NCBI RefSeq assembly: GCF_002899715.1
Contig: NZ_PPEK01000006.1
Span: 1-64,000, forward strand
Direction: 5' to 3'
DNA: 64,000 nucleotides
DNA from: Enteroscipio rubneri
GTDB lineage: Bacteria; Actinomycetota; Coriobacteriia; Coriobacteriales; Eggerthellaceae
Made by a program: the position numbers and the translations under genes. Positions 1-64,000 of the stretch are shown here, piece after piece. Numbering within the stretch: the stretch's first letter is position 1; every line of letters begins with the position of its first letter. Under the pieces are notes generated by a model that searched no databases, had not been told where the DNA came from, and saw nothing but the letters and a program-made list of their open reading frames with translations.

Positions 1-319
1 AGTCGGGCGTGAGGACGCACGCGAAGCGGGAGAGCATGGGCACGTAGCGCACGGGGTCGCTCCACGTCCCCTCGAACCGGTAATCGTCCAGGAAGAAGTG
101 AACCCCGGCGTTAGGGTCGCTGCATCGCGGGCACGACGTGAACGCGCGCAGGCGCTCGGGCACGACCTCCACGGGGTCGAGCAGTGGCATGCCGGACGGC
201 CCCACGTCGAAGCCGTCCAGCAAGTGGAGGTTGTACGTCCGGCGCACGCGGTCGCGGCGGTCGGCCTTTAGGGAGGAGGCTCTTCCGTCCTTGTCGGCTC
301 GTTTGCCCTCTGCTTCCAT
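1..319 (-). CDS. DUF4417-like protein (3' part outside window)
   Basis: The reading frame starts at an ATG at 319 and runs off the left edge, so only about 106 N-terminal residues are visible. The charged N-terminus is followed by a Cys-x-x-Cys (SCPRCSD) and then VHFFLDDYRFEG and CVLTPD, which match the core of the DUF4417 family as I remember it. DUF4417 proteins occur in phages and integrative elements and have no established function. A purine-rich stretch (GGGCGGAAG) just before the ATG can serve as ribosome binding site. It is the last visible gene of the leftward element cluster. Confidence 0.7.
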   Translation of the reverse strand, partial: MEAEGKRADKDGRASSLKADRRDRVRRTYNLHLLDGFDVGPSGMPLLDPVEVVPERLRAFTSCPRCSDPNAGVHFFLDDYRFEGTWSDPVRYVPMLSRFACVLTPD

Positions 320-499
320 CTTCCGCCCTTCATTCGCCTCAGGCTTCACGACCCCCGCAAAGGAACCGACCCCAGCGGTTCTTTGCGGGGATTTGAAGCC
401 CTGCATCTTGGAACCCTTCAACAACCTTGCACCCTGCAACAAATACCTTTTATAAGCTGCTTGAAGGGCTGCAAGGCTTCAATTTGCAACCTTGCAATC
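320..499 (-). promoter_or_regulatory. Repeat-rich intergenic region with hairpin
   Basis: No gene is seen here. A strong imperfect hairpin lies at 353-390 (CCCGCAAAG and GAACCG against CGGTTC and TTTGCGGG). Two copies of CAACCTTGC lie at 422-430 and 487-495, and CTTCAA at 416-421 is repeated at 477-482 opposite TTGAAG at 461-466. The region sits between replication-type genes, so an operator or an iteron-like origin is possible; neither is shown. Confidence 0.4.
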
Positions 500-1490
500 T
501 TACATATCACGCGGCACAACGAAACACGAATTCGGCCCCGACTCCCTTCTGTATCGCAGGCTTTCTTTCAAGTACGTCCGCAAAGTGTTGTCAGAGCAAC
601 CGCAGCGCCGTACCAAGTCGCGAAACGGTATCGGCTGGCCTCCGTTCTCGTCGCGCATTTCGTCCGCAGCCCGCTCCATTACCGCTATATTGCCGAGCTT
701 TTGGAGCTTCGCCTTGCCGCCTGTGGCCTTTCCTCCCGCCCTCGCCGCCGTCATCGGCTCCCAATCGTCCAGCGCGCCGTCATAGTCGCGCACATGGACG
801 GGATGGCGGAACCACACGTTGAACGGGCGCATGGGCGCGAACTCCCTAAGCGTGGCGGACACCCGGAAAGTGGTGGTGGTCGTATATGACCGAGCATCCG
901 AGCCTGTCCGACACCTCGGTTATCGCGTTGCAGAACGACCTCACGTCCCCCGCGCTGTTCTCGTCGCCGTCCATGAACGGATAGGCCGGGTCGAGTATCA
1001 CGGCGTTATACCCCTTGCCGGAAGCCCTGTCCGCGATCTGTCCCGCCAGCTCGCCGAGGGGCCGAGACTTGCCGCGAAGGATCCAAACGTCTACTGACGC
1101 CTTCACACATGCGTGATCGGCCGCCAGCCTGTCGGCTACGCCGCGGAAGCGGTGCGCGAAGCTGGCCGGGTCGGTCTCTCCGTCGATGTACAGCACGCGC
1201 CCTTTCTCGCAGCGAAGCCCGAACCACGTACCGCCCGCCGCGATAGCCACTGCAAGCTCCACGAGGCTCTGCGTTTTTCCGGCCTTGGACGGCCCCCCGA
1301 GCATCATCACGTGCCCTTGGCGCAGCACGCCCTCTATTAGCTCCGGGCGCAGGGGCGGCACGTCCGCGAGGTCGAGCGGCACGATGGGAGGCAACCCGCC
1401 TTCCTCCCTTTCTGCCTCCTGGCTCATATCGCCCGCCAGCTCTCCCGCCCGTCGCGCCTCATCCTCCCAGGCGTCTACTACCTCGCTCAT
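500..1490 (-). pseudogene. RepA-like AAA ATPase, broken by internal deletion and frameshift
   Basis: The first part (1490 to 846) starts at an ATG overlapping the primase stop (ATGA) and encodes a RecA/RepA-type ATPase: Walker A GGPSKAGKTQ near residue 56, Walker B AVILDPAY, then YDHHH, where it stops after 214 residues. A second frame (862 to 500) carries VSATLREFAPMRPFNVW and a DNA-binding-like tail of about 120 residues. In AAA_25 helicases of mobile elements the His-rich motif is followed by a DRASGSG-type segment and then by a strand like the one seen in the second frame. That middle segment is missing, and the two parts join out of frame around 850-862. The protein is therefore probably non-functional. 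A designed split gene is less likely. Confidence 0.65.
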
Positions 1491-2500
1491 GGCATCACCC
1501 GCTTGGCCCGCAGCACGTCGGCGGCGTCCTTCGCGCCGCCCGGGTAGGGCGGCATCACCGAGCAGGCCGCGCCGATCTTGGCGAAGCCCTCTTGAAGCGT
1601 CTCGGAGAACCTGCGCCCTGCATCGTCGGCGTCGGTCGCAATGACGTAGGCGGGCCGCTCGCTTGGCGGCGTGTCGGCCGCCACGTCGAGCACCCGGCCC
1701 GTTCCGGCCCCGCACATAGCGCACGCGGGCACGCCGAGGAGAGCAGTGAGCGCCGCGGCGTCGAAGATGCCCTCCGCGATGTACACGGGCGCGCTGCTCT
1801 GGCGCAGCAGGTGCTCCCTCCACACGGGCGAGGGCGCGCCCTTGGGCTTCCATTCCTTCGGCTTGGCCCCGTTCCTGCACGGGCGAAACGTCGCGTATCG
1901 CACGGCGTGCCAGCCCTCGCCCTCTGGGAACGGCAGGCAGATGTAGCCCGCCTCCACCATAGGCGCGCGCTCGAAGCCGGTAGTGAATATGTCGCTAGGG
2001 TGCTGCACCCAGCCCCAGCCAAAACGGCATATTTTCTCGTCCGTGAAGCCGCGCCGGCGCAGCCAGTCCAGGGCGACGGCCCCGGGTTCCTCGTAGAGCG
2101 CCGCGAACGCCCCCTGCACGGCTGGGAGCACGTCCTGGCCCTCTATCTGTCGGGGCGCGCGCCGCGCTGGCTTCCTCGCCGCCCGTCTGGGCCGGCAAGG
2201 GGAAGTGCACTCGCCTAGATCGATGCCCGCGCCCGACGCCGCCGCCCGCACCTTGTCGGGGAAAGCCTCGGCCCCGGAGTCCCACCCCGCGACCTCGAAC
2301 ACGTCCCCGGACGCGCCGCACGAGAAGCACTTCACCCTACAGGCGCGCGCATCGTAGCCCATGGAGGGGTGCCTGTCCTCGTGGTCGGGATGGATGCACC
2401 GGAAGTTCCTCCGCAAGTCCGTCACGCCATGGACGTTCGCCAGGTAGTCGGGCATCGCCTCGCGCACCGCTTGGAGCTGCGCTTCGCCGAACCCGTCCAT
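1487..2500 (-). CDS. DNA primase (CHC2 zinc finger plus Toprim)
   Basis: This is a 337-aa replicative primase of phage or integrative-element type. Near residues 25-60 it has a CHC2-type zinc finger (FRCIHPDHEDRHPS, then CRVKCFSCGASGD). The C-terminal half has a Toprim domain with PVYIAEGIFDAAAL and the metal-binding YVIATDADDAGR. The ATG at 2500 was chosen because it overlaps the upstream stop (TGATG) and the homology begins directly after it; the frame stays open further upstream. The stop overlaps the start of the ATPase gene by four bases. The two proteins would have acted together in replication of the excised element, and with the ATPase broken that replication is doubtful. Confidence 0.85.
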   Translation of the reverse strand: MDGFGEAQLQAVREAMPDYLANVHGVTDLRRNFRCIHPDHEDRHPSMGYDARACRVKCFSCGASGDVFEVAGWDSGAEAFPDKVRAAASGAGIDLGECTSPCRPRRAARKPARRAPRQIEGQDVLPAVQGAFAALYEEPGAVALDWLRRRGFTDEKICRFGWGWVQHPSDIFTTGFERAPMVEAGYICLPFPEGEGWHAVRYATFRPCRNGAKPKEWKPKGAPSPVWREHLLRQSSAPVYIAEGIFDAAALTALLGVPACAMCGAGTGRVLDVAADTPPSERPAYVIATDADDAGRRFSETLQEGFAKIGAACSVMPPYPGGAKDAADVLRAKRVMP

Positions 2501-2943
2501 CACAGCGCCTCGTCGAACATGGAGGGCTTCAATACAACGAACGGGCGCACCTCGGGATGTTCTTCGATCAGGATGCGGGCGAACGCCGCTGTGAGCGTGT
2601 TGCTGAACTCGGAGGGCTTGCCGTGTTTGCCTGCGAAGTCCTTGCGGCGCGCCTGCTCCGCAACCCACTTCACCGAAAAGGGGCGCTCCGCCTCGACCTC
2701 GTGCAAGGCAAGACCTTCCATGTAGTGCCATGCGTCGGGGTTCTCCGCAATCCACGTGAGAGCGCGAGAGCGCGCACGCGCCGCCTTCTGTGCGCGCTTG
2801 GGCGTGGTAGACTTCGGGGAGGGTTTCGGCCCGGTTGATGGCGTCCGGCTCGCTGCTTCATGCTTTCCAGGGCTTGCGGCGTGTCCGGGCGCTTCTTTCG
2901 GCGTTTCCTCGGCGTTCGCACCGAACGAGCATCTAGCGGCCAT
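2500..2943 (-). CDS. Hypothetical element protein
   Basis: A 147-aa protein that I do not recognise. The first 60 residues are low-complexity and rich in Pro, Ala, Ser and Lys. The remainder looks folded and alpha-helical (TWIAENPDAWHYMEGLAL, then FSVKWVAEQARRKDF) and ends in a conserved-looking VVLKPSMFDEAL. The start at 2943 overlaps the end of the HTH_17 gene by 11 bases, and the stop shares a base with the primase start. It is thus translated as part of the replication operon, where an accessory or loader role is a guess from position only. Confidence 0.65.
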   Translation of the reverse strand: MAARCSFGANAEETPKEAPGHAASPGKHEAASRTPSTGPKPSPKSTTPKRAQKAARARSRALTWIAENPDAWHYMEGLALHEVEAERPFSVKWVAEQARRKDFAGKHGKPSEFSNTLTAAFARILIEEHPEVRPFVVLKPSMFDEAL

Positions 2944-3205
2944 CGGCGGCACCTCCCGTCGCGTACTCGACAAAGCGGCACTTAGGGACGAACAGCCGGC
3001 GGCCAATGCGGCACCCCGGCAGCCTCCCCGCGTTTATCTCCGCGCGGATGGTCTGCTCCGACACACCGGTGAGGCGGTGCATATCCTGCACGCTCAGCAG
3101 CTCCGGTTCTCCCGCGAGCATTTCCGGCGTATCGGCGGGCGGTTTCTCGGAGAGGTACACCATGCGGCATTTGCCGCAATCTGCGCTAGATATCGGTAAG
3201 GCCAT
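2933..3205 (-). CDS. HTH_17 (excisionase-type) DNA-binding protein
   Basis: A 90-aa protein with a helix-turn-helix of the HTH_17/MerR-like excisionase family at about residues 36-80 (LSVQDMHRLTGVSEQTIRAE, then GRLPGCRIGRRLFVP). An N-terminal CGKC pair could bind metal but may be chance. AAGGAGG lies well placed upstream of the ATG at 3205. The gene overlaps the end of the Xre gene by 20 bases and the next gene by 11. Such proteins act as excisionases or as regulators of replication genes, and both fit here. The second element has a counterpart at 37336. Confidence 0.8.
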   Translation of the reverse strand: MALPISSADCGKCRMVYLSEKPPADTPEMLAGEPELLSVQDMHRLTGVSEQTIRAEINAGRLPGCRIGRRLFVPKCRFVEYATGGAADGR

Positions 3206-3407
3206 CCTGGGACACCTCCTTCAGTAATGAGCTCATTTCCGCTTTGTCCATGCCGAAAGCGTTTGCGACTTTAGCCAGTTGACCCGGGTAAAGTTGAAAC
3301 CCTCTATTTTCTGCATAAGAGATTAAAGAAGCGTCGATGCCAGACCTTCTTGCGAGTTCGCGTTTGCTCCATCCAAGCATGATTCGTTTTTGCTGCATTT
3401 CGATCAT
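3186..3407 (-). CDS. Xre-family repressor
   Basis: A 73-aa single-domain HTH_3 protein (KRELARRSGIDASLISYAEN). The ATG at 3407 has GGAGG eight bases upstream; a TTG further upstream in the same frame lacks this support. It heads the leftward operon and is divergent from the zinc-ribbon and integrase genes, the usual place of a lysogeny-type repressor controlling excision and replication. The stretch between the divergent genes is AT-rich, unlike the rest of the element. Confidence 0.8.
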   Translation of the reverse strand: MIEMQQKRIMLGWSKRELARRSGIDASLISYAENRGFQLYPGQLAKVANAFGMDKAEMSSLLKEVSQDGLTDI

Positions 3408-3471
3408 AATGACCACCTCCAAGCTTATTTGTTGTTCATTGCACTTTGTATAATAGCGTTGTAAAATACTC

Positions 3472-3477
3472 TATAAT
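3472..3477 (+). promoter_or_regulatory. Candidate -10 box TATAAT for zinc-ribbon/integrase genes
   Basis: A perfect TATAAT lies about 50 bases before the preferred GTG start at 3524. A second TATAAT at 3449-3454 lies within the same AT-rich intergenic stretch. Neither has a clear -35 hexamer at 17 bases, so a repressed or activator-dependent promoter is possible. Confidence 0.4.
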
Positions 3478-3523
3478 AGAAAAATTAGAGGTTATTACTT
3501 TAGAGATTACGGAGTATCTACAA

Positions 3524-4537
3524 GTGAATGAGTACAAGATAAAAAGAGTCTTTAGTATTCACGAGGTTTTCAAACCGCTGCCGTGGTATGTCCGAGACGT
3601 AATTCCCATATTGAGAAGCGACGGCGAGCCAATCGCTTATTGCGAAGTGGACGGTCATAGTAGGCTTATGCGAGAGCTTCCGTGTGAAATTTTTAATCAC
3701 GAATTGAAACGGCTTAACGTTTTGAATGGCGAAGAATTCGCCTCTTTCATGTCCGAGTATGGACTTGTTGGATGTTTTGAGAAAAACAGAGAATTATTTT
3801 CTTCGTCTCTCCTGAAACTCGACATTTCCGATCGCAGCCAAGTTCTGAGGTTTGAGGCGGATATGGATTTCCTAGCGTTACTTCCGAAAAACCCTTCTGA
3901 TTACTTTATCTCTCGGCAAGAAATTGAGACACGCTATTCGGAACTTCAGGAAGGAATTGCATGTGTGGCAAAAGATCACAAGGTGCTTAGTGTCGTGTCT
4001 GCCGCAGAGGCGGCAACAACTGTTTGGTCTTTGCTGAGCAGTGCGAAAACAGTAAAGGCAATTATGCAGAGTGACGATCCTGAGACAATAGCCAAGCTTG
4101 CGGACATCAGCGTCGATGGTCTTTACGATGAGATACAGGAGGATGATGAATACCTGAACTGGCTCATGAGAGGGATTTCTCCCCAGATAGGAATAGTGAT
4201 AGACATGCCGGACGGCACTTGCGGGAAGCCGTCATTCGATGACTTGATACTTGAATATAAGCGCGGGTGCTTTGAGCAGGCCGTGGCTTTGCAGATATGG
4301 GAGTTCTCTCTGCATGGCGAAGGGTATTCCGTATGCTCCGAGTGTGGCGAGGTTTTCGTCAGGAAGCGGTCAACCAACAGGAACGGCTCGCCTCGAAACA
4401 CGAGCTTGTTTTGCTGTGATAAATGCAAAAATCGATATACGCAGAGAAAGTACAGAAAAAGCCCCGCATACCAGTTAAAGCAAGAAAAAAAGAAAGCCAG
4501 CAAACCAAGTTCATCCAATGTTGATAAAACGCACTAG
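3524..4537 (+). CDS. Zinc-ribbon protein upstream of integrase, function unknown
   Basis: A protein of 337 residues with no recognised N-terminal domain. The C-terminus holds a four-cysteine zinc ribbon (CSECGEVFVRKR, then CCDKCKNRYTQRKYRKSP) followed by a lysine-rich tail, resembling the C-terminal zinc finger of CGNR-type nucleic-acid-binding proteins. I chose GTG at 3524 because GGAG lies about nine bases before it; the frame stays open to a TTG at 3446. The gene is clearly more AT-rich than its neighbours, which suggests a separate origin. A protein with a similar C-terminal finger sits in the same place before the integrase of the second element (37861), so a role in integration, excision or regulation is possible. 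Confidence 0.75.
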   Translation: MNEYKIKRVFSIHEVFKPLPWYVRDVIPILRSDGEPIAYCEVDGHSRLMRELPCEIFNHELKRLNVLNGEEFASFMSEYGLVGCFEKNRELFSSSLLKLDISDRSQVLRFEADMDFLALLPKNPSDYFISRQEIETRYSELQEGIACVAKDHKVLSVVSAAEAATTVWSLLSSAKTVKAIMQSDDPETIAKLADISVDGLYDEIQEDDEYLNWLMRGISPQIGIVIDMPDGTCGKPSFDDLILEYKRGCFEQAVALQIWEFSLHGEGYSVCSECGEVFVRKRSTNRNGSPRNTSLFCCDKCKNRYTQRKYRKSPAYQLKQEKKKASKPSSSNVDKTH

Positions 4538-4610
4538 CTAATCCCGCCCGCTGACCCGGGCGCGTTGGGTATAGCCAAGCAAGCGCGGATCACAGGAAGG
4601 AGGTAACACC

Positions 4611-5888
4611 ATGGCAAAAGGAGACGGAAGCATAACGGAGGTGCGGCGCGGCGTGTGGCGCGTGTGCGTGTCTTTCGGCACCGATCCCGTGACGGGGAAG
4701 CGGATCAAGGTGCAGCGCAATGTACACGGCACCAAGGCGGAGGCTCGGAAGGAGCGCGACCGGATACGCAGAGAGCATGAAAACGGCTTGTCGGTCGATG
4801 CGGACAAGATGACGTTCGGAGAGTTCGCCGACACGTGGCATTCCGCTCGCGTGGATGCGGGCGAAGTGGTGCGCACGCGCCTTGAACGCGAAGGAACGCT
4901 CATTAGCACGCTGTCAAGCTATATCGGCACTGTCCGCTTGCGCGATTTGACGCCGCAGACCGTCGAATCTCTGTATGCGTCCATCAAGCGCGACAAGACG
5001 GCAGAACGAGGCTCGTGCAGTGGGACTACGCTTCACATGTACCACGCCCTTTTGAAGCAGATACTGCGCAAGGCGGTAAACTACGATCTAATCTTGCGCA
5101 ACCCGTGCGACCGCGTGAAAGCCCCGAAGGCCGACGAGCCAGAACGCCGCTCGCTCACCGTGGACGAAGGGGCGCGGCTGCTCGAATGCATCGAAGAGGC
5201 GGAGCGCGCCGCATACGCGTGGATGGCGGAGAAAGAGGCGCGGCAGACCGAGTGGGGCAATCTGTTCGGGCGATCAAGCCTTTTGGGGCTGAACACGATC
5301 AGCTACGTTATGGCGGCGCGCATCGGCCTTGCCACAGGCATGCGGCGCGGCGAGGTGTTCGGGTTGTGCTGGGGAAGCGTTGACCTGAACCAGCCGTGCA
5401 TCAAGGTTCGCCAATCCCTCACGTCCTACGGCGAGGTGAAAGCTCCGAAGAGCAAGGCGGGCGTGCGCACCGTCGCCATCGATGCTACCACGGCGGCGCA
5501 TCTTCGGCAATGGAAGGAGCGCCAGGCGGTGGAGTTGTTGAAGCTCGGCATCAAGCAGGACGGATGCACGCCGGTATGCTGCTCGGCGGTGGGCGGTTAC
5601 TGCGAGCTTCACAGGTTCACGCGGTGGTGGGTGGGGTTCCGCAAGCAACACGGCTTCGATGATCTCAAATTCCACGAGCTGCGCCACACCCAGGCTACCC
5701 AGCTGCTGGCGAACGGCGTAGACGTGAAGACGGTGCAGAATCGCATGGGGCACTCTACGGCCTCTCTCACTCTGAACCAGTACGCTCACGCGATACCGGA
5801 GAACGACGAGAAGGCCGCGCAGCTCGTGGGAAACCTGTTCGCCAAGAGGGCTGACGAAACGCCGATAATCAAGGTGAAAACTGCCTAG
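4611..5888 (+). CDS. int: Tyrosine-recombinase integrase
   Basis: A 425-aa site-specific recombinase that integrates and excises the element at the tRNA-Arg gene. It has an N-terminal arm-binding region (residues 1-60), a SAM-like core-binding domain and a C-terminal catalytic domain. Visible catalytic residues are Arg in GMRRGEVFGLCW, His-x-x-Arg in FHELRHTQATQL, His in NRMGHSTASL and the nucleophile Tyr in LNQYAHAI. GAAGGAGG precedes the ATG with good spacing. The gene ends about 100 bases from the tRNA 3' end, as expected for an integrase that uses that gene as attB. Confidence 0.95.
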   Translation: MAKGDGSITEVRRGVWRVCVSFGTDPVTGKRIKVQRNVHGTKAEARKERDRIRREHENGLSVDADKMTFGEFADTWHSARVDAGEVVRTRLEREGTLISTLSSYIGTVRLRDLTPQTVESLYASIKRDKTAERGSCSGTTLHMYHALLKQILRKAVNYDLILRNPCDRVKAPKADEPERRSLTVDEGARLLECIEEAERAAYAWMAEKEARQTEWGNLFGRSSLLGLNTISYVMAARIGLATGMRRGEVFGLCWGSVDLNQPCIKVRQSLTSYGEVKAPKSKAGVRTVAIDATTAAHLRQWKERQAVELLKLGIKQDGCTPVCCSAVGGYCELHRFTRWWVGFRKQHGFDDLKFHELRHTQATQLLANGVDVKTVQNRMGHSTASLTLNQYAHAIPENDEKAAQLVGNLFAKRADETPIIKVKTA

Positions 5889-5898
5889 TTGTTTCCGG

Positions 5899-5919
5899 TT
5901 GTCCCCTGATTGTCCCCTG
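5899..5919. repeat. Tandem TTGTCCCCTG repeats near attachment site
   Basis: TTGTCCCCTG occurs at 5899-5908 and again at 5910-5919, one base apart, about 80 bases from the tRNA-Arg 3' end. Position and tandem layout suit arm-type binding sites for the integrase; this is inference. Confidence 0.45.
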
Positions 5920-5945
5920 CGACGATTTTTGAAGCATCAAGAGAA

Positions 5946-5979
5946 CAGGTCACCGGCTGCGAAACCAACCGATGACCTG
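5946..5979 (-). terminator. Hairpin directly downstream of tRNA-Arg
   Basis: CAGGTCA pairs with TGACCTG, with an inner CGG/CCG, just after the 3' end of the tRNA in its direction of transcription. The following TTCTCTTG is a poor U-tract. It lies on the element side of the attachment site, so the element seems to have supplied the present downstream hairpin. Confidence 0.4.
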
Positions 5980-5989
5980 CGAGTTCCAA

Positions 5990-6065
5990 TGGTGCCCCCG
6001 GCGCGATTCGAACGCGCGGCACCCGCTTTAGGAGAGCGGTGCTCTGTCCCCTGAGCTACGGAGGC
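5990..6065 (-). tRNA. tRNA-Arg (anticodon CCU)
   Basis: A 76-base tRNA including an encoded CCA. The acceptor arms GCCTCCG and CGGGGGC pair, and the anticodon stem CCGCT/AGCGG encloses loop CTCCTAA, giving anticodon CCU. TACAAT shortly upstream (6076-6081 on the opposite strand) can act as -10. The 3' half is the attachment site of the element to the left. Confidence 0.95.
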
Positions 6066-6133
6066 GCGGACGTTATTGTAGCATTAATCCTCGCGCGATC
6101 CTATGCGGCCTTCGTGTCAGAAGCCTGCAGCAC

Positions 6134-8095
6134 CTACGCTTCCTGCGGAGGGGTGGGTGGATTCGATGTCTGCACCTGCTGGAACGTCACGTTTACGGTC
6201 ACGTTCGCGCCGATGTTGCTGATCGTGTACGTGCCGCCCGAGGCTGCAACGCCATCCAGGCCTTTGACGGAAGCCACTTCGTAGCCGCTGTTCGGCGTGA
6301 TGGTGATCGTCACGCTTCCGCCTTCGTCCACCGTCGATGCGCTCGACGACACGCTGCCTCCACCGTTGGAGTTCACGCTCACGCTGTAAGTGGACACCTG
6401 CTTGCCCAGGCTCACCACGATATTGACCGTTGTTCCTTCCTGATGCTTGCCGCTGCTCGGATTCTGGCTGATGACGAGACCTGACGCTACGCTATCGCTG
6501 TAGTCGTAATCGGCGGCCACGTTGAACCCGGCGTTCTCGAGCGTCGAAGTTGCCGATCCCTCGCGCTGCCCCACGACGTTCGGCACGTCATTGCCTTCGG
6601 GGCCCAGAGAGAGATAGTAGGTGATGGTGGTGTCCTTCGCCACTTTCGTGCCGGGGGCGACGTCCTGCCGTGCCACACGATCCTTGTCGACCGAGTCGGA
6701 GTACTCCGCTGGCCCAGCCGAGTACTTGAGCCCGTTAGCCGTCAGCTCCTTGCGTGCATCGTCGGCCGTCATGTCCTTCAGGTCGGGCACGGTGATCTCG
6801 GCCACTCCGATGGATACGGTCAAGTTGATCTTCGTACCCTTTTCACGTTTGACATCGGAATTCGGGTCTTGTCGAATGACCTGGCCTGATTCTACTGTGT
6901 CGCTGTTCTCCTCGGTGACGGTTCCCACCTCGAAGCCCTTTGCCTCGATTTCTGCAACGGCGTTTTCGCGTGTCATGCCCACTACGTTGGGCACCTGGAT
7001 GGCGTCTTCGCTGGGGGATCCGCTCATGAGCGCGAAGGCGATGCCTCCGATGACGGCGAGCGCAGCGATGATGCCGAGCACGATAGCGATCGTTTTCTTG
7101 TTGCTTTTCTTCTGGGATCCGTCGTCGCTGCGGTAGGATCGCGAAGACGACGTGGTGTTTGAGGCGCCGGGGGCGACGGGCATGACGGCGGTGCTATCGG
7201 GCCCGATCGGCGCGACGCCGCCCATGACCCTTGTCTCGGCGCTCGTGAAATCGCCGAGGTTGACGGGCCGGCCGGCCAGGTAGTCGTTGAGCACTTGGCG
7301 CATATCCTTGGCCGTGGCGAATCGTTCCACCGGGTTCTTGGCCAAGGCTTGCATGATAATGGCCTCGAGCGCGGGGTCGATGTCGGGGTTGATTTCGCGC
7401 GGCGGCACCGGCAGGTCGTTCACCTGCTTCATGGCTACGCTCACGGCGTCGGGGCCGTCAAAGGGCAGCTGGCCCGTCGTGGCCTCGTAGAGCACCACGC
7501 CAAGCGAGTAGATGTCGCTTGCGGCCGTCAGCTCCTTGCCCTGCGCCTGCTCGGGCGAGATGTAATGCGCCGTGCCTAGCACCGAGGAGGTCTGGGTTTT
7601 GACCGAGTTCTTCGCCCGCGCGATACCGAAGTCCATCACCTTCACGTTGCCGTCCGGCTGAACCATGATGTTCTGCGGTTTGATGTCGCGGTGGATGATA
7701 TCCAGCCCGTGCGCGACGGAAAGCGCCTGGCACACCTGCGAGCCGATCTCGGCCACCTTGCGCTGGTTGATGGCGCCGCGCTCGAGGATGGCTGTCTTCA
7801 GGTCGGAGCCGCGTACGAATTCCATCACGATGTAGTACGTGCCGTCGTCTTGGCCCCAGTCGTACACGTTTACGATGTAGGGGCTCTGCAAGTTCGCCGC
7901 CGCTGCCGCCTCTTGCTTGAAGCGCTGCGTGAAGCTGGGATCGGCAGCGTACTGCGGAAGCATCACCTTTACGGCAACCAGGCGTCCCAGAACGTTGTCT
8001 TGCGCCCGATACACCTCGGCCATGCCGCCGATGCCGATGCGCTCCGTTATCTCGTAGCGGTTGTTGAACACCCTGCCTATCATGCTTCCGGTCAC
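6134..8095 (-). CDS. pknB: PASTA-domain serine/threonine kinase (PknB-like) with extra C-terminal beta repeat
   Basis: A 653-aa membrane kinase sensing peptidoglycan fragments. The kinase domain spans residues 10-270 with GIGGMAEVYRAQD, AVKVML (Lys), HRDIKPQN and MDFGIAR. A membrane segment near 338-360 leads to three extracellular PASTA repeats (VPNVVGM, VPDLKDM, VPNVVGQ). After these comes an unusual 75-residue beta-rich repeat (VTITITPNSGYEVASVKG) and a short Pro-rich end. The start is GTG at 8095, with AAAAGGAG seven bases away. It is the last gene of the operon with the phosphatase and the FtsW-PBP fusion, and these are its likely antagonist and targets, as in other actinobacteria. Confidence 0.95.
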   Translation of the reverse strand: MTGSMIGRVFNNRYEITERIGIGGMAEVYRAQDNVLGRLVAVKVMLPQYAADPSFTQRFKQEAAAAANLQSPYIVNVYDWGQDDGTYYIVMEFVRGSDLKTAILERGAINQRKVAEIGSQVCQALSVAHGLDIIHRDIKPQNIMVQPDGNVKVMDFGIARAKNSVKTQTSSVLGTAHYISPEQAQGKELTAASDIYSLGVVLYEATTGQLPFDGPDAVSVAMKQVNDLPVPPREINPDIDPALEAIIMQALAKNPVERFATAKDMRQVLNDYLAGRPVNLGDFTSAETRVMGGVAPIGPDSTAVMPVAPGASNTTSSSRSYRSDDGSQKKSNKKTIAIVLGIIAALAVIGGIAFALMSGSPSEDAIQVPNVVGMTRENAVAEIEAKGFEVGTVTEENSDTVESGQVIRQDPNSDVKREKGTKINLTVSIGVAEITVPDLKDMTADDARKELTANGLKYSAGPAEYSDSVDKDRVARQDVAPGTKVAKDTTITYYLSLGPEGNDVPNVVGQREGSATSTLENAGFNVAADYDYSDSVASGLVISQNPSSGKHQEGTTVNIVVSLGKQVSTYSVSVNSNGGGSVSSSASTVDEGGSVTITITPNSGYEVASVKGLDGVAASGGTYTISNIGANVTVNVTFQQVQTSNPPTPPQEA

Positions 8096-8171
8096 GTTTT
8101 AGCTCCTTTTGGGTACATGCTGGGCTCGCTGTGCGTTGCGGTGTGATACACGAGTCTTCAGCATACCGTAT

Positions 8172-10922
8172 TTACAAAAGCCCCTGCACTTCTAAGGCTG
8201 TTTTCAACACATTCTGCGCTTTTTGCGCCGCTGCGCCCGAGCCGCCGTTCTCGATGATGAGCGCCACAACGACGCGGCTGTTTTCGGAGGGCGCCATGCC
8301 CACAAACCAGCTGTTGTCTTTGCCATTTGCGTTCTCCGCCGTACCCGTTTTGCCAGCTACGGTCACACCGGAGACAGCGGCTGCAGTGCCCGTGCCATTC
8401 TCCACGACGCCTTCGAGCACGGTGCGCACGCGCTCGGCCGTGGTCTTGCTCACGGCCTGCATCAGCTTGGAAGGCTGAGCGGTGAAGCTGCGCTCGCCGT
8501 TTGCGTTGTATACGCCGTCCACCAGGTAAGGCTGCATGATGGCGCCGTCGTTGGCGATTGCCGACCCAACGAGCGCCATCTCCAGTACGGTCGCGTTCGG
8601 TCCCTTCTGGCCGACGGGTTCGCCGGCGGCAGCCCACGCCGTGGTCCACGTCGACATGGCGTCGGGGTCGGGCATGAGAGAGGTGTAGAGCGGAAGCGGG
8701 AAGTCGACGTCTTTATCGAAGCCGAACGTCTCGGCGCCCTTCACGAGCGCTTCTGGCCCCATTTCTACGCCAAGCTGGCCGAACACCGTGTTCGACGACA
8801 CTTCCGTGGCCCGTGCGAGTGTGATATCGCCGTAGTCCACGTCGCCGTAATTCGACACGGAGGCTCCGCCTATGTCCATGGAACCAGGGGAGGAGAACAC
8901 GGTGTCCTCGCTGGCCGTGCCGTTCTCAAGCGCGGTGGCGAGCGAGACGATCTTGAACGTGGAGCCGGGCGCGTACAGCGCGGAAGTTGCGCGGTTCACG
9001 AGCGCCCCATCAGCGCCGCTGGAGTCGGTGCTTGCCTGCTCAAGCAGGCTCTCGATGTCTGCCGCGTCGTAGGTGGGCGCAGACGCCATGCCCAAGATGG
9101 CGCCCGTCTCAGGATCCATGACTACGCACGCCCCCTTCTGGCCTGCGATGGCGTCCTGCGCCGCTCGTTGGATCGTGGAGTTGAGCGTAAGGGCGACGTC
9201 GTTTCCGGTCGTGCCCGTGCCGGCGAGCGAGTCCAGCACGTCGGTCCACGACGCGAAGTTCTCCTGGCCCTTGAGGGTGTCGTTGTATGCCCGCTCGATG
9301 CCCGAAGTGCCGAAGCGCGAGGATGCGTAGCCCACCACGTGGCTGGCAAGGTCGCCTGCGGGATACACGCGCTTGTAGGTTCCGTCCTCCTCCTGAACGC
9401 TTTGGGCGAGGACGGTGCCGTCGTAGGTGGAGATGGTGCCGCGCTCTGAGCGCGATTCCTTGGCGATGGTGTGGTTATTGCCCGCCATGTTCTGGTAGTA
9501 GTCGGCCTGCACTACCATGATGAGCGTGAGGTTGGCCACGAGCGCTGCGAACAGCACAGAGCAGAACAGCATGCTGTGCGTCAGGCGCTTGCCGAGCGAC
9601 ACGCGCCCGAGCACGCTGTTTGCATGGAGCGACCCGGTAGCGCTCGACATTTCCGTATCGACGCCTGTGCCCTCGTCGCCGCAGCGCAGCAAAAGGCCCA
9701 CGGCGATGAAGCTCGCCAGCAGCGATGAGCCGCCTTGGCTGATGAAGGGCAGCGTGAGGCCCGTCAGCGGGATGAGTCGCGTCACGCCGCCCACGATGAT
9801 GAACGCCTGCAGCACGATCAGCGCGGTCAGGCCTACGGCGACGAACGAGCTGACATCGCTTTTCGCGCGCGCCGCCGTCACGAAGCCGCGCACGGCGAGG
9901 CACAGGAACAGCAACAGCACGCCTGCCGCGCCCAACAGCCCGATTTCCTCGGCGATGGCCGCGAAAATGAAGTCGCTTTCCACGACCGGGATTTGTTCTG
10001 CCAGCCCGCGTCCGAGCCCGGTGCCAAACAGGTCTCCGTCGGCCATGGAGTAGATGGCCTGGACCAGCTGGTAGCCCTTGTTCTGGGCATCGGCGAACGG
10101 ATCGAGCCACGTGGCCACGCGAATCTGGACGTGATCGAAGGCAAAGTAGGCGCCCACGCCGCCGATTGCAATGAGGCCCAGGCCGATGACAAGGTAGAAC
10201 TTCTTGCCCGTCGCCACGTACAGCATGAGGAGGAACACGAAAAAGAACACGAGGGCGCTTCCAAGATCCTTCTCGAACACGACGATGAGCATCGCGACGC
10301 CCCACATGAGCAGCAGCGGCAACAGCGTGCGGATTTCGGGGAGGCGGAACGGACCGATGCGCCAGGTGAACACCGAGAGCATCTCTCGGTTCTGCGCAAG
10401 GTAGCCTGCGAGGAACAGCACGATGACGATCTTGGCGATCTCGCCCGGCTGGAACGAGAACGTGCCGACGCGCAACCAGATTTGGCTGCCGTTGATCTCG
10501 GTGCCGATGCCCGGCACCAGCGGCGAGAGCAGCAGCAGGAAGCCGACGATCATGAGCGTGTACTTGTAGTTCGCCACCTTGTCGAGGTTGCGGATGGCCA
10601 CGAGCGCGACCACCATGCACGCCACGCCCAAGAATAGCCACATGACCTGGTTAACCGCCAGATCGGGAGCCAAGCGCGTCACGAATGCGATACCGGTTCC
10701 CGACAACACGAACACCAAAGGCAGGATGGCCGGATCGGCTCCCGGCGCGAACTTGCGGACGGCAATGTGGGCGATGATGAACGCGGCGAAGACGCCTACC
10801 GGCACGCCGAGCGTGTTCATGTTGAGCGATTGCCCCTGGTTCAGGGCGATCATCGCGAACAGCAGCACCACGAGCGGCGCAGCCACGCACAGAAGAACGA
10901 GCTCTATGTTGCGTCGCGTCAT
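8172..10922 (-). CDS. SEDS glycosyltransferase-transpeptidase fusion (FtsW/RodA fused to PbpA)
   Basis: One open frame of 916 residues joins two normally separate peptidoglycan synthases. Residues 1-430 are a SEDS polymerase of FtsW/RodA type with about ten membrane segments and the signature motifs FEKDLGSALVF, VESDFIFAAIAEE and LPFISQGGSS. A linker of about 35 residues leads to a new membrane segment (MLFCSVLFAALVANL) and a class B penicillin-binding protein with SxxK in APGSTFKI, SSN and KTG in AGKTGTAE. The start at 10922 has AGGAG upstream; the longer frame to 11219 overlaps the phosphatase gene and is not used. In mycobacteria rodA and pbpA are adjacent separate genes in the same order. 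Confidence 0.93.
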   Translation of the reverse strand: MTRRNIELVLLCVAAPLVVLLFAMIALNQGQSLNMNTLGVPVGVFAAFIIAHIAVRKFAPGADPAILPLVFVLSGTGIAFVTRLAPDLAVNQVMWLFLGVACMVVALVAIRNLDKVANYKYTLMIVGFLLLLSPLVPGIGTEINGSQIWLRVGTFSFQPGEIAKIVIVLFLAGYLAQNREMLSVFTWRIGPFRLPEIRTLLPLLLMWGVAMLIVVFEKDLGSALVFFFVFLLMLYVATGKKFYLVIGLGLIAIGGVGAYFAFDHVQIRVATWLDPFADAQNKGYQLVQAIYSMADGDLFGTGLGRGLAEQIPVVESDFIFAAIAEEIGLLGAAGVLLLFLCLAVRGFVTAARAKSDVSSFVAVGLTALIVLQAFIIVGGVTRLIPLTGLTLPFISQGGSSLLASFIAVGLLLRCGDEGTGVDTEMSSATGSLHANSVLGRVSLGKRLTHSMLFCSVLFAALVANLTLIMVVQADYYQNMAGNNHTIAKESRSERGTISTYDGTVLAQSVQEEDGTYKRVYPAGDLASHVVGYASSRFGTSGIERAYNDTLKGQENFASWTDVLDSLAGTGTTGNDVALTLNSTIQRAAQDAIAGQKGACVVMDPETGAILGMASAPTYDAADIESLLEQASTDSSGADGALVNRATSALYAPGSTFKIVSLATALENGTASEDTVFSSPGSMDIGGASVSNYGDVDYGDITLARATEVSSNTVFGQLGVEMGPEALVKGAETFGFDKDVDFPLPLYTSLMPDPDAMSTWTTAWAAAGEPVGQKGPNATVLEMALVGSAIANDGAIMQPYLVDGVYNANGERSFTAQPSKLMQAVSKTTAERVRTVLEGVVENGTGTAAAVSGVTVAGKTGTAENANGKDNSWFVGMAPSENSRVVVALIIENGGSGAAAQKAQNVLKTALEVQGLL

Positions 10923-10926
10923 GACA

Positions 10927-12135
10927 CTACTCCTGTGCTGGGGCGTTTGGGGTGTGATCTGTGCCTGAACGCTGATCGGCCTGGTCGGAGCCGTTGGGCT
11001 TTGCGCCCTGCGTGTCGTCGGCCCCGCCTTCCGGCTGCTGTCGTGCGGCTGCCTCCGCTTCGTATTCGGCGACGAGGGCCTCGGCGGCAGCCAGGTCGTC
11101 CACGCGGATACCGGATTCGAGGCGGTTCGCCACGCCGGGCTGGAGATCGTCGACGGACACATCGGTCGTTCGTTCCAGACTTGAGAACGACATGCCGAGC
11201 ACCGCGCCGGGAACGCCACGGTAGATGGCCACCTTGCCGTTGTCTGCAGCGAGGTAGGCCGCCGTGTTCAGGTAGGCCGTCGTGCCCCATGCCGCTCCGG
11301 CTACAAGCGCAGCGAGCAGCACGAGTATCAAGGCGATAGAGATTTTCGTTTTGCGCGCCATCTTCTTGCGACGCACGTCGGCAAAGCCGGTCACGTCCGC
11401 TACGATCACGGTCACATTGTCGTGGCCGCCGGCCGAGATGGCTTCGTTCACGAGCTGTGTCGCGCACCGCTGCGGATCCTGGATGCGGCAGAGTGTGTGC
11501 TCTATGTCCGCATCGCGCAGCATGGTCGAAAGACCGTCGGAGCAGACGAGCAGTCGATCGCCCGTTTCAACATTGATCTCGTAGATGTCGGGGTGCAGGT
11601 GCTCGTCGCTGCCCAGCGCACGCGTGATGACCGACCGGTTCGGATGTGTCCGCGCCTCTTCAGAGGTGAGCTGGCCCGCTTCGATCATGTCGGCCATGAG
11701 GCTGTGATCGCGCGTGAGCTGTTGCAAGGTGCCCTGGTGCAGCAGGTAGGCACGCGAATCCCCTACTTGGGCGATAACCAGGCGCTCGCCTTCGAGCATG
11801 GCAGCCGTCATCGTCGTGCCCATGCCCTCGCGGCCGCGTCCTTCGCGCGCCGCTTGGATGACGGCGCGATTCGCATCCTCGACTGCGCGGGCGAGCTGCT
11901 CGCCGTCAGGATGCTTCGGAGCGCGTTCGGCCAGCACGTCGACGGCGATTTCGGATGCCACCTCGCCGGCCGCATGGCCGCCCATGCCGTCGGCGACGAC
12001 GAACAGCGGCGGTGCGACGATAAGGCTGTCCTCATTGTGATCGCGCAAGCAGCCGATGTCGGTTCGGCTGCCGAATGTGGTGACGGCTCCGCGGCGCGTG
12101 CGCGCCGTGGACTTGTATGAACGATCGCCGGCCAT
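10927..12135 (-). CDS. PP2C-type serine/threonine phosphatase (PstP/Stp-like)
   Basis: A 402-aa membrane-anchored phosphatase that would reverse PknB phosphorylation. The PP2C domain fills residues 15-255 with the metal-binding motifs RDHNEDS, VADGMGGHAAGE, GDSRAYL, CSDGLS and GGHDNVTVIV. A single membrane segment (ISIALILVLLAALVAGAAWG) is followed by an extracytoplasmic domain of about 120 residues with an acidic, Gln- and Pro-rich end. Its start shares a base with the stop of the FHA gene and its stop lies four bases before the FtsW-PBP start, so the operon is tightly coupled. Confidence 0.95.
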   Translation of the reverse strand: MAGDRSYKSTARTRRGAVTTFGSRTDIGCLRDHNEDSLIVAPPLFVVADGMGGHAAGEVASEIAVDVLAERAPKHPDGEQLARAVEDANRAVIQAAREGRGREGMGTTMTAAMLEGERLVIAQVGDSRAYLLHQGTLQQLTRDHSLMADMIEAGQLTSEEARTHPNRSVITRALGSDEHLHPDIYEINVETGDRLLVCSDGLSTMLRDADIEHTLCRIQDPQRCATQLVNEAISAGGHDNVTVIVADVTGFADVRRKKMARKTKISIALILVLLAALVAGAAWGTTAYLNTAAYLAADNGKVAIYRGVPGAVLGMSFSSLERTTDVSVDDLQPGVANRLESGIRVDDLAAAEALVAEYEAEAAARQQPEGGADDTQGAKPNGSDQADQRSGTDHTPNAPAQE

Positions 12136-12548
12136 CAGGAGAACCTCACGCGGATAGCCACGTCACCCACATTAACAACATCGTTGTTTTTCAAGGCGAC
12201 GGGTTCGGAGACGAGCTGCCCGTTCACGGCGGTGCCGTTGCGAGAGCCCAGATCTTCGACGAACAGGTTCTGCCCCATGAGCGAGAAGCGCGCGTGGCGG
12301 CCGGAAACGTAGCCCGCGCCGATGACGATGTCGGCGCCGGGATTGCGGCCCACGATCACAGGTCCGCGCACCACGATGGATACGCCGCGCAGCTCTTTCG
12401 GGCCGCGCTCGACGGACAGGTTCCAGGTGCGCTCCTTCTTGCGCTGACCTTTCACCAGGCCGATGCCTGTTTTCATGATGGCGAACAGGAACAGGTAGAG
12501 CAGTGCCACGAACAGTAAGCGCACGATGAGCAGCACGACGTCGATCAC
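12135..12548 (-). CDS. Membrane-anchored FHA-domain protein (FhaB-like)
   Basis: A 137-aa protein with an N-terminal membrane anchor (VVLLIVRLLFVALLYLFLFA) and one FHA phosphothreonine-binding domain at about residues 55-135 (VIVGRNPGADIVI, YVSGRHARF, VEDLGSRNGTAVNG). In mycobacteria the matching protein FhaB/FipA links kinase signalling to FtsZ and FtsQ. Here it lies between FhaA-like and PP2C genes in the same order as in those genomes. Confidence 0.93.
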   Translation of the reverse strand: MIDVVLLIVRLLFVALLYLFLFAIMKTGIGLVKGQRKKERTWNLSVERGPKELRGVSIVVRGPVIVGRNPGADIVIGAGYVSGRHARFSLMGQNLFVEDLGSRNGTAVNGQLVSEPVALKNNDVVNVGDVAIRVRFS

Positions 12549-12569
12549 GGGGCTTCCTTCCGTTTCCGC

Positions 12570-13853
12570 TTAGGCCTGCGTGAACACGAAGTTCGTTACG
12601 CCGATGGTGATACGGTCCCCTTCGGACAAAGGTTGCGCTGCGATTTCCCGATCGTTGACGAACGTTCCGTTCGTCGATCCAAGGTCGGTGATAACCCAGA
12701 CGCCTTGAGGCTCTAAGCGCAGCTCAGCATGCTGGCGACTGGCATTGAGGTCGGGGATGACGATGTCGTTCTTCGACTCGCGGCCCATGAGCAAGCGTGC
12801 GGTGGCCAGATCGTAGGTGCGGTTATTCGTGGTGTCCACCAGACGTGCACGCACCGCGCTTTGCGCGGGCACCGGATTGGCTCCCTGCGCCCCTCCGGCA
12901 AAGACGACGGTATCGGCTGCGCGTGCGACGGGTTGCGCAGCCATATTTGCGCCGGCGCCTGCACCGACAGCTCCGGCCGCTGCCGCGGCACCGGCCACGC
13001 CGCCAAAAGCGCCTCCAGGCGCCGGCGCTGCGTAGTAGGGGTCGGCAGCTTGTGCGGATCGGGGTGCGGGGCCGTCCCGCCCTTCATCGAAGTCGCGGCT
13101 GTCGAAGGTGTACTCGCCGTAATCGACCGAGTAATCGAGCTCGTCCTCGGGCACGTAAGGCAACGGCGGCTTACCACCCGGCGCTGCCGTTTCTGACGGC
13201 GCATAGGGATCGTAGCTGCTGGCGCCGTCGGCCGGCCCTGCCTGAAAAGCCGGATCGGCGGAGAAGTCGTCGTATCTGTCGTACCCGCCTACAGCCTGCG
13301 CGCCGTACGATGCAGGAGCCGGGGCTCCGTAGGGCTGCTGTACGGGTGCTTGGTATGGGGCTCCTTGTCCGCGTGCGGGCATGCCGGCGAACTGCTGCGG
13401 CCGCATGCCGGCACGAGCCCGGCTTCCCGGGGCAGCCAGCCCGTAGCGCTCCATTTCCTCCGCGCGCAGCTGCGCGATGATGGGCGCGGCAACGGCTTCA
13501 GCGATGATGTCGAACTTGCCGTGCTTGAGCCCATCGTCGACGATGAACCGGACGAGGGGCTGCCCGTCCATGACGAGGCCCTGCTCGGAAGCTTTTGCGG
13601 CCAGATAGGTCTCAGTCTCTCCGGCGAGGGTAGGGTAGTAGCCGAACAGGCGTTGGTCGTCATCGGGATTGACGAGCACCGTGTAGAGCGTGGGCGCGAA
13701 CTGCTTGCCGGCTCCGACCATCTTTTCGCGCTTCATCTGCTTCTCGGCCTTTTTCGCTATCTGGACAGGCGAGATGGGCGCGTTTGCCATACGGTCGGCC
13801 GCGCCTTCGAACGTATCCTCCATCTTGCCTTCGAACCTCGAAAGAAAGCCCAT
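12570..13853 (-). CDS. DUF3662-FHA protein (FhaA-like)
   Basis: A 427-aa cytoplasmic adaptor. Residues 1-125 form the DUF3662 domain (MGFLSRFEGKMEDTFEGAAD, FAPTLYTVLVNPDD). The middle 200 residues are low-complexity, rich in Pro, Gly, Ala and Tyr. The C-terminal FHA domain has LLMGRESKNDIVIPD, SRQHAEL and DLGSTNGTFVND. AAGGAG precedes the ATG at 13853; the frame stays open upstream to 14348 but without coding character. It is the first gene of the operon. In mycobacteria FhaA binds phosphorylated MviN and regulates peptidoglycan synthesis. Confidence 0.93.
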   Translation of the reverse strand: MGFLSRFEGKMEDTFEGAADRMANAPISPVQIAKKAEKQMKREKMVGAGKQFAPTLYTVLVNPDDDQRLFGYYPTLAGETETYLAAKASEQGLVMDGQPLVRFIVDDGLKHGKFDIIAEAVAAPIIAQLRAEEMERYGLAAPGSRARAGMRPQQFAGMPARGQGAPYQAPVQQPYGAPAPASYGAQAVGGYDRYDDFSADPAFQAGPADGASSYDPYAPSETAAPGGKPPLPYVPEDELDYSVDYGEYTFDSRDFDEGRDGPAPRSAQAADPYYAAPAPGGAFGGVAGAAAAAGAVGAGAGANMAAQPVARAADTVVFAGGAQGANPVPAQSAVRARLVDTTNNRTYDLATARLLMGRESKNDIVIPDLNASRQHAELRLEPQGVWVITDLGSTNGTFVNDREIAAQPLSEGDRITIGVTNFVFTQA

Positions 13854-14310
13854 GGTATCTCCTTCATCGCATGCGGGCAGAACGCTTGCGGCTCCGTGCG
13901 GGCCACATCGTAACTTGCCCGGTCGAGCGCGCAGCCCCGATCCTCGATGCCCATGCAGCTCGCGGTGCGAACCGGTGCGCCTTCCCATGCGAACGTGATC
14001 GTCGTGTGATCCCTGCATATGCCTATGCAATGTTCCATCTTGCCATAAACCCTGCATGACCGTGGCATCCTTTACGCAATCGTCATGATTGTGAACAGGC
14101 GGGAGGCAAAAAAGAAACGAGCACGATGCGAACGCAAGGGCTCGGAGATAAGGGAGGGACTGAAACCGGGCGGAGGCGATAAGAACGGGGGCGCGGTTCC
14201 GCCCGGCGCGAGGGAAGGGGAAGCGCCGGGCGGATTGATTCGCACCGCATGCAGCTGCGGAGCCTGGGAGAGCAAAGGGAAGGAGCAGGCGCCTTCGGAG
14301 GGAGGACTCC
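13854..14310. other. Gene-free stretch upstream of FhaA operon
   Basis: About 457 bases with no convincing gene; open frames here lack ribosome binding sites and recognisable products. It should hold the promoter of the leftward envelope operon, but I could not pick a convincing -35/-10 pair. The part at 14100-14310 is purine-rich on the + strand. Confidence 0.5.
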
Positions 14311-14919
14311 CTAGGGCAGGAGCTCCTCGATAAGGAGGGCGATGCCACGGTAGAACCCCGTTTCGGCGGCTGCGGCCATCTGGGCTGCGTACGCCGAGGC
14401 CCAACGGCCGAGATGCTGACTGAGGAAGCTGTTGTAAAGCGTCTCGTATTCGGCCGCCTGCGCGTCGTCGCCTCGTTCCACCGCTTCGAGTTCGGATTCC
14501 AGAACGAGCTTTGCGAAAGCCAGCTCGACGCCCAGCTGATCGGGAGCGTCTTTCACACCTTCGTCCACGCTGTATCCAAAATCCGCGTAGAACCTGTTCA
14601 GACTTCCTATCGAAGCATTTGCCTGCTGCTTCACGTACAGAGATTCGTACGGAGGCTCGATGCCCTCCTGGTTCACGCCGCGCATGAGCCGAACGCGATC
14701 GCGGGCTATGTCGATCAGGATGTCCTGGAGGTCACGGTTGGCTTGCGCGCGTCCGAAACGTGCGATCTCGGCGATGCCCGCGCTTCCCGAGCCTTCTTCG
14801 AAGGTGCCCGCCACGATGCTTTCCACCAGGGCTTCGTCGGGAAGGGTAAGGAACAACGAGGCCAGCAGATCATACGTCTCGATGGTTGCTTGAAGTTGTT
14901 CGTTGCGTTGCGCCTTCAT
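14311..14919 (-). CDS. TorD/DmsD-family molybdoenzyme chaperone
   Basis: A 202-aa all-helical protein matching redox-enzyme maturation chaperones, which bind the Tat signal peptide of the catalytic subunit and hold it until the molybdenum cofactor is loaded. Typical traits are ETYDLLASLFLTLPDEALV near the N-terminus, PPYESLYV in the middle, a helix LELAFAKLVLE-like (VELAFAKLVLESE), and FLSQHLGRWASAYA near the end. The ATG at 14919 was chosen because homology starts there. It is the last gene of the molybdoenzyme operon. Confidence 0.85.
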   Translation of the reverse strand: MKAQRNEQLQATIETYDLLASLFLTLPDEALVESIVAGTFEEGSGSAGIAEIARFGRAQANRDLQDILIDIARDRVRLMRGVNQEGIEPPYESLYVKQQANASIGSLNRFYADFGYSVDEGVKDAPDQLGVELAFAKLVLESELEAVERGDDAQAAEYETLYNSFLSQHLGRWASAYAAQMAAAAETGFYRGIALLIEELLP

Positions 14920-14988
14920 GATTCGATCACCGCTTTCCAATGGGCCCGCACGCATGCGGCGCGGGCCCATAGCTGTAGTTGCCGTTCG

Positions 14989-16101
14989 CTAGTCGTTTGC
15001 CGGATTGTCGGTAGGCACGAGCTTGCTGTTCAGCGCCGCCATGCTCAGCAGCACTGCCAGCCCGATGACGGCACCCGCGACCATGAACTCGGAAGCGCTT
15101 GGCACGTACGCGGTTACCATCTGCGGCCCGCTTGTATGCTGGAGAAACGGGATGAACAGGCCTTCGCTGATCTCGCCGTATGTGGGGTAGATGCTGCCGC
15201 GCACCACGTACACGAACTTGGACAGCGCCACGCCTGCAAGTGCGAGTCCCGCCGCGACCTGTACGCCTCTGCCTCGCAGGAGCAACGCTGCGGGTACGAC
15301 GATGCCGGCGACCACCTGCGTCCAGAAGATCCAAGCGTACGTGCCGAACATGACGGCTTCGAATGCGCGTAGGGCGAAGTCGCCGCGGTAGGCCAGCAGC
15401 ATGCCCTCGCCCAGCATGATGGCCGCATTGGCAACCAGCAGGGCGCCCGCCAGCTTACTGCTTACATTGCGCGCAGTTCCGGTGACCGCGTCCAGCAGCA
15501 GGGCGACAGCGCATCCGGCTATCACCATCTGCACGAGGGAGATGCCGATCTCTGCCGTGGACTCCCAGCCGATCTTGCCGGGGATCGAGCAGAACATGAT
15601 GGCGGTGCCCAGCACCAGCAGGACGGCGAACACGCCCGTGCCGATGGAGGCGGCCTTCGCAAGCGCGGGCTTGGCTAGGCGTAGGCCCACGATCAGCAGC
15701 ACGCCGAACACGAGCGTGGCAGACAGCAGCCACACGTCCAGCAGCAACGGCGAGGCGATGTTCGGAGCGAAGAACAAGCGCCACATACCCAGCGGACGCC
15801 CCAGATCGGGCAGGATGGCCAACCCGGCGCACGCCGAGAAGATCACGCCCACCACAGCCAGCTTCAACCGCGAGACCATCGCCGGTTTGCCGACGGCCGC
15901 CAGGAGCAAGGCGCCTGCGCCGGCCGCTTCGAAGAACAGGAACAGCGAGATGTACAGGCCCCACGGCACGTACGAGGTGATGCTCGTAACGCCTTCGACG
16001 AACGAATACTGCTGTACCAGGGCGAACAGGCCCATGGCGAGGAGTACGAGGCACACCGCCCCCACGCCGAGGACCACGTTCTTGTTCATTTTGATATCCA
16101 T
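14989..16101 (-). CDS. NrfD/PsrC-family quinone-linked membrane subunit
   Basis: A 370-aa integral membrane protein with about nine to ten membrane segments. It begins with VVLGVGAVCLVLLAMG, followed by a short loop and YVPWGLYISLFLFFEAAGAG, a stretch typical of NrfD/PsrC subunits. Known members exchange electrons with menaquinone and pass them to the 4Fe-4S partner. Of three possible ATGs the one at 16101 has AAGGAGG at seven bases. The gene follows the iron-sulfur subunit by 12 bases. Confidence 0.9.
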   Translation of the reverse strand: MDIKMNKNVVLGVGAVCLVLLAMGLFALVQQYSFVEGVTSITSYVPWGLYISLFLFFEAAGAGALLLAAVGKPAMVSRLKLAVVGVIFSACAGLAILPDLGRPLGMWRLFFAPNIASPLLLDVWLLSATLVFGVLLIVGLRLAKPALAKAASIGTGVFAVLLVLGTAIMFCSIPGKIGWESTAEIGISLVQMVIAGCAVALLLDAVTGTARNVSSKLAGALLVANAAIMLGEGMLLAYRGDFALRAFEAVMFGTYAWIFWTQVVAGIVVPAALLLRGRGVQVAAGLALAGVALSKFVYVVRGSIYPTYGEISEGLFIPFLQHTSGPQMVTAYVPSASEFMVAGAVIGLAVLLSMAALNSKLVPTDNPAND

Positions 16102-16113
16102 GACCATGCCTCC

Positions 16114-16734
16114 TTACACCAGACCGGCGTAATACACGCTTGGCTCGGTGCCAAGGTCTTCCATGAGCGGCTTGGCGCCCAGCTTCTTGATCATCTCGTT
16201 GATCTCGGAAGTCGGGTCGTCCAAATCGCCGAACCAGCGGCTCTTCGTGATGCACGTCTTCACGCACGAGGGCTCTTCGCCCTGGGCGGTGCGCTCCTTG
16301 CACATGACGCACTTCTCCACCACGCCGATAGGATGCTCCGCGGCGCGCATCTCCTCGTAGGGCGTCATCTCGTAGCCTTCGTAGTAGGGCGTGGTCTTCT
16401 GATCCACGTCGTGATAGGAGCGCGCGTTGTACGGGCACGCGTTGATGCACATGCGGCAGCCGATGCACTTCTCGTAGTCCACCTGCACGCACCGGTTCTC
16501 ATCGTAGAAGCTGGCACCTGTGGGGCACGCGCTCACGCACGGTGCGTCCTGGCAATGCTGGCAGGCCATAGGCAGCACGGTTTGCCCGGAGTTGGGATAC
16601 TCGCCGTATTCGCCTTTCAGGACCTTGCACCAGTACATGCCCGAGGGCGTGGCGTTTTGGTACTTGCATGCCATGGTGCAGGCATCGCAGCCCGCGCAGG
16701 TGCTCACGTCGATGAGCATTCCGTATCGAGTCAT
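16114..16734 (-). CDS. Four-cluster ferredoxin subunit (PsrB/DmsB/NrfC type)
   Basis: A 206-aa electron-transfer subunit with four cysteine groups for 4Fe-4S clusters: CAGCDACTMACK at residues 13-24, CQHCQDAPCVSACP, CIGCRMCINACP and CVMCKER with a later CVKTC. It links the NrfD membrane subunit to the molybdopterin subunit. It has no signal peptide, in keeping with export as a complex with the Tat-dependent catalytic subunit. It lies 14 bases after the catalytic gene. Confidence 0.95.
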   Translation of the reverse strand: MTRYGMLIDVSTCAGCDACTMACKYQNATPSGMYWCKVLKGEYGEYPNSGQTVLPMACQHCQDAPCVSACPTGASFYDENRCVQVDYEKCIGCRMCINACPYNARSYHDVDQKTTPYYEGYEMTPYEEMRAAEHPIGVVEKCVMCKERTAQGEEPSCVKTCITKSRWFGDLDDPTSEINEMIKKLGAKPLMEDLGTEPSVYYAGLV

Positions 16735-16748
16735 GTCCTTCCCCCTTC

Positions 16749-19520
16749 CTAAGCCTTGTAGATCTTGACGCGCACGGTGTCGATGACGCCGCCATGAATG
16801 GGATCGATATAACCGAAGTCACCGCTCATCAGGTCGTTCATGCTGGTGTCTTCAAGCAGGTCCTTGCCCATCCACGAGGTTTTACGTCCGCGTGCGCCGC
16901 CGATGCCCACGCTGTCGGGACGCACGGTCTCGGTCAGGTGCGCACGGCCCTTCGTCGTGCCGAACAGCGACTCAACAGTGATGACGTCGCCCTCGACGAT
17001 GCCCTTGTCGGCCGCTGTCTTCGCGTTGACGAGGATGGCGTTGTCGTCGGGCATGTACTTGCTCGAGTAATCGCGGCGAATGGGATCTTGGTCCATGTTC
17101 GCCATGCGGAACATGTAGAACGGCTGGCGGTAGTTGAATCCGTAAAGGTCGAATTCAGCAGGTGCGGAATCGATCTGGCGGTTCTCCGGCCAGTAGGGCA
17201 GCGCGGTATAGCGGCGGCGCAGCTCGTCGATGGGGAATTTGATAGTGCCTTCCAAATCGAAGCCGCTTTCCTGTACTTCGCGCAGCTTAGGGATGAGGAA
17301 GTCGCCTGAACGCTTTTGCGCTTCCAAGTACACGGTGAAGCGGATATCCTGGTTGCGGTGCGAGGGGTACACGTCGGCTCCGTAGAAGCCGTTGTACGGC
17401 ATCATCTTCACCTTGTCCAGGTGGTCGAGCCCCTTGTCGGCCCCGAATGCGCTCTTCAAGCAGCGATCGAACATCTCTTCGGCGGTGTACTTCACCCCGG
17501 GCTCCAGCTTGTACGCCGGATCCTCGAACTGCACGGCCGCGGGCGGCACCTGGCCGAAGCCGGTGAGGGCGGCGTAGCCGATGCAGCCGTTTTCGTTGGC
17601 TGTCTCGTTCCACAGGTCGATAAGCCCCATGCGATCGAATATCTCGATGAGCTGGTCGTTGCCATCAAGGGTGTTGAACAGCGGCTTCATACCCTTGCGC
17701 ACCACCACACCACGGTTCGACGCCGCGAATTCGGGGTCGATGTTGGTGGCCGAGCCCTCATTGCCGGGGAAGAGGTGGCAGGTGTGGGTTTCGAGCGAGG
17801 CGTGCTCGGGCAGCAGCAAATCGGACAGCATGGCCATCTCGTCCATGTGGTAGCAGCCCTGGTAGATGACGTAATCGACGCTCTTCATGGCCTGTTCAGC
17901 AACCTCGGGGTCGGCCGTGACCGTGATGGGATTCGATCCGCACGACACCACCACCGACGGCTTGTAGTCGAAGCCGTACTTTTCGGGATCGCACATAGTG
18001 CGCATCATGAGGGTGTTTGTGGAGTGGCGGTGTGGGAACACGTCGGCGTAGTCCAGGCCCTGCGGCGGCCAGTTGAACTTCGTGCACGTTTTGGCCTCGA
18101 AATACGGCTCGGTGGTGCCATCGAGCTCGTTGGGCAGGTAGTCGCAGTACATGTTCGAGATGATGCCGCCGGGGTTGCCCACGTTGCCCAGCAGCATGTT
18201 GAGTACGCGGCTGTAGATGTCGCAGAGCGTGCCGTCCTCCTGGTTGGTGATGCCGCGGCCGATGATGACGGCGGCGGGGCGCAGCGGCAGCGTTTGGCCG
18301 TCGATTTCCACCGTGGAGCCGAACGAGGCGTACTTCACCAGGTTGTTGGCGATTTCGCGGATCTTGTCGGCGGGCACGGTGCTGTAGGCCTCGGCCCATT
18401 CCGGCGTGAACCCTTCGAGAGATTCCTTGAAGGCTTGGAAGGCGGGCTGACACGGCGTGCCTTCCACGTCATACTGGCCGAAGAGGGCAGGATCAGCGAG
18501 CGACGGATCGTCATGAGACTTGGCGGAATCGGACGATGCATCCCAGATCAGGGGCTTGCCGTCGGCGCCGCGGACGTAATCTCCGTTGGCGTCGATCAGG
18601 TAAGGCGAGTTGGTCCTGTTCTTCACGAACGGTTCGTCGAAACCGTTCTCTATCTCGTACAGCATGCAGTGCATCCACGCGTACACGAGCGAGAGGTCGC
18701 TGCCCAGCTTGGCGGATACCCACTCACCGCGCGTGGCCTCCATCGAAGCGCGCGGACCTACGGTGACGTACTTCATGCCGCGACGCAGGCAGTTGGCGAA
18801 GGTGCGCGCGTCGCCGCCCGCCAGCCCGGAATCGTAGCCGACTGATTTCCCTAGAATGACCAGGTAATTGCAGTACACGCCGTCGTAGTTCACCGTGGGG
18901 AACGCGGAGAGCGTGTAACAGCCGCCGTAGTGGATAGCGCACATCTGGCCCTTGGTGGAACTGGAATTCGGGGTTCCGAGCGCCATGGCCCACAGGCCGA
19001 TGCCCAGGGTCGCATGGCCGCTTTCGTAAGGGGCGAAGCTGTACATCTGCACGAGCTTGCGAATGTCTGTGTCATAGCATTCCCGAATCTTCTCAGCCGC
19101 CGTATCGAGCGCTTCGTCCCAGGTGATCTCCACCCAGCCAGGATCCGCTTCCATGCCCTTTTCTGGGTTGGTGCGCTTCATGGGCGCTTTGATGCGGTGC
19201 GGGTTGTACACATTCATGATGGCGCTCTTGCCGCGCGGGCACAGGGTGCCGGCGTTGTTCGCGCGGTCCGGGTCGCCCTCGATGTTCACGACCACGCCAT
19301 CTTTCATGGTGGCGACGAAGCTGCAGCTGCCGCAGAGCATGCACATGCGGCAGTGTCCGTACACTTCGCCGGCCTGGCCCTGCACCGCCGCGTTGGGCGT
19401 GTTCGCAAACGCCTTGACGGGTTTGTACGTCAGCGATCCGGCGACGGCCGAGGCGGCCGCCAGGGCGGCGGTGCCTTTGACGAAACCCCGTCTCGATAGG
19501 TTTATCGTGCTCATATTCAC
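16749..19520 (-). CDS. Molybdopterin oxidoreductase catalytic subunit, Tat-exported
   Basis: A DMSO-reductase-family enzyme of about 923 residues. A Tat signal (SRRGFVKGTAALAAASAVAG) is followed by a 4Fe-4S motif CRMCMLCGSC with LCPRGKS, then the cofactor domains. HYGGC lies where this family usually places the molybdenum ligand; Cys there would be typical of polysulfide/thiosulfate and related reductases, but the substrate cannot be named from sequence. I chose GTG at 19520 because GGAGG lies eight bases before it; ATG at 19514 is the alternative, and a third, His-rich start at 19580 also has a good ribosome site. The 290 bases upstream hold the operon promoter region. The TetR gene upstream is a candidate regulator. 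Confidence 0.93.
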   Translation of the reverse strand: MNMSTINLSRRGFVKGTAALAAASAVAGSLTYKPVKAFANTPNAAVQGQAGEVYGHCRMCMLCGSCSFVATMKDGVVVNIEGDPDRANNAGTLCPRGKSAIMNVYNPHRIKAPMKRTNPEKGMEADPGWVEITWDEALDTAAEKIRECYDTDIRKLVQMYSFAPYESGHATLGIGLWAMALGTPNSSSTKGQMCAIHYGGCYTLSAFPTVNYDGVYCNYLVILGKSVGYDSGLAGGDARTFANCLRRGMKYVTVGPRASMEATRGEWVSAKLGSDLSLVYAWMHCMLYEIENGFDEPFVKNRTNSPYLIDANGDYVRGADGKPLIWDASSDSAKSHDDPSLADPALFGQYDVEGTPCQPAFQAFKESLEGFTPEWAEAYSTVPADKIREIANNLVKYASFGSTVEIDGQTLPLRPAAVIIGRGITNQEDGTLCDIYSRVLNMLLGNVGNPGGIISNMYCDYLPNELDGTTEPYFEAKTCTKFNWPPQGLDYADVFPHRHSTNTLMMRTMCDPEKYGFDYKPSVVVSCGSNPITVTADPEVAEQAMKSVDYVIYQGCYHMDEMAMLSDLLLPEHASLETHTCHLFPGNEGSATNIDPEFAASNRGVVVRKGMKPLFNTLDGNDQLIEIFDRMGLIDLWNETANENGCIGYAALTGFGQVPPAAVQFEDPAYKLEPGVKYTAEEMFDRCLKSAFGADKGLDHLDKVKMMPYNGFYGADVYPSHRNQDIRFTVYLEAQKRSGDFLIPKLREVQESGFDLEGTIKFPIDELRRRYTALPYWPENRQIDSAPAEFDLYGFNYRQPFYMFRMANMDQDPIRRDYSSKYMPDDNAILVNAKTAADKGIVEGDVITVESLFGTTKGRAHLTETVRPDSVGIGGARGRKTSWMGKDLLEDTSMNDLMSGDFGYIDPIHGGVIDTVRVKIYKA

Positions 19521-19811
19521 GTCGTTCTCCTCCTTACCGGTAGGTTGTGGTTCATGATGGTGCTCATGCGCGTGCCGCATTCCTCCTTCCTTCTGGTGCT
19601 CTGCCGCATGAGTCGGGACGTTTCGGGCGCACGATCTCAAGGGGGCGTATCGTCCCGAGGATGTGCGCAGGGATGTTCGACATGCTCTCCTAACGGCTCG
19701 GTTGAGCCGGCAGGTTCGCCCGACGCGAGGGCATGCGTTTCTCAGCCCTCGCGAGGCGCTGATCGTATGAGTTTGCGGGTGTGGCGGTTAGGCGGGTTTC
19801 CTCATCGGCGT

Positions 19812-20468
19812 CTACAACGCATCGTCGTTCGATGCTTGCACCCTCCCTTCGAACAGGATGGCAAGTTTTTCGCGAAACTTCATCTCGTAGGGATAGTCGT
19901 AGCGGTACATGCCTTTGTCGAGCTCGCGAAAAAAGATAGCAACGATGATCTGGGCCATAACGGCGCTGTCGCCTGAAAGTCGTAACGAGCCGTCTTCCTT
20001 GGCGCGCTCGATGATGCCCGCGTAGATGGCTGATAGGGCTGCACGCGTGGCGAGCTCGATATCAAGATGCTCTTTGCTGGCGTATATCTCGCAGTTGTAA
20101 GCCATACGGATGTCGTTGGCGTAACGCTGGTGGGATGAGCCGTCATCGGACTCCGGCGAGAAAAACACGTGTTGGGTACCATGGATGTCTTCAAGGAGCA
20201 CAGCAAGCACCGCTTCGATCACCGGCATGTCATCAGGCAGCTCTTCTGCGAATGCGGTGAGATGCTCGACCGACGCGCGACCGATTTCGACAAGGAAGTC
20301 GCCCTTCGACGGGAAGTAGCGGTAGAGCGTTCCAGTGGAGACATCAGCGGCTTCGGCGATGTCTTTGAGCGTCGTGGCCTCGTATCCCTTTTCGAGGAAC
20401 AGATTCGATGCGACGCGGTAAATGTGCTGTCGCGTTTTCGAACTGCGAATATAGGTTCTCGCCGCCAT
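19812..20468 (-). CDS. TetR-family regulator
   Basis: A 218-aa regulator with an N-terminal TetR helix-turn-helix (KGYEATTLKDIAEAADVSTG, TLYRYFPSKGDFLVEI) and a helical ligand domain. The ATG at 20468 has GAGGGGAG upstream; a longer frame to 20516 is rejected because it would cross the operator palindrome. It lies between the EamA exporter and the molybdoenzyme operon on the same strand, so either could be its target, and the palindromes around its own promoter suggest autoregulation. Confidence 0.9.
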   Translation of the reverse strand: MAARTYIRSSKTRQHIYRVASNLFLEKGYEATTLKDIAEAADVSTGTLYRYFPSKGDFLVEIGRASVEHLTAFAEELPDDMPVIEAVLAVLLEDIHGTQHVFFSPESDDGSSHQRYANDIRMAYNCEIYASKEHLDIELATRAALSAIYAGIIERAKEDGSLRLSGDSAVMAQIIVAIFFRELDKGMYRYDYPYEMKFREKLAILFEGRVQASNDDAL

Positions 20469-20510
20469 CGTGCGACTCCCCTCGTCCCGCGTCTTTCGGT
20501 AAAAGACGAA

Positions 20511-20524
20511 ACTCAATTCTGAGT
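20511..20524. promoter_or_regulatory. Candidate TetR operator
   Basis: ACTCAATTCTGAGT has perfect five-base arms (ACTCA/TGAGT) and lies between the promoter and the tetR start. A related half-site, TTGAGT preceded by CAGAAA, lies at 20562-20573 just upstream of the -35 box, so the pair flanks the promoter. Confidence 0.5.
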
Positions 20525-20532
20525 GCGAACTT

Positions 20533-20561
20533 ATAATAGATGCCTAAGCGAGCAATGTCAA
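20533..20561 (-). promoter_or_regulatory. Sigma-70-type promoter of tetR
   Basis: On the minus strand TTGACA (20561-20556) and TATTAT (20538-20533) are separated by exactly 17 bases, about 65 bases before the tetR start. It is the best consensus promoter in this part of the window. Confidence 0.75.
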
Positions 20562-20580
20562 CAGAAATTGAGTCTGAACT

Positions 20581-21582
20581 TCATTTTTGACCGCCAAGAG
20601 GGTTTTCGGCTTCGCCTTGCTCGAATGCGCGGTCCGGAGCATCTGGAGTACGTACGTCGTTCGCTTTGCGAACGCGTTCTCGTCGTGCGGCGCGCAAAGG
20701 CAGGTATTCGCTGATCACGATGCCGGCGAAAATGAGCGCGAAGCCGAGGAACAGCGGCTTGGTAAGCACCTCGCCCAAAAATACCATGGAGAATAGAACG
20801 CCGAACACCGACTCTGTTGCAAGGAATAGCGATGCGGGAGCGGGGTCCACATGAGCGACGGCTACATTCTGCAACAGCAGCGCGATGCACGACGCGAACA
20901 CGGCGAGGTAGATAATGCTTATGTATGCATCCGCGCCCAAGGTGGCAAAAGAGGGAATGGGTTCGAATGCCGCTCCCGCAGCGAGGCCGAGCGCTCCTGC
21001 GACCACGAACTGCACCGCAGTGAGCACGAGCATATCGCGACCGGATGCGAATTTCGAGGTGCAGATGACGTGGAAGCTCAGGAACACCGCCGAGAGCAAC
21101 GTCACGGCATCGCCGAACCGTATGGCGAATCCGGTCGATCCCGCCAGCGACACGCAGCCAACGCCTGCAACGCATACAAGAGCGGCTGCGATGTTGAAGC
21201 GGGTTGGGCGCTGCCCGGTGAGCACCCACAGCAGAAACGGGATGATCACACAGTACATGGTGGTGAGAAACGCGCTGTTGGATGCCGTGGTATCGGTGAG
21301 CCCCCAGGTGTTGCACCAGTACGAGAAATACAGGAATACACCAAGGATCGTTCCCTTCGCCAGATGATCGGCGTCGAGCAAGCGCTTGAGCCGGGGGAGG
21401 AGCGCGAGGGCGAGCACGATTCCCGCGCCCATGAAACGCATCCCGACCAGCCAGTTCGGCGAAAGCGTGTCGACCGTTGACTTGATAACGACGGTGCCCA
21501 GGCCCCATATACCGGCCGCAAGCAACAGCGAGGCCTTGTAGACCCATGTTGGGCGGGCGGTATGAGAGGTGCTCTGCGTCAT
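20581..21582 (-). CDS. EamA/DMT-family transporter
   Basis: A 333-aa membrane protein with ten predicted segments in two EamA repeats (residues 15-150 and 165-300). Typical motifs are LLLAAGIWGLGTVVIK in segment 1 and ATESVFGVLFSMVFLGE in segment 9. A charged tail of about 35 residues follows. These carriers export metabolites or drugs; the substrate cannot be inferred. Its stop lies 20 bases from the tetR promoter. Confidence 0.85.
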   Translation of the reverse strand: MTQSTSHTARPTWVYKASLLLAAGIWGLGTVVIKSTVDTLSPNWLVGMRFMGAGIVLALALLPRLKRLLDADHLAKGTILGVFLYFSYWCNTWGLTDTTASNSAFLTTMYCVIIPFLLWVLTGQRPTRFNIAAALVCVAGVGCVSLAGSTGFAIRFGDAVTLLSAVFLSFHVICTSKFASGRDMLVLTAVQFVVAGALGLAAGAAFEPIPSFATLGADAYISIIYLAVFASCIALLLQNVAVAHVDPAPASLFLATESVFGVLFSMVFLGEVLTKPLFLGFALIFAGIVISEYLPLRAARRERVRKANDVRTPDAPDRAFEQGEAENPLGGQK

Positions 21583-21879
21583 AGCGATGCATCATAGCAC
21601 GCGCATCGTGACGTCAAGGCGTCGATGTCGCGGAACACGAGCGGTCGCCGGAAGTCGGCCGCAAGCGCGAAAAGTGCGCAGTCGGCGAAGGCTCGAAAGC
21701 GGAGAACGCGTACAGATTCCGGCAGTCCGAAAACGCGGGACGCGCGCGGCTGTCGAAACCACCGTGTACGTCTGTTCAAGATTCCCTTGAGACTCGATCA
21801 CTGTTTTGCTGCAGGTACGTCTCGCAGAATCGCATCATGGTAGGATGGGGCGATTTAGTCCATAAGGAGGCGACGTCCC

Positions 21880-23604
21880 ATGCCCACGTTCCGCGAAGTC
21901 ATGAAGGCGGTGCAGGTCACTCTCGACGACAAGACGTCGGGCAAGCGCATGCGCGAGATAGAGTCTATTCTGCGCACCCATCAAGCCTACTCGGGCCTCA
22001 CGCCGGAGAAGGCTACGGCCATTCTCGAGGATCTCGGCCCGACGTTCGTGAAGATGGGGCAGATCGCATCGAACCGCAGCGACATCATCCCGAAAGCGTA
22101 CGCCGATGCCTTCAAGGCGTTGCGCGCCAATGTGGCGCCTGTTCCGTTCGAAACCATCGTGGAAATCATTGAGAACTCGCTTGGGCATCCGTGGCGGGAG
22201 ACGTTCGCCGAAATCGAACAGGAGCCGCTCGGATCCGCGTCGGTGGCGCAGGTGCATTGCGCCCGTTTGGCCCAAGGTTTGGGCGAGCCGGTACCGACGA
22301 ACGCCGAACCCGAACGGTCCAAGACCGCGGCCGGGGCATCCACCGGAGACGGGGCCGTGGTGGCAGTGAAGGTTCGTCGACCCTTCGTGGTCGAGCAGAT
22401 GGCCGAGGATCTGACGCTTGTTCGTCATGCGCTGGCGTTGGCGGGCTTGACGCACGTGGCGGGGGAGATGATGCTCACGATCGACGAACTGGTGGACGAG
22501 CTGGAGCGCACGACGGCCGAAGAGCTGGATTTCTGCGTCGAGACGAGCAACCTCGAGCGCTTCCATACCGAAATAGCCGATCAGCAGGGCGTGACGAGCC
22601 CCGTTCCGTATCCCGCCTACGGCTCGGACGAAGTGCTGGTCATGGAGTATATCGAGGGCGTGCAGATCAACGACGTAGACCGGCTGCGCATCCAAGGGGA
22701 CGATCCCGCTGAGCTGGGTCGGCGACTGGCGGAGAATTACGTCACGCAGTTCATAGACAACGGGTTTTTCCATGCCGACCCGCATCCGGGCAACATTCTC
22801 GTGCGCGACCATGACATCGTGTGGATCGACCTTGGGATGACGGGAGAGCTGTCGGATGCCGAGCGCGCTATCGTGGGCAAGATGTTCTTTGCGGTTGTAC
22901 AGAACGACCCGTTCGCGCTGAAGGATGCGCTGCTCACGCTTGCCAAGGCGCGTGGTCCCGTCGATCACAGTCTGCTGCTGGACCAGCTGAGCGCGCTTTT
23001 GGCGCAGTACGCGTCGGTGAGTCTGGCCGATATCAATGTGGGGACGGCGATGCTTGACGTCATCGAGATCCTGCGTTCGCAAAACCTCACGCTGCCCTCG
23101 TCGCTTACGATGCTAGCCCGAGGCGCGGTGACCATCGAAGGCGTGCTGGTGGATATTTCCCCGAAGACGAGCATCGTGGACATCATCTCGGATCACGTAA
23201 AGAAGCAGGCGTTCACGTTCGATCATGCGATAGCCAAGACGAAAGATATGCTCATGGCAACGGCCGCAGCGGCCGAGGCCACGACGCGCCTGCCCACCCA
23301 GCTTTCGCATACGCTCGATATGATCGATCGCGGGTACATGAAGGTGGGAGCCGATCTCAACATGCCGAAGGATTTCATAGCGGCACTGTACTCGGTGAGC
23401 GGCACCGTGGCGCTCGCGCTTATCTCGGCAGGTCTCTTCGTAGGCTCCAGCCTCATCGCCCAGACGAACATGCAGCCGCAGTTGCTCGAGGTTCCCTTGC
23501 TCGGCTTTCTGGGTTATCTCGGCGCGTTTGTCCTGGGCGTCTACGTGATCTGGCGCACTCTGATCACACGCCATCAGCAGCGCAATGATAAAAAAGTCGA
23601 ATAG
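21880..23604 (+). CDS. ABC1/UbiB-family atypical kinase
   Basis: A 574-aa protein of the ABC1 (ADCK/AarF/UbiB) family with the invariant KMGQIASNRSDIIP (KxGQ), the Ala-rich nucleotide loop EPLGSASVAQVH, VAVKVRRP and the catalytic/metal motif FFHADPHPGNIL with IDLGMTGEL. The C-terminus has two membrane segments. Family members support isoprenoid quinone or lipid homeostasis; a role for menaquinone is an inference. AAGGAGG precedes the ATG, and a strong terminator follows. The 297 bases upstream (21583-21879) hold no gene. Confidence 0.92.
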   Translation: MPTFREVMKAVQVTLDDKTSGKRMREIESILRTHQAYSGLTPEKATAILEDLGPTFVKMGQIASNRSDIIPKAYADAFKALRANVAPVPFETIVEIIENSLGHPWRETFAEIEQEPLGSASVAQVHCARLAQGLGEPVPTNAEPERSKTAAGASTGDGAVVAVKVRRPFVVEQMAEDLTLVRHALALAGLTHVAGEMMLTIDELVDELERTTAEELDFCVETSNLERFHTEIADQQGVTSPVPYPAYGSDEVLVMEYIEGVQINDVDRLRIQGDDPAELGRRLAENYVTQFIDNGFFHADPHPGNILVRDHDIVWIDLGMTGELSDAERAIVGKMFFAVVQNDPFALKDALLTLAKARGPVDHSLLLDQLSALLAQYASVSLADINVGTAMLDVIEILRSQNLTLPSSLTMLARGAVTIEGVLVDISPKTSIVDIISDHVKKQAFTFDHAIAKTKDMLMATAAAAEATTRLPTQLSHTLDMIDRGYMKVGADLNMPKDFIAALYSVSGTVALALISAGLFVGSSLIAQTNMQPQLLEVPLLGFLGYLGAFVLGVYVIWRTLITRHQQRNDKKVE

Positions 23605-23668
23605 GCTCGGTTTAAGCTGCTTTCCGGCCGTCAAAGCGATGCCGTCGCGGTGCTGCGGCGAGGTAAAG

Positions 23669-23701
23669 CGAAAAGAGCCGGCGCACAGCCGGCTCTTTTC
23701 G
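23669..23701. terminator. Bidirectional intrinsic terminator
   Basis: A perfect 14-bp stem (CGAAAAGAGCCGGC with its complement) around loop GCACA. T-runs flank the stem on both strands, so it can end both the ABC1 kinase transcript and the convergent encapsulin operon. Confidence 0.9.
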
Positions 23702-23765
23702 ATTGCGGGATGATTGCACGGACTTTCAGGCGTGTCGCGCGCGAACTTCAAGCGTGCTACACGCG

Positions 23766-24578
23766 TTACGCGAACACGACGATGGCAGCGGGGTCCTTCA
23801 CGCGCAGGGCGGTCGTTTCCATGACGCGGAACGTGTGGTTGAAATCGGCGAACTCCAGGTAGCCCACCGAGAGGTCCAACCCGAGAGCGAGATCCAGGTA
23901 CTCCGGTTCGGCGCAGACGAGCACGGCTTGGCCGGGGGCGATAACGCTCGTCATGAACACGTTGTCGCCGATGAGCTTCTGCACGCGGTCGATCTCGAGC
24001 ATGCCGGTGTTCGGCTGCAGACGTTGCAGGCCAAGGTATAGGTCTGGAGCGACGGCCAGCGCGTAGCGGCCCAGGTAGCCAGTCTTCGCCAGCTGCGAGA
24101 CGGCGGCTGCTACATCGGCGAAACCGTTCTCGCCCTTGCTCCAGTCGCGACGCTTGATCGTGCCGGCGCCTTTCACGTTGAGCAAGCCTTCGACGCCAAG
24201 TGCGGCATTGCCGTTCAGCACAAGGTTGTCCTCGCGGCGCGCGGCCCTCTTGGCAGCGGCGATGGCGGGTGCGAGGTCGACGGGCATGCCGCTACGCGCA
24301 GCGAGGTCGAGGTCGCGTCCGAGCAGGGTGAAGTCCTCGTAAAACAAGGGCAGCTCGAGCTGCGTGCGGCCGACGATGCGGCCGATGCCATCCTCGAGCA
24401 CTTCCTCCTTCGCCACGCTGTCGACGGCGACGGTGGTGGTGCCCACGCCCAGCGGGCCGTGCGTCTTGAGGAAGCGGCGGCAGGTCAGGTGCTTGCGGGC
24501 GGTGCCGACGACGGCGTCGTCGATGCGGTTCCACAGCTCGACCGACAGGTCGGCTGATTCTCGTGCCAGGTAATCCAT
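23766..24578 (-). CDS. Encapsulin shell protein (family 1)
   Basis: A 270-aa HK97-fold protein that self-assembles into a nanocompartment. It starts with MDYLARESADLSVELWNRID, the typical N-terminal helix that contacts cargo, and contains VLEDGIGRIVGRTQLELPL and the C-terminal FNHTFRVMETTALRVKDPAA, which match encapsulins of the linocin M18 type. The length fits a T=1 shell. The ferritin-like cargo gene lies directly upstream in the same direction, with a parS site between them. Confidence 0.93.
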   Translation of the reverse strand: MDYLARESADLSVELWNRIDDAVVGTARKHLTCRRFLKTHGPLGVGTTTVAVDSVAKEEVLEDGIGRIVGRTQLELPLFYEDFTLLGRDLDLAARSGMPVDLAPAIAAAKRAARREDNLVLNGNAALGVEGLLNVKGAGTIKRRDWSKGENGFADVAAAVSQLAKTGYLGRYALAVAPDLYLGLQRLQPNTGMLEIDRVQKLIGDNVFMTSVIAPGQAVLVCAEPEYLDLALGLDLSVGYLEFADFNHTFRVMETTALRVKDPAAIVVFA

Positions 24579-24626
24579 GAGGGACTCCTTTCGGTGATGG
24601 TGAGGCGAACGCCGGCGGCGAACGAA

Positions 24627-24642
24627 TGTTTCACGTGAAACA
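24627..24642. promoter_or_regulatory. parS (ParB-binding) site
   Basis: TGTTTCACGTGAAACA, identical to the consensus parS site of many bacteria. The palindrome extends perfectly to 24 bases (24623-24646). It lies in the gap between cargo and shell genes. Confidence 0.88.
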
Positions 24643-24669
24643 TTCGCGCTCGACCGGCGGAAACGTCGG

Positions 24670-25041
24670 TTACGACAAGTCGCCGACCGTGGGGGCGGGG
24701 GCGGGCTCGGCGGGAGCCGCGGCGATCTCGCCGTCCGCCACGATGCCGAGTTCGGCCAGCTGCTCCTGCACTTCGCCTTCGCCCTCCAGGAAGAACTCGG
24801 TTTCCGTGGGGTCGAGGTGGCGCATCAGCGTGATGAGTTCGCCCATATGGGCTTTCTCCTCGTCGCGGATGTCGGCGAGCACGGCCTTCGCGGCCGGATC
24901 GTCGGTGGCGCGGCAGTGCGCGTCGTACAGGAAGATGGCTTCAAGCTCGCCGGCGATGTCGATGCGCAAGGCCTGCATGAGCTCCGCGTTGGTCATTTTG
25001 CGGTCGATGTTTCCGGAAAACGGATCGGGGAAGCTGGGCAT
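24670..25041 (-). CDS. Encapsulated ferritin-like cargo protein (EncFtn)
   Basis: A 123-aa ferroxidase cargo of the encapsulin. The core helices show ELEAIFLYDAHCRATDD and IRDEEKAHMGEL, holding the Glu and Glu-x-x-His residues that form the di-iron site between subunits in this family. An acidic, Pro- and Ala-rich linker leads to the C-terminal tail APTVGDLS, which resembles an encapsulin cargo-loading peptide. The ATG at 25041 has GAGAGGG upstream. Together with the shell it should store iron and limit oxidative damage. Confidence 0.92.
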   Translation of the reverse strand: MPSFPDPFSGNIDRKMTNAELMQALRIDIAGELEAIFLYDAHCRATDDPAAKAVLADIRDEEKAHMGELITLMRHLDPTETEFFLEGEGEVQEQLAELGIVADGEIAAAPAEPAPAPTVGDLS

Positions 25042-25447
25042 GATCCCTCTCTTTCTTCGTTTCCACTCGGCTGGGCGTGGCCGTGCGCTGCGCGGTTTGA
25101 GGTGCACTGCGCGGCTTGCAGCCGGCTGCCGAGAGGCGATATCCCTTCTCTTACCTTGATGGATATGGTACTCCGTAAGTCGGCGACTGTCTTGCGCAAT
25201 TACGATGCTTAATAAGAATTTCTCTCAATAAGCATAACTACCCCGAGCGCTGCGGTCAGTATCCGACCTCTCTGCGCTCGCGGGGAGGGCGGGCAATGGT
25301 CCACGATGTGCATATTGCGTTCATCAAACGCTCTCTCTGCGCGGGCGCGGGGAACCCTCGGACGGCGCCCGCGCAGCAAGATCTGCTCGTTCGTTTCGGA
25401 GGTCGTCCCGGAAAACTGCAAGACGACGCTTTGCGCCGCCTGCGAGG
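25042..25447. other. Gene-free stretch upstream of encapsulin operon
   Basis: About 406 bases without a supported gene. An AT-rich segment holds an inverted repeat ATGCTTA (25205-25211) / TAAGCAT (25229-25235) enclosing AATAAGAATTTCTCTCAA, which could be an operator for iron- or stress-dependent control of the encapsulin operon; I cannot assign it to a known box. Confidence 0.4.
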
Positions 25448-25921
25448 CTAGCGTTCCGCGCGGTGCTTGACGATGAGCACCGGCATGTGCGCTTCTCGCA
25501 ACACGTAATTGCTCACGCTGCCGAGAATGCCACGCAAGGCGCCAAGGCCGCGCGATCCCATGATTATGAGGTCGCAGCCGCCCTCTTCGGCATAGGCGAC
25601 AATTTGCTCGCCGGGTTCTGTCTCTTCGAGAAACTCGACGGTCAGCTCGTTCATGAGATCTGGCAGCAAGCCAACGATGGCGTCATGCAGCTCGGCAATG
25701 GCCGCCTCGTAGTCGGCCTGCGGTACAACGGGAGTGAATGTGCTGTTTGTGGGCCTTTTTTCGGCCTTGAGACGCTCTGCGAGCAGCAGCTCGGTGTCGA
25801 CGATCTGAATAATGCTCAACCGAGCGCCGGGATCGTCCTTCGCATAGCGCGTTGCTTCTGCGAGCGCCGCTTTTGCCGATACAGAGCCGTCATAGGGAAC
25901 AAGGATGTGGTCGTAGAGCAT
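25448..25921 (-). CDS. Universal stress protein (UspA family)
   Basis: A 157-aa single-domain UspA protein beginning MLYDHILVPYDGS and ending with the ATP-binding signature GSRGLGALRGILGSVS followed by PVLIVKH. ATP-binding members act in persistence and stress adaptation. An insert around residues 50-75 is longer than in minimal UspA proteins. It stands alone, close to the encapsulin operon. Confidence 0.92.
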   Translation of the reverse strand: MLYDHILVPYDGSVSAKAALAEATRYAKDDPGARLSIIQIVDTELLLAERLKAEKRPTNSTFTPVVPQADYEAAIAELHDAIVGLLPDLMNELTVEFLEETEPGEQIVAYAEEGGCDLIIMGSRGLGALRGILGSVSNYVLREAHMPVLIVKHRAER

Positions 25922-25965
25922 GGTAGGCCTCCCTCATGTGAGCCATGCGGTCGGCTTTCAGTATA

Positions 25966-26826
25966 TCAGGCGAAAGACGCTGTGCGTTCGGCGGCCTCGG
26001 GCGATACGATCTCGAAGCTGGTGCGCGCACACGGGCTCTCGAGCAGTGTGCGGTCGTCTTTCGCGAAGCGGAAGCGCGCGGGAACGTCGGGGCTTTCGTG
26101 GATGGAGCGCTCCATGGCGCCCTGCTGTGGGGCCTGCAGGCGGCGGCCTTGCGGCTCCGGCAGCTCGATGCGCAGGTCGAGGCCGCGTTGCGCAAGATGG
26201 ACGGCGGTGCTGCTGGCTTCGAGGACATGAACTCCCAGATACGTCGCAAGCCGGTACTCTCTGCCGTCCAGCCATACGATCGCGATGCACCCGGTGAAGC
26301 GCACGCCGGGCAGCGGGATTTCGGCGATCGCGACCATCACGGATGCGTCTTCTGCGAAGTCCATGCTCTGCGCCCAAAGGTACGAGCGAGGGAAGCTGCA
26401 GCCTCGGTCGCCTTCCATGTAGCCGAGCCCCTCGGTGAAGCGCATGACGCTGTCGTCGAGGCTGATCGATCCCTCCACGCGATGCCGCATGCTGAACACG
26501 GTGTGCTTCGTCTCCATGGGCAGCAGTGCGAAAGGCCCCATGATGTCGTAGCGCAGGGGGATGTGCCCGCGGTAGCGAAGACGGCCCACGAGCTCCACGT
26601 CGGGAGTGCGCACGTCCACGTCCATGCCGTTTTGCGCGAAGACGCTGGAGCCGATGCGCATGATGCCGTCTTGGCGGAAGTCTTCCAGCGGATAGGCGAC
26701 GAAATGGGAGGCCGAAGAAGTGATGATCTGGATAAACGCGCTGTCTTGAGCGCGGCCGGGGATGACAGCCAACACGTCATCGCCCTGCTGGTGCTTCATG
26801 TACCATCCCTCGTAGTACGGCTTCAT
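25966..26826 (-). CDS. Tocopherol-cyclase-like family protein
   Basis: A 286-aa soluble protein without signal peptide. KPYYEGWYMKHQ at the N-terminus and HFVAYPLEDFRQDG match what I know of the bacterial tocopherol-cyclase-like family, and the rest is beta-rich. Anaerobic bacteria make no tocopherol, so the name reflects the fold and not the reaction. GAAGGGATC lies before the ATG at 26826; the frame stays open to 27018 but lacks similarity there. It stands alone. Confidence 0.65.
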   Translation of the reverse strand: MKPYYEGWYMKHQQGDDVLAVIPGRAQDSAFIQIITSSASHFVAYPLEDFRQDGIMRIGSSVFAQNGMDVDVRTPDVELVGRLRYRGHIPLRYDIMGPFALLPMETKHTVFSMRHRVEGSISLDDSVMRFTEGLGYMEGDRGCSFPRSYLWAQSMDFAEDASVMVAIAEIPLPGVRFTGCIAIVWLDGREYRLATYLGVHVLEASSTAVHLAQRGLDLRIELPEPQGRRLQAPQQGAMERSIHESPDVPARFRFAKDDRTLLESPCARTSFEIVSPEAAERTASFA

Positions 26827-26924
26827 GCGGATCCCTTCGCATCGGTGCGGACAGCTGCGCCTGAGGCGCAGCGCCGATGCTAGCCCATGGAGGAAGCGGG
26901 CCGGCTTCGCCCGGCCAACCGCAG

Positions 26925-26987
26925 GGCAACGGTCCGCCGACGGGAGTCTGCCGACAGGAGCCTGGTCGGCAACGGTCCGCCGACGGG
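26925..26987. repeat. 20-bp direct repeat
   Basis: The same 20 bases, starting GGCAACGGTCC, occur at 26925-26944 and 26968-26987. Partial copies (GCCGACGGG, GCCGACAGG) lie between, so this looks like a small expanding tandem repeat between genes. Confidence 0.6.
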
Positions 26988-27014
26988 GTGACCTATCGGC
27001 GAGCGATGGCCGGT

Positions 27015-28463
27015 TCAAACGTGCGTCCAGGGCGTCAGAACGCAGCCGTTCGCCTTCACTTCGCCGGGCGCTGCCGCCCGGCAGAAGCCCGGCTCATCGC
27101 AGGGGCCCGAACCGCCGGCCCACGCCTCGAACGCGCCGACGATGCGCTGTGCGGCCTCGCGCGGCAGACGGCGGGCAACGTTCCCCGAAGGATCGATCCC
27201 CCGCGCTTCGCCCAGCTCGAGCGCGTTGACGAACAGCGTATCGGCGCGGCGCCTTCCCTTCCGCATGATCACGAGCGACGCAGGGGGCCGCCCGTCGGCG
27301 AACAGGCCGCCCGGCAGCGCGATCACGGCTTCGACGAGGCCACTTCGGGCCCATGCGCGCCGCGCGGCCGCTTCCCGGCCGCTCTGCGTATGCAGCGCTG
27401 CGTTGCACAGCAGCATGAGCGCGCAGCCGTCCTCCTCCATGCAGGCGACCGTCTGCTGGATCCAGGCGAAGTTCGCCTTGTTGCGCGGCGGCGGGCTGAA
27501 GACCCAGCGCGGATCGGCCGCATCGACGGCCCGATTCGTCCACGTCCCTTGGTTAGGCGGGGGGAAGCACACGCAGACCGCGCTGCGGTGCACGCTCTCG
27601 GGATCGGCGAGGCCGCCGGTGGAGCTGCCGGTGGACGCCACGACGTCGATCGGCTCCTCGCCGGTGCGCGCCAGCGCGGCCAGCAGGCCGTCGGCTACGG
27701 CCAGCACCCCCTCGTCGACCGCGGGAGTGCCGTCGCTCCGGTCTTCGCGCGGCCGGGGCAGCGGCGTGCGCGCGGGCAGCGCATCCGCGCGTTCGAGCCG
27801 GGCGACGTCGTGCGCCGCGAGCATCCAGGCGCGCGCGAGCAGCCCGCGGAACTCTTCGGCTCCCATCCGTTCGCACAGTCCCATCGTTTCGGCGAACTGG
27901 CGTCGCTTTTCGCTTTGCGGCCAGGGCACGATCGCGCTCCGCAGGTCCGCGAGCTCGATGACGCGGGCGGCATTCGTGCCCTTGGCATAGCGGCCGGCAT
28001 CGAGCGCGCCCAGCACGCAGCGGAGGTAAGGGAGATCACCCGGGGCGGGGCGCACGATGTGAAACTGGTCCGAAGCCGAGAAGCGGCCCTGCGCCTCCAC
28101 CACGAGCAGCTTCCCGTCGCGCGTGGACACAGCGCCCTTCGCGCCGACGAGCAGGGCCTCGCCCTCCATGGCGAAGTCGTCGATGCTCGCCTGCTGGAAC
28201 CCACGCAGGTGCAGCGGGTACGGCCCCGAGCGCAGGGGCAGCTCGCGGGCGGCAAGGCGCACGCATTCGGTATCGCCTACGTTCGCGCACGAGCGCAGAT
28301 GCCGTAGGCGCAGGCCGTCGGCGCATGCACGCAGCACGTCGGCGCATGCCGCCTTCAGGAGCCTTGCCCGCTCGTCTCCGTCCGCCAGGAGGCGTTCGAG
28401 CGCGCTACGGATGCGCCGGTCCAGTTCGCTTCGGCGCTCCGCGATCGATTGCGCAGTATCCAT
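27015..28463 (-). CDS. HsdS/HsdM-like DNA methylase-related protein, catalytic motif degenerate
   Basis: A 482-aa protein. The N-terminal half resembles a type I specificity domain (FQIV-type segment DQFHIVRP, YLRCVLGALD, ELADLRSAIVPWP). The C-terminal half follows the N6-adenine methylase HsdM (DPRWVFSPPPRNKANFAWIQQ, GLVEAVIALPGGLFADGRPP). The catalytic NPPF motif is replaced by CFPPPNQG, and no clear SAM-binding motif is seen, only VVASTGSSTGG at a likely place. No restriction subunit is nearby. It may be an inactive DNA-binding relic or a repurposed regulator. AAAGGAAC precedes the ATG. Confidence 0.65.
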   Translation of the reverse strand: MDTAQSIAERRSELDRRIRSALERLLADGDERARLLKAACADVLRACADGLRLRHLRSCANVGDTECVRLAARELPLRSGPYPLHLRGFQQASIDDFAMEGEALLVGAKGAVSTRDGKLLVVEAQGRFSASDQFHIVRPAPGDLPYLRCVLGALDAGRYAKGTNAARVIELADLRSAIVPWPQSEKRRQFAETMGLCERMGAEEFRGLLARAWMLAAHDVARLERADALPARTPLPRPREDRSDGTPAVDEGVLAVADGLLAALARTGEEPIDVVASTGSSTGGLADPESVHRSAVCVCFPPPNQGTWTNRAVDAADPRWVFSPPPRNKANFAWIQQTVACMEEDGCALMLLCNAALHTQSGREAAARRAWARSGLVEAVIALPGGLFADGRPPASLVIMRKGRRRADTLFVNALELGEARGIDPSGNVARRLPREAAQRIVGAFEAWAGGSGPCDEPGFCRAAAPGEVKANGCVLTPWTHV

Positions 28464-28516
28464 GTCCGTTCCTTTCTTCGCACCGTTCCGCAGGCTGCGG
28501 CGTCGGCCCTCGCCTC

Positions 28517-30130
28517 TTACCGTTCGCGCTCGATCTCGTTCAGCGCTTCAATGAGTTCGCGCCGGTTGTGCACGGCCATTTTCGCGTACAGGTTCTTGAG
28601 GTGCGTCTTGACGGTGTTCACCGATATCATGAGGATCTTCGCGATGTCGGTGGAGTTGTATCCCGCCAGCAGCAGCACGGCGACGTCGATCTCGCGGTCG
28701 GTTAGCTTGTACTGCTGCCGGTAGACGGGGTTTTTCCTCAGCTCGTCCTCCGTCACGTTCGCAACCGATATGACCACGCGCTGCAGGGGGTCGTCGGACC
28801 CTTCGCCCTTGCCGGCTCCGTCCGCGCCCACCATGCCGGCGCTTCGCGCGGCTTGACGGGAGAACAGGCCCGACGAGATGGCGGCGAGCGCAACCACGTA
28901 CAGGATGATCACCGAGACGATGAGGATGCCGATGGCGTCCATGCCGATGAACTCCGCCACCGCCATGCACACCATTCGGCCGAACTGGATGGAGAAGTAC
29001 ATGATGCCGCACACGATGCCGCCTACGAACAGGGGATTGCTCCAGAACTCCCGCACCGCGTTGAGCGCGGTCAGAATCACGCACATCGACACGATGGTGA
29101 ACGCGATGTTGTCGACTGCGTAGAGCACCGTCTGCACCTGGACATTCTGGAACGAGGAGAACACCCCGCACGTCGCCATGATCACGAGCAGCACCGAATA
29201 GGTCCGGTAGGAGGTCCTGGTTCCGCCTCCTGCCTTGCCGGTTGCCCAGAACGCCAGCGCGCCTCCCAGGTAGCCGACGGAGAAAAGTGTGCGGATGGCC
29301 TCGTCGGGCAGGAACCCTTCGAGAGAGATCACGCGTTGCGCGCCGCAGACGAAGGCGATCGCCACCAGGCACAAAAGCGAGCGGCGCTCCATGAATATCC
29401 ACGACAGGAACCGCCGGCCCTCCTCCGCGGGCGATCCGCCGCGGCCTACAGGCAGGCGTCCCGCGCCGATGGGCGGCAACGTGGGCCCGGGCGGCGCACC
29501 GCCGTCGGGCGCGAGCGCGGAGCGCGAGGGCTCCCCGTCGTCCGGCAGAGGGGCGGGGCGCGCCGGTTCGTCGGTGCACGTCTTCACGGCGCCCAGGCAG
29601 TAGTACATGAGCGCGCTGCAGCCTGCGACGATCAAGGACAGCGCGCTGAACAGCATGACGGTATCCGGGATGAGGCCGATCGCCAGGATGACGGCCCCCG
29701 AGAGCATCGTGCTCGCCACCATGGCGCGCGCGACGCGGGTCGGCTCCATGCGCGCGTAGACGAGAAACCAGCAGAGGAAGCAGGCGCCCTGGCCGCAACC
29801 GAACAGCGCGCCTGCGACGCTTGCCAAAAACGGCGGCGTGGAATCGCCGACCGCTTGGTACAGGGTGAGCGCGTAGCCGGCGACCAGCAGCGCGAGCGCC
29901 GCGTGCGGGGCTATCCGCTCGGCCGGCTGCGGATGCCGGGCGGCAAGCAGCGCGACAAGGAACAGGCAGCACACCTGGCCGATCTCGGCCGCATGCGCGT
30001 ACAGCGGAAACGTGACAGCGATGTTCTGGCCGAAGAATAGCGGGTTCACCCGTCCGGCGAACAGCCCGAAGAACACGAGCAGGAGCGCATATCCCCCCAC
30101 GACCGCCGCCCGCGTGCGTTTTTCGTTCAT
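28517..30130 (-). CDS. LuxR-type regulator with polytopic membrane sensor domain
   Basis: A 537-aa protein. About twelve membrane segments fill residues 8-440, broken by a Pro-rich cytoplasmic loop around 195-240. The C-terminus has a LuxR helix-turn-helix (KLTDREIDVAVLLLAGYNST, ILMISVNTVKTHLKNLYAKM). This architecture is greatly expanded in Eggerthella, where such genes sit beside FAD reductases and are thought to sense their substrates. Here the reductase gene is directly upstream on the same strand. GGGAGG lies before the ATG, directly after a strong hairpin. Confidence 0.92.
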   Translation of the reverse strand: MNEKRTRAAVVGGYALLLVFFGLFAGRVNPLFFGQNIAVTFPLYAHAAEIGQVCCLFLVALLAARHPQPAERIAPHAALALLVAGYALTLYQAVGDSTPPFLASVAGALFGCGQGACFLCWFLVYARMEPTRVARAMVASTMLSGAVILAIGLIPDTVMLFSALSLIVAGCSALMYYCLGAVKTCTDEPARPAPLPDDGEPSRSALAPDGGAPPGPTLPPIGAGRLPVGRGGSPAEEGRRFLSWIFMERRSLLCLVAIAFVCGAQRVISLEGFLPDEAIRTLFSVGYLGGALAFWATGKAGGGTRTSYRTYSVLLVIMATCGVFSSFQNVQVQTVLYAVDNIAFTIVSMCVILTALNAVREFWSNPLFVGGIVCGIMYFSIQFGRMVCMAVAEFIGMDAIGILIVSVIILYVVALAAISSGLFSRQAARSAGMVGADGAGKGEGSDDPLQRVVISVANVTEDELRKNPVYRQQYKLTDREIDVAVLLLAGYNSTDIAKILMISVNTVKTHLKNLYAKMAVHNRRELIEALNEIERER

Positions 30131-30143
30131 AGCACCCTCCCTG

Positions 30144-30219
30144 GGTTCCTCTTCGGCGAAGCGCCCGGCGCGCTCCGCCGAAGAGGAACCGGAAGCCTCC
30201 TCTGCAAGGCTTCCGGTTC
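30144..30219 (-). promoter_or_regulatory. Two mutually exclusive leader hairpins before LuxR gene
   Basis: Stem A pairs 30144-30158 with 30176-30190 (15 bp). Stem B pairs 30186-30198 with 30207-30219 (13 bp). Both need bases 30186-30190 (GAACC), so only one can form fully. Stem A lies a few bases before the ribosome binding site of the LuxR gene, so the pair could act as terminator/antiterminator or control translation. Confidence 0.6.
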
Positions 30220-30261
30220 GACCGAGATCCGGGTGTAGATTATCCCACTTCTCACGAGCGC

Positions 30262-30295
30262 GCCCGCGGCGCGTCCTTCAGGCTGCGCCGCGGGC
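30262..30295 (-). terminator. GC-rich hairpin after flavoprotein gene
   Basis: GCCCGCGGCGC (30262-30272) pairs with GCGCCGCGGGC (30285-30295), seven bases after the flavoprotein stop in the direction of transcription. No U-tract follows, as is common for actinobacterial terminators. Confidence 0.6.
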
Positions 30296-30301
30296 GGCGG
30301 T

Positions 30302-32041
30302 CTACGCCTTCGCCAGCTCCTTGCCGAGCAGGTAGGGGAAGGTGATGCACGCCATGCCCAGATTCTGTCCCGGAACGCGGAAGTTGTAGAACGTCCCGAA
30401 GGTGTCTCCCATCATCGATCCTACGTTGTACAGCCCTTCGATGGGCGTATTGGCTTCGTCGCATACCTCGCAGTTTGGCGATGTCCGCAAGCCTCCGAGC
30501 ACGCACAGGAACTGCGCGGGGCCCAACTGGTTGTACTGCCCGTAGAACGGACCCTGGTCGATGGGGATGAGGAAGTCCTTGCACTTGTGGTACTGCGTAT
30601 CGTTGCCGGCCGCCACATCGGCGTTGTACTGTTCGATGGTGGCTTTTGCGACGTCTACGTCGATGCCGCCCTTCTCGGCAAGCGCTTTCAAGACGTCGTC
30701 GAGGGTGTCGCCCTTTACGTAGGTGCCCTCATCGACGCCAGCTTCGAACTCGGCTGCTTTCTCGTCGGCGGAGACGGGCGCGATTCCGAGGCTGTCCATG
30801 TTGTTGCCCAGGCCCTCCCATGTATCGAACCGATGGGCGAAGGCGGAATCCCAGACGGTGAATACCTTCTTGTCGGTCTGGCCGCTGATGGCGTATCCTG
30901 CGTACACCGACGTAGTATCTTCGTTGATGAAGCGCTGACCTTCTACGTTAAGCAAGATTCCGGGATGGTTCTGGTCGGAGCATGGCGCGGGGAATCCGTA
31001 CCAACCGATCATCGGGGCGCTCGGAGTGGTGTTCTGCCAAGCGGCCCCCACCCATAGGCCCATCTTCTGGCCATCGCCGGGCATAAGGCCTCCGAACTGG
31101 AACTCTGCGTCGTAGTCGCCAGCACTTTCGGCGACGTAGTCGGCGAAGGCGTTGCAGTATTTGGCCATCATGTCGGGGTCTCCCGAAAAGTCGCCCGTGG
31201 CCATGACGATGGCCTTCGAGCCCTCGAACTTCACGTATTCGCCGTCTTCGTTCGTGGCGATCACAGAGGAAACGCGTCCGGTATTGTCGTTCTCGCGGAC
31301 GAGGTACTCGGCTTTCGTGTTGTAGCGGATGCTGCCGCCGTTGTCGAGGATGTACTGCTCCAGGGTCGCGGTGAGCAGAGGCTCGCCGTCGTTAGCCGAG
31401 TTCTGTATCTCGGGGCCGTAGAAGTTGTGCGCGCCGCTTGGGATGCTGAACGTGCCATTGGGGTCGGCGTAGGGCAGTTCGAGCGTGGTGGTGTAGCCGG
31501 CAGCTTCCATAATGTCGGTGACCCAGTCCATAGCTTCGCCTGACTCGTTAATCCATTTCCACCACTTGCGCGAGTCCATACGGTAGCCCTGGCGTGCGAT
31601 CTCGTTGTTGAAGTGCGCGGCCACCGTATCGGGTGTGTAGGCAAGTCCAAGGCGTGCCTGCGTTTTCGTGCCCACCGCATGGTTCGAGCCGCCGCGCGAA
31701 ACGGCCTTCGTGCCGGCGGAGAACAACGTGCAGCTGCCGCCGTGTCCCAGTACGGAAGCGGCTGCCATGAGACCCGATACACCCGATCCTATGACGATCA
31801 CGTCGTCGGCGATGGTCTCGACCAGCTGGCTATCGTCTACGGGCTCGGGCGGCACTTCGAAGCTCCAGGTGAGGTTGCCGTAGGCCTCGGCGGTCATCGG
31901 TCCTACCACCGCGGCTGCTTCCGAAGACGAAGTGGGTTGCTGCGGGCTGCACCCGGCGATCATAGCGCCCGATGCCGTCGCGGCCCCTGCGACGAGCGCT
32001 CCCTTGAGAAAGCTTCTGCGGTCGAATGCGTGTGTGCTCAT
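30302..32041 (-). CDS. FAD-dependent fumarate-reductase-like flavoprotein, Tat lipoprotein
   Basis: A 579-aa extracytoplasmic reductase. The Tat signal DRRSFLKGALVAGAA ends in a lipobox-like MIAGC, so it is probably membrane-tethered. FAD binding is shown by DDVIVIGSGVSGLMAAASV and AVSRGGSNHAVG; the capping and C-terminal domains follow fumarate reductase (SAPMIGWYG, YNVGSMMGDTFGTF). No CxxCH heme motif is present, so electrons must come from a separate carrier. AGGAGGG precedes the ATG at 32041. Substrates of such Eggerthella paralogues include diverse organic acceptors; this one cannot be specified. The LuxR gene downstream is its likely regulator. Confidence 0.9.
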   Translation of the reverse strand: MSTHAFDRRSFLKGALVAGAATASGAMIAGCSPQQPTSSSEAAAVVGPMTAEAYGNLTWSFEVPPEPVDDSQLVETIADDVIVIGSGVSGLMAAASVLGHGGSCTLFSAGTKAVSRGGSNHAVGTKTQARLGLAYTPDTVAAHFNNEIARQGYRMDSRKWWKWINESGEAMDWVTDIMEAAGYTTTLELPYADPNGTFSIPSGAHNFYGPEIQNSANDGEPLLTATLEQYILDNGGSIRYNTKAEYLVRENDNTGRVSSVIATNEDGEYVKFEGSKAIVMATGDFSGDPDMMAKYCNAFADYVAESAGDYDAEFQFGGLMPGDGQKMGLWVGAAWQNTTPSAPMIGWYGFPAPCSDQNHPGILLNVEGQRFINEDTTSVYAGYAISGQTDKKVFTVWDSAFAHRFDTWEGLGNNMDSLGIAPVSADEKAAEFEAGVDEGTYVKGDTLDDVLKALAEKGGIDVDVAKATIEQYNADVAAGNDTQYHKCKDFLIPIDQGPFYGQYNQLGPAQFLCVLGGLRTSPNCEVCDEANTPIEGLYNVGSMMGDTFGTFYNFRVPGQNLGMACITFPYLLGKELAKA

Positions 32042-32267
32042 GGTCCCTCCTACAAGACGTCGACGGGCAGTCGGCCCGCCGCGCGGCCGCTCCCATCGGG
32101 CCGCTTCGGCGTCAGTGTAGGATTGACGCAGGCCGGAATCCTCACACCAGGTGGGTGAGATTCGCACGTTTCACTTCGTCGTCTGACCGGATCATCGTCG
32201 AAAGCATCGAGCGGGATTTGGAGCACGCCTGCTATCCTGTCGTCCGTCTCGGCGTGGCGAAATAAAA

Positions 32268-32294
32268 GCGCCTCTCGAGCGAGTCGAGAGGCGC
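32268..32294 (-). terminator. Intrinsic terminator, original terminator of tRNA-Phe
   Basis: An 11-bp stem (GCGCCTCTCGA with its complement) and loop GCGAG, followed on the minus strand by TTTTATTT. It lies just beyond the left tRNA-Phe repeat and points in the tRNA direction, so it probably ended the tRNA-Phe transcript before the 8.2 kb element inserted between them. Confidence 0.8.
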
Positions 32295-32304
32295 GGTGCA
32301 CGCG

Positions 32305-32337
32305 ATGGTGGTCGGAGGGGGACTTGAACCCTCGACA
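32305..32337. repeat. attL: 33-bp tRNA-Phe 3'-end repeat
   Basis: Identical over 33 bases to 40449-40481 (starts ATGGTGGTCGG, ends CCCTCGACA). It carries the T-arm, acceptor and CCA part of tRNA-Phe and nothing of the anticodon arm, the usual remnant left by tRNA-targeted integration. Confidence 0.95.
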
Positions 32338-32433
32338 TGTAACGCCTGGTCAAACCTATGAAACCTTGATGGATCATTTACGAACAACCGAGGGGAACAG
32401 AGGGGCTTGTAAGACTCCGTAACTCCCTGTAGT

Positions 32434-32454
32434 CATGTACAGAATTCGTACACG
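32434..32454 (+). repeat. Candidate integrase arm site, left copy
   Basis: A 21-base motif CATGTACA-NNN-TTCGTACACG that recurs at 40346-40366 in the same orientation, with differences only in the three middle bases. It lies about 97 bases inside the left attachment core; the right copy lies about 83 bases inside the right core. Both hold the inverted half-sites TGTAC/GTACA. Confidence 0.65.
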
Positions 32455-32472
32455 TTACAGAGAGGGCCATCA

Positions 32473-32661
32473 ATGGAGAAGCATGCAACCGTCTTAAATC
32501 TTGAACTGGAGCCGTTGTATAACGATTTGCTCAACTTAGCTAGCCTATTGCTCGCTGTGGGGGATGCGCTTGAAAACGAAGGGAATCTATATGCTGGTGC
32601 CGTAGTTGTAGCACGTCGTGAGCTTGCAAAAGTCGCCGAGACGGTGAAGTGGGCTGTATAG
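32473..32661 (+). CDS. Small hypothetical protein
   Basis: A 62-aa mostly helical protein starting MEKHATVLNLELEPLYNDLL. AGAGAGGG lies upstream with reasonable spacing. It is the first frame inside attL and is not recognised. The Leu- and Ala-rich centre could form an amphipathic or short membrane helix. Evidence for expression is only the ribosome site and position. Confidence 0.45.
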   Translation: MEKHATVLNLELEPLYNDLLNLASLLLAVGDALENEGNLYAGAVVVARRELAKVAETVKWAV

Positions 32662-32755
32662 CAGTAGCGACTCCCCCGCAGAAGCCGCTACTGCTTGAAT
32701 CGCAAGGGATGGAGGGCGGGCAACACCGTACTCCCGGGATGAATAATCTAAGTAA

Positions 32756-33364
32756 TCAGCGCATGACAAGGGGCATCGGCAAAAGGAAAGCGACGAGAAA
32801 TCCAATGAGGATAACCGTTGCGTACATACCAAAGCCCCACCGCTTCTCGCTCTTGGAGCCGTGCAGCCTTACGGCTCCAATATTTATCCCCGTGGCGATG
32901 GCGGCAAGGAGCGCGCCGCCCACTACCGTGAGGTAAAAGCCGAACCCCACATAGGAATTGTTCGCAGAAACACCGGCGATATGCATGAGGCCGAAAACCA
33001 ACGAAAGCGCAGCAAAGGCCGCCTCTATAGCTGCTGCATTTTTGCTGGGGGTTCTCAAGTAGTAGAAGAAGAACCCAGCGGCGGTTGAGAGGACGGCGAG
33101 CAATTGCACCGCCGCGATGATGTATGCGTCGGTGGAAATTGCGTAGTGCAGGAACATGGATAGAGCGAAATAACCAGCCACAAGAAAGGCGGCTGCGTTC
33201 ACGACTAGGCCGCCCATGGGGGTCTTTCGTGGTGCAATAGGGGGTGCGGCTGTCGGTTTATTGACCGGTGCGGTTTCGGCGGGGGCGGCACCCGTCTTCG
33301 TGCCGCATCCATCGCAAAACCTCGCATCGTCGTTCAGCTTCTTACCGCAGTTTTGACAATACAT
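32756..33364 (-). CDS. Zinc-ribbon membrane protein
   Basis: A 202-aa protein with an N-terminal double-CxxC zinc ribbon (MYCQNCGKKLNDDARFCDGC), a Pro/Ala-rich linker and four to five membrane segments (residues 52-200). Such zinc-ribbon membrane proteins are widespread and mostly uncharacterised. It lies 13 bases after the 72-aa gene and so ends an apparent three-gene operon that starts with the nuclease-like protein; a membrane effector role is conceivable but unproven. Confidence 0.8.
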   Translation of the reverse strand: MYCQNCGKKLNDDARFCDGCGTKTGAAPAETAPVNKPTAAPPIAPRKTPMGGLVVNAAAFLVAGYFALSMFLHYAISTDAYIIAAVQLLAVLSTAAGFFFYYLRTPSKNAAAIEAAFAALSLVFGLMHIAGVSANNSYVGFGFYLTVVGGALLAAIATGINIGAVRLHGSKSEKRWGFGMYATVILIGFLVAFLLPMPLVMR

Positions 33365-33377
33365 CAGACTATCCTCC

Positions 33378-33596
33378 CTACAGTTCGCGGGCGGTGTTGG
33401 TGCCCGTGTCCAGCTCGAAGCGCTTGCGGATGTCGCCGGTCAGCTCCACGGTTGCCACGGTGCCATCGATGGTCACCGACGCTATGTCGCTGTCGTAGCC
33501 CGACCATCCGGAGAGGGTCGCGTAGACCTCTCGCATGCCGTCCTCGAAGACGATGGCGCGGGTGCTGGGGTCGGTCTTGTCGTTATACGCGTACAT
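33378..33596 (-). CDS. Small hypothetical protein coupled to nuclease gene
   Basis: A 72-aa beta-rich protein (AIVFEDGMREVYATLSGWSG, VTIDGTVATVELTG) of unknown function. Its ATG shares a base with the stop of the nuclease-like gene (TGATG), and GGGAG lies just upstream, so the two are translationally coupled. Small size and coupling would suit a partner or antidote of the nuclease. Confidence 0.65.
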   Translation of the reverse strand: MYAYNDKTDPSTRAIVFEDGMREVYATLSGWSGYDSDIASVTIDGTVATVELTGDIRKRFELDTGTNTAREL

Positions 33597-34240
33597 CACA
33601 GGCTCCCTTCGCTCGGCTGGGCGTTCTTCGCGTTCTCGGTCGCCGCTTCTCTCACGGCATCGGCGAGGTCTTCAAGCTCGATGACCCTGCGCGCGCCAAG
33701 CGCGGCGAGCTGCGGGAGGCTGATGCTGCCTTGCGTGCCGCGTTCGTTCAGCTTCGAGGTGGGCAGCACGTAGAACTCCCATTGGGAGAGGTCGAGCGGG
33801 TTGGGGTTCATCATGTCCTGGATGGTGCAGTTCTCAAAGGCGAATACGTACACGTCGGCCTGACGGCGCACCGCTTCTTCATAGGTGTTGTCTTCCGGGT
33901 TCCATGCGCGCGACGGGCGCGTGCTGAACGAGGGGATGGAGAGCGCTTTCTGCCCCCATACTTGAATGTACGCGGAGGTCTTCACCTCCACCTTGACCCG
34001 CTCGGCCTCCCACAGTATGTCGTAGGCTCCCCATTCCTCGCTGGTGCCGCCCGCGCAGTCGAGCGCAAGGCTCACGAGGTACTCCGCGAACTTGCCGCGC
34101 TCGGCGTTGCTGTTCAGCTCGGAGTGCGCCCAGCGCCAATAGTCTTGCACACACGCAATCTTCCTGCCCTCGCACAGGATGGGTTCGCCGCCGGTCTTCG
34201 GCGTGCATCGTATGACGGGGTACTTGATTTTCTCTGCCAT
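33596..34240 (-). CDS. PD-(D/E)XK-like nuclease, candidate restriction or defence protein
   Basis: A 214-aa protein with the layout of a PD-(D/E)XK fold: Glu53 in GKFAEYLVSLAL, Asp74 in WGAYDILWE and Glu85-x-Lys87 in VKVEVKTSAYIQVW. A beta-rich end (QWEFYVLPTSKLNE) and a helical, Glu/Ala-rich tail follow. The ATG at 34240 has GGAGG upstream. It heads a leftward operon and is divergent from an Xre regulator of controller-protein type. No methylase is adjacent, so a plain type II restriction pair is unlikely; an abortive or conditional nuclease is possible. Confidence 0.7.
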   Translation of the reverse strand: MAEKIKYPVIRCTPKTGGEPILCEGRKIACVQDYWRWAHSELNSNAERGKFAEYLVSLALDCAGGTSEEWGAYDILWEAERVKVEVKTSAYIQVWGQKALSIPSFSTRPSRAWNPEDNTYEEAVRRQADVYVFAFENCTIQDMMNPNPLDLSQWEFYVLPTSKLNERGTQGSISLPQLAALGARRVIELEDLADAVREAATENAKNAQPSEGSL

Positions 34241-34265
34241 GCATCCTCCAATCGATCTCCTTCTC

Positions 34266-34299
34266 ACACTATATCGCAGATTGTCACCGATATAGGTGT
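34266..34299. promoter_or_regulatory. Candidate Xre operator between divergent genes
   Basis: ACACTATATCG (34266-34276) is opposed by CGATATAGGTGT (34288-34299), one base short of perfect symmetry. CATATAG and CTATAG follow within 20 bases. The stretch is the only spacer between the nuclease-like gene and the divergent Xre gene, so it is the natural place for autoregulated divergent promoters. Confidence 0.5.
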
Positions 34300-34353
34300 A
34301 ACTCATATAGGGCTATAGGAAACGATGTGAGCCTATCGGAGAAAGGCTCACGC

Positions 34354-34584
34354 ATGACTGAACTGGATATAAAGATGAGGACGGGTCTTCGCATCAAAGA
34401 GCTGCGCGCGAAGACCGGCCTGAGCCAGGAGAGCTTCGCATGGGGCATCGGCATGGCGAGAACGTACTTCGCGGAGGTGGAGACCGGCAAACGCAACATG
34501 TCGCTCGTGAACCTTGAACGAATAGCGGATGGCCTCGGCGTGACCTTGACAGAGTTCTTTGATTCGGAATTGTTCGACAAATAG
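34354..34584 (+). CDS. Xre-family regulator (controller-protein-like)
   Basis: A 76-aa HTH_3 protein (RIKELRAKTGLSQESFAWGI, YFAEVETGKRNMSLVNLERI) ending in VTLTEFFDSELF, close in form to controller proteins of restriction systems. The ATG at 34354 has GAGAAAGG upstream. A hairpin (GTGAGCCT 34327-34334 with AGGCTCAC 34344-34351) overlaps this ribosome site and may be an operator or a translational lock. The frame stays open to 34327. Confidence 0.85.
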   Translation: MTELDIKMRTGLRIKELRAKTGLSQESFAWGIGMARTYFAEVETGKRNMSLVNLERIADGLGVTLTEFFDSELFDK

Positions 34585-34619
34585 TATCGCCTAAATAAAT
34601 AATCAGGGAGGTAAGGCTT

Positions 34620-35363
34620 GTGGTTGACTACAGCATTGAGTGGGTGGTTAAACAGCTTGATGAATTTATCGAGTTGACGAAAGGGAGATACAAGGGCAGC
34701 CCCGAAGACATGGGCGTGTGGTGGTCGGTGTCTGGCGATTCCGATTCAATCAAAGCACAACTACCCGTTGTTGAACGGATTTTCGACCGCTTTGTACCCG
34801 GCTGGAATAACCCTCCAATTCTGTACAATTTGGACGAGCCAACCGAACAACTTTGGGGACGACATAGAGACCTTGCTCTTCGCGTTAAAACGTTTGTTGA
34901 GCGTGAACAGGAGATTAGGTGCTACCTTGGTGATGGAGCGCCTAACATTTCCGCAAGCAACCTTCACCCATGGGTGTGGAGCGGAGCTGCTTCGTTGTGG
35001 CAGTCGGGTCATTTCCGCTCTGCGGTTGAAGACGCTGCAAAAAAGGTAAATGCTGAGACCCAAAACAAACTGCATCGACGCGACGTTAGTGAAACCCGTC
35101 TTTTCAACGAGGCATTCAGCGAAGACCCTGCTGTACCAGGGAAGCCTCGCCTGCGACGCATGAGTCCCGATGGAAGCAACACATATCGTTCGATGCAACG
35201 AGGAGCGCGGGCGCTCGCAGAAGGAATTTATGCTGGAATAAGAAATCCGTTCAACCATGAAAGCCCACATGATATCGATGAGCAGGTTGCCTTGGAGTAT
35301 CTTGCAGCGTTGAGCATTCTCGCGAGATGGGTTGATGAGTCTGAGCTGGAGGAAGCGGCCTAA
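34620..35363 (+). CDS. TIGR02391 (Hypoth_ymh)-like protein
   Basis: A 247-aa protein. Residues 110-240 resemble the TIGR02391/Ymh domain: LHPWVWSGAASLWQSGHFRS, AVEDAAKKV, GARALAEGIYAGIRNPFNHE and LEYLAALSILARWVDE. The RNPxxH motif is also seen in abortive-infection and HEPN-like proteins, so an RNA-cleaving or growth-arrest role is possible by analogy. The start is GTG at 34620 with GGGAGG before it. It follows the Xre gene by 35 bases and is AT-richer than the chromosome. Confidence 0.75.
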   Translation: MVDYSIEWVVKQLDEFIELTKGRYKGSPEDMGVWWSVSGDSDSIKAQLPVVERIFDRFVPGWNNPPILYNLDEPTEQLWGRHRDLALRVKTFVEREQEIRCYLGDGAPNISASNLHPWVWSGAASLWQSGHFRSAVEDAAKKVNAETQNKLHRRDVSETRLFNEAFSEDPAVPGKPRLRRMSPDGSNTYRSMQRGARALAEGIYAGIRNPFNHESPHDIDEQVALEYLAALSILARWVDESELEEAA

Positions 35364-35468
35364 ACGGCTTAAGTCGTTCACTCGGCCTCAAACGCTGCAA
35401 AAGAATCGTGATGCCGAGGTGGAAACACGACGCAGTGCAAAGTATCCTTTATTGTTGGAGGTGCTTGC

Positions 35469-36080
35469 ATGGGAAAGAAATCCACGGCGGCAATGGTCGA
35501 GCTGCGTACGGCCAAGGTGGCTGAACTGCTCATAGACGGGTGGAGCCGTGCCCGGATATGTGAATATGCGCGAAACCAACATTGGAACGTGAGCGAGGGG
35601 CAAATAGACCGCTACATAGCTTCGGCGCGGGAGCGCATCAAGGCCAATTGCTCGAAGGACACCGAGGAGAAGTGCGCACTCGCCGAGGCGCGCCTTGAGG
35701 CGTTATACGGCAAAGCTGTCGAGGCGGGAGACCTCCGGTTGGCGCTCAATGTAGTGAAAGAACAGAGGGCGCTGCAAGGCCTCGACGAAGCTTCGGGTGC
35801 GGCTGCGCCGGGTAAGGACGCCCTCCCGTTCTACGCTGTGCTGGCCTCATACGGTGAGGCTTTACGCGTCAACCTGACCCCCGAACAGCTCAGGGCGGTC
35901 GTAAGGGATGCGAACGAGTATGCCGTCATAGGCCAATCTTTGGAACCCGATTGGGAGCCCCCGGCTGATTGCATGGCCCAGTGCGTCGAGGATGTAAGGA
36001 GACTGAGGAGGACGCGCACCCGAGAAGAGTTGCAAGAAGCCGGTATTATTGAAGAAGGCGGTCTTGAGCTGCCCTCGTGA
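35469..36080 (+). CDS. Small-terminase-like helix-turn-helix protein
   Basis: A 203-aa protein. Residues 10-60 (AKVAELLIDGWSRARICEYA, NVSEGQIDRYIASARERI) resemble the DNA-recognition domain of phage small terminase subunits, followed by a helical segment typical of oligomerisation (ALYGKAVEAGDLRLALNVVK). No large terminase is present. In phage satellites a stand-alone small terminase redirects helper packaging, which would fit an 8-kb element. A different HTH role cannot be excluded. TTGGAGGTGCTTGC precedes the ATG. Confidence 0.6.
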   Translation: MGKKSTAAMVELRTAKVAELLIDGWSRARICEYARNQHWNVSEGQIDRYIASARERIKANCSKDTEEKCALAEARLEALYGKAVEAGDLRLALNVVKEQRALQGLDEASGAAAPGKDALPFYAVLASYGEALRVNLTPEQLRAVVRDANEYAVIGQSLEPDWEPPADCMAQCVEDVRRLRRTRTREELQEAGIIEEGGLELPS

Positions 36081-36117
36081 CGTACAGGTATGTTGCTTAC
36101 CCAGGTAATAGGGAATG

Positions 36118-36151
36118 ACAAGGCAAGACCCATGGGCCTTGCCTTGTTTTT
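36118..36151 (+). terminator. Intrinsic terminator
   Basis: ACAAGGCAAG (36118-36127) pairs with CTTGCCTTGT (36138-36147), followed by TTTTT. It lies 38 bases after the small-terminase-like gene. Confidence 0.9.
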
Positions 36152-36325
36152 GAGTGAGCCTCGGAAGAAAGCCCCTACCGACCGTCGGTTGCGGCGCGCA
36201 AGCGCGCAAATCAGGTAGTCGTGTCTCGACCCCGGAACGGAAAGTGATAGGTTGCGGCTAGGCCATGTACGTTGCGCCGTTCCAGGACGCGACAATCGGG
36301 TGAGGTTTCCTTCCTTTGGTTATGT
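36152..36325 (-). ncRNA. Non-coding stretch after IS110-family gene, candidate guide RNA region
   Basis: About 174 bases without a gene, downstream of the DEDD recombinase. It contains short complementary segments (TTGCGGCGCGCAAGCGCGCAA, CCGACCGTCGG). IS110-family elements carry a structured bridge RNA in a flanking non-coding region, downstream in the IS1111 group. The upstream side of this gene has no room for one, so this stretch is the only candidate. No transcript or target loop is shown. Confidence 0.3.
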
Positions 36326-37339
36326 CTAGTCGAGACGGTGGGCCAATGCCCACGCCTGCTCGGCGATGCAGCGAGCCATGATGGCTGCGCGATGAGTTTT
36401 CCCGTGCTGGCGTGAGGATCTATCAAGCGAAGCTAGGCATTCGCGTATTGCGCTGTTCTCAGGGTCGGCCAGCCCGTCGGTTTGAAACGAGCCTCCTGTG
36501 CGCATGACGGTCGTAGCGGCACTGTAGAAGCATGCTCCCGACGGCGTGCGCTTGCGATTGCCGAGCTGCACGATCTTACCTCCAGAGTCGTGCGGAATAG
36601 GAACGAGACCGAGGAAGCTCACATAATCGCGGGCGGTGTCGAACCGCTTGAAGTCCATGGCTTCCGCTGCCGTTGTGAACGCGGTTACAGAGCCGATACC
36701 GCTCAACTGTGTCAGTGCGCTCATGTCGGAGTTGCGCTCCACCTCACGACCCATGAACTGGTCAAGGTGAGCTAGCTCGCATTCTGCGCTTTCAAGCTGA
36801 GCAGTCAGGGAGTCGAACGAGATACGGTCGTCGGAACTCAAGGAGCCGAGTATGCGCGCTCGCGCATCGGGTGCCATCGTCCTCGGTAGACCATGGCGGT
36901 GCGAAAAGGCAGAAAGACGCTTCTTTACGACCGTACGCTGCTGCGCAAGCGCATACCGCTGGCGGGCCGCTTCGCGTTGCGCCTCCTGTTTCTCGGTGGG
37001 AATATAGACCGGTTGCAACCGCTTACACAGAAGGAGCGTGGCAAGCGCCTCGGCATCCAGCGCGTCGGTCTTTGCCCGTCCCAATCCAAGCGTGCGTCCC
37101 TGCGTAACCATACAGGGTATGCCATGGCTGATGAGTAAGCGGGCAAGCGCGAAGCCGCAGTACCCCGCTTCATAGACGGCTTCACGCTGTCCAGGAAGTG
37201 CTTCGAGCCACGCTAGCAAGCCCGCGAAATCACTGCCGTCGAACACACTAGCAAAGATTTCACCTGTATCGGCATCGATAGCGCGCGCAACGATGTTTCT
37301 CAAATGCACATCGAGTCCAACTTTGATTCGCGCGTTCAT
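36326..37339 (-). CDS. IS110-family (DEDD) transposase/recombinase
   Basis: A 337-aa protein. The RuvC-like N-terminal domain shows the DEDD residues Asp10 (VGLDVH), Glu57 (VYEAGY), Asp92 and Asp95 (KTDALDAEAL). The C-terminal Transposase_20 domain has LSGIGSVTAFTTAAEA and LGLVPIPHDSGGK. The length is normal for the family. The ATG overlaps the stop of the HTH_17 gene by four bases (ATGA), and that gene overlaps an Xre gene, so it is the third gene of a compact operon and not an obvious simple insertion. A Piv-like invertase or element-specific recombinase is possible; a recent IS insertion is the alternative. Confidence 0.85.
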   Translation of the reverse strand: MNARIKVGLDVHLRNIVARAIDADTGEIFASVFDGSDFAGLLAWLEALPGQREAVYEAGYCGFALARLLISHGIPCMVTQGRTLGLGRAKTDALDAEALATLLLCKRLQPVYIPTEKQEAQREAARQRYALAQQRTVVKKRLSAFSHRHGLPRTMAPDARARILGSLSSDDRISFDSLTAQLESAECELAHLDQFMGREVERNSDMSALTQLSGIGSVTAFTTAAEAMDFKRFDTARDYVSFLGLVPIPHDSGGKIVQLGNRKRTPSGACFYSAATTVMRTGGSFQTDGLADPENSAIRECLASLDRSSRQHGKTHRAAIMARCIAEQAWALAHRLD

Positions 37340-37539
37340 GCCGTCACCTCGTCGCTCAGGAATTCAGCCAAAGCCGGGCGGGGTATACGCCAGAGCCGAC
37401 CGATCTTGCGTCCAGCCAAAGCCCCGATGCGGCACAGCTCGCAGATGGTCTTGGTCGATACCTGCAAAATATCAGCAGCTTGTCTCACGGTAAGGACGGG
37501 CGGGTACTCCTGCAAACCAAAAGCGTTATTTTTCATCAT
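37336..37539 (-). CDS. HTH_17 excisionase-type protein
   Basis: A 67-aa protein consisting of one HTH_17 domain (LTVRQAADILQVSTKTICEL, GRKIGRLWRIPRPALAEFL). GAGGAGG lies just before two adjacent ATGs (37539 and 37536). It overlaps the Xre gene by 14 bases and the recombinase gene by four. It may be the directionality factor for the tyrosine integrase, for the DEDD recombinase, or for both. It is the counterpart of the gene at 2933 in the first element. Confidence 0.8.
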   Translation of the reverse strand: MMKNNAFGLQEYPPVLTVRQAADILQVSTKTICELCRIGALAGRKIGRLWRIPRPALAEFLSDEVTA

Positions 37540-37735
37540 CAACCTCCTCGAACAGAGCGTCTTGGTCGCCCTCCCAATCTAGAGCGCGGGCGAGCCGTTC
37601 CTTCCAACCGGGCCAAATTTGCGTATTCCCTGTCACGATGCGGCTGAGGATTGTGGGGCTGATATCTGCACGTTGCGCGAGCTTTGTTTGGCTCAATCCC
37701 TTAGCTTGTCGCTCGATTGTAAGTCTGAGAGTCAT
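37526..37735 (-). CDS. Xre-family repressor
   Basis: A 69-aa HTH_3 protein (KGLSQTKLAQRADISPTILS, RIVTGNTQIWPGWKERLARA) with an acidic C-terminus. AAAGGA lies eight bases before the ATG at 37735. It is first in the leftward operon and divergent from the zinc-ribbon gene, whose promoter and a palindrome lie between. It should be the element's maintenance repressor. Confidence 0.82.
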   Translation of the reverse strand: MTLRLTIERQAKGLSQTKLAQRADISPTILSRIVTGNTQIWPGWKERLARALDWEGDQDALFEEVDDEK

Positions 37736-37759
37736 TCTGAAATCCTTTCCATTGAAGTG

Positions 37760-37788
37760 TTGACCTAACCAACGCACACGGTTATTAT
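37760..37788 (+). promoter_or_regulatory. Sigma-70-type promoter of zinc-ribbon/integrase operon
   Basis: TTGACC (37760-37765) and TATTAT (37783-37788) are separated by 17 bases, about 72 bases before the zinc-ribbon start. Confidence 0.7.
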
Positions 37789-37797
37789 GTAAGAGGA

Positions 37798-37827
37798 ATT
37801 TACCGATAAATAAATTTAACGGTAAAT
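37798..37827. promoter_or_regulatory. Palindromic operator candidate
   Basis: ATTTACCG (37798-37805) and CGGTAAAT (37820-37827) form a perfect inverted repeat around an AT-rich centre, directly downstream of the promoter. Repressor binding here would block transcription of the zinc-ribbon and integrase genes. Confidence 0.65.
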
Positions 37828-37860
37828 ATAGAATTGGGGCTGATTTACGGGAAGGTTGAT

Positions 37861-39054
37861 ATGGGACGGCTAGAATATGTTAACGAGAACGAGCTTGTTT
37901 TCAGCGAGCCTCGCATGCCCTTGTCTCCCATTTGCGGCAGCAGGATTCTGGAGGATATCAACAACCTTCGCACGTGGCGCGATTTCATGACGCTCTGCAA
38001 CAAGTACGGCGACTGGCTTTGCTACGAGCCTTTCCTTAACAAGAAGATGGGCGCGTTCTCTATGTCTATAGGACATGACATAGTCAGCGCAGCGGGCATG
38101 CTTAAGGGCAACCTCGTCAGTGCGGCAGACGCATTCGAGGGCGTGGAATACCTCGACCGATTTTCTTCCGATATACACGGGGACGAGGCCAACGCCGTCT
38201 ATAACTCCTTCGTCACATGCGTTCATGGAGGTGTGTATCCTTATCGGGTCATCGAAACACGTCAGATGCTCAAGTACCTCCGGCTGTTTCCGTTCGTACT
38301 AACCCTCGCAGCCATCGCCAACGATAAACACAACGGGGGCGGGATTGTCGAGGTTGGCGAGTGCGTCATCCTCAAGCTGGGGGAAGAGCCGGGCATGGCG
38401 TGCCCGGTTTACATCACCTTGCCCGAAGAGCTGGCCGAAGACGATATGCGCACCCTGTTCTTCACGGACGATGCCAATTTCTCCCAGCTTCCCGAAGCCG
38501 AAGCCCTTGCCGAACGGCAGCGGCTTTCCGAGGCGGCGGGTTGTTCGCGCAATGCCCCCGATTTGTCAAAGCGCGTCCGCGTGTTCGTGTTTGACCTCGC
38601 TCCGACGCTGACATTAAGCGACGAAGACCGGAGCTATGCCGTGCGGCAGGCATGCGGAACGCTTGCGTGCTTTGTTCTGGCTCGCATAGGGTTCGGTGAA
38701 TCATCATTGCGCTTCATCAACGGGAAAGCCGTCACCGATGAGGGGGCGACCATCTTCCAGGTTATAGCGCAAGCCGCAAAAGAGATTTTGCTGGATGACG
38801 ACGTCATCCTTTGTGAGGTGTGCTCACGACCCGTACTCACCAATAAAGACCGGGGAACACCGTCGAAGATCTGCCGTGTCGGCTCGTGCAAGACAACCGC
38901 CAGTGCACGTCGGAAAACCCGTGTGGAGCAGTTGGCGGCGAGTGGTGTTCCGGTCGAAGATGCAGTGAGTGAACTAGGGGAGCAGTACCGCCAAAGTATC
39001 GAGAGGTGGTTCGAAAATTATGTGTCCACAAGCGCATTGGGTGCTTTGGAATAG
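37861..39054 (+). CDS. Zinc-ribbon protein upstream of integrase, function unknown
   Basis: A 397-aa protein with no recognised N-terminal domain. Near residues 320-345 it has a cysteine finger (CEVCSRPVLTNKDRGTP, then CRVGSCKTTASARRK) similar in form to the C-terminal finger of the 3524-4537 protein. GGGAAGG lies before the ATG at 37861. Its place between a divergent Xre/HTH_17 operon and the integrase is the same as in the first element. The conserved position points to a shared role in control or chemistry of integration; nothing in the sequence shows an enzymatic activity. Confidence 0.75.
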   Translation: MGRLEYVNENELVFSEPRMPLSPICGSRILEDINNLRTWRDFMTLCNKYGDWLCYEPFLNKKMGAFSMSIGHDIVSAAGMLKGNLVSAADAFEGVEYLDRFSSDIHGDEANAVYNSFVTCVHGGVYPYRVIETRQMLKYLRLFPFVLTLAAIANDKHNGGGIVEVGECVILKLGEEPGMACPVYITLPEELAEDDMRTLFFTDDANFSQLPEAEALAERQRLSEAAGCSRNAPDLSKRVRVFVFDLAPTLTLSDEDRSYAVRQACGTLACFVLARIGFGESSLRFINGKAVTDEGATIFQVIAQAAKEILLDDDVILCEVCSRPVLTNKDRGTPSKICRVGSCKTTASARRKTRVEQLAASGVPVEDAVSELGEQYRQSIERWFENYVSTSALGALE

Positions 39055-39087
39055 GCATGCTGGCAAACAACAGAAAGGAGACCTACC

Positions 39088-40329
39088 ATGCCAAAGGTAC
39101 GCGGGAACGGGAAGCTGAGGAAGCTTGGGAAGACGGACGGTCTGACGCGGTATCAGATGCGGGTGGCTATCGGTCGCGACCCGGTGACCAACAAGTACAT
39201 CACTAAGACCAAGGTGGTGCGCTGCAAAACCAAACAAGAGGCAGAAGAGAAGCTGCGGGAGTTTGTTCGCCACATCGAGAGCGGGCTTGCCACGGGAAAC
39301 GAGGTGCCTACGTTCGCCGAGTTTGCGAAAGAGTGGCACGAGCGTCGGCGCTCCTCGAAGGAACTGAGCATCGGGCAGTTGCGGAAGGAGGGGCTTCATG
39401 TCCGAACCCTAAATAATTATTTAGGGAATATCAATCTTCAGGAGCTAAACCCGCGTCTTATTAGCAACATGCTTGTGAAGCTCCGAAATAACGGGTCTCT
39501 GTTGCAGAAGTCTCTCTCCGGCACGACGTGCAACGGTATCTTCATCACGCTTAAGCAAATACTGCACGAGGCGTTTGTGTACGAACTTATCCCCAACAAC
39601 CCGTGCGACAAGCTCAAGGCTCCCAAACGTGACACCAAGGAGAAGCGCGCGCTCACACCGGAGGAGCTGTCTCGGGCAAATGCGGCGCTCGAACAGATGC
39701 CGCTTGATGCGCACGTCGTTGCCGTTGCTCTCGCTCTCAATACGGGCATGCGACGCGGCGAAGTGCTTGGCCTCACTTGGCAGGATGTTGACTACGACGC
39801 TGGGGTTATTCATGTGCGGCATAGTCTCGCGAGCGACGGCATGACCCTCAAGGAGCCAAAGACGCAGAGCGGAAAGCGTACCGTGCCTGTTGACGCACGA
39901 TTCATGGATAAGCTTCGCCGCTGGGAGACCCTACAGGAGAAGCGCCTTGCCGAGCTTCGTATAAAGCCCACGATTGATACTCCGGTGGTTACGAGTGGAG
40001 TAGGTGGCTTCATGCACCCCGAGAATCTGAATAGGTGGTGGCGCAAACACCGTGTCGAGCTTAGGCTTGAAGAATTCACGCTTCATCAGTTTCGCCATAC
40101 CTACGCGAGCGTGCTTGTTGGGGAGGGTGCCGACCCGAAGTCCGTTCAGTCGCTCATCGGCCATTCCGATGCCGCGTTCACGATGAAGCTGTACACGCAC
40201 CACAACATCGAGAACGAGAAGCGTGCGACGCTCAAGATCGCCAATGTTATCTACGGAGACGGTGAGTCAACGGAAGCCCGCCCCGACGAACGAGACGCTA
40301 TCTCAGCCGCAGAATTCGCGACCGCATAA
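39088..40329 (+). CDS. int: Tyrosine-recombinase integrase
   Basis: A 413-aa integrase of the tRNA-Phe element. It has an AP2-like N-terminal arm-binding domain (TRYQMRVAIGRDPVTNKYIT), a SAM-like domain and a catalytic domain with Arg in GMRRGEVLGLTW, His-x-x-Arg in LHQFRHTYAS, His in IGHSDAAF and the nucleophile Tyr in KLYTHH. AAAGGAG precedes the ATG. It lies 34 bases after the zinc-ribbon gene, so both share the promoter at 37760. It is clearly diverged from the integrase at 4611 and matches a different tRNA site. Confidence 0.95.
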   Translation: MPKVRGNGKLRKLGKTDGLTRYQMRVAIGRDPVTNKYITKTKVVRCKTKQEAEEKLREFVRHIESGLATGNEVPTFAEFAKEWHERRRSSKELSIGQLRKEGLHVRTLNNYLGNINLQELNPRLISNMLVKLRNNGSLLQKSLSGTTCNGIFITLKQILHEAFVYELIPNNPCDKLKAPKRDTKEKRALTPEELSRANAALEQMPLDAHVVAVALALNTGMRRGEVLGLTWQDVDYDAGVIHVRHSLASDGMTLKEPKTQSGKRTVPVDARFMDKLRRWETLQEKRLAELRIKPTIDTPVVTSGVGGFMHPENLNRWWRKHRVELRLEEFTLHQFRHTYASVLVGEGADPKSVQSLIGHSDAAFTMKLYTHHNIENEKRATLKIANVIYGDGESTEARPDERDAISAAEFATA

Positions 40330-40345
40330 AGCATTTTCGAGCAAC

Positions 40346-40366
40346 CATGTACACGTTTCGTACACG
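40346..40366 (+). repeat. Candidate integrase arm site, right copy
   Basis: Counterpart of 32434-32454: CATGTACA-NNN-TTCGTACACG, 18 of 21 bases identical and in the same orientation, about 83 bases from the right attachment core and just after the integrase stop. Confidence 0.65.
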
Positions 40367-40385
40367 ACAGGTTGCGTAAATGAAA

Positions 40386-40440
40386 AGGGAGTGTTTGCGC
40401 TATCCCAGAATCCCCATCCTGATCAGCACAAACACTCCCT
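40386..40440 (-). terminator. Element-borne terminator serving tRNA-Phe
   Basis: A 12-bp stem (40386-40397 with 40429-40440) closes a long loop, and TTTT follows on the minus strand. It lies nine bases beyond the tRNA-Phe 3' end on the element side, so it can replace the displaced chromosomal terminator at 32268; it could also stop the integrase transcript. Confidence 0.7.
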
Positions 40441-40448
40441 AGCATTCA

Positions 40449-40525
<77 letters not shown>

Positions 40526-40556
40526 ACGGGTATCGTCCATGAGGACGTGAATCGGT

Positions 40557-40585
40557 ATTGTACCGGTCGTGCGCGTGCGGGTCAA
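40557..40585 (-). promoter_or_regulatory. Promoter of tRNA-Phe
   Basis: On the minus strand TTGACC (40585-40580) and TACAAT (40562-40557) are separated by 17 bases, about 30 bases before the tRNA 5' end. Confidence 0.85.
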
Positions 40586-40709
40586 GCGCGAATTCCAGGA
40601 GGGGCGCCAGAGAACATGCCAGGTACCCGACTTGCCCGTGCGCCCGACGTTGCGATTGCCCGCCGCTGTGAGTTTGGTATGGACTCGACGGCGCAGGGCA
40701 GATTGCTGC

Positions 40710-40856
40710 CTAGTCCGTTTCCACGCGCCCGCGCAGTTTTTTGACACCGCGACCGAGCATGCCGCCGAGCTTCGGAAGGTTTTTTGGACCGAAGATGAGC
40801 AGCACAACCGCCAAGATCAACGCGAGCTCGGGTACTCCCATGCCGAATATTCTCAT
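40710..40856 (-). CDS. tatA: TatA, twin-arginine translocase pore subunit (48 aa)
   Basis: A short gene with GAGGAG before its ATG. The 48-aa product has an N-terminal membrane helix (VPELALILAVVLLIFGPKNL) with the hinge Phe-Gly-Pro and an amphipathic helix (PKLGGMLGRGVKKLRGRVE), the hallmarks of TatA/E. It lacks the long acidic tail of Escherichia TatA. It would help export the three Tat substrates in this window. No tatC or tatB is in the window. Confidence 0.9.
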   Translation of the reverse strand: MRIFGMGVPELALILAVVLLIFGPKNLPKLGGMLGRGVKKLRGRVETD

Positions 40857-41253
40857 GCTTTGTGCTCCTCTCCGTTTCAATCTTTACCAGTGTATTCCCG
40901 TGCGAACGCGAGGGACGGCCCTTCGGTGGCGATCGGTCTGGCTGTTGACAACCAAATGCTGTGCTTTCTTGCGATCTGCAAACGCCGGCATCGATTGCTG
41001 TCGGCCGAGCAGACCACTTTGCTGGCGATAAGTATAGCAGCATTAAAATTATAGTAACTATAATTTTGAACAGATTCGAACACATTCTATATACTGAAAC
41101 CGGTGAAAACGCGGCGATGGTCGTCGTGCAAGCGAAAAGCGACGATCGGTCGGTTGGGCGGATGGCTCGCAAAACCTCACAATGACGAGGGTGGGCCGCA
41201 GGTTCGCCCGGACTCGATATACGCTCTGGCACATGCGACGAGAGGACGATGGA
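40857..41253. other. Divergent promoter region between tatA and TetR gene
   Basis: About 397 bases without a gene. A perfect palindrome (AAAATTATAG, TAA, CTATAATTTT) lies at 41045-41067. TTGAAC (41066-41071) with TATACT (41090-41095), 18 bases apart, forms a + strand promoter for the TetR gene, so the palindrome covers its -35 end. On the minus strand CTATAATTTT within the palindrome and TATACT near 41031 could serve tatA. Confidence 0.55.
41045..41067. promoter_or_regulatory. Palindromic operator candidate for TetR regulator
   Basis: Ten-base perfect arms around TAA in an AT-rich island within GC-rich DNA, overlapping the promoter of the adjacent TetR gene. Confidence 0.6.
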
Positions 41254-41895
41254 GTGGAGAAACGAGCAGATGGGGCCGATCGACCGCGGGAAACGTTGCG
41301 TGAGCGTAAGCGGCGCGAAACGCGTGAGGCTATCGAACGCGCCGCGATCTCGCTGGTGGACGAGTTGGGATATGAAGGGGTGACGGTCGCCATGATCTGC
41401 GATCGAGCCGTTGTGTCGCAGGGCACGTTCTTCAACTACTTTCCCACCAAAGACGCAGCCATCGTCGGCATTCCCGCAGCTCCGCTTGACGTCGATGCTG
41501 TTCGTGCCGCATACGACAGCCAGGCTTCAAGCACGCCGTTCTCCGTCACGTTGGCGCTTTTTCTCGAGGTCGTGCGCGCGCTCGACCGGGCGAGCGACAT
41601 AGCTGCTATGCGATGGCGGCTCGTCTCGCAGACGCCTGCTCTCATGCGCCTGTTTTTGGATGGCACGTTCGGCTTCGTGGCGGACTTCCGGGATTTGCTG
41701 GCCGAATACCTTGCGGCGTGCCCCGATCGGCGCGCGTGTCCCCATGAGCTTACGGCGGCCGAGGAAGCCGATCTTATCGTCGCCGAGGCGCTTGCTGCAG
41801 CGAAATTTGCTTTGACGCGCGCAACCGGTCGGGAGGAAGGGAACCTGCCGGACAACGAAGAAGTTGGGCGCATTGTGAGAAAGATCGTTGGATAG
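41254..41895 (+). CDS. TetR-family regulator
   Basis: A protein of about 213 residues. The N-terminal helix-turn-helix (GYEGVTVAMICDRAVVSQGT, FFNYFPTKDAAIVG) follows a basic stretch; the C-terminal domain is helical. I prefer GTG at 41254, which has GAGGA seven bases upstream; ATG at 41233 lacks a ribosome site. The palindrome at 41045 suggests autoregulation, and tatA is a possible divergent target. Its ligand is unknown. Confidence 0.85.
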   Translation: MEKRADGADRPRETLRERKRRETREAIERAAISLVDELGYEGVTVAMICDRAVVSQGTFFNYFPTKDAAIVGIPAAPLDVDAVRAAYDSQASSTPFSVTLALFLEVVRALDRASDIAAMRWRLVSQTPALMRLFLDGTFGFVADFRDLLAEYLAACPDRRACPHELTAAEEADLIVAEALAAAKFALTRATGREEGNLPDNEEVGRIVRKIVG

Positions 41896-42103
41896 CGCCG
41901 CATGAGGAAGACCTGAAGAGGAGCGATCCGGCAGGGTAGCGTGTACCGGGGAGCTCGGGGCAGCTCGCCGCAGGACGAACGTATGGAAATGCGGAACGAG
42001 GCTCGAGGGGCTTCCCGGAAGCATCTACAATGTATGCCGTCGACACCAGCGCGCAATGCGCTGAGAAAGATGCCGCATCGTGCGATCCAGAGAAGGAGAA
42101 CCA

Positions 42104-42574
42104 ATGTCTTGCGAACAGAAGAACCCGGTCATCGGCATTATCATGGGATCCGAGAGCGATCTGCCCGCCATGGAGCCCTGCATGAAGCAGCTCGATGAGT
42201 TCGGCGTACCCTACGAGGTGAAGGTGGCAAGCGCCCACCGCAAGCCGGCCGAGGTGCACGAGTGGGCTTCGAAGGCGCACGAGCGCGGCATCCGCGTGAT
42301 CATCGCCGCCGCCGGCAAGGCTGCGCATCTGGGCGGGGTTGTGGCTGCATACACGCCGAACCCGGTCATCACGGTGCCCATGAAGACGAGCGACTTAGGC
42401 GGTTTGGACTCGCTGCTATCGATGGTGCAGATGCCCTCCGGCGTCCCTGTTGCCTGCGTGGCCATCAACGGCGCGAAGAATGCGGCTATCTTGGCCGTGC
42501 AAATCATGGGTACGGGCTGCGACGGCGCTCGTCAGAAGATCATCGACTTCAAGCAGGGCATGGCCGACGCGTAA
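42104..42574 (+). CDS. purE: N5-carboxyaminoimidazole ribonucleotide mutase
   Basis: A 156-aa class I PurE, converting N5-CAIR to CAIR in purine biosynthesis. Substrate-binding motifs are GIIMGSESDLPAM, ASAHRKP with the catalytic His, and AAAGKAAHLGGVVAA. GAAGGAG precedes the ATG at 42104; the frame opens a little earlier at 42080. The usual partner purK is not next to it, and flanking genes belong to other pathways. Confidence 0.97.
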   Translation: MSCEQKNPVIGIIMGSESDLPAMEPCMKQLDEFGVPYEVKVASAHRKPAEVHEWASKAHERGIRVIIAAAGKAAHLGGVVAAYTPNPVITVPMKTSDLGGLDSLLSMVQMPSGVPVACVAINGAKNAAILAVQIMGTGCDGARQKIIDFKQGMADA

Positions 42575-42961
42575 ACGGCGCCGTGCGCGGCGGCAAGATC
42601 GCGGGAAGGCGAATCGAAGAAGACGCTGCGGACTGCCGAGCGCCATCATGTTCTGCCTGTCGGCGCTACGGTGCGCTCGTCACGCTCTGGCGTTGCGCGC
42701 GGCCGTGCGCGGCGTAGAGGGCATCGGCTTGTTCTTCCCAGCGTCCGCTTTGGCAGAGGCGCTGTTGCGGCTGCTGGTAAGAAGGTGTAGACCGCAAGGG
42801 GGTACGGGTTCGTCATCGTGCCCGGCCTGGCGGTGCCCGCTCGCGGCTCTTGCGCTGTTTTTGCCTTCGCCCGCCACCGCAAGCTCCGAGCGAAAAACAA
42901 GCAGGCCGTCGCATCGCTTGCGCGCAACGGATCGACGCTCTCGGCGGTGCGGAGCTTGGCG
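42575..42961. other. Gene-free stretch between convergent genes
   Basis: About 387 GC-rich bases between the converging purE and zf-TFIIB genes. Open frames on both strands have no ribosome site and Arg/Ala-rich translations typical of shadow frames. No clear terminator with a U-tract is seen. Confidence 0.45.
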
Positions 42962-43297
42962 CTAGTCTCCGAAATCGAATAGGTCGCTCAGGAAGCTCTC
43001 GGGCTTCTTCTTTTTGCGAATCCTCTTGTCGTAGTCGCCGGGACGCCGCTCGTCGAAGCGACGTCCATCGCGATATGTGTGCTCATCGTAGCGTCGTTTG
43101 TCGTAGCGATCTTCGCCAGCATACCGACTATCCTCGTACGGAGCTGCGGAAGGTGCGAACTGGGAATTCGACCGATCGACGATCTTGTCCAGCTCGCCGC
43201 GGTCAAGCCATACGCCGCGACACTGCGGGCAGTAGTCGATTTCAATTCCTTGGCGCTCGCTCATCACCAACTCAACGTTGCAGAGGGGGCATTTCAT
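42962..43297 (-). CDS. zf-TFIIB-domain protein
   Basis: A 111-aa protein with a zf-TFIIB zinc ribbon at residues 1-41 (MKCPLCNVELVMSERQGIEI, YCPQCRGVWLDRGELDKIVD). The rest is a disordered segment rich in Arg, Asp and Tyr, then KKKKPESFLSDLFDFGD. Function is unknown for these widespread proteins. The ATG at 43297 starts directly with the first zinc-binding motif. Confidence 0.85.
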   Translation of the reverse strand: MKCPLCNVELVMSERQGIEIDYCPQCRGVWLDRGELDKIVDRSNSQFAPSAAPYEDSRYAGEDRYDKRRYDEHTYRDGRRFDERRPGDYDKRIRKKKKPESFLSDLFDFGD

Positions 43298-43647
43298 AGG
43301 ATTCTGCTCTCTCCCGGGCTGCGCGCTTCCCCGCGCGAGCGTACCTGTACCTATCCGGCTTGCCGAACGTATGCGCATGATATCGCATGCTCCGGCTTTT
43401 GCGCCGGTAGGATCGCGATGCGTTACGCCGATTTGACATTGCTGCGCGTTCGGTGCCGCAGCGCCGCTCGCGATCTCCGCGACGATCTTCGTGCTCTTCC
43501 CTTCGCGGATGCGCCCCGCCGCGTGGGAGCTGGTTTGCTATCATGGAGGAGACGTATTCACGTACATCCTTTGTTTGGGACGGCAGCGGCGCCCCGCCGG
43601 TGCCGTTCTTGATGCGGACTATGAGAAACGAAGCAGGCGAGGCGCAT
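43298..43647. other. Gene-free stretch upstream of iorA
   Basis: About 350 bases. A short hairpin (CCGGCTTTTGCGCCGG, near 43392) and a possible -10 TATCAT near 43540 are visible. The iorA frame stays open through part of this region, so an earlier iorA start at 43543 or 43621 cannot be excluded. Confidence 0.4.
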
Positions 43648-45957
43648 ATGGCGAAGAGACTTCTGATGGGGAACGAGGCGTTCGCACACGCTGCGCTGGA
43701 GGCGGGCGTGCGCGTGGTGGCGGGCTATCCGGGAACGCCGTCATCCGAGCTCATCGAGACGGTGGCGAAGCTGCACGCCGATGGAGCCGCGCGCGGCATC
43801 CACGTGGAGTGGTCCACGAACGAGAAGAGCGCGCTCGAGTTGCTGGCCGGCGCGTCGTACACCGGCGCGCGCTGCCTGTTCACCTGCAAGCAGGTGGGCC
43901 TCAACGTGGCGAGCGATGCGCTCATGAGCCTGAACTACGTGGGCGTGAAGGGCGGCATGGTGCTGTTCGTGGCCGACGATCCGGGCCCCATCTCGTCGCA
44001 GACCGAGCAGGACACGCGCCGCTTTGCGTCGTTCGCCAAGCTGCCCGTGTTCGACCCCGCTACGCCCGATCAGGGATTCGCCATGATGCAGGCCGCCTTC
44101 GACCTGTCCGAGCGCTACCGCACGCCCGTCATCGTGCGGCCCACCACGCGCATCAACCACGCTTCGACGTTCTTCGACGTGGCGGACGCCACCGAGGCGC
44201 GCCCGGTGCCCAAGGAGGGTTTCCAGCGCGATTCCAAGTGGGTCATCTTCCCGCGTCGCGCCTTCCAGGCGCACGGCGAGATCAACGAGCGCCTGGCGGC
44301 GATCGCGCACGATTTCGCCGACGAGCCGGCGCTCGCGGCGTTCAACCCGATGTTTGACGGAGGGAGAGAAGAATCAGGAAGCGCCCGCGCTGCGTCTGCG
44401 ACCTCCGATTCCGCTTGCACTGCTCCCTCCGACGCCGAATCCGCTGGCGCCGCTGTCCCCTCTGCAGATTCAGGAACGCAAACAAATGTTTCACGTGAAA
44501 CATTCGCAGCAGCACCGCGTCTCGGCATCGTGGCGGGCGGCGTGTCGGCCGCCTACGCTCGCGAGGCCCTGCGCATGGTGGAAGCGCGCGCAGCGGCGTC
44601 CGGCGCGGAAATGCCGGCCTATCGATTCTGGCAGGTGGGCACGCCCTACCCCTTCCCGGAGGAAACGGCCGCGCGGTTCGTCGAAGGCCTCGATGAGGTG
44701 CTCGTGCTGGAGGAGCTCGACCACGTGCTGGAGGACGCGCTGCTCGTGCACGCCGCCCGCACGCACTCCTCCTACGAGGTGCGCGGCCGCCTGGCCGGCG
44801 ATGCGCGCGACCGCGGCGAGAACGACGTGGACGACATCGCCCAGCGCATCGCGCGCTTCCTCGGCATCCCCGATGCCGTCGCGCCCGCGAACGCACTTGC
44901 GGCCTACGCTGCCGAAGACGACCCGCTGCCCGTGCGCCCACCCGTGTTGTGCGCCGGCTGCCCCCATCGCGGCAGCTTCTACGCGGTGAAGCGCGCGCTG
45001 GGCAAAACGCCCGCCGTGTTGTGCGGCGACATCGGGTGCTACACGCTGGGCAATGCCATGCCGCTCGATGCGGTGGACACGTGCCTGTGCATGGGCGCGG
45101 GCATCACGATGGCGCAGGGTTTCGCCGTGGCCGAGCCGCATAAGAAGACGCTTGCGTTCGTAGGCGATTCGACGTTCTTCGCCAGCGGCCTGCCGGGCAT
45201 CGTGAACGCCGTGTACAACGGCCACGACATCACCGTGTGCGTGCTCGACAACGCTACCACGGCCATGACGGGGTCGCAACCGCACCCCGGAACAGGCCAA
45301 ACGCTCATGGGACCGAAGCGCGAGCCCATCTCTATCCAGCGCGTGCTGGAAGCGGTCGGCTTCGGCTGCATCGTGCATGCCGATCCGCTCGATCTGGACG
45401 CGTCGGTGGCCGCTGCGCGAGAGGCGCTCGACTACGAAGGTCCCAGCGCCATCCTGTTCGAGTCTCCCTGCGTGCAGCTAGTGAAGCCGGCCGAACCAGC
45501 CGCCGTGAGCGTCGAAATCTGCACGGGCTGCAAGAAGTGCATCACCGAGATCGGGTGCCCGGCCATCGGCTTCGACGCCGACGCGCGCGGTCCGCGCAGC
45601 AAAGAGCGAGGCCAGGCGTTCGTCGACGCCAGCCTGTGCAACGGCTGCGGACTGTGCACCCAGGTGTGCCCCTTCGACGCGCTGCGAGTTCCGCCGGCTT
45701 GCCAGCCGGTGGAACCTGCCGACACTGCGGCTTCCCGCAGTGCCCGACCTCGCCGCGCTGACGAAGGCTCGCGTGCTGAAGCACCCCACGCCTTCGCCAG
45801 CCCGTCGATCTCAGGCACTGCGGAAACCCTCGCTGACGTCGATGGACCTGCGGCTGTTTCACGTGAAGCATCGTCGGACGCTGGGAGCATCAAGGACGTT
45901 GGACGCGCGGCGGCCGCGGACGGATCCGCGGCGGCGGAAGGGGGTTCCCATGCGTAA
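43648..45957 (+). CDS. iorA: Indolepyruvate ferredoxin oxidoreductase alpha subunit
   Basis: A thiamine-diphosphate enzyme of 769 residues oxidising arylpyruvates (from Trp, Phe, Tyr) to aryl-acetyl-CoA with ferredoxin reduction. The N-terminal domain has AGYPGTPSSELIE; the TPP domain has GDIGCYTLG and CMGAGITMAQG with VGDSTFFASG; two 4Fe-4S motifs follow (CTGCKKCITEIGCP near 625, CNGCGLCTQVCP near 664). It is longer than usual because of a Ser/Ala-rich insert around 235-285 and a low-complexity tail after 680. Both of these carry parS sequence. iorB overlaps by eight bases. Confidence 0.93.
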   Translation: MAKRLLMGNEAFAHAALEAGVRVVAGYPGTPSSELIETVAKLHADGAARGIHVEWSTNEKSALELLAGASYTGARCLFTCKQVGLNVASDALMSLNYVGVKGGMVLFVADDPGPISSQTEQDTRRFASFAKLPVFDPATPDQGFAMMQAAFDLSERYRTPVIVRPTTRINHASTFFDVADATEARPVPKEGFQRDSKWVIFPRRAFQAHGEINERLAAIAHDFADEPALAAFNPMFDGGREESGSARAASATSDSACTAPSDAESAGAAVPSADSGTQTNVSRETFAAAPRLGIVAGGVSAAYAREALRMVEARAAASGAEMPAYRFWQVGTPYPFPEETAARFVEGLDEVLVLEELDHVLEDALLVHAARTHSSYEVRGRLAGDARDRGENDVDDIAQRIARFLGIPDAVAPANALAAYAAEDDPLPVRPPVLCAGCPHRGSFYAVKRALGKTPAVLCGDIGCYTLGNAMPLDAVDTCLCMGAGITMAQGFAVAEPHKKTLAFVGDSTFFASGLPGIVNAVYNGHDITVCVLDNATTAMTGSQPHPGTGQTLMGPKREPISIQRVLEAVGFGCIVHADPLDLDASVAAAREALDYEGPSAILFESPCVQLVKPAEPAAVSVEICTGCKKCITEIGCPAIGFDADARGPRSKERGQAFVDASLCNGCGLCTQVCPFDALRVPPACQPVEPADTAASRSARPRRADEGSRAEAPHAFASPSISGTAETLADVDGPAAVSREASSDAGSIKDVGRAAAADGSAAAEGGSHA
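44487..44502. promoter_or_regulatory. parS site inside iorA
   Basis: Perfect TGTTTCACGTGAAACA, read in the iorA frame as part of NVSRETF within a Ser/Ala-rich linker. Confidence 0.85.
45855..45870. promoter_or_regulatory. Near-consensus parS site in iorA tail
   Basis: TGTTTCACGTGAAGCA, one mismatch from parS, read as AVSREAS in the low-complexity C-terminal tail of IorA. Confidence 0.6.
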
Positions 45958-46546
45958 CGTGCTGCTCACGGGAGTTGGCGGCCAGGGCACGGTGCTGGCA
46001 GCGAAAGTGCTGGCCCAGGCCGCGCAAGACAAGGGTTGGCAGGTGCGCACGGCCGAGACCATCGGCATGGCGCAACGCGGCGGCAACGTGGTGTCGCATG
46101 TGCGCATGGGCGACGCGGGCGAGGAGGTGTTCGCGCCGTTGCTGGCCGAGGGAACCGCCGACCTCGTCATCGCGTTCGAGCCGGCCGAGGCCGCGCGCGT
46201 GCTGCCGTTCCTCGCTCCTGAAGGCCTGCTGGTCACCGCGACCACGGCCATCCAGCCGGTCACGGCGGCGCTGTCCGACCGGCCGTACCGCGCCGACGAC
46301 GTGATCGCGCGCATCGAGCGATCGCTGGCCGGCACCGGCGCGCGCTTCGTCGCCGTCAACGACGTCGCGCTCACCGACGAAGTGGGCAGCCGCAAGGTGC
46401 TGAACTCGGTGCTGCTGGCCAGTGCGCTGAGCGTCGGCGCGATACCGCTCGACCTCGACGACCTGCGGCGCGCGCTCGAGGAGTGCGTCAAGCCCCGCTT
46501 CGTCGCCCTCAACCTGGCAGCCGTCGACGCGGTGGCGGGGATGTAG
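45950..46546 (+). CDS. iorB: Indolepyruvate ferredoxin oxidoreductase beta subunit
   Basis: A 198-aa gamma-type subunit of 2-oxoacid:ferredoxin oxidoreductases, starting MRNVLLTGVGGQGTVLAAKV and with ETIGMAQRGGNVVSHVR, both typical of IorB. GGAAGGGGG precedes the ATG, which lies eight bases inside the end of iorA, so the subunits are translationally coupled. It forms the catalytic complex with IorA. Confidence 0.95.
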   Translation: MRNVLLTGVGGQGTVLAAKVLAQAAQDKGWQVRTAETIGMAQRGGNVVSHVRMGDAGEEVFAPLLAEGTADLVIAFEPAEAARVLPFLAPEGLLVTATTAIQPVTAALSDRPYRADDVIARIERSLAGTGARFVAVNDVALTDEVGSRKVLNSVLLASALSVGAIPLDLDDLRRALEECVKPRFVALNLAAVDAVAGM

Positions 46547-46640
46547 AACCGAAAGAGCATGCTTTCCGCCGTGTCCGTCTCAGAGGGATGCTGCTATACT
46601 AATGCCCCCGGTGGTATGGGCAATAGAAGGCGAGGGCGCC

Positions 46641-47627
46641 ATGCGAGAGACGATGGATCGGGCGTGGCTGGCGGAAGCGGTAGAGCTGGCGCGCGAATTG
46701 GCGCATGCGTATCTCATCGAGCCATCGGAGGAGAACGTTCAGTTCATCGCCGGCGCCATGGATCCGCAGCTTTTGTCGCTCATCGGAACGGGCAAGCACG
46801 AATTCTACGCGGATATCGCGTCGTTCTTCGAAGGGCTCGAGCGCGATCAACAGGAGGCCCAGGGAGTCGTATTCGAGATTCTCGACGAGTATTACGAGCC
46901 TCGGCCGATCGGCTGCGACTCGTGCCTCGTGATCGGCACGTTGTGGGTGCGCGAGCGCCCTGACCGGCCCAAGCCGTTGCTCGTGGAGATGGACACGCGT
47001 TTCACGATCGTGTTCCGCCGCGAAGGCGGCCGTTGGCTGCTGACCCATCTCCATCATTCCACGCCAAACCTCGACCAGCGCCGCGACGAGTACTACCCGA
47101 AAACTGCTACCGAGCAGGCGAACGCCGCGCTCGAATACTCCAAGGCGCTGGAGCGCCGTGCCGAGCTGGACTCCATGACCGAGCTGCTGAACCACGCCGC
47201 GTTCGAGAAGCACGTGGCGGCTGCGCTCATCGAGGGTGCCGAAGACAACGCCTTCTTCATGATCGATCTCGACAACTTCAAGACCGTGAACGACACACTC
47301 GGCCATCCTGAGGGCGACCGGGTTATCGAGGAGTTCGCCGACGTGCTGGAGCAGGTGTTTCCCCGCGACGCGCTCGTCGGCCGCATGGGCGGCGACGAGT
47401 TCGCCGTGTTCTCCACGAATCCGTTATCCGCTGACGATGCCGAAGCTAAGGCCCGCGAGCTCATCGAGACGTGGTGCGACCGTTCCGCCCAGCGCGCTGT
47501 GGAGCTGGGATGTTCGGTGGGTATCGTGCGCGTGGTGCGCGGCCGCACGTTCTTCGACCTCTACCGTGCGGCCGATCAGGCGTTGTACGCCAGCAAGGGA
47601 AACGGCAAAGCCTGCTTCAGCTGGTGA
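46641..47627 (+). CDS. Diguanylate cyclase with N-terminal NTF2/SnoaL-like domain
   Basis: A 328-aa cytoplasmic protein. Residues 10-145 look like an NTF2/SnoaL-type ligand pocket (DIASFFEGLERDQQEAQGVV, RFTIVFRREGGRWLLTHLHH). A helical linker leads to a GGDEF domain (DSMTELLNHAAFEKH, FFMIDLDNFKTVNDTLGH, GRMGGDEFAVF) with an intact catalytic motif and no RxxD inhibitory site at the usual place. It should make cyclic di-GMP in response to a bound ligand. GGCGAGGG precedes the ATG; TATACT at 46597-46602 is a likely -10. It lies between iorAB and the ligase gene. Confidence 0.9.
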   Translation: MRETMDRAWLAEAVELARELAHAYLIEPSEENVQFIAGAMDPQLLSLIGTGKHEFYADIASFFEGLERDQQEAQGVVFEILDEYYEPRPIGCDSCLVIGTLWVRERPDRPKPLLVEMDTRFTIVFRREGGRWLLTHLHHSTPNLDQRRDEYYPKTATEQANAALEYSKALERRAELDSMTELLNHAAFEKHVAAALIEGAEDNAFFMIDLDNFKTVNDTLGHPEGDRVIEEFADVLEQVFPRDALVGRMGGDEFAVFSTNPLSADDAEAKARELIETWCDRSAQRAVELGCSVGIVRVVRGRTFFDLYRAADQALYASKGNGKACFSW

Positions 47628-47834
47628 TGGGCGAGCGGAACGCGCGGCGACGAAGTTGCGGGTTTGCAATCGCGCTCGCTTCGCCTAGAATGGATGCATG
47701 GAACACGTGAACGACATCTTCTCCTCTCCAGCCGTGGTTTCGGCAGGGCGATGGCTCTAGCTTCAAGACTCGCGCTTGCGGGCTTGAAGCATTTTCATAC
47801 CCTGTAGAAGACCATCGTCCGAAAGAGGATCATC

Positions 47835-49076
47835 ATGCAGCTTACCAGCGACCAGTTCGCGCTCATCAAAGACCAGTTCAAAACGCTCAAGGAACGCTCG
47901 CCGTTCTACGCGAGCAAGTTCGAGGGCATCGACCTTGCCGACGTGCAAACTCAAGAAGACTTCGAGAAGCTCCCATTCTCCGAGAAGGACGACCTGCGCA
48001 ACGCCTATCCGCTGGGGCTGCAGGCCGTTCCCGACGAGGAGATCGTGCGCGTCCATTCGTCGAGTGGCACCACGGGTACGCCCGTCGTCATCCCCTACAC
48101 GAAACAGGACGTCATCGACTGGGCTATCCAGTTTGCTCGCTGCTACGAAACGGCTGGCATCACCAACAAAGACCGCATCCACATCACGCCCGGCTACGGC
48201 CTTTGGACGGCGGGGATCGGTTTCCAGCTGGGCGCCGAACGCCTGGGCGCCATGGCCATTCCCATGGGGCCGGGCAACACCGAGAAGCAGCTTCGCATGA
48301 TGCAGGACTTGAAGTCCACCGTCCTGTGCGCCACCAGCTCCTACGCGTTGTTGCTGGCCGAGGAGATTGCCGAACGAGGCATTCGCGACAAGATATGCTT
48401 GAGCAAGGGCGTCATCGGAAGCGAGCGGTGGGGCGACAAGATGCGCCAGCGCATCGCCGGCGAACTGGGCGTGGAGATATACGACATCTACGGCCTCACC
48501 GAGGTGTACGGTCCCGGCATCGGCATCTCGTGCGACGAGCATCACGGTATGCACGTCTGGGACGACTACGTGTACTGCGAGATCGTGGATCAGATCACCG
48601 GCGAACCGGTGCCCGACGGTGAAGTGGGCGAGCTCGTGCTGACCACGCTGCGCAAGCAGGGCGCGCCGCTCATCCGCTACCGCACGCACGACCTCACGCG
48701 CATCATCCCTGGCGACTGCCCATGCGCGTTCGGCCATCGTCATCCGCGCATCGATACGCTCACCGGCCGTACCGACGACATGTTCAAAGTGAAGGGCTGC
48801 AACATCTTCCCTGCTCAGGTGGAGGAGGTTATCAGCATCACCGACGGCGCATCGTCCGAGTATCAGGTGATGATCGAGCATATCATGGGCAAGGACGTGC
48901 TCACGGTGCTGTTCGAGACGCCTCTCGAGGGCGAATCGAAGGAGCGCGCCGAACAGGAGCTGGCCATGATCTTCAAGGCGAAGTGCGGCTGCACCCCCGA
49001 CGCCAAAGGCGTTCCCATGGGCGAGCTGCCTCGCAGCGAGAAAAAGACCAAGCGCATCTTCGACAGCCGGTACTAG
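47835..49076 (+). CDS. paaK: Phenylacetate-CoA ligase family enzyme
   Basis: A 413-aa AMP-forming ligase of the PaaK group. It shows the ATP-binding loop VHSSSGTTGTP, YDIYGLTEVYGPG, the hinge region RYRTHDLTRI and GRTDDMFKVKGCNIFPAQVE. It joins arylacetates to CoA, or runs in reverse to gain ATP from aryl-acetyl-CoA. Beside iorAB the second direction makes sense: aromatic amino acids are oxidised to aryl-acetyl-CoA and then to the free acid with energy gain. GAGGATC precedes the ATG. Confidence 0.92.
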   Translation: MQLTSDQFALIKDQFKTLKERSPFYASKFEGIDLADVQTQEDFEKLPFSEKDDLRNAYPLGLQAVPDEEIVRVHSSSGTTGTPVVIPYTKQDVIDWAIQFARCYETAGITNKDRIHITPGYGLWTAGIGFQLGAERLGAMAIPMGPGNTEKQLRMMQDLKSTVLCATSSYALLLAEEIAERGIRDKICLSKGVIGSERWGDKMRQRIAGELGVEIYDIYGLTEVYGPGIGISCDEHHGMHVWDDYVYCEIVDQITGEPVPDGEVGELVLTTLRKQGAPLIRYRTHDLTRIIPGDCPCAFGHRHPRIDTLTGRTDDMFKVKGCNIFPAQVEEVISITDGASSEYQVMIEHIMGKDVLTVLFETPLEGESKERAEQELAMIFKAKCGCTPDAKGVPMGELPRSEKKTKRIFDSRY

Positions 49077-49077
49077 A

Positions 49078-49104
49078 GTTCCGTTTGCCAACGGCAAACG
49101 GAAC
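49078..49104 (+). terminator. Hairpin after paaK
   Basis: A perfect 12-bp stem (49078-49089 with 49093-49104) with a three-base loop directly after the paaK stop; no U-tract. Confidence 0.7.
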
Positions 49105-49117
49105 GTGCGACGCTCCA

Positions 49118-49217
49118 CGGCGCTGAGGCACACCGCCTTCGTGCGATCTCGAAGACTTCCGTACCAAAGTACGCTTCGCCTTTGCGATCCCGCGAATTCG
49201 GGTGCACCTCAGCGCCG
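49118..49217 (+). ncRNA. Candidate structured RNA or large hairpin
   Basis: CGGCGCTGAGG (49118-49128) and CCTCAGCGCCG (49207-49217) close a 100-base segment. Inside, GTACCAAAGTAC forms a small hairpin flanked by CGAAG/CTTCG, and TTCGTGCGATC faces GATCCCGCGAA with two mismatches. The nested pairing suggests one long imperfect stem. No known RNA family is recognised, and expression is not shown. Confidence 0.35.
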
Positions 49218-49598
49218 ATCGCTGGCATAGCAACCGTTCGTTCGCAGGGGAATCACGAACTTCTCGCTGTGCGAACTGCTCCACTATGGTAAAGTAAGCC
49301 TATGCATTCCGAGAAGGTACATACTGACGCTGAACAGCGCTGGCAACTCCAGTTCGCCGTTGCGGCTGCGCTGCGCGCCTTCGCGCCGCGGTCTTCCGAG
49401 TGCTTGGCGACGTTCGCCACAAGCCGTACGGCTTCTTCGCACGACGGTTCCGTCTACTGCGCCCTTCCTTATTATTCCTATCGATACCTCTAGCACATGG
49501 GTTTGCCCGTGGTGCTGCGTCCGTGCCGCGTCTCGACATGGCGCGCCTGCAGCTGGCAAAGTCATGTGCGCCACCGCGAGGGCCCGCTCCCGGCGCAT

Positions 49599-49614
49599 TG
49601 TTTCACGTGAAACA
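49599..49614. promoter_or_regulatory. parS site
   Basis: Perfect TGTTTCACGTGAAACA in intergenic DNA. Confidence 0.88.
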
Positions 49615-49646
49615 TCTGTTCCTTTATCGCAGGACGCAGTGGCAAG

Positions 49647-49662
49647 TGTTTCACGTGAAACA
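49647..49662. promoter_or_regulatory. parS site
   Basis: Perfect TGTTTCACGTGAAACA, 48 bases from the previous site (start to start), about four to five helical turns away. Confidence 0.88.
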
Positions 49663-49742
49663 CTTCGAGATGCCAAGGGCTCGATTCCAACGGAAAGCGA
49701 GCGACGCGTCGTCGGCTCGCATGAGACGATAGGAATACTCCC

Positions 49743-51287
49743 ATGATCGAAAAGATATGCATGGTGCTCATTTTCGTCGGCGTGGCGGTGGGCGTCGGCA
49801 TCTACTGCCGACGACACACCGGCACCGTCGACGGGTTCATTCTGGGCGGCCGCAACGTGGGGCCGTGGCTCTCCGCGTTCGCATTCGGCACGAGCTACTT
49901 CTCCGCCGTCATCTTCGTGGGATACGCCGGCCAGTTCGGCTGGAAATACGGCGTCGCCGCCACGTGGATCGGCATCGGCAATGCCATCCTGGGCAGCTTG
50001 CTGGCCTGGTGGGTGCTCGGCCCGCGCACGCGCGAGATGACGCACCGCCTGGGCGCGTCCACGATGCCCGAGTTCTTCGGCGCGCGTTACCAGTCGAAGG
50101 GCTTGCGCATCGCGGCCGCGGCCATCATCTTCGTGTTCCTCATCCCGTACACGGCCAGCGTCTACAACGGCCTGTCGCGTCTGTTCGGCATGGCGTTCGG
50201 GCTGCCCTACGAGTGGTGCGTCATCGGCATGGCCGTTATCACCTGCATCTACGTGGTGCTGGGCGGCTACATGGCCACCGTCATGAACGACTTCATCCAG
50301 GGCATCGTCATGCTGTTGGGCATTGTGGCGGTCATCGTGGCCGTGCTGGTGAACAACGGCGGCTTCACCGAGGCCCTCACCACGCTCTCGCTCATCCCGG
50401 CCGAGGGGTCCGAGATGGCCGGCCCGTTCGTGAGCTTCTTCGGGCCGAACCTGCCCGACCTGCTGGGCGTCATCGTGCTGACCAGCCTGGGCACGTGGGG
50501 CCTGCCGCAGATGGTGCAGAAGTTCTACGCCATCAAGAGCGGTCCCGCCATCAAGCAGGGCGCCATCATCTCCACCGTGTTCGCGATGGTGGTGGCGGGC
50601 GGCAGCTACTTCCTGGGCGGGTTCGGCCGCCTGTACGGCGGGCAGGTTGAGATGACGGCCGCCGGCACGCCGGTGTACGATTCCATCATCCCCACCATGC
50701 TGTCCACGCTGCCCGACCTGCTCATCGGCATCGTGATCGTGCTGGTGCTGAGCGCGTCCATGTCCACGCTGTCGTCGCTCGTGCTCACGTCGTCGTCCAC
50801 GCTCACGCTCGATCTCATCAAGGACAACCTCGTGAAGAACATGAGCGAGAAGAAGCAGCTGTCGTACATGCGCGTGCTGCTGGTGGTGTTCATCGTGATC
50901 TCGGCGGTGCTGGCGCTCGTGCAGTACAACTCGTCCATCACGTTCATTGCGCAGCTCATGTCCATCAGCTGGGGCGCGCTGGCCGGTTCGTTCTTGGGCC
51001 CGTTTTTCTGGGGACTGTTCTCCAAGCGCATTTCGCGTCCGGCCGTGTGGGCCAGCTTCATCGTGGGCGTGGGCCTGACCACGGGGAACATGATCGCCGG
51101 GTTCATGGGCACGGCGTTCATCGCCAGCCCCATCAATTGCGGCGCCATCGCTATGGTGCTGTCGCTGGTCATCGTGCCGGTGGTGAGCCTGTTCACGAAG
51201 CGCGTGGACTTCGAGGTGGACCCACCGCACGTGGAAGGCGCCATCGACCGCGAGTACGAGCAGGAGCTAGAAGCGGAGCAGGCATAA
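49743..51287 (+). CDS. Sodium:solute symporter family transporter
   Basis: A 514-aa membrane protein with about 13 segments of the SSS family (PutP/PanF type). Typical stretches are GFILGGRNVGPWLSAFAFGT with ASYFSAV-like sodium-site residues, GASTMPEFFGARY and LSASMSTLSSLVLTSSSTLT, which holds Ser/Thr residues of the sodium site. The C-terminus is acidic. The substrate is unknown; beside iorAB/paaK an amino acid or organic acid is a guess. Two parS sites lie directly upstream. Confidence 0.92.
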   Translation: MIEKICMVLIFVGVAVGVGIYCRRHTGTVDGFILGGRNVGPWLSAFAFGTSYFSAVIFVGYAGQFGWKYGVAATWIGIGNAILGSLLAWWVLGPRTREMTHRLGASTMPEFFGARYQSKGLRIAAAAIIFVFLIPYTASVYNGLSRLFGMAFGLPYEWCVIGMAVITCIYVVLGGYMATVMNDFIQGIVMLLGIVAVIVAVLVNNGGFTEALTTLSLIPAEGSEMAGPFVSFFGPNLPDLLGVIVLTSLGTWGLPQMVQKFYAIKSGPAIKQGAIISTVFAMVVAGGSYFLGGFGRLYGGQVEMTAAGTPVYDSIIPTMLSTLPDLLIGIVIVLVLSASMSTLSSLVLTSSSTLTLDLIKDNLVKNMSEKKQLSYMRVLLVVFIVISAVLALVQYNSSITFIAQLMSISWGALAGSFLGPFFWGLFSKRISRPAVWASFIVGVGLTTGNMIAGFMGTAFIASPINCGAIAMVLSLVIVPVVSLFTKRVDFEVDPPHVEGAIDREYEQELEAEQA

Positions 51288-51290
51288 CCC

Positions 51291-51391
51291 TGATCGGATG
51301 CGGTGCCAATCTGGTGGGTGCTCAGCCGGCGGTGCGAGTGCTATGAACGCAGTCGTGATCGGATGCGATGCCTACCTGGTGAGTGCTCAGC
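51291..51391. repeat. Imperfect 36-bp direct repeat
   Basis: 51291-51326 and 51356-51391 agree over 36 bases except four positions (both start TGATCGGATGCG and end GTGCTCAGC). They lie between the convergent symporter and LuxR genes and look like a partial tandem duplication. Confidence 0.65.
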
Positions 51392-52901
51392 TTCGCGTGT
51401 TGTTCGACGGATCGTGTTCAGCGTCGCTGGTTTTCGAGGGAAAACCAGCGACCATGTCGATAAGCTCCTGCTTATCGTGCACTCCCAGCTTCTGATAGAT
51501 TCGCCTTTTGTGGGTGTTGACGGTGTTCACCCCGATCAGCAGCTCGTTGCTGATGTACGGCGAGGTTCTTCCCTGAGCGAGCAGCGCGAGTATCTGCGTT
51601 TCCCGCTCGGTGAGGCCGTGCGCCTGTCCGAGCGCCGCAGCCGATTGCCGAAGCAGGCCGTTGACTTCTGCACCGCTGCGGCCGGACGAGGGCGCACCGT
51701 CGGATCCTGCTTTCATCATGGCCCATACATTGTCGATCCCGTTGGTGTCAAGCACCAGCATCGTGGCGATGACGAGGATGCATACCGCCGAGGACAAGAT
51801 GCTCTGCATTTGAAGCGCGTCCGCGGCGAACATCGTGCGCGCGACGACAATCGCGAGCGTCCCCGCAAGTAGTCCGGCCGAAGATAAAAGCCGTGCCGCG
51901 CCAGCCGTCGCGCCTGCATCGCTTCGGTGCACGCGCATAACCTCGAACACGATGGTCCAGCTCATACATTCAAAGAAGCCATACGCCATATGGGCGATAA
52001 AGCCCGCGGCGAAGCTGCCGTTCGAACCAAATATCGGCACAAGAACCAGCCCGACAAGAACGATGGACGTGGACAGGCGATAGGCGGTGTGGGGTTTCCA
52101 AGAGAACACGCAAAGTCCGACGAAGAATACCACGGCGGCCAGCGCGCGTCCTCCCTGCTGGAAATCCATGAGAACCGAGTCAAGGAAAACCGTCGAACCC
52201 GAAAAGCGCTGCATGATGCCGAACACAAATCCAAAAGCGGCGAACCAGAATGCCACGTTGCGCGGGAAACCCATCACGGTGCAGGCACGGGCCGACTCGT
52301 CGTCGGCCGCGCTGCACGCGAAGACGGTGCGCTCGCTCTTCGGCGTGAGCGGCAGATCCTGCCGCGGAGGTGCGAGCAATGCGCAGCTTGCAAGAGGCAG
52401 CACTGAGACCGCGACGATTCTCATCCAGTCTGAAAGCTCGATGGCTACGAGGTAGAAGGGGAACGAGAGGGCGATCGAGCCGGCCACCCAAACATAGCCT
52501 CGCCCTTGCTTGTCCGATGCGTAGTCTTCGGCCCACATGAGGACGATCGCTCCCATTCCCAGGCCGATGAGCGCAAGGCCTCCGGCCAACATTCCGAGGG
52601 AAAGAGCCCCTCCCAAGCTCACGAGGATGGCCCCCGCCGATGCAAGTGCGGCGATGGCCCAGCGAACGGTTCGCTTTCTCGTGCATTCGAACAGTGCAGG
52701 TGCACGGTAGCACAGCACGTATACGAGGATGCAGAACAGCACGGAGACCATCGACGTCAAATCGCCGAACAGCGTATTCACAGCGACACTTCGCGCCAGG
52801 GGGACGCCCACAAGGGCAACGTCGATCCACGCCCAGTACAGGGCGAACCCAACGATAGGCCGCACCGATGATGCGTCGATGTGAGCGCGAATGCCCCTCA
52901 T
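51387..52901 (-). CDS. LuxR-type regulator with polytopic membrane sensor domain
   Basis: A 504-aa protein with about twelve membrane segments (residues 15-400) and a C-terminal LuxR helix-turn-helix (HGLTERETQILALLAQGRTS, LIGVNTVNTHKRRIYQKLGV). It has the same architecture as the 28517 protein but is only distantly similar. It lies directly downstream of a Tat-exported flavoprotein gene on the same strand, with a 36-bp palindrome between, and is the likely regulator of that reductase. AAGGGAAGGGA precedes the ATG. Confidence 0.92.
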   Translation of the reverse strand: MRGIRAHIDASSVRPIVGFALYWAWIDVALVGVPLARSVAVNTLFGDLTSMVSVLFCILVYVLCYRAPALFECTRKRTVRWAIAALASAGAILVSLGGALSLGMLAGGLALIGLGMGAIVLMWAEDYASDKQGRGYVWVAGSIALSFPFYLVAIELSDWMRIVAVSVLPLASCALLAPPRQDLPLTPKSERTVFACSAADDESARACTVMGFPRNVAFWFAAFGFVFGIMQRFSGSTVFLDSVLMDFQQGGRALAAVVFFVGLCVFSWKPHTAYRLSTSIVLVGLVLVPIFGSNGSFAAGFIAHMAYGFFECMSWTIVFEVMRVHRSDAGATAGAARLLSSAGLLAGTLAIVVARTMFAADALQMQSILSSAVCILVIATMLVLDTNGIDNVWAMMKAGSDGAPSSGRSGAEVNGLLRQSAAALGQAHGLTERETQILALLAQGRTSPYISNELLIGVNTVNTHKRRIYQKLGVHDKQELIDMVAGFPSKTSDAEHDPSNNTRS

Positions 52902-52941
52902 GCAGTCCCTTCCCTTTCGACTCCGTCGGCGAGTATAACGC

Positions 52942-52977
52942 CTTCGGCACGTTCGCCAGCTGGCGAACGTGCCGAAG
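52942..52977. repeat. 36-bp perfect palindrome before LuxR gene
   Basis: 18-base arms (CTTCGGCACGTTCGCCAG and its complement) without spacer. It lies 41 bases before the LuxR start and 100 bases after the flavoprotein stop. As RNA it would be a very stable hairpin acting as terminator or attenuator; as DNA it would suit a dimeric regulator. Confidence 0.85.
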
Positions 52978-53076
52978 AGGCCGATCCTGCACGTGGAGGC
53001 GCACGACGAACGGGGAGGCGCTGGAGGGAAGGGGGAAGCGCCTTCCCCCTCGCCGTGCCAAGCAAGCGCAGGGGGC

Positions 53077-54672
53077 TTAGCGAATATCGCTGGCTATCTG
53101 CTGGGCGGCCGTCCGGCCCGAATAGGTGCAGTAGCCGTTCATGCCTCCCGATATCTGGTAGTTGTAGGTATCTTGATACAGGCCGCACGAGGTCACGCCC
53201 GAGCTGTACAAGCCGGGAATGACGTTGTTGTCGGTGTCTAGCACCTGCATGCGCCTGTTGACGCCGATTCCACCGAACGTGGTGAGCACCGAAAGATCGG
53301 TGTGGACGGCGTAGTAGGGACCAGAGCCGATCGCGTTCAGATAGGCGGCGTCCTTGCCGAAGTCTTCGTCGACGCCCTTTTCGCACAGAGCGTTGTAGCG
53401 CGTGACGGTGTCGGTCAGCCTGGCGGGATCGGAACCCATATCAGCCGCCAGCTCTTCGAGCGTCTCGCCCTTGAATACCACGCGATAGCCGCTTGCCTGC
53501 GCTCCGGTTTCGAGTTGTTCGCGCAGACCGGGAAGCCGATCGCCCGGCTCGACTTCGAGGTTGCCGACGTAGCTTCCCCGCCCGTTCTCCAAAAGTTCGA
53601 TAAAATCGTTGTCGAAGAACGTGTACGTGTCCGACAGCTGCGAACGCTGGGCGTTGATGACGAGCGCATAAAGCTTCTTCAGGTGCAGGTCCTCGGCCAT
53701 GAAGCGCTCTCCGTCGCCATTAATGTACAGGCCGGGCTGAATGCAGGCGGCCATGGATATCGCGTCGCGGATCACGAAGCCATCCACCCCCAGGCAGGGG
53801 AGGATGGAGATGTCGGTTTCCTTAGCCCCGACAGCCCAGGCCATTCTGTGCCCGTCCCCTACGTTCGGTAGCGGGAACTCGGTCTTGGCGTGCGAGGTGT
53901 CGATGCCGGTCTTTTCTTGCAGCAGTTCGAGGTCGTTGCCAATGCCGCCGCACGCCAGCAGCACGGCCTTTGCGTTTACTTCGAGAATCTTCCCGTCATC
54001 CGTTTCGGTGTACACGCCCACGACACCGCCGTTCTCAACCTTGAGGTCGATTGCGGCCGTTGAGGGGCGCGTTGCGATGCCAAGCTCCTCGATGCGCGCC
54101 AGCATGGAAGCCATAAAGCTCGTGCCGATCTTGCCTTCCCACCAATGTGCAGTCGGGAAGGCGCTTACGCCGCGGTAGTCGTCCACGGTATCGAACACGA
54201 CGCCCTGATCGCGAAGCCAGTCGATGTTCTCTCCCGATCGTTCAATGTAATCGCCCCACAAAAGCGGGTCGCTGTGGTGGTTCGTGTAGGCCAGCTCCTG
54301 ATCCACCACCTGGTAGCGATACGGCAGATCGAGGCCCGCTTCATGTTGCATAGCGGATCCCAAACCGAATATGACCTCGGTGGCGAAAGAGGAGCCGCCG
54401 AGCTCGCTCGACTTCTCGATCAGAACGACGTCGAGCCCCGCTTCGGTTGCTTCGATGGCAGCGCACATACCCGAGTTTCCAGCGCCGATGATAGCGACGT
54501 CGGCTGATATGCTCTCGTCAGGGGAGTAGGTTTTCGGTCCGGGCTGCGTGCTTTCTTGCGCGCTTGGATCCGTAGTCTGCTCGGACGGTCCGCAGCCGAC
54601 GATTCCGACCGCCATCGCGCCGGCTCCAACGATGCCGGCGCCTTTCAAAAAGCTACGACGAGTAAGTTCCAT
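53077..54672 (-). CDS. FAD-dependent fumarate-reductase-like flavoprotein, Tat lipoprotein
   Basis: A 531-aa exported reductase. The Tat signal LTRRSFLKGAGIVGAGAM ends in a lipobox-like VGIVGC. FAD binding shows as DVAIIGAGNSGMCAAIEA and SELGGSSFATEV. The C-terminal part has LTTFGGIGVNRRMQVLD and GLYSSGVTSCGLYQDTYNYQ in the place of the fumarate-reductase FAD-closing region. Heme motifs are absent. GGAGGG precedes the ATG. The substrate is unknown; the adjacent LuxR gene marks it as one of the inducible respiratory reductases typical of this family of bacteria. Confidence 0.9.
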   Translation of the reverse strand: MELTRRSFLKGAGIVGAGAMAVGIVGCGPSEQTTDPSAQESTQPGPKTYSPDESISADVAIIGAGNSGMCAAIEATEAGLDVVLIEKSSELGGSSFATEVIFGLGSAMQHEAGLDLPYRYQVVDQELAYTNHHSDPLLWGDYIERSGENIDWLRDQGVVFDTVDDYRGVSAFPTAHWWEGKIGTSFMASMLARIEELGIATRPSTAAIDLKVENGGVVGVYTETDDGKILEVNAKAVLLACGGIGNDLELLQEKTGIDTSHAKTEFPLPNVGDGHRMAWAVGAKETDISILPCLGVDGFVIRDAISMAACIQPGLYINGDGERFMAEDLHLKKLYALVINAQRSQLSDTYTFFDNDFIELLENGRGSYVGNLEVEPGDRLPGLREQLETGAQASGYRVVFKGETLEELAADMGSDPARLTDTVTRYNALCEKGVDEDFGKDAAYLNAIGSGPYYAVHTDLSVLTTFGGIGVNRRMQVLDTDNNVIPGLYSSGVTSCGLYQDTYNYQISGGMNGYCTYSGRTAAQQIASDIR

Positions 54673-54918
54673 ACGTTCCCTCCTGCATTCTCGTGGACAG
54701 CAGCCGCCTCGTCAGAAGCGACGGCTTGATCGTAGGCGTGCGGCAAGGAGGGCGTCGACCTCCGTTTCAGAGGTTTGCGTGCGATCTTCCGTCACCTGTT
54801 TCGCAGTATCGAAGGCGTAGCTCCAGGTCGAACGCGGTATAAAAAGCGCGGGCGGCACGTTTCGCATGCGTAGCCGAAAGGAACAATTTGGCGACGGGTC
54901 GTTATCGGACGATATACT

Positions 54919-55959
54919 ATGTACGACGCCCATTCGTCGAAAGTGCTGACCATGCTGCTCCAGCTCATTCTCATATACTTTCCCGCTCTTGTGTTCGGGC
55001 TGCTGTTCGCGAGAAATTTCCGCAAGGAGCCGCGACAGTTTCGAAACGCGCTGTACTTCTTCGCGTTCTGCCTCTGTGCGCTCTATGGCTTGTCCATCCA
55101 GTTCGAACTGCCGTGGCTCGTGCTGCTGGGGTTTGCGGCCATTCCCTTCGGCACGGTTGCATTTGTGGGGTTCTTGATCGCGAACACGTTCGTGGTCGTC
55201 AAGCGCGAGGGCCTGAGCCTTGCCAATGTGCTGCCGGGGCTGCTTGCGATCTGCACCGTGGCGGTGTGCGTGAGCGGGCCGCTGCTGCTTCTTGTTCAGG
55301 CGCCCCCGCTGCTGCTGGCGCTGTACCTGCTTGTGCTGATGGAGGGCTCGTACATTGCGTTCACGTTCGCAGCGCTTTTGCTGTATTCCTGGCTGTATCG
55401 GCGACTGCCCAAACGCTGCACGTATGACTACATCGTCGTGCACGGAGCGGGCCTGTCGGAGACGAAGCCCACGCCACTTTTGGCTGCGCGCCTGGACAAG
55501 GGCGTCGAGCTATGGGAAGGAGGCGGCCGCAAAGCGGTCATCATCGCATCGGGAGGGCGTGGCTCTGACGAGCAAGTCTCCGAAGCCGAGGCTATGAAGA
55601 GGTACCTGGTGGAAGAGCGCGGTGTGCCCTCCGATGCCGTGATGCTCGAGGATCGATCGGCCAACACCATGGAGAACCTGCGCAACTCGAAGGCCATCAT
55701 GGACGCGCGATCGGGTGTGGGAGCATATCGCACCGCCGTGGTGACCAGCGACTACCACGTGTTCCGCACGGCCGAGTATGCTCATAAGATCGGGTTGGCC
55801 GCCGATGGCGTTGGTAGCAAGACCGCGCGCTACTATTGGCCCACGGCTTTCATCCGCGAATATGTGGCCGTGAGCAACGCCCATCGCTGGCCCTTCGCGG
55901 TGATCTTCGTGCTCTGGCTTATACCGGTCGCCCTTTGGTTTGCCGGCTTCGTCCTGTAA
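54919..55959 (+). CDS. YdcF/DUF218 family membrane protein
   Basis: A protein of up to 346 residues with four to five N-terminal membrane segments, a DUF218/YdcF domain (DYIVVHGAGLSETKPTPLLA, VIIASGGRGSDEQVSEAEAM, EDRSANTMENLRNSK, VVTSDYHVFRTAEYA) and a last membrane segment. SanA/YdcF members act in envelope integrity or vancomycin resistance in other bacteria. The start is uncertain: ATG at 54919 has no ribosome site, TATACT at 54912-54917 looks like a -10 box, and ATG at 54952 may be the true start. Confidence 0.85.
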   Translation: MYDAHSSKVLTMLLQLILIYFPALVFGLLFARNFRKEPRQFRNALYFFAFCLCALYGLSIQFELPWLVLLGFAAIPFGTVAFVGFLIANTFVVVKREGLSLANVLPGLLAICTVAVCVSGPLLLLVQAPPLLLALYLLVLMEGSYIAFTFAALLLYSWLYRRLPKRCTYDYIVVHGAGLSETKPTPLLAARLDKGVELWEGGGRKAVIIASGGRGSDEQVSEAEAMKRYLVEERGVPSDAVMLEDRSANTMENLRNSKAIMDARSGVGAYRTAVVTSDYHVFRTAEYAHKIGLAADGVGSKTARYYWPTAFIREYVAVSNAHRWPFAVIFVLWLIPVALWFAGFVL

Positions 55960-56217
55960 TCGTTGCGCACTCCGATTGCGGGCATCGCGAATGCGCCCTT
56001 TGGTGCCTGCTTCCGTTCGAAACCGCGCATCGGGCTTGCAGCTCGCTCTCCGAGGCGCGCATACCGTTCGCGCGGGTTCGCGGACAAAATCGCGTGCAAT
56101 TCCGTTCCCGTGGCGCTGCTCGTACCGTATACTAATGCGCATCGTTGCGTATTCGCGCGGGCGTCCGTATGAACGACCTCCGCGCGAATGCGTGCCGCTT
56201 GAGAGAAGGGGACGTAT

Positions 56218-57876
56218 ATGGAAGGATTCGACCTGATCAGCACTGGGGTGTGGTCTATCATCCCGCCGCTCTTGGCGCTGGGGCTGGCGCTTATCACAAA
56301 GGAGGTGTACTCTTCTCTCGCCATCGGCGTGTTCACCGGCATGGTCATCTACCAGTTCACGCTCAACGGCGCCGGGTTTGAACAGCTCGTCGATTCGTTT
56401 ACCATGGTGCCCCAGATGATGGCGGAGCAGATTGCCGGGAACGGGGCGCTGCTGCTGTTCCTTGCGTTATTGGGCGCGCTCGTCGTGGTCATTGCGGCTG
56501 CCGGCGGATCACGCGCATACGCCGAATGGGTATCCACCCATGTCAAGAATGCCAAGATGGCGCAAATCCTGACGGCGGTACTGGGCATCATCATCTTCGT
56601 GGACGACTACTTCAACTGCCTCACTGTGGGCGCCGTCATGCGCCCCGTCACCGACCGCTTCCACATCAGCCATGAGAAGCTGGCGTGGATCATCGACTCC
56701 ACCGCGGCGCCCATCTGCATCATCGCACCGGTGTCGTCGTGGGCCGTGGCCGTGGGCGGCTACCTGGGCGAGGGCGGCTTCACCACGTTCGTGCAGTCCA
56801 TCCCGTACAACTTCTACGCGCTGCTCACCATCGTGTTCGTGTTCTTCATGTGCGCCACGAATCGCGACTTCGGTCCCATGCGCGTGGCCGAGGCCGAGGT
56901 GCAGCAGCCGACCGAGCGTCAGCACCGCATTCCGCCGAAGGACAGCGCGCTCGAGGCTATGTCCACCGCACGGCTTTCCGATCCGAAGGAAGCCGACCAG
57001 CTTCCCGTCAACCTTGAGACCATCGTGGCCGAGGAAGACGAGCTTGACGAGGCGGCGCAGACGGCTGTCGAAGAGTTCAAGGGCATCAAGGTGTCCGAGA
57101 AGGGCCATGTGCTCGACCTCGTGGTTCCCATTGTCGTACTCATCATCTTCTCGATTCTGGGCATGCTGTACGCAGGCGGGTTCTTCCAAGGGGTCGACTT
57201 CGCCACCGCCGTGGGAGAGAACCCCGTGTTCGGCCTCTGCATCGGCGTGTGCGTTGCGCTCGTCGTTGCCGCGGGCATGTTCCTTCCGCGCAAGCTCATG
57301 ACGCTCTCGGGCTACATGGAGGGTATTTCCGAAGGCGTGCGGTCTATGGTGGGCGCCATCATGATCCTCGTGCTGGCGTGGAGCCTGGGCGGCACGTGCC
57401 GCTACCTGCTGGGCACGGGCGAATTCGTCAGCGGGTTCTTGAACAGCATCGGCGTGGGCCTCGTGTTTCTGCCGGCTGTCATCTTCGTGGTGGCGGCGTT
57501 CATCGGCTTTGCCATGGGGACGTCGTGGGGCACGATCGCTCTCATTCTGCCCATCGTGATCGGCGTGTTCCCGGTCGAGAACCCGTTGTTCCTCGTAGCC
57601 ATCGGCGCCACGCTGGGCGGTGCCGTCTACGGCGATCATGTGTCGCCTATCTCCGACACGACCATCCTGTCGTCGGCTGGCGCGCAGTGCAACCACTTAC
57701 GCCACGTTGCCACACAGCTTCCCTACGCATCGGTCGTGGCCTTGATCTGCCTCGCGGGCTATGTGGTTGCCGGCTTCACCGGCAATCCCTGGATATCGCT
57801 TGCAGGTGGCGCCGTGCTCATGGTGGTGGCGGTGATCGTGCTCAATATGTCGCCGTACGGCGCCGTGAAGAAGTAG
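56218..57876 (+). CDS. NhaC-family Na+/H+ antiporter
   Basis: A 552-aa membrane protein with about eleven segments, interrupted by a charged cytoplasmic loop of about 80 residues around 220-300 that is longer than usual. Family traits are IIIFVDDYFNCLTVGAVMRP, IDSTAAPICIIAPVSSWAVA, GFAMGTSWGTIALILPI and GAVYGDHVSPISDTTILSSA. It should exchange sodium for protons, or malate/lactate in related forms. GAGAAGGGGA precedes the ATG, and TATACT at 56128-56133 is a possible -10. Confidence 0.9.
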   Translation: MEGFDLISTGVWSIIPPLLALGLALITKEVYSSLAIGVFTGMVIYQFTLNGAGFEQLVDSFTMVPQMMAEQIAGNGALLLFLALLGALVVVIAAAGGSRAYAEWVSTHVKNAKMAQILTAVLGIIIFVDDYFNCLTVGAVMRPVTDRFHISHEKLAWIIDSTAAPICIIAPVSSWAVAVGGYLGEGGFTTFVQSIPYNFYALLTIVFVFFMCATNRDFGPMRVAEAEVQQPTERQHRIPPKDSALEAMSTARLSDPKEADQLPVNLETIVAEEDELDEAAQTAVEEFKGIKVSEKGHVLDLVVPIVVLIIFSILGMLYAGGFFQGVDFATAVGENPVFGLCIGVCVALVVAAGMFLPRKLMTLSGYMEGISEGVRSMVGAIMILVLAWSLGGTCRYLLGTGEFVSGFLNSIGVGLVFLPAVIFVVAAFIGFAMGTSWGTIALILPIVIGVFPVENPLFLVAIGATLGGAVYGDHVSPISDTTILSSAGAQCNHLRHVATQLPYASVVALICLAGYVVAGFTGNPWISLAGGAVLMVVAVIVLNMSPYGAVKK

Positions 57877-57916
57877 GGCGGAAGCGCCTCGCAATCCGTT
57901 CGCATGTGTGCCTTCT

Positions 57917-57949
57917 CGTTGCGGCCCCGGCTTGGCCGGGGCCGCAACG
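57917..57949 (+). terminator. GC-rich hairpin after NhaC gene
   Basis: A perfect 15-bp stem (57917-57931 with 57935-57949) around loop TTG, 40 bases after the antiporter stop; no U-tract. Confidence 0.75.
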
Positions 57950-58201
57950 TGCATGCAGAGGTGTATTCGTCCGCCGTCTTTCGCGGAGACGCACGGTTCG
58001 CGTTGTCCGGCATAATCCTGTGTGGGTACGGGGGGGGGGACTTCGATGCCGCAATCGTTTCGCGCCGTGCCCTGCGAGACGCAGAGCACTGCTCTCGGAG
58101 CGCATGCGGTCTTTTTCCCAGAACGTAACAGCGACGTTGCACCCCGGTGCTAAATACGTGTGCAGTTTGCGCATACGTAACTGTTTACCTTCGGTTTAAC
58201 C

Positions 58202-58230
58202 TGCAAACGCATCAATGACCTTGCTATAAT
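58202..58230 (+). promoter_or_regulatory. Promoter of Rrf2 gene
   Basis: TGCAAA (58202-58207) and a perfect TATAAT (58225-58230) are 17 bases apart. The transcript would have a leader of about 190 bases before the GTG start at 58425. Confidence 0.6.
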
Positions 58231-58424
58231 TCTTTGAGATTGGCTACACTCAAGAAACCCCGAGTGCGCTCTTCTCCTGCGAAGGGAGGCGTGATAGAGG
58301 ATGGCGTTGCATCCGCGCGCTGTTTTCTTGCCACTTGGGCGAAGACGAAGGTTGGAACCACGGCCCTATCGCTCGGGATTGCGATGAAGCTATCCTGGTT
58401 CGATAACGAAGTTAGGAGACAGCA

Positions 58425-58898
58425 GTGCAACTCAAGGCATCGACCGATTACGGTATGCGCGCCATTCTGTATTTGGCAGCGCAAGGCACCACCTGCTCGT
58501 CGAAGGACATTGCGAACGATATGTCGATACCACGCGACTATCTTATTCAGCTTGCGCAGCTGCTCCGCAATGCGGGTATCATCGAGGCGCGCCCTGGCAA
58601 GCACGGTGGATACCGTCTGGCGAAGGACCCCGCCGATATCACCGTCCTCGAAATCATGGAGGCGCTCGACGATGACGCCAAGCAGTCGACGCGCGCGAAG
58701 CGCAACGCCCGCAAAGGCGGCGCGATGGTGCAGGAGGTCAAGCGCACCTACGACCTGATCGAGGAGAGCATGGACACGTTCCTCAACAGCCTTACGGTAA
58801 AGCTGTTGCTCGAATGCGCGAATGACAAAGAGGGCAGCAAGAAGTTCCTCTCAGACCGCTTCGACGAAGAAAGCCGTCGCCTGTCCGAGCTGAACTAG
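58425..58898 (+). CDS. Rrf2-family regulator without iron-sulfur cysteines
   Basis: A 157-aa regulator with the Rrf2 winged helix (KASTDYGMRAILYLAAQGTT, DMSIPRDYLIQLAQLLRNAG, RPGKHGGYRLAKDP). The three clustered cysteines that hold the Fe-S cluster in IscR/NsrR are missing; only two isolated Cys are present. It probably senses something else. The start is GTG with AGGAG upstream. It converges on the Mg transporter operon with seven bases between the stops. Confidence 0.92.
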   Translation: MQLKASTDYGMRAILYLAAQGTTCSSKDIANDMSIPRDYLIQLAQLLRNAGIIEARPGKHGGYRLAKDPADITVLEIMEALDDDAKQSTRAKRNARKGGAMVQEVKRTYDLIEESMDTFLNSLTVKLLLECANDKEGSKKFLSDRFDEESRRLSELN

Positions 58899-58905
58899 CG
58901 CGCTC

Positions 58906-60354
58906 CTACCCGATACCGAGCACCTGCATAACGAGCAGTGACACCGTCAGCACGGTGACGATGCCTACTGTCACCCATATGAGTGCCCGCGACACGATGC
59001 GCGATCGATGCGCGCCCATTATTCGCTTGTCCGCAGCTATAACGGCCATGAATACGAGCAGTACCGGCAGTACGAGGCCGTTCACGAACTGCGCCGTCAG
59101 CATGACGTTCATGAGATCGATGTTGGGCACGAGCACAATGACGGTGGAAAGCACGATCACGAACGTGAAGATGCTTTTGAATAGCGGGGCCTCCTTCCAC
59201 TTGAAGGAGACGCCTGCTTCCCAGCCAAACGCCTCGCAGATGACGAACGCTGTGGTGAGCGGCAACACGCACGCAGCCAAAAACGAGGCGGCTATCAGGC
59301 CGATGGCAAACAACGCCTCGGCATAGGGGCCGGCGAACGGTGCGAGTGCCCGCGCGGCATCGGCAGCGGATTCGATTTCGACGCCCTGCGGGAACAGCAC
59401 CGCGCCGGTGGTCACGATGATGAACCAAGCGACGAGGCATGCAGCCACGGTGCCCGCGACGACATCCACCTTCTGCGGCCCCAAATCCTTCGCCGTCAGG
59501 CCTTTTTCCACGACGTTGCTCTGATTGAAGAACATCATCCACGGAGCGATAGTGGTGCCGATCATCGCGATGACGAGCGATACAAAGCTCTGATCACGTA
59601 TGATTTGCGGCAAAGCGGTGCTCTCGAGCGCATCGCTCCAATTCGGCTCGGCCAGTACGGCTGCTACGATATACGTGACGAATACGAGCGACAAGATGAG
59701 AAACACTTTCTCGACGCGCTTGTAGCTGCCTCCCACGATGAGCAGCCACACCGCTCCCGCAGCTACCGGCACGGCAAGGTACTTCGATACGCCGAACATC
59801 TCCATACCCGAAGCGATGCCTGCGAATTCTGAAAACGTCGTGCACACATTGCCGATGAGCAGCGCCAGCATTGCCAAGGCGGTAAGCCTGATGCCGAAAC
59901 GCTCGCGGATGAGCGCGGCGAAACCTTTGCCGGTGACTGCGCCCATCCGAGCGGCGGTCATTTCCACCACGATGAGCAGCACGCACATAAGGGGTATGAC
60001 CCAAAGCGTGGCGAAGCCGAACTTTGCTCCTTCGGTAGAGTAGGTCGAGATTCCGCCCGCATCGTTGCCTGCCATGGCCGTGACGATGCCTGGTCCGAGG
60101 GCGGCAAGTAAAAGCCACAGCTTGCTCGATTTTTTCGGAGGCGCTTCGAGCGCGCCCTCCGAGGGGACACTGTCGACGTTCGCGAGTTTTTCGTCTGCAT
60201 CGACGCTCTGCGCTCGGCGCCTTCCGCCGTGTGCGGTCTCGCCCGATTCCTTTTCGATCTTCAGATGCTTGGAGCCGCCGACGCCTTCGATGCGGCCGGT
60301 CTCGAAGCTGCCCCATTCCCGTTGCGGTGTGCGACCAGTGTTTTTCTGCTTCAT
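58906..60354 (-). CDS. NRAMP-related magnesium transporter (NRMT type)
   Basis: A 482-aa membrane protein of the SLC11/NRAMP fold with an N-terminal charged tail of about 75 residues. The metal-binding motif of helix 1, normally Asp-Pro-Gly-Asn, reads Asn97-Asp98-Ala99-Gly100 (VTAMAGNDAGG). Helix 6 reads MIGTTIAPWMMFFNQS and lacks the usual Met before Pro-His that favours Mn and Fe. Such changes define NRMTs, and the structurally studied member comes from Eggerthella lenta, so Mg2+ uptake is the likely role. It follows the PRC-MgtE_N-CBS gene by four bases. Confidence 0.9.
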   Translation of the reverse strand: MKQKNTGRTPQREWGSFETGRIEGVGGSKHLKIEKESGETAHGGRRRAQSVDADEKLANVDSVPSEGALEAPPKKSSKLWLLLAALGPGIVTAMAGNDAGGISTYSTEGAKFGFATLWVIPLMCVLLIVVEMTAARMGAVTGKGFAALIRERFGIRLTALAMLALLIGNVCTTFSEFAGIASGMEMFGVSKYLAVPVAAGAVWLLIVGGSYKRVEKVFLILSLVFVTYIVAAVLAEPNWSDALESTALPQIIRDQSFVSLVIAMIGTTIAPWMMFFNQSNVVEKGLTAKDLGPQKVDVVAGTVAACLVAWFIIVTTGAVLFPQGVEIESAADAARALAPFAGPYAEALFAIGLIAASFLAACVLPLTTAFVICEAFGWEAGVSFKWKEAPLFKSIFTFVIVLSTVIVLVPNIDLMNVMLTAQFVNGLVLPVLLVFMAVIAADKRIMGAHRSRIVSRALIWVTVGIVTVLTVSLLVMQVLGIG

Positions 60355-60358
60355 GCGA

Positions 60359-61708
60359 TCACCAGCTAAAACCTATGATCTGGAAGAGCACGAGCGTGTA
60401 GAGCGCCAGGAAGAGTACGGCGGCAACGCCAATTCCCAGAGCCTTGAGTACCGTTGTCTTCGTCTTGTCGCCGCTCACGTCTTCCTCGATAGCATCCCAG
60501 GCGTCGTCGACGGTGACGATGCCGAGCAGTACGCCGTGCTCATCGACCACCGGCATGGCGGGCAGGTCGTACTTGAAGATGTCGGCGGCCACCTCCTCCT
60601 CGGTTTCCTCGGGTGGCACTGAGATCACGTCGTCATACATGACCTCTCCCACCGGCTTGGCGTCGTCGGTGAGCACGAGGGTGCGCAGCGATAGCACGCC
60701 CGTGAAACGGTCGTACTCATCCAGCACATATACGTAATGTACGGTGGGATGATCCTCGTCAAGCTCGCGCAGCACCTCGATGGTCTCTCCCACCGTCGTA
60801 TCCTCGTGCACGGCCACGAACTGCGTGGTCATCATGCCGCCAGCCGTGCCGTCCTTGTAGCCCAAAAGCCGTCTGATCTCGGTGGCGTCCTCCATGCCCA
60901 TGAGGCGCAGCAGGGTCTCGGCCTTCTCGTAGGACAGGTCGCGTACAATGTCGGCAGCATCGTCGGGGTCCATGTTGCCCAGAAGCCCTGCGGCGCGGGC
61001 GTCGTCCAAATCCTCGATGAAATCGGCCTGGTATTCGTCTTCCATCTCCGAAATGGCCTCGGTTGCCTGGGCATCGTCGAGATGCTCGAACACCGTTGCG
61101 CGCTGCTGGGGGTCCAGCTGCTCCAAGATGTCGGCCACGTCGGCAGGGTGCAGCTCGTCCAAACGCTTATGGGTAACGGACAGCTGCACCTCAGATAGGT
61201 CGCGGTCGAGCAGGTCCATGTAGTTCCACGCGATGATCTGTTCGTCGATGCGCTTGTTGAAGGCCTTCGCCACGGCCACCGCAGCATGCTCGACCCAGGG
61301 GGCAAGACCGCGCAGGATGCCGCGCGTGCCCACTTCGGCGCCCAGCAGGCGCAGCTGCGAGCCTGAAACGGAGAGTTTGAGATCGTTGACGCGCACGACC
61401 TTCATGCCCTGCGTATCCACGATCTGACGGTTCAGCAGGTCGCGTGCCAGCAAAACCTCGTCAGGTTGCAGATAGCTGAAGCGTATGTCGTGGCTTTCCA
61501 CGGCAAGCCGGATGCCGTCATCGTCAAACTCGTCGACGTACTTGCGCCACGAGATCATGAACGGCACTTTGCCCGGCCCTTGGAAGGCCAGGCTGGTGAT
61601 GCGGGGAAACACCTCGCCGGTGGAAATGGCAAGGTCGGAGATCGTGCCGATTTTCTCGCCGGTCGCGTCCACGACAGGCTTGCCCAGCATTTGAGAGAGG
61701 TAGAGCAT
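60359..61708 (-). CDS. PRC-barrel, MgtE_N and CBS protein with C-terminal membrane anchor
   Basis: A 449-aa protein: a PRC-barrel (residues 1-80, LYLSQMLGKPVVDATGEKIG), a second PRC-like or linker part to about 150, an MgtE_N superhelix (190-290, HPADVADILEQLDPQQRATV, AADIVRDLSYEKAETLLRLM), two CBS domains (300-415) and one membrane helix (LGIGVAAVLFLALYTLVLFQ). It has the Mg-sensing cytosolic parts of MgtE but not its five-helix channel. It is coupled to the NRMT gene, so it may gate or stabilise that transporter. ATG at 61708 has AAGGG eight bases upstream. Confidence 0.88.
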   Translation of the reverse strand: MLYLSQMLGKPVVDATGEKIGTISDLAISTGEVFPRITSLAFQGPGKVPFMISWRKYVDEFDDDGIRLAVESHDIRFSYLQPDEVLLARDLLNRQIVDTQGMKVVRVNDLKLSVSGSQLRLLGAEVGTRGILRGLAPWVEHAAVAVAKAFNKRIDEQIIAWNYMDLLDRDLSEVQLSVTHKRLDELHPADVADILEQLDPQQRATVFEHLDDAQATEAISEMEDEYQADFIEDLDDARAAGLLGNMDPDDAADIVRDLSYEKAETLLRLMGMEDATEIRRLLGYKDGTAGGMMTTQFVAVHEDTTVGETIEVLRELDEDHPTVHYVYVLDEYDRFTGVLSLRTLVLTDDAKPVGEVMYDDVISVPPEETEEEVAADIFKYDLPAMPVVDEHGVLLGIVTVDDAWDAIEEDVSGDKTKTTVLKALGIGVAAVLFLALYTLVLFQIIGFSW

Positions 61709-61949
61709 ATGCATGTCCCTTACTGTCCTGCTCATGATCGACATCCGGCATGAACGCTCCGCCGCACGTTCGTCGTCCGTGCGGATCGTCAGAACATTGT
61801 CGCATCATGAAGCGCCGCAGCCGTCCTTCGACTGCCGGCGTAAGGGAGTCGAAGGAGAACTACTTACTGTGAGGCTTCGATTTTCGAACCTTCAAGTACG
61901 TTCCTTTCCTTCGAGTGCAAGACGATCGTCGTCGCACGCGATCTTGAAA

Positions 61950-62033
61950 TGGTGCCCGAGGCGAGAGTCGAACTCGCACGTCTTTCGACAACGGTTTTTG
62001 AGACCGCCGCGTCTGCCATTCCGCCACTCGGGC
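61950..62033 (-). tRNA. tRNA-Leu (anticodon CAA)
   Basis: An 84-base class II tRNA with encoded CCA and a variable arm. Acceptor GCCCGAG pairs with CTCGGGC, and loop CTCAAAA gives anticodon CAA. TATAAT on the minus strand at 62049-62044 is its -10 box. No integrated element is visible at its 3' end. Confidence 0.95.
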
Positions 62034-62247
62034 GCAACCTGAGATTATACCCGAAGGACTGAGGCTCGTCGAGCGCAAAGTTATTCGCTCCACCCGGGTT
62101 CGGCGACAAACGGTCAACGATGCTCTGATGCCCTGGCGCAGGATTACAACAAGCATCATAATGAATCCCAACTACGGCCGAGGCGGGCATAGACCCGCAC
62201 TGCGCCGGCATCGGCGCCAGCGCACGCGACGGAGAGGCGGATGCTCT

Positions 62248-63675
62248 ATGGACAACGCAGAACTCATCGGCAGGATCGACGCGTATCTTGAGGACAACTG
62301 GGAGGCGATGATCGGCGACATCGAGACGCTCGTCCGCATTCCCAGCTTTGAAGATCTCGATAGGAAAGCTGCGGGTGCGCCGTTTGGCCCGGGCCCTCAG
62401 GAAGCGCTGACGACGGCGCTCGAACTGGCAGGCGACATGGGATTCCAAACGCACGATGCCGAAGGCTACATCGGATTTGCCGACTTTCCGGGCGACAGCG
62501 AGACGCAGATCGGCATCATCGGGCACATGGACGTGGTTCCGGCCGGTCCCGGTTGGACGTTCGAACCGTATGCGGTCACGCGCAAGGACGGTTACCTCGT
62601 CGGGCGCGGCACGCTTGACGACAAGGGCCCGAGCGTGGTGGCGCTGCACGCCATGAAGTTCTGGAAGGATCTGCAGGATGCGGGCGAGGCGCCGCGGTTC
62701 CCCTACACCGTGCGCTTCCTGTTCGGCGCGAACGAGGAATCGGGCATGGCCGATGTTGCGTACTACCACGAGCATTACGACGATCCCTCCTTCCTGTTCA
62801 CGCCCGATGCGGAATTTCCCGTGTGCTACGGTGAGAAAGGCGGCTACGACGGTGTCATCACAAGCAAGCGCATCGAAGAGTGTGCTCGTGTGATTGCAGA
62901 ATTCGAGGGCGGCGCGGCTACGAATGCGGTTCCGGGTGTCGCCTATGCCGTCGTGAAAGCCGACGCAAGCCAGCTGCCGAACACCGATCGCATCACGGTG
63001 AGTGCCGCCGGCGAAGGCTTGGCCCGTCTGGAGGCTGTCGGCAAGAGCGCGCATGCATCCACGCCCGACGAGGGCATCAACGCTATCGGACTCGTTGTCG
63101 ACTACCTGCTCGAAAACGGGCTATGCGGTGCCGATGAGCGCGCCTTCCTGGAGCTCGATCAGAAGCTGCTCAACCACACCGATGGCTCCGGCATCGGCAT
63201 TGACAGCTCCGACGAGTACTTCGGCCCGCTCACCATCATCGGCGGCACCATCAAGCTGGACGACGGACGGTTCGTCCAGACGCTCGACAGCCGCTTTCCT
63301 ACATCTATCACGGCCGATCGCATCACCGAGCGCCTGCGCCAGCTGGCGGGCGAGATTGGCGCAACGTTCGAAAACACGCTGCTCATGGAGCCATTTTTGG
63401 TCAAGCCGGACAGCCCCGTTATCCAGGCGTTGCTCAACGCCTACAACGAGGCCACGGGCGAGGATGCCAAGCCCTTCACGATGGGAGGCGGCACGTACGC
63501 CCGCGAGTTCAAGAGCGGTGCGAGCTTCGGACCCGAAAAACCTTGGGTAAAGGATCCCGCGTGGGTGGGCACGATGCACGGTCCCGATGAGGGCATCAGC
63601 GAGGAGCTGCTGAAGCAGGCGTTCAAAATCTATGCGCTGACGCTTGACAAGCTCATGCAGCTCGACCTGCAGTAG
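62248..63675 (+). CDS. pepV: M20-family dipeptidase (PepV-like)
   Basis: A 475-aa zinc dipeptidase. The metal-site motifs are IGIIGHMDVVPAG (His, Asp), GRGTLDDKGPSVVALHAMKF (Asp), GANEESGMADV (Glu-Glu) and, near the end, GGGTYAREF with a last His in TMHGPDEG. The lid domain lies between residues 180 and 370. It hydrolyses dipeptides after uptake, supplying amino acids for fermentation. GGAGAGG precedes the ATG at 62248; the frame stays open to 62128. Confidence 0.93.
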   Translation: MDNAELIGRIDAYLEDNWEAMIGDIETLVRIPSFEDLDRKAAGAPFGPGPQEALTTALELAGDMGFQTHDAEGYIGFADFPGDSETQIGIIGHMDVVPAGPGWTFEPYAVTRKDGYLVGRGTLDDKGPSVVALHAMKFWKDLQDAGEAPRFPYTVRFLFGANEESGMADVAYYHEHYDDPSFLFTPDAEFPVCYGEKGGYDGVITSKRIEECARVIAEFEGGAATNAVPGVAYAVVKADASQLPNTDRITVSAAGEGLARLEAVGKSAHASTPDEGINAIGLVVDYLLENGLCGADERAFLELDQKLLNHTDGSGIGIDSSDEYFGPLTIIGGTIKLDDGRFVQTLDSRFPTSITADRITERLRQLAGEIGATFENTLLMEPFLVKPDSPVIQALLNAYNEATGEDAKPFTMGGGTYAREFKSGASFGPEKPWVKDPAWVGTMHGPDEGISEELLKQAFKIYALTLDKLMQLDLQ

Positions 63676-63690
63676 GAGGGGCTCGCATAA

Positions 63691-63729
63691 GCGCTCGGAG
63701 CACCAGCAGGCACCTGTAGCTCCGAGCGC
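63691..63729 (+). terminator. Hairpin after pepV
   Basis: GCGCTCGGAGC (63691-63701) pairs with GCTCCGAGCGC (63719-63729), 15 bases after the pepV stop; no U-tract. Confidence 0.7.
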
Positions 63730-63902
63730 AGCGCCTCAAGCGGCCAGAACTTGCCGCGTCCGGCACAGCGCCGTATGCGGTCCGCACCTCGCCATCTCCG
63801 AATCAAAGCTGACCCCGCCTCGCTTCGTGCCATGCTGAACGATTGAAGCAGGTCGTTGAATCTGCCCGTACCCGAGCGGATTCGCAAAGGAAAGGAACGC
63901 AC

Positions 63903-64000
63903 ATGGTCGATACCGTACCCGACGACTTCACACCTTCTCTCGGCATAGCCGATGCGGAAGGGCTCGAGGATGTCTGCGATGGCCGCATCGAGCTTGAAGG
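63903..64000 (+). CDS. Start of an unidentified gene, cut by window end
   Basis: An open frame begins at ATG 63903 with AAAGGAAC upstream and stays open to the window end (32 codons). It starts MVDTVPDDFTPSLGIADAEG and is acidic. The part seen is too short to identify. Confidence 0.5.
   Translation, partial: MVDTVPDDFTPSLGIADAEGLEDVCDGRIELE

What the first reader, a model, noticed from the sequence alone, without database searches (positions are those of the whole stretch)
36152..37735. IS110-family recombinase in a coupled operon with HTH_17 and Xre genes
The DEDD recombinase ATG overlaps the HTH_17 stop by four bases, and HTH_17 overlaps the Xre stop by 14. The HTH_17 protein is full length. 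This looks like a built-in gene of the element and not a random insertion. It takes the place held by the replication genes in the first element. If IS110-like, it may use a guide (bridge) RNA; the only free non-coding stretch is 36152-36325 downstream. A small element with both a tyrosine integrase and a possibly RNA-guided DEDD recombinase would be unusual.
Basis: partly seen in the sequence, partly recalled or inferred. Interest (0 to 1): 0.75.

Follow-up and report, generated by a model that had tools for sequence, protein, structure and literature searches.

The report
Captured IS110 recombinase in integrating element
A small DNA element parked in a tRNA gene has turned a relative of RNA-guided jumping-gene enzymes into a permanent part of its own control operon, in the slot where sister elements keep their DNA-replication genes, so it may show what such enzymes can do once they stop jumping.

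Summary
A 337-aa IS110-family DEDD recombinase (36326-37339, minus) is translationally coupled to HTH_17 and Xre genes inside an ~8.1-kb tyrosine-integrase element in tRNA-Phe. It is built in, not an inserted IS. The same operon is in G052 (other genus; DEDD 71% identical, dS 1.18, dN/dS 0.17) and in G470 (other family, tRNA-Thr; 37% identical; contig ends inside the gene). The three DEDD proteins form one clade (100/99). The gene is single-copy, has no IS ends around it, and congeners carry empty tRNA-Phe sites. In sister elements the same slot holds a rolling-circle Rep or a primase. Relatives are IS1111-type, with a conserved RNA 3' of the gene. This clade keeps the catalytic DEDD and Ser-Gly, but both full-length members lack the G-x-I-T-K-x-G-N-x-x-L-R motif, and a covariance model of the relatives' RNA finds nothing here. 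Instead, a 148-bp noncoding stretch just 3' of the gene is 95% identical between two elements whose DEDD four-fold sites are half changed. Most likely this is a domesticated recombinase acting on its own element, with that stretch as guide RNA or DNA site. RNA guidance is plausible but unproven.

The parts
32309..40481 (.). integrated element, about 8.1 kb, in tRNA-Phe
   Evidence: direct repeat of the tRNA-Phe 3' end at both ends; same element in tRNA-Phe of G052; single att core and no element genes in the 3.1-3.4 kb examined around tRNA-Phe in G053, G054, G055, G062
32309..32337 (.). distal att repeat
40453..40481 (.). att repeat inside tRNA-Phe
36326..37339 (-). IS110-family DEDD recombinase, 337 aa; D10, E57, D92, D95, S252, G253 kept; canonical Tnp_20 motif lost
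37336..37539 (-). HTH_17 (excisionase/AlpA-like) gene; its stop overlaps the DEDD start (ATGA)
37526..37777 (-). Xre/Cro-type regulator, first gene of the operon
36178..36325 (-). conserved noncoding stretch 3' of the DEDD gene; candidate guide RNA or recombination/origin site
   Evidence: 141/148 bases identical with G052 against 66/97 next door and 50% at DEDD four-fold sites
36230..36287 (-). predicted 11-bp stem (36230-36240 / 36277-36287); the two G-U pairs in the window are G-C in G052
   Evidence: fold energy not better than shuffles
37834..39054 (+). 406-aa protein with C-terminal zinc-binding-like Cys cluster, divergent from the operon (p363, p371, p372 hold this position in sister elements)
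39088..40329 (+). tyrosine integrase
   Evidence: PF00589 9.8e-25
35469..36080 (+). 203-aa protein convergent with the DEDD gene, 83% in G052; role unknown (small-terminase-like by eye only)

Best explanation
The gene is a domesticated IS110-family recombinase that became a core gene of a small lineage of tRNA-integrating elements. It is made from the operon Xre - HTH_17 - DEDD, in the slot where sister elements keep a replication initiator. When the operon is switched on, the DEDD enzyme most likely performs RuvC/serine-type strand cleavage and exchange on the element's own DNA, for example on the circle excised by the tyrosine integrase. Its specificity comes from the 148-bp noncoding stretch just 3' of the gene, read either as a guide RNA or as a DNA site. 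Shown: operon structure, conservation in three elements, single origin, purifying selection, kept catalytic residues, lost canonical motif, conserved noncoding stretch. Inferred: catalytic activity, the substrate, and the role of the stretch. I put a guide RNA at about 0.35 and a DNA site at about 0.3.
For: Same order int - p4xx - Xre - HTH_17 - DEDD in G052 and G470, with ATGA, GTGA and ATGAGTAA overlaps. One DEDD clade, 100/99, on a long stem. dS 1.18 with dN/dS 0.17. Catalytic tetrad and Ser-Gly kept. No HTH_17/Xre pair upstream of any ordinary IS110 gene among the 76 loci checked. No second copy; members found in only these three genomes among family, order, class and phylum samples. Slot otherwise used by HUH Rep (REP_ORF2-G2P 9e-16) or primase + AAA_25. 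Noncoding 36178-36325 95% identical, p = 5e-31 against the DEDD four-fold rate and 2e-17 against the p203 rate. In IS1111 relatives the RNA-coding region is likewise 3' of the gene (PMC11187229).
Against: No substrate site is visible: no repeat shared between the noncoding stretch and the rest of the element above chance. The relatives' RNA model finds nothing here. The canonical Tnp motif is lost, so recombination activity may be impaired. The two elements are mosaic in divergence (integrase four-fold identity 89%), so recent recombination could explain part of the conserved stretch (p = 0.05 against that rate). Only three members; the third is truncated at the contig end before the motif.
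Confidence: 0.6

Rival explanations
1. The DEDD protein replaces the replication initiator: it nicks or processes the excised circle at the conserved stretch, which is an origin, as Rep and ori do in sister elements and in phage satellites.
For: Slot and coupling match those of HUH Rep or primase genes. The conserved stretch lies directly 3' of the gene, the position of ori after rep in SaPI-type satellites (own knowledge). No other replication gene was recognised in the element.
Against: No IS110-family enzyme is known to me as a replication initiator; no iteron-like repeats were seen in the stretch; elements can also live without replication genes.
Confidence: 0.18
2. An IS1111-type insertion sequence landed after the HTH_17 gene long ago and is now a decaying passenger.
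For: Relatives are IS1111-type IS in the same order. The canonical motif and a recognisable guide RNA are lost. An ordinary IS110 did land in an HTH_17-like gene in G112 (L110).
Against: dN/dS 0.17, overlapping starts in all three members, HTH_17 full length, no IS ends, same arrangement across two families with one origin. In L110 the IS truncates the HTH gene, unlike here.
Confidence: 0.06
3. The DEDD protein is a guide-RNA-dependent binder or cutter used for control or competition (against a rival element, helper phage or target gene) and not for recombination.
For: Strand-exchange domain motif changed while RuvC residues stay; conserved noncoding stretch beside the gene; precedent for domesticated RNA-guided transposon proteins as phage regulators (TldR, abstract of PMC13418256).
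Against: The Ser-Gly and third Asp that IS621 needs for composite-site recombination are kept (S252-G253, D92), which a pure binder would not need. No PADLOC hit.
Confidence: 0.1

Closest known systems
IS1111/IS110 insertion sequences (IS621, ISEc11; bridge RNA/seekRNA)
   Same: Full-length homology (NF033542), DEDD tetrad and Ser-Gly, conserved noncoding stretch 3' of the gene as in IS1111
   Different: No own ends or subterminal repeats, single-copy, fixed in an Xre-HTH_17 operon, canonical Tnp motif and recognisable guide RNA lost, host element moves by tyrosine integrase
Piv/MooV DNA invertases (Moraxella)
   Same: Recombinase of the same superfamily that is not itself a mobile IS
   Different: No invertible segment or paired recombination sites found; part of a mobile element's operon
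Filamentous phages with IS110-type or PivNM/Irg transposases (Neisseria, Acinetobacter Af1)
   Same: Small integrating element that carries an IS110-type enzyme as its own gene (PMC11209303)
   Different: There the enzyme is discussed as the element's own transposase and no other integrase is named; here a tyrosine integrase is present and no Zot or coat genes were recognised
PICI/SaPI-type satellites and small integrative elements
   Same: Order int - regulators - excisionase-like HTH - slot gene - cargo, in a tRNA gene (own knowledge of SaPIs)
   Different: Slot gene is a DEDD recombinase and not rep/primase; packaging and transfer functions not established

Membership tests
IS110/IS1111 recombinase protein family | RuvC-like DEDD tetrad | tested here: met
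   D10, E57, D92, D95 conserved with the relatives
IS110/IS1111 recombinase protein family | Tnp domain with catalytic Ser-Gly | tested here: met
   PF02371 1.3e-12; S252-G253 align with the relatives' SG
IS110/IS1111 recombinase protein family | G-x-I-T-K-x-G-N-x-x-L-R motif after the Ser-Gly | tested here: not met
   present, allowing conservative variants, in all 52 relatives examined; absent in window and G052; G470 truncated before it
IS110/IS1111 mobile insertion sequence | IS ends (subterminal inverted repeats for IS1111) enclosing tnp and noncoding region | tested here: not met
   found in multi-copy relatives; none seen around this gene; no 5' noncoding region at all, as the start overlaps HTH_17
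IS110/IS1111 mobile insertion sequence | moves by itself, scattered copies | tested here: not met
   single copy; found only inside this element type
IS1111 seekRNA / IS110 bridge RNA system | guide RNA in the long noncoding end | tested here: inconclusive
   conserved 148-bp stretch in the IS1111 position but no match to the relatives' RNA model, which finds 20 of 26 held-out relatives; no Rfam match
Piv/MooV invertase | invertible DNA segment flanked by inverted recombination sites | tested here: not met
   no convincing inverted repeats in 31500-41500; none shared with the noncoding stretch above chance
tyrosine-integrase element in a tRNA gene | integrase next to tRNA, att direct repeats, empty sites | tested here: met
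phage satellite (PICI-like) | packaging or helper-interference genes | tested here: inconclusive
   p203 has only an unknown-function PHROG match
filamentous phage with IS110-type enzyme | Zot and coat genes | tested here: not met
   none among the Pfam matches of the ten element ORFs scanned

The most novel reading that the evidence does not exclude
A domesticated RNA-guided recombinase: the element keeps one fixed guide RNA beside the gene, under operon control, and uses it to direct DEDD/Ser recombination for a step of its own life cycle (in place of, or linked to, replication) and not for transposition of an IS.
Probability: 0.3. Interest if true: 0.85.

Novelty: new variant of a known kind. 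Interest (0 to 1): 0.6.

Why it matters
IS110-family enzymes are recombinases guided by a bispecific RNA (PMC11208160), studied almost only as self-moving elements. A lineage that was taken over by another element, lost its own ends, changed the motif next to the catalytic serine, and sits in the slot of a replication gene would show what else this chemistry can do. It would also offer a naturally changed Tnp domain for finding which parts bind RNA. The hypothesis can be tested on one 8-kb element.

Tried and rejected
Random IS insertion: rejected (three members, overlaps, selection, no ends). Rfam match for the noncoding stretch: none. Fold stability: not better than shuffles (z -0.98 and -1.53). 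Homology to relatives' 3' RNA by covariance model R1: none in the element, filters on or off. Short matches between the stretch and the element or att sites: 11 found, 11.8 expected. DNA hit of the stretch in G088: short match at an unrelated place, taken as chance. More distant members in viral contigs, plasmids, phages, genome contigs: only ordinary IS110s or nothing. Hits in G478, G359, G464: ordinary or broken IS110s without the operon. dN/dS of Xre could not be computed in the right frame. A promoter inside the region: none on the minus strand.

Full report
OBSERVATION. The DEDD gene is at 36326-37339 minus (337 aa). It scores 9e-16 to DEDD_Tnp_IS110 and 1.3e-12 to Transposase_20, and passes the curated cut-off of NF033542 over nearly its whole length (172.5 bits against 140). 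Its ATG overlaps the HTH_17 stop by four bases (ATGA). HTH_17 overlaps the Xre stop by 14 bases if it starts at ATG 37539. The element is bounded by a direct repeat of the tRNA-Phe end, 32309-32337 and 40453-40481, with a tyrosine integrase at 39088-40329. The DEDD gene has no second copy in the genome.

BUILT IN, NOT INSERTED. Of 138 genomes of the family, G052 (another genus) has a homologue with 71% identity; every other match is an ordinary IS110, mostly at 31-38% identity. In G052 the whole element is in tRNA-Phe with the same order: integrase (97%), p406 (86%), Xre (75%), HTH_17 (89%), DEDD (71%), p203 (83%). A wider search gave a third member, G470, in another family of the order. There a tRNA-Thr is followed by integrase (31%), p372, Xre (41%), HTH_17 (36%) and DEDD (36-37%), again with overlapping genes. 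Its contig ends inside the DEDD gene. The three DEDD proteins form one clade, support 100/99, on a long stem. Between window and G052 the DEDD gene has dS 1.18 and dN/dS 0.17. None of the ordinary IS110 loci among the 76 checked has an HTH_17/Xre pair upstream; in one, L110, an IS has truncated an HTH_17-like gene, which shows what a real insertion looks like. Four genomes from the two host genera (G053, G054, G055, G062) have a single att core at tRNA-Phe and no element genes in the flanking DNA held. So the mobile unit is the whole element.

THE SLOT. In G087/G089 a sister element (integrase 37%, HTH_17 51%) has, after HTH_17 and overlapping it, a rolling-circle initiator (REP_ORF2-G2P, 9e-16). 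The window's first element (integrase 4611-5888) has a primase (Toprim, CHC2) and an AAA_25 ATPase in this role, and G117 has a primase.

THE PROTEIN. D10, E57, D92, D95 and the Ser-Gly (S252-G253) are kept. In IS621 these residues form the composite active site, and mutating D11, E60, D102, D105 or S241 abolishes recombination (PMC11208158). But the motif G-x-I-T-K-x-G-N-x-x-L-R, present with conservative variants in all 52 relatives examined, is missing in both full-length members. It is replaced by a sequence conserved between them (KRTxSGxCFYSAATTVMRxGG). What this motif does was not tested here. A single-sequence structure prediction was unusable.

THE RELATIVES ARE IS1111-TYPE. Aligning the copies in G296, G305, G065 and G344 gave IS of about 1.5-1.65 kb with a 3' noncoding region of 282-434 nt and inverted repeats near the ends. 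That is the arrangement in which IS1111 elements encode their seekRNA (PMC11187229; PMC11208160). A covariance model (R1) from ten such regions found the RNA downstream of the transposase in 20 of 26 held-out relatives at E below 1, but nothing downstream of the DEDD gene in the window or G052. So if this DEDD uses an RNA, it is not recognisably the relatives' RNA.

THE CONSERVED STRETCH. Of 36178-36325, 141 of 148 bases are identical in G052 (three gap columns besides), against 66 of 97 in 36081-36177 and 50% at DEDD four-fold sites. It lies between two convergent genes, so it is not an ordinary promoter region of either. Divergence along the element is mosaic (integrase four-fold identity 89%), so a recombined block cannot be wholly excluded; against that rate p is 0.05. 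A predicted 11-bp stem (36230-36240 / 36277-36287) has both of its differences between the genomes as G-U to G-C on the minus strand, which weakly favours a minus-strand RNA. The overall fold is no better than shuffles. Rfam has no match, and matches shared with the rest of the element are at chance level.

MECHANISM. I conclude a domesticated IS110-family recombinase, made from an operon with two regulators, acting on its own element, with the conserved stretch as guide RNA (about 0.35) or DNA site (about 0.3). Rivals are a stand-in for Rep with the stretch as origin (0.18), an RNA-guided binder or cutter (0.1), and a decaying IS (0.06). Activity, substrate and RNA are inferred, not shown.

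NOVELTY. IS110-type enzymes as built-in genes of small elements are known in filamentous phages (Acinetobacter Af1; Neisseria PivNM/Irg; PMC11209303), and Piv is a non-mobile recombinase of the superfamily. The combination seen here (Xre and HTH_17 operon, separate tyrosine integrase, replication slot, changed Tnp motif) was not found in the papers searched. I call it a new variant of a known kind.

Noticed in passing
window 846-5888: First element next to tRNA-Arg: tyrosine integrase, p363, primase-like (Toprim/CHC2) and AAA_25 genes; same general plan as the element studied.
   Followed up: partly
window 32756-34306 and L079, L080: Cargo (zinc-ribbon p202, p236) and p203 relatives recur in G086 and at a second place in G052 beside a 509-510-aa recombinase-like gene; p236 is 94% identical there, so the cargo module moves between elements.
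   Followed up: partly
window 34620-35363: Hypoth_Ymh protein (4e-30) with weak PADLOC matches (PD-Lambda-3_B, Aga_HEPN); probable defence cargo.
   Followed up: no
window 33596-34306: p236 has a VEVKTSAY stretch suggestive by eye of a PD-(D/E)XK nuclease; no Pfam match.
   Followed up: no
window 37351-37500: The HTH_17 coding DNA is 92-96% identical to G052, far above the genes on both sides; constraint or a recombined block.
   Followed up: partly
L110 (G112:C32): An IS1111-type IS is inserted in an HTH_17-like gene, truncating it.
   Followed up: no
L043 (MT838914.1, 4759 b), 3370-4356: Small unannotated phage record from human faeces encodes an IS110-type recombinase (25% identity) with the canonical motif.
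   Followed up: no
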